Positions 1 to 30,803 of a DNA stretch of 30,803 bases are shown here, in pieces (the stretch's first letter is position 1; every line of letters starts with the position of its first letter). Under the pieces are notes generated by a model. The model made no database searches. It was given only the letters and a program-made list of their open reading frames with translations, and was not told the DNA's origin. A program made the translations under genes and the position numbers. The stretch is taken from the IMG/VR virus record IMGVR_UViG_3300037574_000479, positions 1 to 30,803 of that record. One strand, written 5' to 3'. This DNA is from a virus.

Positions 1-131
1 CCTTCTATGGGAACCGGTGAAAGAGCGCATACGTGATCGTAGATGTACGGCACCACGTCCTCCATACCGAGGATGTGACGTGCTGCTGCTATGATTTTCT
101 TAGCTGCCGTTACCGTTTGCTCGTGATTCAT
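1..131 (-). CDS. Partial CDS, N-terminal 43 residues, downstream partner of MoxR ATPase
   Basis: An open frame starts at the ATG whose complement lies at 129-131 and runs off the left edge without a stop. The start overlaps the TGA stop of the MoxR-like gene as ATGA, the same coupling seen elsewhere in this operon. The visible protein begins MNHEQTVTAAKKIIAAAR and is helical, followed by a hydrophobic stretch around GMEDVVPYIYDHV. In phages and bacteria, MoxR AAA+ genes are often followed by a gene for a VWA-domain or metallopeptidase-like partner. That role is an inference from position only, because too little protein is visible to assign a family. No strong Shine-Dalgarno is visible, so expression probably relies on translational coupling. 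Confidence 0.6.
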   Translation of the reverse strand, partial: MNHEQTVTAAKKIIAAARHILGMEDVVPYIYDHVCALSPVPIE

Positions 132-1447
132 CGTTTTGGTTTTAGGTATTTGGCTACTGGGGACTTTGTACCGAAGTGAAGTATGACTTCTTTGGCTACG
201 GCTTTGACGTCCGGTGGTGTTCCGTGAACCCCCAAGCCCGCGCTGGCTAGGGCATCAAGCGCCTTGACGGCGATGTCGTCTCCACCGGATTCGATTAGGG
301 ACATTATACGCTGCCACGCAAGGGCTGCGTACTTATACTGCTCGTCTTGATCGTCGAGGTTGAGGACAAACGAAATGATGGAACCAAACGTTGCTTGTGT
401 GATGTCTGGTCGTGCGTCGTTGATGGTCACGCCGTTTTCCAGGGCCTCTCTTGGGTCGGGTAGATCTAAGTTTTTGGCATAGGCGATCCATACTCTTGAA
501 GCCCCCTCTCCCACGAAGCCCTCGACGATGATGTTGCGCAACTCCTTGGTGCGCCCCTTGTCGTATCCCAGGCAGTCCAACGTGGCCAAACACTTACACA
601 TTAAATGCCACGTGCGTGGTGACGGCCATGGGCCACCTCCAGCAGGATCGTCAGCTAACGGCTGCTGGTGAAACAATCCATAGTCATGACCCTTGCTGTC
701 AGAGCCGTGGGTGCTGCCACCCCACTCCTTTTTTGCGCGTAAGCAACCAACGGTGGTCATGTACCATTTCGAGATGTGATTTTTGAAGTTGGCCTTTACA
801 AGTTTGTCACCGTCGTTGACCGATACTCGTGGGGCCGCTTTGTTCTTGGCGAACTCAGTAGTCAGAAAAGACTCCCAAGCGTCCAGGGTAGGGGGTCCTA
901 TGTAGTAATGCCCCGGTCGGTTAGCTAGTGCAGGTGAGAGGTCGTAACCGCCCGTTGCAAACTCAGGTGGGTTGCCAGCCATTCCCATCCCGATACCTGG
1001 GCCCATGTCTTCTTCCCCGCACCTCTTGTCATGAATTAGGACTTGTGCAGCACCCTGCGTAGCAGGAGTAGTGCAAGTCGCCTCGTCCAGAAATAGAAAT
1101 CCTCGAGCAGCTTTAAGTAGACGTTTGATAGGCGCGAGGGTGGGTGCCATTACGGCTCCGCCCTTTCCATCGGGTACAGGCACCCCAGCTAGATCTTCCG
1201 GTGGGTGGCAGCCCAAAAACAGAGACTCGAAATGTTCTTCCTTGATGCCCATAGCCAATATGGCCGCTTGTACTCTGGCCGATTTGCCTAGTCCGCTGAG
1301 CCCCCAAAACATAAATGGGATGCCTTTGGGGCAGTCCGGGTCGGTGGGGTCTCCTAGTGGGGCCAGCACATGAATCAGGACAATGTCCTCCAGGTGCTTC
1401 TCCCAGTTCTTCTCCATCACTGCCCACTTGGCGTTCTTCGCGTTCAT
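128..1447 (-). CDS. MoxR-family AAA+ ATPase
   Basis: This 439-residue protein has the core of a MoxR-type AAA+ ATPase. Walker A is GLSGLGKS at residues 49-56, Walker B is FLFLDE at 117-122, and a sensor-1-like asparagine lies in MAGNP near 159. The following stretch up to ANRPGHYYI resembles the MoxR pattern of choosing substrates after the central hydrolysis motifs. MoxR proteins use ATP to remodel or activate partner proteins, often together with a VWA or metallopeptidase-like protein, and the partial gene downstream could be that partner. The ATG start overlaps the stop of the upstream 87-residue gene (ATGA) and is preceded by GAGGAG four to five bases upstream. The role in this phage is unknown; remodelling of host or virion complexes is possible. 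The family call is firm. Confidence 0.9.
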   Translation of the reverse strand: MNAKNAKWAVMEKNWEKHLEDIVLIHVLAPLGDPTDPDCPKGIPFMFWGLSGLGKSARVQAAILAMGIKEEHFESLFLGCHPPEDLAGVPVPDGKGGAVMAPTLAPIKRLLKAARGFLFLDEATCTTPATQGAAQVLIHDKRCGEEDMGPGIGMGMAGNPPEFATGGYDLSPALANRPGHYYIGPPTLDAWESFLTTEFAKNKAAPRVSVNDGDKLVKANFKNHISKWYMTTVGCLRAKKEWGGSTHGSDSKGHDYGLFHQQPLADDPAGGGPWPSPRTWHLMCKCLATLDCLGYDKGRTKELRNIIVEGFVGEGASRVWIAYAKNLDLPDPREALENGVTINDARPDITQATFGSIISFVLNLDDQDEQYKYAALAWQRIMSLIESGGDDIAVKALDALASAGLGVHGTPPDVKAVAKEVILHFGTKSPVAKYLKPKR

Positions 1448-1707
1448 ACACTCCTCAGTTCGTTGGCTTCTGGGCAGTACTCTCCTGGGAGGACTGTCAC
1501 TATGAATTCGTTTTTGACGACGGCATAGCCATCCTTGCCTAAAAAAGAGACAGGGAAGAGAGTGCCCCCGGGCGTGAGGACAAAGTCCTTACGCTCTTGG
1601 GCCTTCTTCACCTGCCTCCTCAGCAAGAACCGCAACCTACTGTCGTCGAGTTGATTACACCCCGGCCATTGCCGGAGTCTGTCGATTGCGTGGTCTCCGA
1701 TTTTCAC
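1444..1707 (-). CDS. Small hypothetical protein (87 aa)
   Basis: I do not recognise this protein with certainty. It starts with GTG at 1707, overlapping the TGA of the upstream zinc-ribbon gene (GTGA), and its own TGA overlaps the ATG of the MoxR gene, so it sits inside a translationally coupled operon. The N-terminus (GDHAIDRLRQW), a basic middle (FLLRRQVKKAQERK) and a beta-like C-terminus (YAVVKNEFIVTVLPGEY) faintly recall the layout of small DUF4258-type or RelE-like folds, but no diagnostic residues can be confirmed by eye. No transmembrane segment or signal peptide is apparent. It is called a gene because of frame overlap on both sides and the intact reading frame. Confidence 0.7.
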   Translation of the reverse strand: MKIGDHAIDRLRQWPGCNQLDDSRLRFLLRRQVKKAQERKDFVLTPGGTLFPVSFLGKDGYAVVKNEFIVTVLPGEYCPEANELRSV

Positions 1708-2336
1708 TCTTCCGTATTCCCCTTTTTGTTAAAGCCGTATTGCAGACAGGTGTCCTTGCACCCCTCTCTCCAGCACCTTCCTAGTGTGCCTTCTCCGCAG
1801 GACCCTTCTTGATCGACCCCGCTCTCCCAGATGGAGCTCACTACGTCATCGTTGAATCGTTTGAGGCATGCGATGCACATGATGCACCCGGCCTGTTCTA
1901 TCGACGTGTCTACGAAGGTTTGTGTGGCTTGCCCTTCTGGGCATCTGCGGGAGGTTTGTATTTCTCCCCACATACCTAATCCTGTGTACTCCAGGTCTCG
2001 TATGCTGCTGCTGCATATGGAGCATTCCATTACAGCGTGGTTGTCCAGTTCTGGGGACTCATCTTGGACAAACTCTTTGAGGTCTTCGACAGCATCCTCC
2101 CAGCATCCGAAACAGAAGAACGTCGGTTCGTACAGGAAGTCCTTGTCGTCACTCTCTACGATTTCTAGGCGTAGCCCATTTTCATCGCAGATACCTACGA
2201 CTACCCGAAGTAGGTATACCTCTTCGGTCAGCATTATTTCCTCGCTGCACACCACACAATGGTGCCCGCTACGGAATACAAAGGATGCGATGCTGTCATC
2301 GTCTACTGCGGGGTCTATTCGAGCAGCCAATCCCAT
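1704..2336 (-). CDS. Tandem zinc-ribbon-like Cys-rich protein
   Basis: This protein of about 210 residues carries two similar Cys-pair units. Counted from the chosen start, CxxC pairs lie at C27/C30 and C75/C78, and at C105/C108 and C154/C157, with extra cysteines at C50, C132 and C151. Each second pair is followed by an acidic helical stretch (CFGCWEDAVEDL, CIACLKRFNDDV), which suggests an internal duplication of one zinc-binding module. The ATG at 2336 is preferred because AGAGAAGG lies about five bases upstream and the overlap with the previous gene is only 22 bases. The longer frame, with ATGs at 2366 and 2426, overlaps more and lacks a good ribosome site. A zinc-binding adaptor or regulatory role is inferred; no enzyme motif is visible. 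Confidence 0.75.
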   Translation of the reverse strand: MGLAARIDPAVDDDSIASFVFRSGHHCVVCSEEIMLTEEVYLLRVVVGICDENGLRLEIVESDDKDFLYEPTFFCFGCWEDAVEDLKEFVQDESPELDNHAVMECSICSSSIRDLEYTGLGMWGEIQTSRRCPEGQATQTFVDTSIEQAGCIMCIACLKRFNDDVVSSIWESGVDQEGSCGEGTLGRCWREGCKDTCLQYGFNKKGNTEE

Positions 2337-2896
2337 TCCACCTTCTCTCTTTCTACCGAAGCCCATCGAGTCATGATGGTTTCCAGTCTTGGGTCTGGGC
2401 TCGTTCCGTTTCCGTCCGAGTCCCACAGTAAAATTAAAAGTTCTTCGGTATCGACCCCATCGTTATGTAGGCGGCGTACCAGTTCTATATTGGTAGGAAG
2501 TACCCCGGGCATTTCTGCCCGGAGCAGCATTTCCCTATCGAGGAGATCATCCATCAGATCTACCTTGTCGATACACAGGCCGTACCATTCCGGGCTTCCC
2601 GGCTCTGGATAGGTGCTTCCTGTCCATCGACATCTTTCGCCGGGCTTGACTACCTCCAACAGGACTTCGAAGTCCCGCTGGTTGCAGAACGTGGTGAAGC
2701 CCTTCTGGTCTTCTAGTTTGAACCGAACTCCGCCAAGGGCTCTTCCCTCTATGGGGGCGTAAAGACCTTGTACTACCCAGATTCGTTCTGGTTTCTTAGC
2801 GTCAGGGAACGAAGCTCCCAGAAGTCCTAGTCGGTCCTCCAGAAGTCTCGTTCCCTGGAAGGTAGTCAGCCGATCTTTATATGGGTTCAGCAGCAT
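2315..2896 (-). CDS. Hypothetical phage protein
   Basis: I do not recognise the family. The frame is open up to a GTG at 2950, giving 211 residues, but no ribosome site precedes that GTG. The ATG at 2896, giving 193 residues beginning MLLNPYKDRL, is taken as the start with limited certainty because a weak TGAGG lies further upstream. The protein is mixed alpha/beta and acidic towards the C-terminus (EELLILLWDSDGNG), ending in WDWLLE. No signal peptide or transmembrane segment is visible. Its stop overlaps the start of the zinc-ribbon gene by about 22 bases, so the two are probably co-transcribed and translationally coupled. Function is unknown. Confidence 0.65.
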   Translation of the reverse strand: MLLNPYKDRLTTFQGTRLLEDRLGLLGASFPDAKKPERIWVVQGLYAPIEGRALGGVRFKLEDQKGFTTFCNQRDFEVLLEVVKPGERCRWTGSTYPEPGSPEWYGLCIDKVDLMDDLLDREMLLRAEMPGVLPTNIELVRRLHNDGVDTEELLILLWDSDGNGTSPDPRLETIMTRWASVEREKVEWDWLLE

Positions 2897-2984
2897 GGGG
2901 TTGGGCCCACGCCTCACGAATCCAAAACATGACTCCGTTACAGAAGCCACATGCGAAGGCCAGCATGAAGATGGTTTTATTCAT
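2877..2984 (-). CDS. Possible 35-aa hydrophobic peptide
   Basis: A short ORF starts at an ATG overlapping the last codons and TAA of the acidic-tailed gene (ATGAATAA) and ends at TAA 2877-2879. It would encode 35 residues beginning MNKTIFMLAFACGFCNGVMF, which looks like a signal peptide or single membrane segment, followed by WIREAWAQPH. It fills the gap between the upstream gene and the ATG at 2896 of the downstream gene, making an overlapping chain like the rest of the operon. The only upstream ribosome-site-like sequence is a closely spaced AAGAAG, so translation is uncertain. If the downstream gene starts at GTG 2950 instead, the overlap would be 74 bases. Confidence 0.35.
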   Translation of the reverse strand: MNKTIFMLAFACGFCNGVMFWIREAWAQPHAAEPI

Positions 2985-3192
2985 CTTCTTGTTGTTCTTC
3001 TTGTTGTTCTTCTTGTTCCTCTTCCTGCTTTTGTTCTTCTGGGTCCTCTGGGGTTACTCCGTAGAGTTCTCCCACGGCCTCCTTGTAGTCTCGTCCTACG
3101 TTAGGTCCTGGTAGCATTTCGATCCTTTCTGGAGGTGCTAACACTCCTCCAATTCTCTTATCCCCGCTCTCTTTGGTTACTTGCATCCACAT
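2977..3192 (-). CDS. Small protein with Glu/Gln-rich acidic tail
   Basis: This 71-residue protein has an ordinary N-terminal half (VTKESGDKRIGGVLAPPERI) and a C-terminal third built almost only of Glu and Gln (repeats of EEQQ and EEQ), encoded by imperfect GAAGAACAA repeats. The ATG at 3192 (MWMQ) or the ATG two codons later could be the start, and neither has a strong ribosome site. It is the first gene of the leftward operon and is divergent from the RNA polymerase gene, 47 bases away. The repeat tract gives a Leu/Phe-rich reading frame on the opposite strand, which is an artefact. Function is unknown; an acidic tail may bind basic proteins or mimic nucleic acid, which is speculation. Confidence 0.55.
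   Translation of the reverse strand: MWMQVTKESGDKRIGGVLAPPERIEMLPGPNVGRDYKEAVGELYGVTPEDPEEQKQEEEQEEQQEEQQEDE
2985..3041. repeat. Low-complexity GAAGAACAA-type repeat tract
   Basis: On the minus strand this is an imperfect run of GAAGAACAA and GAAGAGGAA units encoding the Glu/Gln tail of the small acidic protein. On the plus strand it reads as CTT/GTT repeats. Such tracts can change length by slippage without shifting the frame, since the unit is a multiple of three. Confidence 0.75.
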
Positions 3193-3239
3193 CTTCGGGT
3201 ACGGTAACTAGTCGCGGTGGGTTAGAATCGAGCGGTCAC

Positions 3240-6200
3240 ATGGCGTATCTAGACTTTGAGGAAGCCAACAAGCAATTCCAGGACAGGGTCTTGGACGGCA
3301 TCGGGGATCACTTCCCTATCGAGGGGAAGAAGAGAACTCTTTACCTGGATGGGTTGCAGGTAAAGCAGTCTGAGGACATCTCCAACGACATCCAGCAGCA
3401 GTACGAGCACAGGGTTCAGGGGAAGACGCTGAGCGTTCCTGTCGTGGCCACTCTGTCCCTGAAGGACAATGTCACTGGCAAGGTAGTCGACTCCAAGAAG
3501 GTCAGGTTGGCCGAAGTTCCGGTAATGACTCGAAGGTATAGTCAGATCGTGGACGGTCAGGAGTACCAGTTTAAGAACCAGTGGCAGCTTAAGCCTGGTG
3601 TGTACGCGCGGCGAAGAAGTAAGACCGGGGAGATTTCAACGCAGTTCAACATCCCTATGAGGCCCTTCCAGATTACTTTCGATCCCTCCACCAAGCAGTT
3701 CATGATGGACCGGGGAAAGTCTAAGAAGATCCCCATGTACCCCATCATGAAGGTGATGGGGGTTACCGACAATCAGTTGAAGGAGTCTTGGGGGGAGGAG
3801 GTACTAGAAGCCAACAAGGGTGCCCGAGGTGTCTCCACCGCTCTCCAGAAGTTTTACAAGGCCGACAAGAAAGTTGAGGCCCCCTCGTCTAACGCGGCTT
3901 CGGAATACTTACTCGACACGATGGTGAAGTCGAAGTTACGTCCCGATGTCACTAAGATCACACTTGGTAAGTCGTTCTCCCACGTGCAAGGGGACACGCT
4001 CCGGCTCGCTACTCAAAAGATGATCAAGATTCAGGGTGGAGCTCCTGAGGATGATCGAGACTCGCTGGAATTCAAAGACCTGCGGTCGGGCGGGGACTAC
4101 GCTTACGACAAGCTCACGGATTGGCGAGTCAAGAGATCTATCAAGATGAAGGCCCTTCGTAAGATCAATACCTCCGACAACATCAGAGAGATCGTCAAGT
4201 TCGATTCGTTCAACGACCCCGTCAAAAATACCTTCTCCCAAAACTCGTTGGCAGTAAGAGGGGCCCAGATTAACCCGCTCGAGATGCTCTCTGCTTCCCA
4301 GCAGACCACCATTATGGGACCGGGTGGTATTCAGAGCGAACAACAGGTAGTGGACGAGCAGAAGTTCATCAACCCATCCCATCTTGGGTATCTAGATCCC
4401 CTCCATACTCCCGAGGATGAGAAAACAGGGATATCGCTACGTCTCCCTATGGGTGTGACGAAGGTGGGCAAAGAGCCGCGCATTCCTCTGTACAACTTGC
4501 AGTCGAAAAAGGTTGAGTTTGTCAACCCAATCAAATTCGCCAAGTCGGCTGTAGTTTTGGCAGATCAAGTGGAGTGGAAAGACGGTACCCCCATTCCTAT
4601 CTCCGCCAAGGTCAAGTTGTCAGGGGTGGGTAACCAGATTGAGGAGGGCCCCCTCAAAGACGCTCAATATGTAATGAGCCACCCCTCCCAGACTTTCAAT
4701 GTGACGACTAATCTCATACCGTTTTTGGGAAACACGTCTGGGGTAAGAGCTCGAGCTGCTACTAGCCATCTCGAACAAGCTATCTCATTGGAGGATAGAG
4801 AAGCTCCGCTAGTTCAAACCTCTACGGGGCACCATAAAAAAGGCTACAAAACCTTCGAGCAGCTCCAAGGAACAATGCATGCAGGACATCACGCACCGAT
4901 AAGTGGTGAGGTTGTGGGGGTCGGTAAGAAAGCTATTAAACTGAAGACGCAGAGTGGGAAGATTCGGCAGGTTCCCCTCTATGACAACTTCCCCCTCAAC
5001 GATAAGAATAGTGTCCTGACGTCCACCCCCCTCGTTAAAATTGGGGACAAGGTAACTAAAGGACAGGTAGTTGCTGATACTAACTTTACCAGAAATGGGA
5101 CGTTGGCTTTAGGCACCAATCTACGAGTGGCGTATTTGCCGTTCAAGGGATACAACTTCGAAGATGGTGTTGTGATAAGTGAAGCTGCAGCCAAAAAGCT
5201 GACCAGCGTCCATATGCATAAGCCTTCAATCAAATTGTCTGAGGGTGAGGTTACTGCTCCCCGCAGGTTCCAAGTTAAACATCCTGGGGCGTTCTCTCGA
5301 GACCAGTACAAAATGCTTGATGACTTTGGGGTTGTTAGAGTGGGTCAAGAGATTAAGTCTGGCGATCCTCTCGTGCTCTCCTCCAAGCCTTTTGCTCTAA
5401 AGGGGAGGATGGGTGTGGGGCATGTTCGACGTATTGGAGAGCACACAGATACAACCTTGAAGTGGGAGCAAGATGACACTGGAAAGGTTGTAGGCGTTTA
5501 CCGCATAGGTCCTGAGGTAACTGTTCATATCCGAACTGCTGAGCGCGCAAAGGCCGGGGATAAATTGGCGGGTAGGTACGGCAACAAGGGCGTTATCGCC
5601 GTCGTGTTACCCGACAAAGAGATGCCTCATACGCCTGATGGGAAACCCATAGAGGTGGCTCTCAACCCCTCGGGCGTTCCAGGACGAATGAATATAGGGC
5701 AGGTACTCGAAACTGCGGCAGCCAAGATAGCTAAGAAGACGGGCCAGCCGTATATGATGAGTAACTTCTCCCCGAGAACCGACCAGCTGGCTAAAGTTAA
5801 GAGCGAGCTCAAGACGCACGGCATCAGCGACACTGAGGAACTTATAGATCCGGTGACGGGAGTATCGTTGGGAAAGGCACTGCTGGGCCCCCAGTATATG
5901 CTGAAGCTCACTCATCAAATTGATAAGAAGACCTCGGCACGAGCTGGTATGGGGATCCCAGGAACCAGTAGCGGGGAGACCTATGATCTCAACCTCATCC
6001 CAGTCGGAGGATCGAAATCGGGTGGTCAGAGCATCGGCAACCTTGGGTTCTTTGCTCTGCTGGCACAAGGTGCCAAAGCTAACATTCGAGAGATGCAAAC
6101 CTGGAAGAGTGAGGGAGAAGACCCCAGCCCCCACGAAGGTAAGAAATGGGCGTCACAGCACCGTCAGGTTTGGAAGGCGATTCAAGAAGGAACCCCCCTT

Positions 6201-9200
6201 CCCACACCACGCTCTACGTTCTCTTTTCACAAGTTCACCAGCCTGCTCAGGGCGACAGGCGTAAACGTAGACAAGAAGGGGCATCTGATCCAGCTCTCCC
6301 CCATGACGGATGGGCAAATACTTGCCATGTCTAACGGTGCCATCCCCAAGCCCCAGGAGCTCACGTACTCAAAGCTCGATAAGAACGGAGAGCCTAAGCC
6401 TAAGAAGGGGGGACTATTCGACCCTGTGATAACTGGTGGTCATGATGGCAAGAAGTGGAGCCACATCAAGCTAGCCGAGCCTGTAGCTAACCCCGTTTTC
6501 GCCCCAGCCATCCAAAAAATAATTGGGCTCTCCAAGAAGGACTACGTGTCTGTTGTTACTGGGGGTAAGGCGGTCAACACCAAGGGTGTGGTGGTGCCTC
6601 TCGATACACCCAATTCTACAACTGGTGGTATGGCCATCAAGAAGTTGTTGGGTAAGATCGATGTAGATAAGGAGTTGGCTGCGTCGGAGGCTAAACTCAA
6701 TGACCTTCCGGTGAAGAAGGGCTTTGCGCATGGTAAAGATACGCAGGAGATTGATGTCACACTCAAGAAGGTTAAGTATCTTCGTGCACTGAAGCAGTTG
6801 GGTGTAAAGCCTGTGGACGCTTATATCCTGCACAATTTGCCAGTCCTTCCACCCAAGATGCGCCCTGCTGCCGTACTGGATTCGGGGGACATCAAATGGG
6901 ATGACATCAACGGTCTGTACTCTAAGTTTGGTCAGGTTAATGAGGAGCTCAAAGAGTGGAAGGGCGGTTATCTAACGGATGATTCTGCCACCAAGAAGGA
7001 GTTGCGTAAAAACTTGTATGATGGTGTTAGCGCCATCATGGGGACCCCCGGGGCACCGGAATCCAAGGAGCGCGGTATCCTCCAGCAGATTCATGGAACG
7101 CAACCTAAGAAGGGATACTTCCAGAATACGTTGATGAATCGACGCCAAGATATGTCGATGAGGTCCGTCATCGTTCCGGAGCCTGCCTTGAGCTTGGACG
7201 AGTTGGGACTCCCCCGCTCTAAGGCGACAACGTTGTACCGTCCCTTCTTAGTCAAGAAGCTCGTGGATATGGGGGCTGCCAAGCACCCACTTGAAGCCCA
7301 GATGCTCATCAAGAAGCAGCACAGTTCTGTGGACAGAGCTTTAGAGCTCGTGGCCAACGAGCGTCCCGTCCTCCTCAAGAGAGATCCTGTGCTTCACAAA
7401 CATGGTATCCAGGCATTCAAGCCCAGGCTCGTCTCAGGAAACGCTATTAAGATTCACCCTCTTGTAACAAGTGGGTTTAACGCTGACTTCGATGGCGATG
7501 CGATGAGTATCTACGTGCCCATTGGTAGGGATGCCGTTACCGAGGCCAGGAAGATGTTCCCTTCCAATAATCTCTTCAACGAGGCTACGGGGCGCGTAGC
7601 TTTTCAGCCCACCCTCGATAGTGCTCTTGGACTCTATAAGTTAAGTAGAATCGGTAAGGATACGAAGAAGAAGTTCAAAGACCCAGCAGCTGCTTTGAAT
7701 GCCACCAAGGACGGCAAGTTGGGCATCACCGATTTGATTCATGTAAGCAAGGTTGGGAAGACAACTCCTGGGAGGTTACTGCTCTCCACCGCTCTTCCGG
7801 AGGAGATGCGGAAGGATGTCCTCACTAAGCATGACAAGCTGCTCGACAAGAAAGGTATCAACTCTCTCTTCAACACCTTGGCGACTGATCACAAGGGTGA
7901 CTTTGGTACGACTGCGGACAAGCTGAAAGATTTAGGTAACGGTATGGCCTTCGGGGCTATTGCCATCCCACACCCAGATCACAAGGGACTCTCCGCCATT
8001 AAAGCTGCTGAAGACCCGAAGAGGTCTACAGTGTTTATTCCTACGGGCACACACACGCTGTCGTTGGATGACTTCACGCCCGACAGAGCACTCAGAGATA
8101 AAATACTGGGTTCCGCTCAAAAGCGGGTGAACATGATTCAGAGCAGCTCGAGGGCACATCCGGAGGAGAAGGAAAGGCTCGTCAATAAGATATGGGGTGA
8201 TGCTGCGGATGAGATGAGGGACAAGCACATAGCTAAAGAGAAAAAGAATCCCTCCAATCTGTTCCTGATGCAAGAAGCCGGAGTTAAGCCTGGGTGGGAT
8301 CAATACAAGCAGCTCGTGTTAGCCCCAGTCCAGGTAACGGATGCTGCCAACCGTATCGTGCCCATCCCTATCAAGAAGTCTTACGCTGAAGGGTTAGATC
8401 TCGGCGGGTATTGGACTCAGTCTCACGGAGCTAGGAGAGGTACGGTGATGAAGGTGCAGGAGGTTAGGGAGCCTGGGTTCTTCTCAAAGAACCTTATGAA
8501 CACCTCTATGAACCTCGTCATTAACGGTAACGACTGTGGAACAACGCGAGGTGTTGCCCTTGATGCAACGAGCCCCGACCTTTACGATAGGGAGTTAGCT
8601 AGGGACTTCTCTGCTCGTGGTTTGAAGCTCAAAGCAGGCACCATGCTTGATCCTCCGACCGTAGACAAAATTAGGTCAGCCGATAAAAATGCTCAACTTA
8701 TCGTACGCAGCTCCCTGAAATGTGAGCACGGAGAGGGGCTCTGCCAAAAGTGTGCGGGGATAGGAGCCGACGGCTCCTACCACAATATTGGTACGAACAT
8801 CGGTGCCGTCTCAGCCCAGTCGTTGGGTGAGAGAGCTGTGCAGCTCACGTTGAAAGCTTTTCACAGCGGTGGTGTGCGAACTCAAGGGTCGTCTCGAGTC
8901 CTCAACGATTTTGGCCGCGTTCAACAGCTTACGTCCCTACCCGAGAACATCCCGGATGCTGCTTCGTTGGCCATGAAGTCGGGGAAGATAGAGAAGATAG
9001 ATCGGGATAAGCTGGGAGCCCGAATATGGATAGGTGGCGAGGACCACTATGTAGGAAAGGATCGTGGAGGTCTCTCTCTTTATGAAGACCTCTCAGCAGC
9101 TTCGCGGGATGATGATTACGTGGCATGGCGTCCACCCAAGGTGGGGATGAAGGTAGAGGCCGGACAGTTTCTGTCAGACCCCAATCGCACCTTCCTCAAC

Positions 9201-9704
9201 CCTCATGATCTGTACAAGGCCACCAACAACATGGAGAAGGTTCAGAACCATCTGGTTAAGGAACTCCACGGCATCTACAGCACGCAAGGAGTACGCCGTC
9301 CCCATATAGAGACCATGGTGAAGGCCATGAGTAATTTAACCAAGGTTCGAGCTCCTGGAGATGCAGAGGGTATTTTGAAGGGCGAGTATCAGCCTGCCTC
9401 TGTGATTAGAGCACTCAACACGAAATTGGTTAAAGCAGGCAAGCGACCAGTCATGCACTCACCCATCCTTAAAGGTGTGAATGTCATGCCCCTTGTTATG
9501 CAGGAAGACTGGATGGCGAAACTGCAGCACCAACGCTTGAGAGATACGATTATGGAGGGGGCAGCTTCAGCAGCGGTTAGTAACCTTCATGGCCTCCACC
9601 CAGTTCCGGCTGCGGCCTACGGAGCAGAATTTGGGTTAACGTTGGAGCAATCTGCCCGGCCAGGCTTGCGACACCTAGCCGATGTCTCCCCTTTCAAGTA
9701 TTAA
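3240..9704 (+). CDS. Single-chain fused beta/beta-prime DNA-directed RNA polymerase
   Basis: This 2154-residue protein joins the two large subunits of a bacterial-type RNA polymerase. The beta half (about 1-1008) has the fork-region match NPSHLGYLDPLHTPED from residue 378, the lysines of GDKLAGRYGNKG (K775, K783) and NPSGVPGRMNIGQ from 809. The beta-prime half starts near 1015 with MTDGQILAMSNGAIPKP and carries NRRQDMSMRSVI, the catalytic NADFDGDAM at 1414-1422 (D1416, D1418, D1420), a complete second zinc site (C1766, C1828, C1835, C1838) and the trigger helix QLTLKAFHSGG (H1875). The first zinc-binding loop of beta-prime is missing. The two halves join with almost no linker, and each is shorter than its cellular counterpart. 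The ATG at 3240 is chosen because homology-like sequence begins there; an upstream GTG at 3135 adds unlike sequence overlapping the divergent gene. The catalytic core looks intact. No sigma factor, alpha or omega was recognised in the window. Confidence 0.96.
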   Translation: MAYLDFEEANKQFQDRVLDGIGDHFPIEGKKRTLYLDGLQVKQSEDISNDIQQQYEHRVQGKTLSVPVVATLSLKDNVTGKVVDSKKVRLAEVPVMTRRYSQIVDGQEYQFKNQWQLKPGVYARRRSKTGEISTQFNIPMRPFQITFDPSTKQFMMDRGKSKKIPMYPIMKVMGVTDNQLKESWGEEVLEANKGARGVSTALQKFYKADKKVEAPSSNAASEYLLDTMVKSKLRPDVTKITLGKSFSHVQGDTLRLATQKMIKIQGGAPEDDRDSLEFKDLRSGGDYAYDKLTDWRVKRSIKMKALRKINTSDNIREIVKFDSFNDPVKNTFSQNSLAVRGAQINPLEMLSASQQTTIMGPGGIQSEQQVVDEQKFINPSHLGYLDPLHTPEDEKTGISLRLPMGVTKVGKEPRIPLYNLQSKKVEFVNPIKFAKSAVVLADQVEWKDGTPIPISAKVKLSGVGNQIEEGPLKDAQYVMSHPSQTFNVTTNLIPFLGNTSGVRARAATSHLEQAISLEDREAPLVQTSTGHHKKGYKTFEQLQGTMHAGHHAPISGEVVGVGKKAIKLKTQSGKIRQVPLYDNFPLNDKNSVLTSTPLVKIGDKVTKGQVVADTNFTRNGTLALGTNLRVAYLPFKGYNFEDGVVISEAAAKKLTSVHMHKPSIKLSEGEVTAPRRFQVKHPGAFSRDQYKMLDDFGVVRVGQEIKSGDPLVLSSKPFALKGRMGVGHVRRIGEHTDTTLKWEQDDTGKVVGVYRIGPEVTVHIRTAERAKAGDKLAGRYGNKGVIAVVLPDKEMPHTPDGKPIEVALNPSGVPGRMNIGQVLETAAAKIAKKTGQPYMMSNFSPRTDQLAKVKSELKTHGISDTEELIDPVTGVSLGKALLGPQYMLKLTHQIDKKTSARAGMGIPGTSSGETYDLNLIPVGGSKSGGQSIGNLGFFALLAQGAKANIREMQTWKSEGEDPSPHEGKKWASQHRQVWKAIQEGTPLPTPRSTFSFHKFTSLLRATGVNVDKKGHLIQLSPMTDGQILAMSNGAIPKPQELTYSKLDKNGEPKPKKGGLFDPVITGGHDGKKWSHIKLAEPVANPVFAPAIQKIIGLSKKDYVSVVTGGKAVNTKGVVVPLDTPNSTTGGMAIKKLLGKIDVDKELAASEAKLNDLPVKKGFAHGKDTQEIDVTLKKVKYLRALKQLGVKPVDAYILHNLPVLPPKMRPAAVLDSGDIKWDDINGLYSKFGQVNEELKEWKGGYLTDDSATKKELRKNLYDGVSAIMGTPGAPESKERGILQQIHGTQPKKGYFQNTLMNRRQDMSMRSVIVPEPALSLDELGLPRSKATTLYRPFLVKKLVDMGAAKHPLEAQMLIKKQHSSVDRALELVANERPVLLKRDPVLHKHGIQAFKPRLVSGNAIKIHPLVTSGFNADFDGDAMSIYVPIGRDAVTEARKMFPSNNLFNEATGRVAFQPTLDSALGLYKLSRIGKDTKKKFKDPAAALNATKDGKLGITDLIHVSKVGKTTPGRLLLSTALPEEMRKDVLTKHDKLLDKKGINSLFNTLATDHKGDFGTTADKLKDLGNGMAFGAIAIPHPDHKGLSAIKAAEDPKRSTVFIPTGTHTLSLDDFTPDRALRDKILGSAQKRVNMIQSSSRAHPEEKERLVNKIWGDAADEMRDKHIAKEKKNPSNLFLMQEAGVKPGWDQYKQLVLAPVQVTDAANRIVPIPIKKSYAEGLDLGGYWTQSHGARRGTVMKVQEVREPGFFSKNLMNTSMNLVINGNDCGTTRGVALDATSPDLYDRELARDFSARGLKLKAGTMLDPPTVDKIRSADKNAQLIVRSSLKCEHGEGLCQKCAGIGADGSYHNIGTNIGAVSAQSLGERAVQLTLKAFHSGGVRTQGSSRVLNDFGRVQQLTSLPENIPDAASLAMKSGKIEKIDRDKLGARIWIGGEDHYVGKDRGGLSLYEDLSAASRDDDYVAWRPPKVGMKVEAGQFLSDPNRTFLNPHDLYKATNNMEKVQNHLVKELHGIYSTQGVRRPHIETMVKAMSNLTKVRAPGDAEGILKGEYQPASVIRALNTKLVKAGKRPVMHSPILKGVNVMPLVMQEDWMAKLQHQRLRDTIMEGAASAAVSNLHGLHPVPAAAYGAEFGLTLEQSARPGLRHLADVSPFKY

Positions 9705-9710
9705 AAGTCT

Positions 9711-11021
9711 ATGGCTAGAAGCTTCCAAGACACGAGGATTGTCCCCACCCAGAACCGATTGGCTGCCTACCAATCGTGGGCACTGCAGGAGGTGGGCACC
9801 CCGATAACGCAGGGTAAGGGGAATGTAGGAGCTCAGATTATCGATGCAACCATCGTAGACTTCAACCTTCCTGGGTGGACAGTGGATGTACGAACACAGT
9901 TCGACCAAAGAATCTATTTGGATATCCCCGTGTCGTCTCCCTACCTTCACTGGAACAATGGGGAGGGCATCTACGCTCTCCCGGAGGTAGGGGCGAAATG
10001 TGTCGTCTGCCTGCCCAGCGATAGTACCCCTCCTTTCGTGTTGGCGTTTTTAATGCCGTCAGTGACTCAACAAAGTCAGTTCTTCGATGTTGAGGATGAC
10101 GACGAGAAAGAGGAGGGCGAAGTCGATCCAGAGTCGACCGCTGTCAGCTACGTCGGCAATCGTGACCGCCCCAAGATGGGAGATATCGTCCTCAAAGGGA
10201 GGGACGGTAACTTTGCTATTCTCCACAGAGGCGGAGTTCTGCAGATTGGGTCCTCGGAGCTCGCCCAACGTATCTACATACCGCTGAACAATGTCATCAC
10301 CGACATCTCCCAGAACTATAAGCACTACAACAGTGGGGGAGCCATCAATTGGGGAGTCAGCTCCCTGCCTTCCGAGGACAATCCGCCAACGTCCTACAAG
10401 CAAACCTTCCGACTGTTTGCCAACGAGGGGTCGGATGACACCCCTCCCGTTATCTCGGCTACGGTGCGGGTGGCCATCGGTACCTTCAGCGATATCGTAA
10501 AGGAGCCGTCGGCTGATGATGGTGGTCAAATCTCCAACTTGGAACAGCTTGGTATCGGAACAGATGCTAACGAGCCCATCGTCTGCGAGATAGTTCTGTC
10601 CCCCGGAGGCTTCGTTGCAGATACGGGAGGCCTTACTGAGAACGCTACTAAAAACACAACTCTACGGTTCTTCTTCGATAAGAAGGGGTCTACTTTTCTT
10701 CGATGTAAGGGAAGTATACTTTTGACCACCGATGAGAAGTTTAAGGTGGTGGCTCCTAAGGGTATGGAGTTTGAGACGGAGGAGTCCATCGTGTTCCGGT
10801 CAAAGATCTTCGCCATAACTGGTCCAGAGCTGTGTGAGATAGGGGGCAAGTTGACCAAGATCAATGGTGGCACCAAGCCAGTCGCCACTGTAGGGTCGGC
10901 GGTATCCATGACGGTGCTCGCGCCCATCCCCATCATGACGACGGCGGGACCAGGAACTATCCTGTCGGGCGCTGTTTTTAGCGGGGTCATAACTTCGGGT
11001 AACCCCACGATTCTCTGTTAA
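9711..11021 (+). CDS. Baseplate/tail spike protein, gpV-like OB-fold
   Basis: This 436-residue protein resembles tail spike or baseplate-assembly V proteins. Residues about 42-118 look like the N-terminal OB-fold of such spikes (IIDATIVDF, then ALPEVGAKCVVCLP and PPFVLAFLMP). A very acidic linker follows at about 126-142, then GDIVLKGRDGNFAILHRGG, a form common in spike proteins. The C-terminal 100 residues are beta-rich (KFKVVAPKGMEFETEESIVF), consistent with a beta-helix or beta-prism needle, and end in small and hydrophobic residues. The spike punctures the host outer membrane at infection. The gene starts six bases after the RNA polymerase stop with no strong ribosome site, so it is probably co-transcribed and coupled. 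A gpV-type spike suggests a tail with a baseplate, but does not prove a contractile tail. Confidence 0.7.
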   Translation: MARSFQDTRIVPTQNRLAAYQSWALQEVGTPITQGKGNVGAQIIDATIVDFNLPGWTVDVRTQFDQRIYLDIPVSSPYLHWNNGEGIYALPEVGAKCVVCLPSDSTPPFVLAFLMPSVTQQSQFFDVEDDDEKEEGEVDPESTAVSYVGNRDRPKMGDIVLKGRDGNFAILHRGGVLQIGSSELAQRIYIPLNNVITDISQNYKHYNSGGAINWGVSSLPSEDNPPTSYKQTFRLFANEGSDDTPPVISATVRVAIGTFSDIVKEPSADDGGQISNLEQLGIGTDANEPIVCEIVLSPGGFVADTGGLTENATKNTTLRFFFDKKGSTFLRCKGSILLTTDEKFKVVAPKGMEFETEESIVFRSKIFAITGPELCEIGGKLTKINGGTKPVATVGSAVSMTVLAPIPIMTTAGPGTILSGAVFSGVITSGNPTILC

Positions 11022-11024
11022 GCC

Positions 11025-11672
11025 ATGGCAGTCACGCTAGTAAAGGGGGGCGGCATGGTGGACTTGAATGTCGGCCTTGCGGCGGCGGCCGGGTTCCTGA
11101 ACCCCCTTGGCGCACAGATAGATGCGATGCTTTCAGCGGGTCTCGGCCCCCTACAGTTCGATCTCGGTGTGCAGTTCGACGCCGCCCTGTCTCTTCAGGC
11201 AACCCTCTCCATTCAGGTGGGTAACCCCCTAGCAGCCCTTCAGGCAGCCATCGCTGCGGTGGCCCAGCTACAAGTAGCTCTTCAAGCGGCCCTCTCCCTA
11301 CCTGCAATTACGGTGAGTATTGGAGCGGAGCTCGGTGCCTCCGCTGCGCTGGGGGCGGCTTTAGCGGTCAAGTTAGGCGCGTTAGAGCTACTTATTGCTG
11401 CTGCTCTGAACATCAAGATCCCAGCCATAAAGTTTGCCGCAGAGATGGCGGCGAATCTCAGTGCCGGCCCTCTTATATTGGCGAGATTTGGGGGCCAGCC
11501 TACTGATACTTTAGCGAGCAGCGGGGCAGATATTGCTTCTACCTTTGGTTCGCAATTGTCGATAGATGGGGTGACTATTGACCCTTCTGACCCAGTACTG
11601 GGTATCATACTCGTGGCAGGTACTCCTTCCGTCGGCGCCTCGTTCAACGCGCTGTTCGGCGCAGGCTTCTAG
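11025..11672 (+). CDS. Ala/Leu-rich virion-type protein
   Basis: I do not recognise a named family. The 215-residue protein is extremely rich in Ala, Leu and Gly, with repeated hydrophobic helical stretches such as LQAAIAAVAQLQVALQAAL and ASAALGAALAVKLGALELL, and very few charged residues. It lacks a typical signal peptide. It starts three bases after the spike gene stop and is followed by another virion-type gene, so a tail or baseplate role is likely by position. The long apolar segments could pack as a helical bundle, a trimeric hub or a membrane-interacting part of the tail. Codon use looks like that of its neighbours. Confidence 0.65.
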   Translation: MAVTLVKGGGMVDLNVGLAAAAGFLNPLGAQIDAMLSAGLGPLQFDLGVQFDAALSLQATLSIQVGNPLAALQAAIAAVAQLQVALQAALSLPAITVSIGAELGASAALGAALAVKLGALELLIAAALNIKIPAIKFAAEMAANLSAGPLILARFGGQPTDTLASSGADIASTFGSQLSIDGVTIDPSDPVLGIILVAGTPSVGASFNALFGAGF

Positions 11673-11690
11673 GCAAAAATAGGAATCAAG

Positions 11691-13775
11691 ATGGACCTAT
11701 ACATTCAACCCAACGTTAGTTTTGAGAAGACCGGTGCTGAGACGGAGCTGCCGCAGGACCCGAACCAGTGGCCTCAGCAGATTCTGCAAGAGCTGTACAA
11801 GCAGGTTCCCTACGTTGCCGACTTCGAGCCCCATGTGAACATGGACAAGGTTGATGCTGAGCGTGGGTACGGGTTTGGGCACATTGAGATCGGAAACAAG
11901 ACCGAAGCTCCGATGGATACCCCTCCCGAACAGGAGGCATCTGCCGGCATCCGTAAGGTCCGAGTTCCCGTCGTCATCAAAGAGAACAAGTTGCTGCCTT
12001 TCGACCTGCTCGTCACAGACGACTCCAAGATGATGCCGCTGACCGAGTCCCGGTTGCGCCAAGCCATTTTCCGCCCTCAGCAGTTCGATGTCACCTCAGA
12101 GACTCCAGGTGACAAGTCCATGGTCGGACAGCTCTACCCTCCCTTCCGTCAGAACTACGGCTACGGGTCAGGAAGCATTAAGCAGGGCTCTTTGGTCTCG
12201 AAGGCGGGCACGTTAGCTGCGGCGGCAACCGTGGGTGGGATTGGGCTCGGTTTGGGGTACCATGGTGCTAAGGCTGTCGGAAAGAAGTTGGGGATCGGCA
12301 AGAAAGCCTCCGTCCTCGAAGCCATCCTCCCCACCATCAATGAATCCGATTACCTAGGGTTCACGGATGCCATCAGTAGTAAAGACATGCAGGTCGCTTA
12401 CGTGAAGAACGCAGCGGCAACAAGTGACGCCCTGAAGCTCCTCTTGGAGCACGAGCCGACATCCATCACCAAGACGGGTGCTGCTCTGACGGGTCACCTC
12501 AAGCCGGACGTGGTGCAGATTTCAAGAGCCTCAGAGGGCTACAAGATCAAAAGCGCCAACCACGATTTCTGGCAGCCTGTAGAAGAGTACTCCGATCGAG
12601 GTGATCTTATTCGCCGCTTCGGAGAAAAAGTTGCCCTGGCTGTCGATTTGTCAGGTGCTGTCACTCTGGCAGAGGGAGCTACGGCCCTCGAGAAGACCGC
12701 CAATGAGGAATGCGCAGCCCCGGCCTCTGCCCCCGGCCTCTATAAAGTTGAGACCATGGACGGCAAGGAGCTCGTAGGTTTCATCATCCCCAACCTCATC
12801 GACGTTACCGGCGAGTCTCTGCCCATCTCCCTGTTTACCAACGGTTCTGCTTCCGCCGTCCAGACAGACATCGTGGGCACTCCGGCCGGTGAGTCGGACG
12901 ATATACCTGTCGGGGAGACTCCCACTGGTTACGGTGCCTTCGTAAGCATGGGCCCAGAGGGACTTCAGGCTACGGTGCCGCTTAAGATCGAAGCTTCTTA
13001 CTCCGAGGGTGAGGAGCCCGCTACCTACACAGCTTCCACCTTTGATGGACGGCCTACTGAAATCTCCATCCAGCCAAACATCCAGAACGTAGTTGGGGCA
13101 GAAGGTAAGATGCTCATCCCCCAGCACTGGCGATGGATGCCTTTGGGCGAGTCTAAAAGCGTTGCCCTGGTTGACTCTGAGGGCGCGTCTCAAAAAGAGG
13201 CGTCAGTTCAGAGGGCCATGGCCTCGGTGGAAGTACGCTGCAGCGGCAACTGTTTCTCCGTCAAAGGCCCTTCGGTGACCAAGCTCGCTCATGATCAGAG
13301 GGAGTTTCTAAATATCGACGACACGATGTTCTTGCTGGCAGGGCTGGGAGTAGACCAGGAGTACGCCACCACGAAGCTCGGGCAGTCGTTCAACGGTAGT
13401 GAGCCCGTCCGGGTGAAGATTGGAAGAACTCTCACCACCGCAGACGAGCAAAAAACTGCAGCTTCCAAACGAGCTCAAGAAATTCTAGGAGCACTGCCCG
13501 CCCTTAGGCGGCCCCTTTTCAAAGAAGCCGCCTTCATCCCAGACCCAGGAGCCGTGGACACTGTTCTGTCCCTCGGATTTCTGAACCCGCAAAACATAAT
13601 GACCTTCGTCAGCTACCTGCCAAACATTGAAGAAGCACAGCAACGGCTCTGTGAGCTTCTTCTGTCTGCGCGTCTTGGGCTGCAGAACATCTCAATCACT
13701 TCCTTGGAGCATGCCGTTAGAGCAGTTGAGGAAGTTTTGGAGGGGTTGAAAATCCTAGCCTTCCAAGGTAACTAG
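11691..13775 (+). CDS. Large virion-associated protein (694 aa), unknown function
   Basis: The ATG at 11691 follows AGGAAT at good spacing. The N-terminal part (about 1-165) includes VRVPVVIKENKLLPFDLLVT and a run of positions such as PLTESRLRQAIF, a form I associate with structural proteins of large phages without a defined function. Residues about 170-205 form a Gly/Ala-rich apolar segment (AAAATVGGIGLGLG) followed by basic residues, like a membrane-inserting helix. The middle and C-terminal thirds are mixed alpha/beta. The motif K-[T/A/V]-[A/S] occurs several times (GKKASVLEA, LEKTANEE, QKTAASK). Placement between tail and packaging genes supports a virion role. It does not look like a portal protein. 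Its stop codon lies in the left arm of a small palindrome. Confidence 0.7.
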   Translation: MDLYIQPNVSFEKTGAETELPQDPNQWPQQILQELYKQVPYVADFEPHVNMDKVDAERGYGFGHIEIGNKTEAPMDTPPEQEASAGIRKVRVPVVIKENKLLPFDLLVTDDSKMMPLTESRLRQAIFRPQQFDVTSETPGDKSMVGQLYPPFRQNYGYGSGSIKQGSLVSKAGTLAAAATVGGIGLGLGYHGAKAVGKKLGIGKKASVLEAILPTINESDYLGFTDAISSKDMQVAYVKNAAATSDALKLLLEHEPTSITKTGAALTGHLKPDVVQISRASEGYKIKSANHDFWQPVEEYSDRGDLIRRFGEKVALAVDLSGAVTLAEGATALEKTANEECAAPASAPGLYKVETMDGKELVGFIIPNLIDVTGESLPISLFTNGSASAVQTDIVGTPAGESDDIPVGETPTGYGAFVSMGPEGLQATVPLKIEASYSEGEEPATYTASTFDGRPTEISIQPNIQNVVGAEGKMLIPQHWRWMPLGESKSVALVDSEGASQKEASVQRAMASVEVRCSGNCFSVKGPSVTKLAHDQREFLNIDDTMFLLAGLGVDQEYATTKLGQSFNGSEPVRVKIGRTLTTADEQKTAASKRAQEILGALPALRRPLFKEAAFIPDPGAVDTVLSLGFLNPQNIMTFVSYLPNIEEAQQRLCELLLSARLGLQNISITSLEHAVRAVEEVLEGLKILAFQGN

Positions 13776-13785
13776 TGGACTAGTT
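13770..13785. other. Short palindrome at the end of the 694-aa gene
   Basis: AACTAGT and ACTAGTT form 7-base arms around GG, or six pairs with a TGGA loop, followed by a short T run to 13787. It overlaps the TAG stop of the 694-residue gene. It may be a weak terminator or a small operator; the stem is A/T-rich, so confidence is low. Confidence 0.25.
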
Positions 13786-13813
13786 TTGCCTGTGAGTGTA
13801 ACAACTTATAGTT

Positions 13814-14731
13814 GTGATACGTCGCAGCCCTTGCGAGTACTACCTCAAGTATCTACTCGTCCACCCAGACAGACACTCGAATAGTCAGATTCGAGAGATT
13901 GTTCGTGGGCAACAGTTAGACTTTACGGGTGAGCCCTACTTAGAGCGCCTTCGGCAGAAGTGCGTTCCCCCTACCCCCTTCTACCCGTTCGATACCAGGG
14001 ACCGGAAGTCCCAGAGGTTTCTAATAAAACAAGGCATCCGGGCACTCTTCTGCCCGGACGCTCACATGTTAAGGGCCCAAGAACTACTTGAAGCTCCCCG
14101 CCTTAAAGAACTCGTGGAAGCCTCTTTAGTGACGGAGGCAAGTGCTGCCTGGATAAGTAGCGCGGTGAAAAGAAAGGGCTGGCCTTGTACCGCCGAAGCA
14201 GTGGAGCTGTACCAGAGGTTCTTTTGGAACATCGAGCTGGTCGATTCAACTGAGCTCAAGGCAATCATTCAGTTGAGGGTAGCTCCTCAACCTACGACTG
14301 ATCCTGATGAGAGCGCGCAGGGAAGCGCCCTTCTCAAAGCTCATTACTCAGACCCACGAAGAGTGGCAGCGGGTATCTCAATTAGTCCCCTTGCTGGAAT
14401 CATGAACCAGATGAGGATGGGGTTGATGCCCTCCAATGTGGAGCTTGCTAAACTGGCTTCCGCTGCTCGCGTTGCGGCCACTATCAAAGTATTGGAGTCC
14501 TTGTACGGGAACTCTGCTGAGCGGGGCAGGGACTATGCCCTCATAGCCAAGGTGATGTCAGAGATGCTCGAGTCTGTCGGCAGCCCGGAGGAAGAGTTGC
14601 AAGAGAATCTAAAGAGCCTAACCCTACATACCGAGTCCGCCCCAGTCATACACATCAATCAATTGAGCGCGGGCCAGCATACCGTTGATATACAACCGAT
14701 AGGAGAGACCAAGAATGCCGACGTCAAGTGA
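13814..14731 (+). CDS. Hypothetical packaging-region protein
   Basis: This 305-residue protein starts with GTG at 13814; an in-frame stop at 13799 rules out a longer start and no strong ribosome site is visible. It begins MIRRSPCEYYLKYLLVHP, followed by basic, mostly helical sequence and a Gly/Met-rich middle (SPLAGIMNQMRMGLMPSNV). The helical C-terminal part (ASAARVAATIKVLESLYG) is followed by an acidic tail. It lies two genes before the large terminase, where a small terminase subunit or packaging accessory is often found, but I see no clear HTH, so this is positional inference. It overlaps the next gene by 17 bases. Confidence 0.65.
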   Translation: MIRRSPCEYYLKYLLVHPDRHSNSQIREIVRGQQLDFTGEPYLERLRQKCVPPTPFYPFDTRDRKSQRFLIKQGIRALFCPDAHMLRAQELLEAPRLKELVEASLVTEASAAWISSAVKRKGWPCTAEAVELYQRFFWNIELVDSTELKAIIQLRVAPQPTTDPDESAQGSALLKAHYSDPRRVAAGISISPLAGIMNQMRMGLMPSNVELAKLASAARVAATIKVLESLYGNSAERGRDYALIAKVMSEMLESVGSPEEELQENLKSLTLHTESAPVIHINQLSAGQHTVDIQPIGETKNADVK

Positions 14732-15170
14732 GGAGAATCGAAGCGTTGTCCTGGACAATATTTCTGAGGAGGACGCCAATAGGCTGGCCCGTAAAGAAAC
14801 CAGGGTGCAGGCCCCCATGAACATCAGCAACGCCGTGATCAATTTTACCGAGGTCAAGGACTACACAACTTTTGTTGCAGAGTACGCCATGGTAGGTGAA
14901 GATCTCGTGTTCCACTTCTTCCTGACCCCGGAGATGGATAGGGAGCCGAAGGATGGTCCGGTAGCGGCGTACTGGATGGTCAAGTTCCCCAAGGTCTTGG
15001 ATACTTCTGCCAAGAAATATTTCGAGGCCAAATCTCCCAGGCTCGTTGCCAAGTATACTCCTGAGATGCAGTCTTGGTGGATGAAGGCGCAGGGGTATGC
15101 GGATAGGATCGACCCCGATGCATTCGCTAAGAAGTTCCTCGAGCAGTTGGATGGAGATCTGGAGTTATGA
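14715..15170 (+). CDS. Hypothetical protein upstream of terL
   Basis: The ATG at 14715 lies 17 bases inside the previous gene and follows AGGAGA at about eight bases, a strong ribosome site that decides the start. The 151-residue product is mixed alpha/beta with an acidic N-terminus (EENRSVVLDNISEEDANR), a hydrophobic strand-like middle (DLVFHFFLTPEMD, AAYWMVKFPKVLD) and a helical acidic C-terminus ending LDGDLEL. I do not recognise a family. No membrane segment or signal peptide is seen. It lies directly before the terL region, so a head or packaging role is plausible but unproven. Its 3' end is overlapped by a possible leftward ORF. Confidence 0.7.
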   Translation: MPTSSEENRSVVLDNISEEDANRLARKETRVQAPMNISNAVINFTEVKDYTTFVAEYAMVGEDLVFHFFLTPEMDREPKDGPVAAYWMVKFPKVLDTSAKKYFEAKSPRLVAKYTPEMQSWWMKAQGYADRIDPDAFAKKFLEQLDGDLEL

Positions 15171-15429
15171 GGAACTCGACCCTGTTTTTGTAGTGCTTGA
15201 TGTGGGCTGCCTTCCACCCAGACTCTCTGATGTACTCTTTGATGTAAGCGCTCGTGAGTCTCTTGCTGCCCAAGGGCAGCGCGTTGGTTAACCACAACGT
15301 GATCAAGTCCCCCTCCGAGTGATCAACTATATTGGCCTCCGTATGAAAATGACCACCAGCTCTATTGAGGGACTCCCAGAGGTTCTGCACGGTTTCCGTC
15401 AGCGAGTCAGTTTTTGATGGTGGGAACAT
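15127..15429 (-). CDS. Possible antisense small gene before terL
   Basis: On the minus strand an ORF of 100 residues starts at an ATG that shares the palindromic CATG with the terL ATG, and ends at TAG 15127-15129, 44 bases inside the upstream gene on the other strand. The protein (LWESLNRAGGHFHTEA, WLTNALPLGSKRLTSAYI, SGWKAAHIKHYKNRVEFLI) has a normal amino-acid mix and reads like a folded alpha/beta protein, unlike most shadow frames here. It fills the otherwise empty 257 bases between 15171 and 15427. No clear ribosome site precedes the ATG, and a GTG at 15390 is a possible shorter start. If it is not a gene, this stretch is a non-coding leader of terL. Confidence 0.5.
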   Translation of the reverse strand: MFPPSKTDSLTETVQNLWESLNRAGGHFHTEANIVDHSEGDLITLWLTNALPLGSKRLTSAYIKEYIRESGWKAAHIKHYKNRVEFLITPDLHPTARGTS

Positions 15430-17188
15430 GACAGTTGATTTAACCGACGAGCTATCTGGAGTGGGGAGTGCTCTCTGGGAACAGGGGGACAGTTTATCCG
15501 ACAACGAGATGGTAGGCACGCCTACTGAGGTACCAAAGGGAATGCCCCCGTCGGTTAAGCCCTCCACGTTTACATCGTTCGCCTTCAGGATGCCGAGTGA
15601 TGAGGGGACAGGCTACGAGGCCTTCTCCTTCAGTGGGCGCAGGCACATTCTTCGGTGCTACGACACGCCGGCCAAGAGAGTGCTTCTCTTTTGCGGTCGG
15701 CAGGTAGAGAAGAGCACCCTGCTTGGGAACATGGCGCTCTGCTACATGTGCATGATTCCAGCTTACAAGGTCCTGTACGTATCTCCCTCTGCTACCCAGA
15801 CCAAGACCTTCTCCAACGACCGTATTAAGGAGCCCATCGAGACGAGTCCTGTCTTGAAGAGGTTTACAACTACAATGCTCTCCCAGAATATCTTGGAGAA
15901 GCAGTTCATCAACCGCTCCAAGATAACCTTGCGGTATGCGTTCCTGAACGCAGATCGTACTCGCGGCATCCCAGCGTGGATGCTCCAGCTTGACGAGTTT
16001 CAAGACATCTTGTCCGACAACATCCCTGTCATTGAGCAGTGCTTGTCCCATGCCCCCGAGAAGTGGAAGCGTTTCATCTACGCCGGCACGCCCAAGAGTC
16101 TGGACAACAATCTTGAGTACTACCGCGAGAGACTTTCCACCCAGGGAGAGTGGGTGGTTCCCTGCGACAGGTGCGGCACTACTGCGGCTGGGGGGACAGG
16201 TCGTTACTGGAATGTCCTGGGTGAGAAGAACATAGGCAAGAAGGGGCTCAAGTGTGAGAAGTGCGGCGAGCTCATTGATGCCATGCACAAAGATGCGCAG
16301 TGGGCGCGCATGATAGAGAACGCACCCTTCGAGAGTTACCGCATCCCACAGCTCATGGTTCCATGGATGCCCTGGGAGGAGATCTTACTCAACTACGAGC
16401 GCTATCCTCGTGACAAGTTCTACAACGAGGTGCTCGGCGTTTCTTACGACTCGGGACTTAGGCCCCTTACTACGCATCAGGTGATGGAGTGCTGCTCCCC
16501 TGATTTATCTATGGGCGACATTGATAAATACGTGGCTAAGTCCGCAGGGCAGCCTGTGTTTGCGGGGATCGATTGGGGGACTGGGGAGAACTCGTACACG
16601 TTCGTCACCTTAGCCACCTATGTGGATATGAGATTCAGGGTGTTCTACGCCCACCGATTTACAGGAGAGGATACTTCTCCTCCCGTCCAGCTAGCCAAAA
16701 TCTGTGAGATCATCAACAAGTTCAACGTCCGTATGGTGGGTACCGATTACGGTGGTGGGTTTGATCGCAACGATCATTTGATCCGGCAGTTCGGCCCTCA
16801 GCGCATCCAGAAGTTCCAGTACCTAGCTAGGTGTAAGAGGAAGGTCGAGTGGGACGGCAAACTTCGTAGGTGGAAGGTTCATCGTACTGAGGCGATGAGT
16901 GACATCTTCAACGCCATCAAGCGTAAGCAGTGTGAGTTCCCCAGGTGGGAAGAGTTCAAGGACCCCGCTGGGCAGGATATGCTCAACATCTACAGCGAGT
17001 ACAACAACGTGCTTAGGATGATCGTATACAAGCACGGTGTGGACAAGCCTGACGACTCCTTCCACTCACTGCTCTATTGCTGGCTGGCATCCATGATCAT
17101 AACCCCACGGCCAGATATCATTGCTCCCAGGAAGGGAAGCACCATGCAGAATTCGGATATGGAATACCGCCCCGTCTACCAGGGTTAG
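15428..17188 (+). CDS. terL: Terminase large subunit (ATPase and nuclease)
   Basis: This 586-residue protein drives DNA into the prohead and cuts it. The ATPase half has a variant Walker A, GRQVEKST (90-97), with Glu where Gly is more usual, and Walker B LQLDEFQD with D189 and E190. A four-cysteine zinc-ribbon-like insert (C246, C249, C276, C279) lies between ATPase and nuclease halves, a feature also seen in lambda GpA-type terminases. The RNase H-like nuclease has acidic residues D382 (GIDWGTGENS), D440 (GTDYGGG) and D542/D543 (PDDSFHSLLY). The ATG at 15428, preceded by GGTGGG, is chosen over a frame-open start at 15365 that lies in intergenic sequence. Its TAG overlaps the stop of the convergent HTH gene by three bases. 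Confidence 0.93.
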   Translation: MTVDLTDELSGVGSALWEQGDSLSDNEMVGTPTEVPKGMPPSVKPSTFTSFAFRMPSDEGTGYEAFSFSGRRHILRCYDTPAKRVLLFCGRQVEKSTLLGNMALCYMCMIPAYKVLYVSPSATQTKTFSNDRIKEPIETSPVLKRFTTTMLSQNILEKQFINRSKITLRYAFLNADRTRGIPAWMLQLDEFQDILSDNIPVIEQCLSHAPEKWKRFIYAGTPKSLDNNLEYYRERLSTQGEWVVPCDRCGTTAAGGTGRYWNVLGEKNIGKKGLKCEKCGELIDAMHKDAQWARMIENAPFESYRIPQLMVPWMPWEEILLNYERYPRDKFYNEVLGVSYDSGLRPLTTHQVMECCSPDLSMGDIDKYVAKSAGQPVFAGIDWGTGENSYTFVTLATYVDMRFRVFYAHRFTGEDTSPPVQLAKICEIINKFNVRMVGTDYGGGFDRNDHLIRQFGPQRIQKFQYLARCKRKVEWDGKLRRWKVHRTEAMSDIFNAIKRKQCEFPRWEEFKDPAGQDMLNIYSEYNNVLRMIVYKHGVDKPDDSFHSLLYCWLASMIITPRPDIIAPRKGSTMQNSDMEYRPVYQG

Positions 17189-17886
17189 AACTCAGGGAAG
17201 GCGAGCGCGATTACTTCCTCAGTTATGTCCCCAGTTCCTGGGAAGGCTCCTGAGGCTGCCCTGCTGCCGTGCCTGTTACGGATGTAGAAGTAGGCTACGT
17301 TGCGCATATTACGACGTGCCATTTCCAGATACCCGTAGGCTGCTTCCAGTTCCTTGTCTCCGGAGAACAAGTCTCTGGGAGCTCGTACGCTGAGAGAGTT
17401 GGAGAGCTCTAGTAGTTTTGCCCACGGCTCTTCGTCTTCTACTACTTCTTCTATTAGCCCCAAGTACTCTTCCCCTACGGCGTAGAAGATTCGCGCCCAC
17501 TCGAGAACTTCGTCAGCTGGTGGTTGGTAGTCTTGTTCTAGCGCGTCTTCTACTTGTAGATACAGCGCGTGTACGTTCTCTTCTTTGAGGCTGAGCATGG
17601 GGATGTTGGCCCCGATGATTTCGAGTAGGCGGGAGACTGTTCTCTCGAGCTGCCGACTGGACACGTGAGCTTGCCTCGCCATTGTGGCTACTGTTTGCAA
17701 GTCTACTTTTTTACTTCTCGCTTCGAGCAGTGCATCTATTTCCGTCCGCAGGTACATGGGCACTGCGCTGACGGAGCCGCCTGGCTTGAAGGGACGGATG
17801 ATGCCTTTGCGGGTCCAGTAGCGAACCATCCGGGTTGTCACCCCGAGCATCCGGGCAGCTTCTTTGGCCGTGATGCGCTCGTCCAT
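17185..17886 (-). CDS. MerR/excisionase-like HTH protein
   Basis: This 233-residue protein has an N-terminal DNA-binding domain (about residues 1-56): ITAKEAARMLGVTTRMVRYW is a helix-turn-helix of the MerR/excisionase kind, followed by a wing-like region with RPFKPGG and a helix (YLRTEIDALLEA). The remaining 170 residues are helical and acidic and resemble nothing I can name. They lack the effector cysteines typical of metal-sensing MerR proteins. It is transcribed leftward between terL and the head genes and is divergent from the 418-residue gene, so the 85-base gap could hold a regulated promoter. Its stop shares bases with that of terL. A regulator of structural gene expression is an inference from position. 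Confidence 0.75.
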   Translation of the reverse strand: MDERITAKEAARMLGVTTRMVRYWTRKGIIRPFKPGGSVSAVPMYLRTEIDALLEARSKKVDLQTVATMARQAHVSSRQLERTVSRLLEIIGANIPMLSLKEENVHALYLQVEDALEQDYQPPADEVLEWARIFYAVGEEYLGLIEEVVEDEEPWAKLLELSNSLSVRAPRDLFSGDKELEAAYGYLEMARRNMRNVAYFYIRNRHGSRAASGAFPGTGDITEEVIALAFPEF

Positions 17887-17971
17887 GATTCTTCTTCTAC
17901 CTTAATTCCCCGTACTTTGCTTCCCTTGAGATCGTTAGACGTTGTAGCCTGTAAGGGCTAAGGAGTGGTTT

Positions 17972-19228
17972 ATGCATGATCTGCCAGCCGTTTTTCTTCT
18001 CCAGCAAGAGCACGCCAAAGCTAAGTCGGGAGAAGAGCTTGAAGTGTTTGGGAAGCAAGCAGCTTGTCAGTACGTAACTGGCAAGGCCCCCACGCTTAAT
18101 GAAGCGGTGGTGGAGACGATTAAACACGCCGGACTTTCCCCCGAGCAGGTCAAGCGCGTCATCGAGTTTGCCAACGTGGACGCCTACTTGAAAGAGTTCA
18201 ATAAGGAAGGCTCCGACCATAAGTACATCGAGTTCGACGGCGGCCCCGCAGACCCTTCAGTCATTCTCAAAGACCTCAATGACGGCGGTGGCGGAACTGT
18301 GTTCGACAGAGGCACCGCCGATTACGACCAACCCCCCGGGCAGAAGGCAGCTTCTGCCGAGGAGTTTGAAAAGGTAGCCTCCGTCGATTTCAACCCCACC
18401 GAGACTGCTTATGAGCAGATGTGGGAGGCGAAAGACGAGCAGCTTCCTTACGCCAATCCTCTTCAGGATGCCCTGAATGTCAGAGAGAAGATCGCTGCCA
18501 TTCATGAGAACACCAACTCGGAGCTCGTGTCTCTAGAGGGTATGTATCTGGATTTGGGGGACGCCCTCTTCAATCAAGTTAAGCAAGCCTCTCTTAGTGG
18601 CATGTCGCTCAGCGATATCGTTCAGGCCTGGGGCGAGACTACGGATAACCCCGAGTTCGTCAAAGCTGCTTTCGCTCTGCTGTCTCCGCGTCTGTTGGAG
18701 AACGGTGTCTTCTCTTCCAAGACGGAGATTGGACAGTCGCTTACCAAGAGCGCCAGTGCAGGGATTGTCAATGAGGAGCACCCACTCGTCAAAGACTTCA
18801 GTGACTACTGCGAGGTCCTCGAGAAGATGGCCCATCTGCGTGTAGTGCGTGATGAGTCAGCTGTGCACCTGGACAACGTCAATACCTTCCTCAAGCAAGC
18901 TGGTGGGGTCGCAGACGCCGCAAAAAAAGGACTTGGTAAACTCCCCAGTTTGTGGGGCAGGGCTACTAAGTCCACCAGAGAAGCCGGGGAAAAGATCACC
19001 AAAGCGTTGGCTAAGGACAAAGGAAATCCCGGGGCGGTAGCCAAAGGAATAGGTGGTGCTGTTAAGTACTCCCCCCACATCGCGGGTGGCTTGGCGGCTG
19101 AGGAGGCGTATCAGCAGTCTCGGTACAACCGTCCGATTCAAGCAGCTAAGAATTTCGTCCTGGCTAGGGTTCCGTACACCCATCCGTACATGGTGCGTCA
19201 GTACAGTCTTCAGCAGAGGGCTATCTAA
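17972..19228 (+). CDS. Virion-type protein with Gly/Ala-rich C-terminal segment (418 aa)
   Basis: The ATG at 17972 follows AAGGAG by six bases. The N-terminal half is helical and acidic, with SPEQVKRVIEFANVDAYL, a form common in virion proteins of large phages. Repeated motifs K-[V/A/S]-A-S occur as QKAASAEE, EKVASVDF and LTKSASAG. The C-terminal quarter contains an apolar Gly/Ala segment (about 352-380, AVAKGIGGAVKYSPH then AGGLAAEEA), suggesting membrane contact or tight helical packing. It is the first gene of the head block after terL. Its position is where many phages carry a portal gene, but the sequence does not look like a portal, and I cannot give a specific function. Confidence 0.7.
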   Translation: MHDLPAVFLLQQEHAKAKSGEELEVFGKQAACQYVTGKAPTLNEAVVETIKHAGLSPEQVKRVIEFANVDAYLKEFNKEGSDHKYIEFDGGPADPSVILKDLNDGGGGTVFDRGTADYDQPPGQKAASAEEFEKVASVDFNPTETAYEQMWEAKDEQLPYANPLQDALNVREKIAAIHENTNSELVSLEGMYLDLGDALFNQVKQASLSGMSLSDIVQAWGETTDNPEFVKAAFALLSPRLLENGVFSSKTEIGQSLTKSASAGIVNEEHPLVKDFSDYCEVLEKMAHLRVVRDESAVHLDNVNTFLKQAGGVADAAKKGLGKLPSLWGRATKSTREAGEKITKALAKDKGNPGAVAKGIGGAVKYSPHIAGGLAAEEAYQQSRYNRPIQAAKNFVLARVPYTHPYMVRQYSLQQRAI

Positions 19229-19770
19229 TGAACCCAGTTGAAGAGTATCTCCAGTGCCTGGAGGGGGAGAAGACAGCTGCTGTTACGCCCCCCAAAACAT
19301 GGCTCGAGGGGTTAAGCAGGGGCTTCAGAAATCTCGGTACGCCCGAGGGTGCCCAGCACCTAGGAAGAGAGATCGGGGGTCACCTCATGTACGGCTTGGG
19401 GGGCGCCGCCGTAGGTGTGGCAGCAGAGAAGGCCTACCGGGCAGCTACCAAATCTCGTGATTACGAGAAGATGATGGCGCACAACCCGGACCTCAAAGAG
19501 TACCGGAGAGAGAACCCCAATTTATTTAACCAGCACTACACATCCCTTAGAGGAATGGCCCCAGAGTTTGCGTCAGACCCCATTGTGGGCGGTACGTACA
19601 TGCGGCAGATGAGCACAGACCCGCAGTCAGCTGGGAAGGTTGTTGTAGAAGCTTTGGGTGCGAGGAAGGGTTTTGCTTCCCACCCCACACAACTTCCTCC
19701 CGTGATGGGCAAGTTGCAGGCTCCTAGTAGCAAAGATCAGCCAGATAAAAAAAGAGCACCACGTAAGTAA
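19228..19770 (+). CDS. Small virion-type protein with glycine-zipper-like helix
   Basis: This 180-residue protein starts at an ATG sharing its A with the previous TAA (TAATG), so the two genes are translationally coupled. Residues about 46-70 hold a Gly/Ala-rich apolar helix (GGHLMYGLGGAAVGVAAE), followed by a charged region and a Lys-rich tail ending DKKRAPRK. Near the N-terminus is GEKTAAVTPP, one of the K-T-A motifs shared with neighbours. A membrane-contacting or internal head/tail role is inferred; no family is recognised. Confidence 0.65.
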   Translation: MNPVEEYLQCLEGEKTAAVTPPKTWLEGLSRGFRNLGTPEGAQHLGREIGGHLMYGLGGAAVGVAAEKAYRAATKSRDYEKMMAHNPDLKEYRRENPNLFNQHYTSLRGMAPEFASDPIVGGTYMRQMSTDPQSAGKVVVEALGARKGFASHPTQLPPVMGKLQAPSSKDQPDKKRAPRK

Positions 19771-19782
19771 GATGGCGCGTAG

Positions 19783-21513
19783 ATGCTCAAGGTTAGTCAT
19801 TTTTTAGGGGAGTCAGAAGCTGGTTTAGGAGCTGTTCCCCTTTTTGGTCCTGCCGACAGTGCGTTCGAGAAGGTTGCTGCACCTAGCTTGTTGCCTGAGG
19901 TAACGAAGTACATCGAGGGTTTGCGGCCCGTTGATGACGCCGTGTACGTACTCGTCAATGCTCTTGGGGCTGGGGAGTATTACGGCTCGAACATCAACGG
20001 TGATCACTTTCCCGAAGCCTCTCTTCTACACTTGCCTGATAGCTGGACGGGCCAGCCCATTATCGATAAGGCCATTGGTAAAAATTGGGCGTACGGCTTT
20101 CCTACTTTTTATAACGCTCACCCCTTCGCCCATCATAGGAACAAGGACGCCCGGCGTGCATTTGGCGAGGTAGAACTAGCTACCTGGAACCCTCGTATGA
20201 GGCGAGTCGAACTCGTTACCCGGGTGGACAAGAATAAGGCTCTGAAGTTTGGGGGCATAGGGGTTTGGGATAAGCTCAAAGCCGGCATGTTTCCCGATGT
20301 GAGCATGGGCACGAAGGTTCCTTACGACACCTGCTCCATCTGTCTCGATTGGGATAGGTACAACCGGGGGATGCAGAAGTTCGACCCGGCCAAGGACAAG
20401 CACCCCGGCCAAGCTATTCTCGCCCTACACAAGCAGCTCAAGGCTCAGGACGGGGTGGGGATTAAGGGGCTCTCTGTTACCCGAAAAGATTACTGTGAGC
20501 ACGCCAAGACCTTGATGAATAGGATCTTGCCCGACGGCAGGAAGGTATTCGTCTATAACGACTACCCCCGCTTCTTCGATATCAGTTTCGTCTTCATAGG
20601 TGCCGATAAGACGGCCAAGGTGATGGTGTATCTGTCGAGCGCAAAGCCGTCGGCGGCGGTTGCCGAGGATTTGGGGTATCAGGAGAGCCTTCCCGACATC
20701 TTCTACCACTATGGGGAGAAGACAGCTTCTGTCGCGGACCAAACTCTGAAAATGGCTTTCTTGGGCAAGAGCGCCAAGAATAAGAACAGTGAGATTAAGA
20801 AAAGAGTAGTCCCCAGTCAGTTCGCCGGGAAAGCCGTTCCGCTTCTTACCAAGCAAGAAGAGGACTTCCCGCCAGAACTTTTGGAGACGTTAAGTAAGTT
20901 TCCCTTAAAGAATTCTCTGTCTACTCTTTCTGGTTTGGGAATGCTGCTCCGCCCCAGGGAGTTTCAAAGGACCATTCTTATTCGTATGCAGAAGAAGCCT
21001 CTGGCGGATGACCTAGAGAGGCGGGGGGAAGTATTTCCGAGAGTAGAAGAAGAAGAAGATTTGGGAACTTCTCCGGACTTGTTCCTACCTTCTTTAGCTC
21101 GGTTACTTATGCCCCTAATGGCGCAGCGCTCCGCGCTGGGTCCAATTATAGAACGTAGAGTAGTAATTATTTCTAGCAAGTCCCCGAAAGAAGAAGGGCC
21201 AAAGCCTTCCCATCCTTCGGAACTACTGCGTAAGATTGGAGCTGCATACAACGGATATCGACGTGGTGTAATGGAATTAGTAGCTAACTCTCAGCAGCTC
21301 ATAGCAGCAGCAACTCTCTCCTCGGAGGGGGATCTGCAGAAGCTCTCCAGTGCCGCGCCCGAAGAATTGTTTACCCCACTTACTGTTGCGTACTTAAGTA
21401 ATGCTTTTCGCGATGAGGTAGGATTTGGGTATACGCCTCAAGGGGTGATAAAAGTTTCAAGCAATCGGCATGAGCCGGCGTGGAGAGGGGTACTCCCTTC
21501 AGTGAACACGTAA
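19783..21513 (+). CDS. Prohead maturation protease with C-terminal extension
   Basis: Residues 60-290 match what I know of phage prohead proteases of the S78-like group: NGDHFP at 72-77, a His cluster NAHPFAHHRNKD (H113, H117, H118), WNPRMRRVELVTRVDKN, and DVSMGTKV with the likely catalytic serine S174. A Cys/His set (C184, C187, C238, H240) suggests a zinc-stabilised insert, and FFDISFVFIGADKTA follows. The protease cleaves scaffold and other head proteins during maturation, and scaffold-like genes follow directly. The C-terminal 250 residues, with an acidic EEEED run and the stretch LGMLLRPREFQR, are outside the catalytic core and may be a scaffolding or targeting extension. The start ATG at 19783 lacks a clear ribosome site. 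Catalytic residues are inferred from motif positions. Confidence 0.8.
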   Translation: MLKVSHFLGESEAGLGAVPLFGPADSAFEKVAAPSLLPEVTKYIEGLRPVDDAVYVLVNALGAGEYYGSNINGDHFPEASLLHLPDSWTGQPIIDKAIGKNWAYGFPTFYNAHPFAHHRNKDARRAFGEVELATWNPRMRRVELVTRVDKNKALKFGGIGVWDKLKAGMFPDVSMGTKVPYDTCSICLDWDRYNRGMQKFDPAKDKHPGQAILALHKQLKAQDGVGIKGLSVTRKDYCEHAKTLMNRILPDGRKVFVYNDYPRFFDISFVFIGADKTAKVMVYLSSAKPSAAVAEDLGYQESLPDIFYHYGEKTASVADQTLKMAFLGKSAKNKNSEIKKRVVPSQFAGKAVPLLTKQEEDFPPELLETLSKFPLKNSLSTLSGLGMLLRPREFQRTILIRMQKKPLADDLERRGEVFPRVEEEEDLGTSPDLFLPSLARLLMPLMAQRSALGPIIERRVVIISSKSPKEEGPKPSHPSELLRKIGAAYNGYRRGVMELVANSQQLIAAATLSSEGDLQKLSSAAPEELFTPLTVAYLSNAFRDEVGFGYTPQGVIKVSSNRHEPAWRGVLPSVNT

Positions 21514-21548
21514 AGTTTTTTAATCGTGTTTTTTAGGAGTCTGAACAA

Positions 21549-22241
21549 ATGAACGAATATCTCGCTCAACTGTACGGCACGCCAGGCGCTCCGACTGAAG
21601 AAGACCAAGAGAAGGTCGCTCAGGCTGAGCTCTTCGCCAAATTGGCCGCCGACAACAACATCGACCTCAACAACCTGACCGACGATCAAATCGGCGACCT
21701 CTGGGAAGGTACCTTTGGCAAAGAAGCCATGGGTGACAAAGCGGAAGAGGCAACGGCCGATGAGTACGCTGACAAGGTCGAAGAGAAGGAAAAGAAGAAG
21801 AACGAGGCGACTGAGAAGGCCATGGCTGAAGAGCAGAAGGAAGGTGCCGCTCACGAGTTCCTCGAGAAGAAGGCTGCTCAGGATAAGTTGGCCGAGGCCG
21901 ATTATCTTGGTCGCGTGATGGCGCACTCTTATGTGCAAGAGCTGCAGAAGATCGCTGCTGCTGAAGAGGGTGCTCCTGAGGAGAAGGTTGCTGAGGAGCA
22001 GACTGCTTCCAGCAGCACTTCGAGTATCGATGGTCTTGCCGTGCAGGAAGCTGTGAAGATTGCTGCTGCTTCGGACTACGATGCGCAGGAAGCCATCGAT
22101 CGAATCAATGCCGTCGCTACCTTGGGTATCAATGAGAGCACCAAGATCGCAGCGGCCAGCAGCCCCGAAGAGGCTGTGCAGGTTCGTGCGTTGGAGTTCC
22201 TCGAAGCTGCGGGCTACCCCGTGGAGTGGAATCAGGGCTAA
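21549..22241 (+). CDS. Acidic helical scaffold-like protein
   Basis: The ATG at 21549 follows AGGAGT about ten bases upstream. The 230-residue protein is strongly acidic and predicted helical, with a charged coiled-coil-like centre (DKVEEKEKKKNEATEKAM, about 72-90). It carries several copies of a K-[I/V]-A-[A/E] motif (LQKIAAAEE, VKIAAASDY, TKIAAASSP). Such composition and its place between the prohead protease and the capsid protein fit a scaffolding or internal core protein that the protease may cut. This is inference from position and composition; I see no domain I can name. A T-rich spacer at 21514-21548 precedes it. Confidence 0.7.
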   Translation: MNEYLAQLYGTPGAPTEEDQEKVAQAELFAKLAADNNIDLNNLTDDQIGDLWEGTFGKEAMGDKAEEATADEYADKVEEKEKKKNEATEKAMAEEQKEGAAHEFLEKKAAQDKLAEADYLGRVMAHSYVQELQKIAAAEEGAPEEKVAEEQTASSSTSSIDGLAVQEAVKIAAASDYDAQEAIDRINAVATLGINESTKIAAASSPEEAVQVRALEFLEAAGYPVEWNQG

Positions 22242-22259
22242 TCGAGATGGGAGCCGTAA

Positions 22260-23528
22260 GTGGACATCAAATTAGCGCAAGCGCCCGGGGAGGAAGATCC
22301 TCAGTCACAGGCGCAAGCTGCTGCGGCTCCCATACCCCCGCCCATTATCAAGAATACGAAACCCTCGGGGCTCAAGGGGCCGAAGGGAACCGCTCCTCGG
22401 ACCTCGTACTCTCGAGTCAATACGGGGGCTCCGCCCACCATGGATGCGGGGTCTACCTCTCAGAAAACTATGCCCCCGAGGGGTATGATGTTTCTCCCTA
22501 GTAAGACTGCTCACGTTGAGGATGCTATGGCAATCATGACCGAACGACCCACACTCCAGACCATGGTTCAGGCTGCGATGGAAGGGACCATCGATAAGGT
22601 GGATATCGCCAAGGAAGCCACCATCCAGCTGGCGCACCAGTATGGTGAAGAGAAGGTGGCCGCGGTACAGAACGCACAGTTGCCCACCACACAGATTGTT
22701 AAGTTGGCTGACGCACTCAGCTACTTGGCCGTGAAGGTGGCTGAGGGAGAGCTCGGTCCTGGTATTGGTCCTGGCACTGGTCCTGGCGCACTCGAGGTGA
22801 GTGCCCCCGCCGCAGCCGGTGAGAATATCGATGCGGGAGAGATGGGACAGGCCATTCCTCAAGACCAGCCCCCCATGGATCCCAAGCTCGAGGATGGTGC
22901 TCTAGAAACGAATGAGGACTCCATGCTTCCCCCGCAGCCTGTTCACCCGATGGGTAAGGTTGGGATGGCGCAAGCGAATATGGAGAGGCTTAGTAAGATC
23001 GGCTCTGAGGAGCTCGATAAAGCTACCTCCGCCCCCCTTCACCTCATTCGTAAGTTTGCTGAAGATGTCGAAGAGCTAAATAAAGGGAAGGGTAACGATA
23101 CTCCCCCCGATGCCAGCGCCTCCGAAGAGGATGTTCCGGCCCAGCCGGCACAAGTGAAAATGGTAGCCTCCAATGCGGCAGCCACTGATTACACCAAGCG
23201 CGAAGCCAAGGCCGAACCCAAGAAGGCGCTCGACCACATCTTGGCTGAGCCGGCTTTGAGCAAGGCTCACGACAAGACTCTCGAGAAGGTCCTTGATCAC
23301 ACGGAAGAAGCCGGTGTGAAGATTTCCTCCGCCATGGCCGAAGACGCTACGAGAATAGCATCGGCCAGAGCACTCCTTTCGAAACTCGCAGCCGATGTGG
23401 ATGGCGAGAAGAAGAAGAAGGAGAAGGAGAAGGAGTCGGCTAGCTTGAGCCCTCAGCAGTCTTTGTCTCCCGGCGGTATGGGGGGCACACAATCTGCAGC
23501 AATGTCGGGACCGGCTCTTGGGCTGTAG
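22260..23528 (+). CDS. Pro/Ala-rich structural or scaffold protein (422 aa)
   Basis: The gene starts with GTG at 22260 after GGGAG. The protein opens with a Gln/Ala/Pro-rich region, then a helical section around TLQTMVQAAMEGTIDKVDIA, a Gly/Pro repeat (GPGIGPGTGPGA), more helical sequence, and a Lys/Glu run (EKKKKEKEKE) before a Gly/Met/Ala-rich C-terminus. Motifs SKTAHVED, EKVAAVQ, VKMVASN and TRIASA resemble those in neighbouring proteins. It sits in the head block between scaffold-like genes and the capsid protein. Composition suggests a flexible internal or scaffold-associated component; function is not known. No membrane segment is clear. Confidence 0.65.
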   Translation: MDIKLAQAPGEEDPQSQAQAAAAPIPPPIIKNTKPSGLKGPKGTAPRTSYSRVNTGAPPTMDAGSTSQKTMPPRGMMFLPSKTAHVEDAMAIMTERPTLQTMVQAAMEGTIDKVDIAKEATIQLAHQYGEEKVAAVQNAQLPTTQIVKLADALSYLAVKVAEGELGPGIGPGTGPGALEVSAPAAAGENIDAGEMGQAIPQDQPPMDPKLEDGALETNEDSMLPPQPVHPMGKVGMAQANMERLSKIGSEELDKATSAPLHLIRKFAEDVEELNKGKGNDTPPDASASEEDVPAQPAQVKMVASNAAATDYTKREAKAEPKKALDHILAEPALSKAHDKTLEKVLDHTEEAGVKISSAMAEDATRIASARALLSKLAADVDGEKKKKEKEKESASLSPQQSLSPGGMGGTQSAAMSGPALGL

Positions 23529-23541
23529 GACGAGGTAACGT

Positions 23542-23907
23542 ATGCAAAAGCTAAGTAATCAACAGTTTGCACAGGTCCTCGAAGATGGGGCCTCCGCACT
23601 GCGTGCAGTCGTCTCCGAGCGGGATGCCGCACTCAATAAATTGGCCTCTCTGGAACAGAGGATTGAGGCCGAGAAGCTGGCGTCAGCCATGCACAATAAG
23701 GGTCTCGAGGTGGACAAGGATTTCACGTCTTTGGTTGATCACCTCGAGAAAGAAGCTCAACAAGGTAATCTTGATGAGATCAAACGGGCTGTCGAGATGA
23801 TTGCCCCTAACATGAGTATTAAAACCGCTCATCTGACAAGTGACGAGGTGCACTCCGGAGGCGGTTCTACCGACTTCGAAAGATACCTGTTTGGCGATGT
23901 TGGCTAA
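23542..23907 (+). CDS. Small coiled-coil protein, scaffold-like
   Basis: This 121-residue protein starts at an ATG preceded by GAGGT six bases upstream. Residues about 15-60 form an amphipathic coiled coil (ASALRAVVSERDAALNKL), followed by an acidic helical part and the motif IKTAHLTSDEV, then a Gly/Ser loop and a short C-terminus FERYLFGDVG. It is placed just before the decoration and capsid genes, so a scaffold or assembly helper is likely by position, but I recognise no family. Confidence 0.65.
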   Translation: MQKLSNQQFAQVLEDGASALRAVVSERDAALNKLASLEQRIEAEKLASAMHNKGLEVDKDFTSLVDHLEKEAQQGNLDEIKRAVEMIAPNMSIKTAHLTSDEVHSGGGSTDFERYLFGDVG

Positions 23908-23935
23908 TTTTCCGAGCCATACAAGGAGAAGATAA

Positions 23936-24472
23936 ATGAGTACTGTGGGACGTATCAATCTTGAGCCGGTCTCGGATATTCTGAGTATCCAGCGACGGGA
24001 CTTCCCACTTGCCGATCCGACGCTGGCTAACCCGGACAATGCCAATGCCCTCGTCGACGGTGAGTGGATGACCCTTGACAATAACTCTCAGCTGATTAGA
24101 GCAGCGGCAATTGCCATGGCAGGTACTGCTGCCGCTCTACGAAGTTGGGTCCTGTTTGCGGAGCGTGGTCGCTACGATGTTCAGGCGATGGCAGGTCATA
24201 AGACCGACATCCTCTGGCTCGGTGACTACGAAGCGGATAGCACCGTTTTTGATGCAGCTGCTGTCGTCGGTAGTGGTGCTGCTGTCACTGCTGTAGGTCA
24301 GGGACTGAAGGTAGCCTCCGTCACTATCGGCGGCACCGTTTTCAGTGGCCTCGTTGGTCACGGTGGCACAGCTGGCGGTGATACCGATCCGCTTGTTGGC
24401 TACGTAACCCGTCTTCCTGCCAATAATGGTGGACGACTTCGATACCGCTCGGGTAGCGCAATTCTTCCCTAA
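23936..24472 (+). CDS. Putative capsid decoration protein
   Basis: This 178-residue protein starts after AAGGAGA. It is beta-rich with a motif region WMTLDNNSQLIRAAAI, then WVLFAERGRYDVQAMAGHK and DPLVGYVTRLPANNGG. It lies directly before the capsid gene, where decoration or head-stabilising proteins (lambda gpD-like position) are usually found. The match to a specific decoration family cannot be confirmed by eye, so this is a positional call supported by size and beta-rich composition. Good ribosome site and spacing suggest high expression together with the capsid gene. Confidence 0.6.
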   Translation: MSTVGRINLEPVSDILSIQRRDFPLADPTLANPDNANALVDGEWMTLDNNSQLIRAAAIAMAGTAAALRSWVLFAERGRYDVQAMAGHKTDILWLGDYEADSTVFDAAAVVGSGAAVTAVGQGLKVASVTIGGTVFSGLVGHGGTAGGDTDPLVGYVTRLPANNGGRLRYRSGSAILP

Positions 24473-24495
24473 CGGCTAATGAAAGGAGAAAAGTA

Positions 24496-25620
24496 ATGAG
24501 CGTTCCAGCGCGTATGCTAAATGAACTTTTCACCCAAAAGCTGGGGACAGCCGAGGGTAAAGAAAAGATTGCTGAATATGGCGGGTCGTATATTCGAGAC
24601 CGTCTTCGTGAGGTGAGCTTCACCCGTAAGGTGATGCCCCCTGAACAGGTTACCCGCGCTGATTGCCAGCGTTCGGTTAACCACGACACCTTGGTCAAGA
24701 TCATTGATGTCGAGCCTCAAAGTCGTGCCATGTCGATCACTTTCCGTGGTCAGCCGACTGCTCGCTTCATCCGTGGTCCGAAGGCAGAGATTGGGTTTTA
24801 CACAATCTCCAGCGAAATGTTCCAGAAGACGGAACAGGAGCTGCTCGCCTACGAGATGCCGATCACCAAGATCATCGAGGAGAACTCGGTCAAAGACATT
24901 CAAGAAATTGAAGACCGTGAGTTCCTCGTCCACATCGAAGCAGCTGTCCAGGCTCTCCAAACGGAGGCCAACGGCAATGTTGCTACCGCACTGAACGCTA
25001 CGACAGTTCAGGCCGGTACGGTGGTGGAGTTCTCGGCCATCAAGGGTGAGCTCGCTCGTAACGCCGTTGCTAACGACGCTACTGTTCGACCCATCCAGCG
25101 GCCCGACGTGGTCAACCTCTTCAAGCTCCTCGACGGTAACCGTCTGCGGGCTGAGCGCTTGCTCATGACTGAGGTGGACTGGGACGACATTCTCCAGTGG
25201 ACTGTCGAGGACTTCGGTGCTCGCATCCAGTCGGAGACTGCGGTCGATGGCTACAAGTACAACACCTTGTTGGGTCGTGCTTACATCCGCACCATCAAGA
25301 CGGACATCCTCCGTCCTGGTAACGTGTATGCATTCACGGCACCGGAGTTCTTCGGTAAGTTCTACGTGTTGAACAACACGAAGTTCTACATCGACAAGGT
25401 CGCCAATACGATTACTTTCCAGGCTTGGGAAGACATCGGCATGGGCGTTATCAACATCGCATCGGTTCGTAAGCTTGAGCTTTACTCGGCTGATGCCAAC
25501 CCAACAACAGACGCTGATGGCTTGCTGGCGAACTTCATTCCGCTAGCTGAAGATCAGCTCGGCGCGGTAAACAACCGCGTTGATCAGGGCCTCGTATTCC
25601 CGCAGGTTGTGCAGTTCTAG
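24496..25620 (+). CDS. Major capsid protein, probable HK97 fold
   Basis: This 374-residue protein is the best candidate for the major capsid protein. It follows a strong AGGAGA site, sits after protease and scaffold-like genes, and is closed by a strong terminator, a common arrangement for highly expressed capsid genes. An N-terminal helical arm (RMLNELFTQKLGTAEGKEK) is followed by beta-rich sequence, a long helix-like stretch (IKDIQEIEDREFLVHIEAA region, about 130-155) resembling the HK97 spine helix, a loop with alternating strands, and a C-terminal domain ending with PQVVQF. The HK97 fold is inferred from layout and size, not proven. There is no sign of frameshift or truncation. Confidence 0.8.
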   Translation: MSVPARMLNELFTQKLGTAEGKEKIAEYGGSYIRDRLREVSFTRKVMPPEQVTRADCQRSVNHDTLVKIIDVEPQSRAMSITFRGQPTARFIRGPKAEIGFYTISSEMFQKTEQELLAYEMPITKIIEENSVKDIQEIEDREFLVHIEAAVQALQTEANGNVATALNATTVQAGTVVEFSAIKGELARNAVANDATVRPIQRPDVVNLFKLLDGNRLRAERLLMTEVDWDDILQWTVEDFGARIQSETAVDGYKYNTLLGRAYIRTIKTDILRPGNVYAFTAPEFFGKFYVLNNTKFYIDKVANTITFQAWEDIGMGVINIASVRKLELYSADANPTTDADGLLANFIPLAEDQLGAVNNRVDQGLVFPQVVQF

Positions 25621-25646
25621 TAACTGTATAGCCAGGTGGCCCGGCG

Positions 25647-25683
25647 AAGGGCGTCGGCGTCCATAGATCGTCGGCGCCCTTTT
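25647..25683 (+). terminator. Intrinsic terminator after the capsid gene
   Basis: A 13-pair G/C-rich stem (arms 25647-25659 and 25669-25681, with two G-T wobbles) with a 9-base loop is followed by TTTTC, 27 bases after the capsid stop. It would end transcripts of the head block or limit read-through into the next block. Confidence 0.85.
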
Positions 25684-25716
25684 CATTAAAAGATCTCAGT
25701 TAGAAGGAGTAGAAAA

Positions 25717-26412
25717 ATGGCAAACGGAAGTGGATTGTTTAGCGATGAGGGGCCCCTCAAGCCTCACTTGCTGCGTGGTGGTGGTGTAGGTGGCGAAGTA
25801 GCTGACCTACGTCGTGATGTTGGTGCGACGGTAACGCCTATGACGGCCATGACGGTGGATGAGCACACCAATGTGGATACGGCTGATACTGACGCTATTG
25901 TTGCGGCCGGTACAGCCTCTGTGGCCGGGGCTACCACTCTTAGTGGTGCAGCTCTTGATGGAGTGCTTGGGAGTGGGGCAATGGATCCTGCTCGTAATGT
26001 CTCGATTACCACTAGTGACAATGCCACGGCTTGGACGGGGGCTACCGATGTTGTCTTCACGGGCACGGATGTTAATGACCAGCCCATCTCGGAGACTATC
26101 ACTATCGCCAATAATGCTACGACTGCGGGCACCTCGGCCTTCGCATCAGTCACCAGTGTTGTGATGAATGCCGGTGACGCATCTGGCACGTACGCTCTTG
26201 GGTTCGGCATCCTGATGGGTCTTAACAAGCTCATCGTTGCACGTGCGGGGCTTACTGGTCTCATTCGTGAAATCGAAACCGGTGTTCTCGTTACCACTGG
26301 GACCATCGCAGCCTCTGCTGCGGGACTGCCTAATGGCACCTATGATGCTGCCAACCCGCCCAACGCTACTCGCGATTACGCAATCTATTACGAGTACGAT
26401 CCCACCGCATAA
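25717..26412 (+). CDS. Beta-rich virion structural protein
   Basis: This 231-residue protein starts after GAAGGAG, just beyond the terminator. It is rich in Ala, Thr, Gly and Val and predicted mostly beta, with segments AWTGATDVVFTGTDVNDQ and SGTYALGFGILMGLNKLI, and ends YAIYYEYDPTA. The pattern resembles minor head or fibre-like proteins encoded after the capsid gene of large phages; the name is a guess from composition and position. No coiled coil or membrane segment is seen. Confidence 0.65.
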   Translation: MANGSGLFSDEGPLKPHLLRGGGVGGEVADLRRDVGATVTPMTAMTVDEHTNVDTADTDAIVAAGTASVAGATTLSGAALDGVLGSGAMDPARNVSITTSDNATAWTGATDVVFTGTDVNDQPISETITIANNATTAGTSAFASVTSVVMNAGDASGTYALGFGILMGLNKLIVARAGLTGLIREIETGVLVTTGTIAASAAGLPNGTYDAANPPNATRDYAIYYEYDPTA

Positions 26413-26425
26413 GTAAGGAGTGGTG

Positions 26426-26824
26426 ATGCACGTTTACGTCATTCACAGCACGGTAGGTACGGTTCATACGCGGCTCAAGCGTAAGATCTCTACCCTCCCG
26501 CATAAACCGGTTCAACGCATTGGAGGCGGAGATATCATTCTCCGTAGAGTCCGGCCAGTTACTGTCGGAGAGGCGGTAATCACCAAGCACTTGGCTGAAC
26601 TCACCCAAAGGTGGGAAGCTGGGATGCTGGAAGTACGGACAACGGGCGGTGAGGTCGTCGACCTTAAGAACCTAGGGTCTAAACCGAAACCAAAGCCCAG
26701 TGCCAAGCCAGAGCCCAAGCCAGAACCTCTTCCCCCAGAACCCGCACCAGTGGAGGATAAATTCTCTGCACTTGATATGGGCGATGAGGGAGAGAAGAAG
26801 AAGAGTCGGAGAAAGAGGAAGTGA
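26426..26824 (+). CDS. Small protein with Lys/Pro linker and basic tail
   Basis: The ATG at 26426 follows AAGGAG at six bases, which favours it over two GTGs just upstream. The 132-residue product has a basic beta/alpha N-terminal half (about 1-80), then a Pro/Lys/Glu linker (PKPKPSAKPEPKPEP, about 84-110), and a strongly basic tail KKKSRRKRK. It overlaps the next gene by four bases (GTGA). Basic tails on small structural proteins may bind DNA or anchor acidic surfaces. No family is recognised. Architecture matches the next gene. Confidence 0.65.
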   Translation: MHVYVIHSTVGTVHTRLKRKISTLPHKPVQRIGGGDIILRRVRPVTVGEAVITKHLAELTQRWEAGMLEVRTTGGEVVDLKNLGSKPKPKPSAKPEPKPEPLPPEPAPVEDKFSALDMGDEGEKKKSRRKRK

Positions 26825-27264
26825 AGGTATACAACCTCACCGATGTAGAGACGGGGCTACTCCGGAGACGGAGTATGGTCAACGTAGCTATCAAGGTGGG
26901 GGAGACTGTAATACGGCCGGGAACCTGTGCCGTGCTGCCAAACAAGGCTTCATTACAGTCCTTCATCCAGCAAAACTACGCTGCGGTAGGGGCTCTATCT
27001 ATTGATGGAGTTCCGTCCGGCTATACCGGAACCGCAGCTGGTGCTCCTGCCCCTGCTCCACAACCACCTCCTCCTGATCTAATACCTGAGCCTCCTCCGA
27101 CACAACCTGCACCACAGCCTCCGCCTATGGTTGAGCCTCCGGCAGAAGAGCCCCCTCAAGAAGAGCCTCCTGCTGAAGAACCAGCACAGGAAACTCCTCA
27201 AGAGGAGCCTACTGAAGAGTCTGGTGGGACCAGGAAAAGGAGAAGAAGGCGTAAGGGTGGCTGA
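26821..27264 (+). CDS. Small protein with Pro/Glu-rich linker and Arg-rich tail
   Basis: The GTG start overlaps the TGA of the previous gene (GTGA) and follows AGAGGAA. The 147-residue product has a beta-like N-terminal domain (residues 1-65, VNVAIKVGETVIRPGTCAVL), a Pro/Glu-rich linker (about 73-135, EEPPQEEPPAEEPAQE) and a tail GTRKRRRRRKGG. The same layout as the preceding gene, folded head then Pro-rich spacer then basic tail, suggests a paired function. The tail could contact DNA or membranes; this is inference. Confidence 0.65.
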   Translation: MKVYNLTDVETGLLRRRSMVNVAIKVGETVIRPGTCAVLPNKASLQSFIQQNYAAVGALSIDGVPSGYTGTAAGAPAPAPQPPPPDLIPEPPPTQPAPQPPPMVEPPAEEPPQEEPPAEEPAQETPQEEPTEESGGTRKRRRRRKGG

Positions 27265-27764
27265 TGGCGCTCCAGGGAATAACAGGAATGAGCGATACCA
27301 TGCGCGCTTTCGTGCAGACGGTACGCTTGTTCCTACGTGACTTCCCCGAGCTCAATCGGCTTGTAGCTGGTGAGGAGAGTAGCGACCGTATGATTGCGTG
27401 GGCCGTCTTGGACGCCATAGCTAGCTTCAACGGCACTCCTCACTTCACCACTCTTAGCCTCGACGAACTACTGGCGAACAGTCAGCATCACCTGCTCTTG
27501 CGGATGACGGCAGAGTCTCTGATCGAATCCGTAGGCCTTCTTCAAACACGCAACCACATCAACTACTCAAACGGTGGCATTAACGTGGGGGTCAACGACA
27601 AGACCCCGCTCTTGATGAACTGGCTCCAGTACTTCAAGGCCACCACAGAGCAGAAAGTCCAACGGGTGAAGGTTGCATTGAACATCCAGGGTATTCTGGG
27701 ACCGGCCAACGTAGGGGTCCACAGTGAGTACTGGGCCGTAAACGCCACGTACATGGCATATTGA
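27264..27764 (+). CDS. Head-tail connector-like protein (tentative)
   Basis: The ATG at 27264 shares a base with the previous TGA and follows a weak GGGTGG. The 166-residue protein is mostly helical in its N-terminal half (MRAFVQTVRLFLRDFPELN) with a beta-rich C-terminal part around VNDKTPLLMNWLQY and a final segment LGPANVGVHSEYW. Its size and position after the capsid and minor head genes fit a head-completion or connector protein, but I see no diagnostic motif, so the name is positional only. Translational coupling with neighbours is likely. Confidence 0.6.
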   Translation: MALQGITGMSDTMRAFVQTVRLFLRDFPELNRLVAGEESSDRMIAWAVLDAIASFNGTPHFTTLSLDELLANSQHHLLLRMTAESLIESVGLLQTRNHINYSNGGINVGVNDKTPLLMNWLQYFKATTEQKVQRVKVALNIQGILGPANVGVHSEYWAVNATYMAY

Positions 27765-27771
27765 GGGAGCT

Positions 27772-28230
27772 ATGGCGCTAATCACTCGTAAGTTTCAATC
27801 ACGCGTAGAACTGGACTTCTTCCTGACCGGTGGAATCATCGGTGGAACGAAGATGCCGGGTAGGCGCATCTACGGGTTGGATGGGCGCACTTTGATCTTC
27901 ACTGCCCCGGCAGTCACGGTCACATTCGCTTCTGTTCCGGCAGCTACCCAGATGTGGTTGCTGTTTCCTGACATCAAGGCACAGATAGAGGCTGCTGCAG
28001 CGACGCTGCGGGTAACGCTAGTTGATGGCCGCATAGCTATTAACCTGGCTACCCTAACCGGTACTCCTATCGAAATGAGTGCTGCCGGCACCGCCAATAC
28101 TGTTTTCGGGTTCTCCAACAGTGTAGACACTGCCGGAACCTTCTATGCCCCACCAGCTGGCGCACCCCCAGCACTTGTAAGCTTCAGCCCAGATTGGGAT
28201 GGATACGTTGTCGTCACGGACGAACCGTAG
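27772..28230 (+). CDS. Beta-rich structural protein
   Basis: The ATG at 27772 follows GAGGGAG. The 152-residue protein is beta-rich with Pro- and Ala-rich loops: FTAPAVTVTFASVPAATQ, then a helix-like IKAQIEAAAATLRVTL and NLATLTGTPIEMSAAG. The alternating strand pattern faintly recalls the flagellin hook IN motif. It ends with a Pro/Ala-rich loop and DGYVVVTDEP. It lies in the post-capsid virion block; a connector or tail role is possible but not shown. Confidence 0.6.
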   Translation: MALITRKFQSRVELDFFLTGGIIGGTKMPGRRIYGLDGRTLIFTAPAVTVTFASVPAATQMWLLFPDIKAQIEAAAATLRVTLVDGRIAINLATLTGTPIEMSAAGTANTVFGFSNSVDTAGTFYAPPAGAPPALVSFSPDWDGYVVVTDEP

Positions 28231-28238
28231 AGGGACTG

Positions 28239-29288
28239 ATGAAATTTCAAGACGCACTTCTAGACCCCATTCCTCTACACGAAGCGGCTGCCTTCTTCGT
28301 TAAGATCAAAACCGCCCAGGGCGAGATGGCGACCGAGGAGGCAACTATGTCCTCTCCGGGTACGGGTGAAAAGGAACCGACCAACTACCTACAGGCTGAG
28401 CAAGCAGCCCGCGCCGCTCAGGAGGAAAACGAGTCTAACTTCTATCGACAGAAGCTCGAGGAGACTTCTGGCCAGACTCAAATGATGGAGCAGCAGATGG
28501 GGGCCATGCAGCAGCAGCTTCAAGGTCTGCAGCAACAGCAGGCACAATCCGGCATGCAAATGCAGCAGGCCCAAGATGAGGCGGCCCGTCAGACTCAGCT
28601 AGCGGCCAACATGCGTATGGGTATCCAGCAGATGCGTTCTCAGATGATGGAGATCGCTTCGCAAGACCCAGAGACCATGAGTGCGCAAGCTCCAGGAGCT
28701 CTACCCCCCGAGCCGATGATGCAAGAAGCTCCTCCACAAGAGGGCGCTCCACAAGAAGCCCCACCGCAGCAGGCTGGTGCCCCTCAACAAGAGGCTCCGC
28801 CGCCACAACAAGCGGGAGCTCCTGCCCCGACAGTAAACCTCGGAGGCCCAGGACCTGGACCGGCCCAACCTCAAGGCCCGGCAGCCCTAGCTCCTCCTCC
28901 TCAGATGCCTCTTCCTGGCGTGGGTCAGTCCCCATTGGCTAATGCTCAGCCCGCAGGAATGATGGGCATGAAGACCTCTGCCGCCCTTCCTATGGCTCTA
29001 GGGGCTTTGGTAGGTGCTGGTAGTGGAGCTGCCGGTTCTCTCATGGCTGGTCGAGGGGCTGATGATTCACGCAAGCAGCTCGCTGCTTTGCAGGCTGAGA
29101 AGCAGGACAGCTTTGCTTACGCCATGAGATTGGCGAAGGCGAAGATGCAGCTTGCAGGTGCTGAGCTATCGGAAGCTCATCCTGCCAAAGCTGCGTTAAT
29201 GGGTAGTGTGGGAGGAGCTATGACAGGGGCTGCCGTTGGTCCCCAGATGGCTCGTATGGGTAGGAACATCAAGGATTTGGCAGGATAA
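28239..29288 (+). CDS. Coiled-coil and Pro-rich virion protein with Gly/Ala helices
   Basis: The ATG at 28239 follows GAGGG by five bases and is preferred over an upstream open start at 28194 that overlaps the previous gene. The 349-residue product has a short N-terminal region with KIKTAQGEMATEEA, a Gln/Met-rich coiled coil (about 48-140), a Pro/Gln/Ala repeat region (about 150-235, with APQEAPPQQAGAP), and two apolar Gly/Ala helical segments (about 247-272 and 318-336, e.g. ALGALVGAGSGAAGSL). The layout suggests a long internal or tail-tube-associated protein with membrane-active ends. A pilot or ejection role is speculation. Confidence 0.65.
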   Translation: MKFQDALLDPIPLHEAAAFFVKIKTAQGEMATEEATMSSPGTGEKEPTNYLQAEQAARAAQEENESNFYRQKLEETSGQTQMMEQQMGAMQQQLQGLQQQQAQSGMQMQQAQDEAARQTQLAANMRMGIQQMRSQMMEIASQDPETMSAQAPGALPPEPMMQEAPPQEGAPQEAPPQQAGAPQQEAPPPQQAGAPAPTVNLGGPGPGPAQPQGPAALAPPPQMPLPGVGQSPLANAQPAGMMGMKTSAALPMALGALVGAGSGAAGSLMAGRGADDSRKQLAALQAEKQDSFAYAMRLAKAKMQLAGAELSEAHPAKAALMGSVGGAMTGAAVGPQMARMGRNIKDLAG

Positions 29289-29292
29289 GACG

Positions 29293-30803
29293 ATGCTCGA
29301 TAAATTTCTCGAAGTAAGTTACGGACACACGAAGGAAGCCACTGAAAAGGCCGAGCTCGTACAACTCCTCACCGACCTGCCGATTGCCCAGCTCACCAAG
29401 CTCGCATCCGGTGAAGAGACTCTTGTTCCTACGCAGGATTGGCTCTCTCGGTTTCAGGGTACTGGGCTGTATGATGACGCTCTCCTCTTGGAGCAAGCCA
29501 GCATCCAGACAATGGATAAGCATGCCCAAGATGAGATTGGCGTGCGAAAGCTGCTGCTCGAGCAGAAGCTTGCGGGTGAGCTTCCTCCAGCTCTTGAGGC
29601 AAAGAAGATCCCCAAGGGCTCCGATGCGGACAATGACGGTAAGACGAACGAGCCTTCAATCGTCGAGAAGAAAGAAGCAGCTGCTCGCCGCTCCCTGCGA
29701 GATGTAGAGAGCGCTACCGTGGAGCACTACAAAGCTCGCGGTAAGAAGAAGGGCACCAGTGCTGGCGCCAAAGGCGGGGGCAAAGTAGGCCTCGGCTTAG
29801 GAGCGCTGGGCGGCGCAGCCGGTGGGTTCGCAGCTGGGCTCAAAGGTAAAGGCGGCAAGGGTGCACTTGCTCGAGCTGGTTTGGGTGCTTTGGCGGGCGG
29901 CGCTGCTGGCGCTGCTGGCGGTGTGGCTTATGGAGCGGGTAAGGGTCGTAAGAAGGGCGAGCAGGTTGGAGAGCGTTTCGGTAAAGCCGTCAACGTCCAG
30001 CGACGCAGAGCCATTCATAAGGCTTATCTGCGGCATCGCATGACTCAATTCATGAAAGCTCAGCAAGCTCCCAAGAGTAAGAGTAAGAAGGCCTCGGTGG
30101 AGGATGTCGAGAAGATAGCTCGTGAGTTTGCTCGAGCTGACTTTGCCAAGATGGCCAAAGAGGAGAAGCACTACCTCAGCAGGGGCACGATTGGTCTTCC
30201 TATTACGATGGCGATGAAGGCCGAAAAAGGTAAGCGGATGGAAGCTTTTGGCAAGGGCTACATGCATGCGCTCAAGGAGAGTTTTAAGGGCACGGGCGCG
30301 GGTGGTCTGGCCGGAGCCTTGGCTGGAGCCGGTGCCGGTGCGGTGAAAGGTTCGCGCAAGGGACGCGGGCGTGGGGCCTTGGTCGGTGCCGGTTACGGTG
30401 CGCTTGGCGGAGCCTACGTCGGAGGCGTCGCTGGCGGGCTTAAAGGGCACCTGGGTGAGGAGGGTACCAAGCTTCTGCGCTCCGTCAAAGCTCGGTCGAG
30501 CGAGAAGACCTCTGCCGTTAAGGAGGCCAGTAGGCCGCCTAGCACCGCCATGCTGTTAGCTTCGTTAGGTATTCTTGGGTCACCTTTTGTGGGGGCTGGG
30601 TATGCTGCGCATAAGGGCTATACGAAGGGTAAAGAGAAAGGAACCGGCGAAGCTGTTGCTCGAGGATTGGTGGGTGCCGGTCTTGGAGGCGCGGGTACTA
30701 TTGCGGGTGCCCTGGGCGGCGGTATAGGAGCCGCTGCGCTAGGCGGGATGCCTGGGCGGGGCGGGCGGCCGGTGCGTGGGCCTCACGCGGGACGGAAGAT
30801 GAA
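29293..30803 (+). CDS. Partial Gly/Ala-rich protein, open at right edge (at least 503 aa)
   Basis: Starting at ATG 29293, after AGGATAAG, the frame stays open without a stop to the end of the window, giving at least 503 residues. The N-terminal 150 residues are helical and acidic to basic, including LTKLASGEETLV. Beyond that, Gly/Ala-rich apolar segments repeat (about 155-185, 189-217, 335-385, 420-442 and 453-486, e.g. LGALAGGAAGAAGGVAYGAG), separated by Lys/Arg-rich linkers (GKKKGTS, GRKKGEQ, KSKSKKAS). This is a pattern of several glycine-zipper helical hairpins, as in proteins that insert in membranes. A DNA-ejection or membrane-pore role is an inference from composition and late-gene position. 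The C-terminus is unknown. Confidence 0.75.
   Translation, partial: MLDKFLEVSYGHTKEATEKAELVQLLTDLPIAQLTKLASGEETLVPTQDWLSRFQGTGLYDDALLLEQASIQTMDKHAQDEIGVRKLLLEQKLAGELPPALEAKKIPKGSDADNDGKTNEPSIVEKKEAAARRSLRDVESATVEHYKARGKKKGTSAGAKGGGKVGLGLGALGGAAGGFAAGLKGKGGKGALARAGLGALAGGAAGAAGGVAYGAGKGRKKGEQVGERFGKAVNVQRRRAIHKAYLRHRMTQFMKAQQAPKSKSKKASVEDVEKIAREFARADFAKMAKEEKHYLSRGTIGLPITMAMKAEKGKRMEAFGKGYMHALKESFKGTGAGGLAGALAGAGAGAVKGSRKGRGRGALVGAGYGALGGAYVGGVAGGLKGHLGEEGTKLLRSVKARSSEKTSAVKEASRPPSTAMLLASLGILGSPFVGAGYAAHKGYTKGKEKGTGEAVARGLVGAGLGGAGTIAGALGGGIGAAALGGMPGRGGRPVRGPHAGRKM

Follow-up and report, generated by a model that had tools for sequence, protein, structure and literature searches.

Multisubunit RNA polymerases of the bacterial type have been described in several groups of phages. 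In the phiKZ/AR9-type phages, virion and non-virion enzymes act without alpha or omega, one of the two being present in the virion, and their large subunits are split into several genes (PMC7598289). The mReC phages, a group of tailed phages known from metagenomes, carry deep-branching beta and beta' subunits near structural genes, with no mention of fusion among them (Weinheimer & Aylward 2020, PMC7481178). Single-chain enzymes in which one polypeptide holds both barrels include gp66 of the crAss-like phage phi14:2, P23-45 gp96/gp64 and YonO, P23-45 gp96 being a virion enzyme (PMC10770324). Among cellular organisms, beta and beta' are fused, in this order, in the RpoBC of Helicobacteraceae and Wolbachia (cited in PMC7483510). 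Finally, the cultured Salmonella phage Arash (proposed 'Arashvirus', PMC10585845) was published as having a 'beta' and a 'beta'' subunit, both of them detected in its virions. Here we describe a phage locus in which bacterial-type beta and beta' are joined end to end in one protein of 2154 residues. The window analysed is the whole of IMG/VR record IMGVR_UViG_3300037574_000479, a linear fragment of 30,803 nucleotides, and positions are those of this window.

Architecture of the Fused Polymerase

The polymerase is encoded by one uninterrupted open reading frame (3240..9704, plus strand), whose MAYLD start is conserved in relatives. Pfam profiles identify beta domains (Rpb2_3, residues 343-401; Rpb2_6, residues 588-902, E 9e-61) followed in the same chain by beta' domains (Rpb1_1, 1015-1241; Rpb1_2, 1301-1439; Rpb1_3, 1445-1569; Rpb1_5, 1718-2045). 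The beta part (3240..6275, plus strand) comprises residues 1 to ~1012, and its double-psi barrel region (5001..5945, plus strand) contains the GDK/GNK lysines within GDKLAGRYGNKG (residues 773-784) and the motif NPSGVPGRMN (from residue 809). The beta' part (6285..9701, plus strand; residues ~1016-2154) retains the catalytic NADFDGD (7479..7499, plus strand; residues 1414-1420), the bridge helix, the second zinc site (8535..8753, plus strand; C1766, C1828, C1835 and C1838) and the trigger helix QLTLKAFHSGG with H1875 (8841..8873, plus strand; residues 1868-1878). The joint (6261..6302, plus strand; residues 1008-1021) lies where a sequence-only reading had placed it, and alignment to bacteria and to 32 relatives shows that the beta C-terminal LLRATGVNVDKK runs into GHLIQLSPMTDGQI; the last beta strand and the first beta' strand are connected by a tight turn.

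Structure prediction, carried out with AlphaFold on two overlapping pieces that cover residues 1-1500 rather than on the whole chain, is in agreement with this architecture. The predicted model of residues 1-610 (pLDDT 85.1, pTM 0.83) matches M. tuberculosis beta with a TM of 0.80, while that of residues 560-1500 (pLDDT 81.8, pTM 0.74; pLDDT 81-95 at the joint) gives bacterial beta' chains as best Foldseek hits. It is important to note that the sequence-only reading, which had proposed a compact and complete beta plus beta' core in a tailed phage with a deep-branching polymerase, is supported, but that the word 'complete' needs a limit. The N-terminal beta' zinc ribbon of the bacterial sequences is deleted (6435..6452, plus strand; residues 1066-1071; GLFDPVITGGHDG-KKWSH, ~32 residues) in the window and in all aligned clade members, and the flap is shortened. 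In addition, no alpha (PF01000) was found in 12 and no omega (PF01192) in 15 clade records, while the controls were detected in 13 and 14 of 14; the window's own genome is incomplete.

A degenerate polymerase with a structural role only could be imagined from the position of the gene among virion genes and from the abundance of its counterpart in Arash virions. However, NADFDGD, GDK/GNK, the bridge helix, the trigger-helix His and the zinc-site Cys are retained in fused relatives, the Cys being invariant in those aligned. Moreover, inteins sit at catalytic motifs in several relatives, most frequently at NADFDGD, which is the usual habit of inteins in active enzymes. This reading is accordingly regarded as very unlikely.

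Conservation and Phylogeny of the Fusion

The fusion is not particular to this phage but is the rule in its clade. Of 111 distinct related IMG/VR loci, 97 have the full single ORF, and all 108 that cover the joint are fused. These relatives come from different metagenomes, reach down to ~35% identity and are joined at the same place, and the cultured phages Arash and Vibrio D69 are fused too. An assembly or frameshift artefact joining two genes, for which no support was found, is therefore refuted for the clade and is considered extremely improbable for the window, although this rests on relatives and not on reads. Close relatives with separate genes were sought in IMG/VR and in 84,980 species genomes, and none appeared among the loci returned (the 80 best of each search); the genome scan gave only ordinary separate cellular rpoB/rpoC at 25-30% identity, and a single-sequence scan with the beta' of a Rhizobium phage found nothing. 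One locus that looked like a phage with separate genes is an ordinary bacterial rplKAJL-rpoBC-rpsLG-fusA operon. 'Staphylococcus phage SA 1306 Kay' and 'Enterococcus phage Efs 1-1-1' do have separate genes, but their beta' carries the bacterial zinc ribbon and the former groups with Bacillota in the tree; they are probably host DNA and were not used as phage evidence. The separate-gene phage polymerases that were found have the opposite gene order, beta' then beta.

In phylogenetic analysis, 27 fused or fused-then-split sequences were separated from 23 bacteria with a support of 100, and this separation was obtained again when 13 separate-gene phages were added and a mixture model was used; only bacteria, and no archaea or eukaryotes, were included as cellular sequences. 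The clade, whose largest records are 130-200 kb, is best explained as descending from one fused ancestor. The recent capture by a phage of a cellular fused rpoBC of the Helicobacter or Wolbachia type was also considered, since the fused beta/beta' models PRK09603 (488 bits) and PRK14844 are among the best NCBIfam hits. Nevertheless, these scores are about a tenth of the curated cut-offs (488 bits against 5372; 450 against 4632), the chain is ~700 residues shorter than those models, and the clade branches apart from the bacterial sequences. Even though Helicobacter and Wolbachia themselves were not in the tree, this origin is thus very unlikely.

The polymerase lies in the structural block, and on its strand, in the window and in relatives. 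Upstream, a divergent gene of unknown function (2315..2896, minus strand; 193 aa) is conserved beside the polymerase, with 46-53% identity in four relatives, and a gene of the same block (9711..11021, plus strand; 436 aa, unknown) is conserved downstream of it. Further along are a terminase large subunit of the gpA type (15428..17188, plus strand; PF05876, 1e-13; phrog_675, 3e-56), a structural protein homologous to the Arash virion protein Gp222 (19783..21513, plus strand) and the major capsid protein (24496..25620, plus strand; phrog_2522, no Pfam match), homologue of Arash Gp226, whose cultured relatives were found only in Arash and Vibrio D69/D148/D181.

A Probable Virion Polymerase

The most likely explanation, held with moderate confidence, is that this protein is a single-chain core RNA polymerase that works as a virion enzyme. 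Translation of beta and beta' as one protein makes the two halves form at 1:1 and next to each other, which would let them fold together without the alpha dimer that bacteria use as assembly platform; that the joint replaces alpha is an inference. In this view the enzyme would be made with the late structural genes, packaged with a phage sigma-like protein, injected with the DNA and used to transcribe early phage genes without host polymerase. Packaging in this phage, injection, promoter recognition by this sigma and early transcription are all inferred; evidence of presence in virions exists only for Arash, which lies on the sister branch and has a broken beta'. In published mass spectrometry of purified Arash virions (PMC10585845), Gp206 (beta plus the N half of beta', 1525 aa), which its authors call 'subunit beta', is the most-detected protein, with 128 unique peptides, 100% coverage and 3516 spectra, while Gp216 (the C part of beta') yielded 1210 spectra and the sigma Gp10 yielded 467 with 100% coverage. 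Dividing these values by length, we obtained 2.3, 2.0 and 2.0 spectra per residue, respectively, compared with 1.5 for the portal and 4.3 for the capsid. However, the particles were cleaned by sucrose gradient, 116 proteins were found, including ribonucleotide reductase, and the authors themselves note that abundant enzymes may be carry-over.

A candidate sigma partner is also conserved in the clade. Searches with the sigma70 region 2 and region 4 families gave patchy results, but when Gp10 was used as query homologues were found in 10 of 13 metagenomic clade records and in D69, with Sigma70_r3 above the Pfam cut-off in several, although the region 2 and 4 matches are weak. In two of these records, G001 and G003, the gene is on the same strand as, and a few kb from, tail-gene homologues of gp6/gp8. 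It was not found in G002, G004 or G005, which incomplete records may explain, and the window is too short to show whether this phage has it. The other Arash sigma (gp196) has a homologue in D69 but none in G001, G003, G004 or G005. Over-represented 8-mers upstream of genes in four relatives gave no common promoter motif.

Alternatively, the fused polymerase could be real and active but not packaged, being made during infection from a host- or phage-driven promoter to transcribe middle or late genes. In fact, only one match to the beta barrel family was seen in each of 10 records, so that no second polymerase of this type was seen and the enzyme could serve any stage; likewise, sigma homologues are patchy outside the Gp10 family, and abundance in Arash particles could reflect carry-over. 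On the other hand, the highest spectral count in the Arash virion, the similar spectra per residue of core, beta'C and sigma, the position of the gene inside the structural block and the conserved sigma near tail genes speak against this possibility, which is considered unlikely, yet remains the main alternative. A broader reading, possible but tentative, is that a large clade of tailed phages packages a ready-made, bacterial-type holoenzyme, formed by a single-chain core that needs no alpha or omega together with its own sigma, and injects it to start transcription independently of the host polymerase. It would be the minimal natural form of the bacterial enzyme.

Comparison with Known Systems

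Bacterial polymerase assembly is thought to need the alpha dimer, and how phage multisubunit polymerases hold together without it is stated as unknown (PMC7598289). An alpha-less single chain that is still alignable with the bacterial enzyme, with a candidate sigma partner and a cultured relative whose virions contain it, makes this question testable with one or two proteins, and it would also be a compact core for structural work. What appears to be new is this fusion, of which no published description was found in our literature searches, and the re-reading that it permits of the most-detected protein of an already published virion.

The closest systems are Arash and Vibrio phages D69/D148/D181, which share with the window the beta/beta' joint, homologous capsid, portal and structural proteins and a Gp10-type sigma, Arash and D69 being placed in the same clade with a support of 100. 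In these phages, however, beta' is broken after the catalytic barrel (window residues ~1480-1510) and its C part is a separate gene, and the Arash subunits were published without noting that Gp206 contains the catalytic half of beta'. The mReC phages also have deep-branching beta and beta' separate from cellular homologues, but membership of this group is not shown: the MCP of PF07068 and the TerL of PF03237, reported in only 8 and 17 of its 97 contigs, are not matched in the window. Compared with the phiKZ/AR9-type enzymes, in which the large subunits are divided among several genes, here both are joined. The fused RpoBC of Helicobacteraceae and Wolbachia has the same order of subunits, but it is cellular, measures ~2840-2890 aa in the NCBIfam models and is not close to this protein. 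Lastly, the single-chain two-barrel enzymes phi14:2 gp66, P23-45 gp96/gp64 and YonO form a different, highly diverged clade, the crAss enzymes having no recognisable COG0085/COG0086 similarity (PMC7481178), whereas the chain described here aligns readily with bacterial beta and beta' over most of its length.

Organization of the beta-beta' chain

The sequence-only reading proposed that a single polypeptide carries both large subunits of a bacterial-type RNA polymerase, and the reading frame at positions 3240-9704 (+) is indeed open over 2154 codons. Pfam places beta domains (residues 343-401 and 588-902) and then beta' domains (residues 1015-1241, 1301-1439, 1445-1569 and 1718-2045) in this frame, and NCBIfam covers residues 200-1011 with rpoB and 1125-2119 with rpoC models. 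The window itself is a complete but short IMG/VR record. When aligned with seven bacteria, the chain keeps the beta lysines (GDK, GNK), the NADFDGD motif, the bridge helix, the trigger helix with its His, and the four Cys of the second zinc site. By contrast, it lacks the N-terminal beta' zinc ribbon (GLFDPVITGGHDG-KKWSH) and has a shortened flap. Residues of the rifampicin region that are constant in the bacteria (FMDQ, THKRR and neighbours) are replaced, so resistance to rifampicin is predicted, although it has not been shown. At the joint, the beta end SFHKFTSLLRATGVNVD is followed by KKGHLIQLSPMTDGQI, the start of beta', whereas bacteria have further residues, a stop and a start at this place. 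An AlphaFold model of residues 560-1500 (pLDDT 81.8) predicts the joint confidently (blocks 81-95) as helix, strand, turn, strand, helix, and a Foldseek search with it returns bacterial beta' chains. Residues 1-610, where sequence profiles are weakest, give a pLDDT of 85 and a TM of 0.80 to mycobacterial beta, while the assignment of residues 1500-2154 rests on sequence only.

Distribution and phylogeny of the fused polymerases

Three scans of IMG/VR yielded 111 distinct loci, of which 108 cover the joint and all of these are fused. The full single ORF is seen in 97 loci, and the three loci that do not cover the joint are fragments at contig ends. Identities of the best segments to the window run from 61 to 32%. 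A scan of species genomes gave, among the best 80 loci, cellular polymerases at 25-30% identity. In one relative (L134), the fused ORF is divided at 11079-11083, near window residue 690, by either an error or recoding. It is interesting to note that inteins interrupt the polymerase of many relatives at conserved motifs, namely TPE/ (392), GDKM/ (776), GNKGI/ (785-787), NP/SGVPGR (810), NADFDGD (1419-1421) and KAFH/SGG (1875), and that most of them have LAGLIDADG domains. One relative (L130) carries three inteins, giving an ORF of 3259 residues. Inserts, perhaps also inteins, are suggested by the terminase large subunits of two further relatives, G004 (15435-18314) and G005 (17519-20599), which reach 959 and 1026 aa, respectively, against ~600 elsewhere.

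Among cultured phages, a homologue over the joint is found in Vibrio phages D69, D148 and D181 and in Salmonella phage Arash. Inspection of the ORFs of D69, D181 and Arash revealed that beta is joined to the catalytic half of beta', and that the rest of beta' is a separate gene after window residue ~1480-1510. In D181, a homing endonuclease gene (4501-5450) additionally interrupts the polymerase near window residue 500, leaving the chain in three pieces, while D69 lacks this insertion. The match to the cyanobacterial rpoC1 model of NCBIfam ends at the same place (residue 1502), and a split after the barrel at the cyanobacterial site has been reported in phiKZ-type enzymes (PMC7598289), so beta' seems to tolerate a break there. 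Trees of concatenated beta and beta' put all fused rows and the two cultured rows on one branch with support 100, both against 23 bacteria and against 18 bacteria plus 13 separate-gene phages, although the placement of Arash/D69 as sister to the rest or nested in it is not resolved (support 89 and 21). Phages with separate genes form other branches, with beta' before beta. One such set, with beta' of ~900-1060 aa followed by beta of ~1010-1445 aa, possibly corresponds to the published mReC (PMC7481178). Two GenBank records named as Staphylococcus and Enterococcus phages (OR844998 and OR846602) carry ordinary bacterial-type rpoB-rpoC and are probably host DNA. The simplest reading of these data is one fusion at the base of the clade with a later break of beta' in the cultured branch, an inference drawn from unrooted trees.

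A possible virion-packaged holoenzyme

No alpha was found in 12 clade records and no omega in 15, while the control searches were positive. A single match to the barrel family per record argues against the presence of a second polymerase of this type. The published virion proteome of Arash (PMC10585845) lists Gp206 as the most detected protein (3516 spectra, 128 unique peptides, 100% coverage), together with Gp216 (1210 spectra) and the sigma Gp10 (467 spectra). Normalized by length, these values correspond to 2.3, 2.0 and 2.0 spectra per residue, against 1.5 for the portal and 4.3 for the capsid protein, although spectral counts are rough. The authors of that study do not use the words fused or fusion, and offer both early transcription and carry-over as explanations. 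Gp10 has Sigma70_r3 above cut-off and lies between tail genes in Arash. Homologues of Gp10 are present in D69 and in 10 of 13 metagenomic clade records (E down to 1e-28), on the same strand as and a few kb from tail-gene homologues in two of these records, G001 and G003. Another Arash virion protein of the tail block, gp7 (226 aa, 4426-5106), resembles the second zinc region of beta' (phmmer E 4e-7 to D69 beta'C; DC.T followed by VR..C...GG.C.KC) but has no Pfam match, and is possibly a copy of the zinc domain reused in the virion.

The core gene itself lies in the structural block with conserved neighbours. Upstream of the polymerase, on the opposite strand, an ATPase (phrog_1297) is encoded at 128-1447 (-) and is conserved in relatives. 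A MerR/excisionase-like DNA-binding protein at 17185-17886 (-) is encoded against the structural genes and is conserved next to the terminase in G001, G003, G004 and a further relative, L004 (28-33% identity). Together, the virion data, the sigma homologues and the position of the core gene favor a packaged holoenzyme, even though packaging is shown only in Arash, and injection and early transcription are inferred.

Relation to known polymerases

No report of a fused bacterial-type core in phages was found in the literature searched, in which most subscription papers and preprints are not represented. Multisubunit polymerases in phages, single-chain two-barrel polymerases, virion polymerases and cellular beta-beta' fusions are all known.
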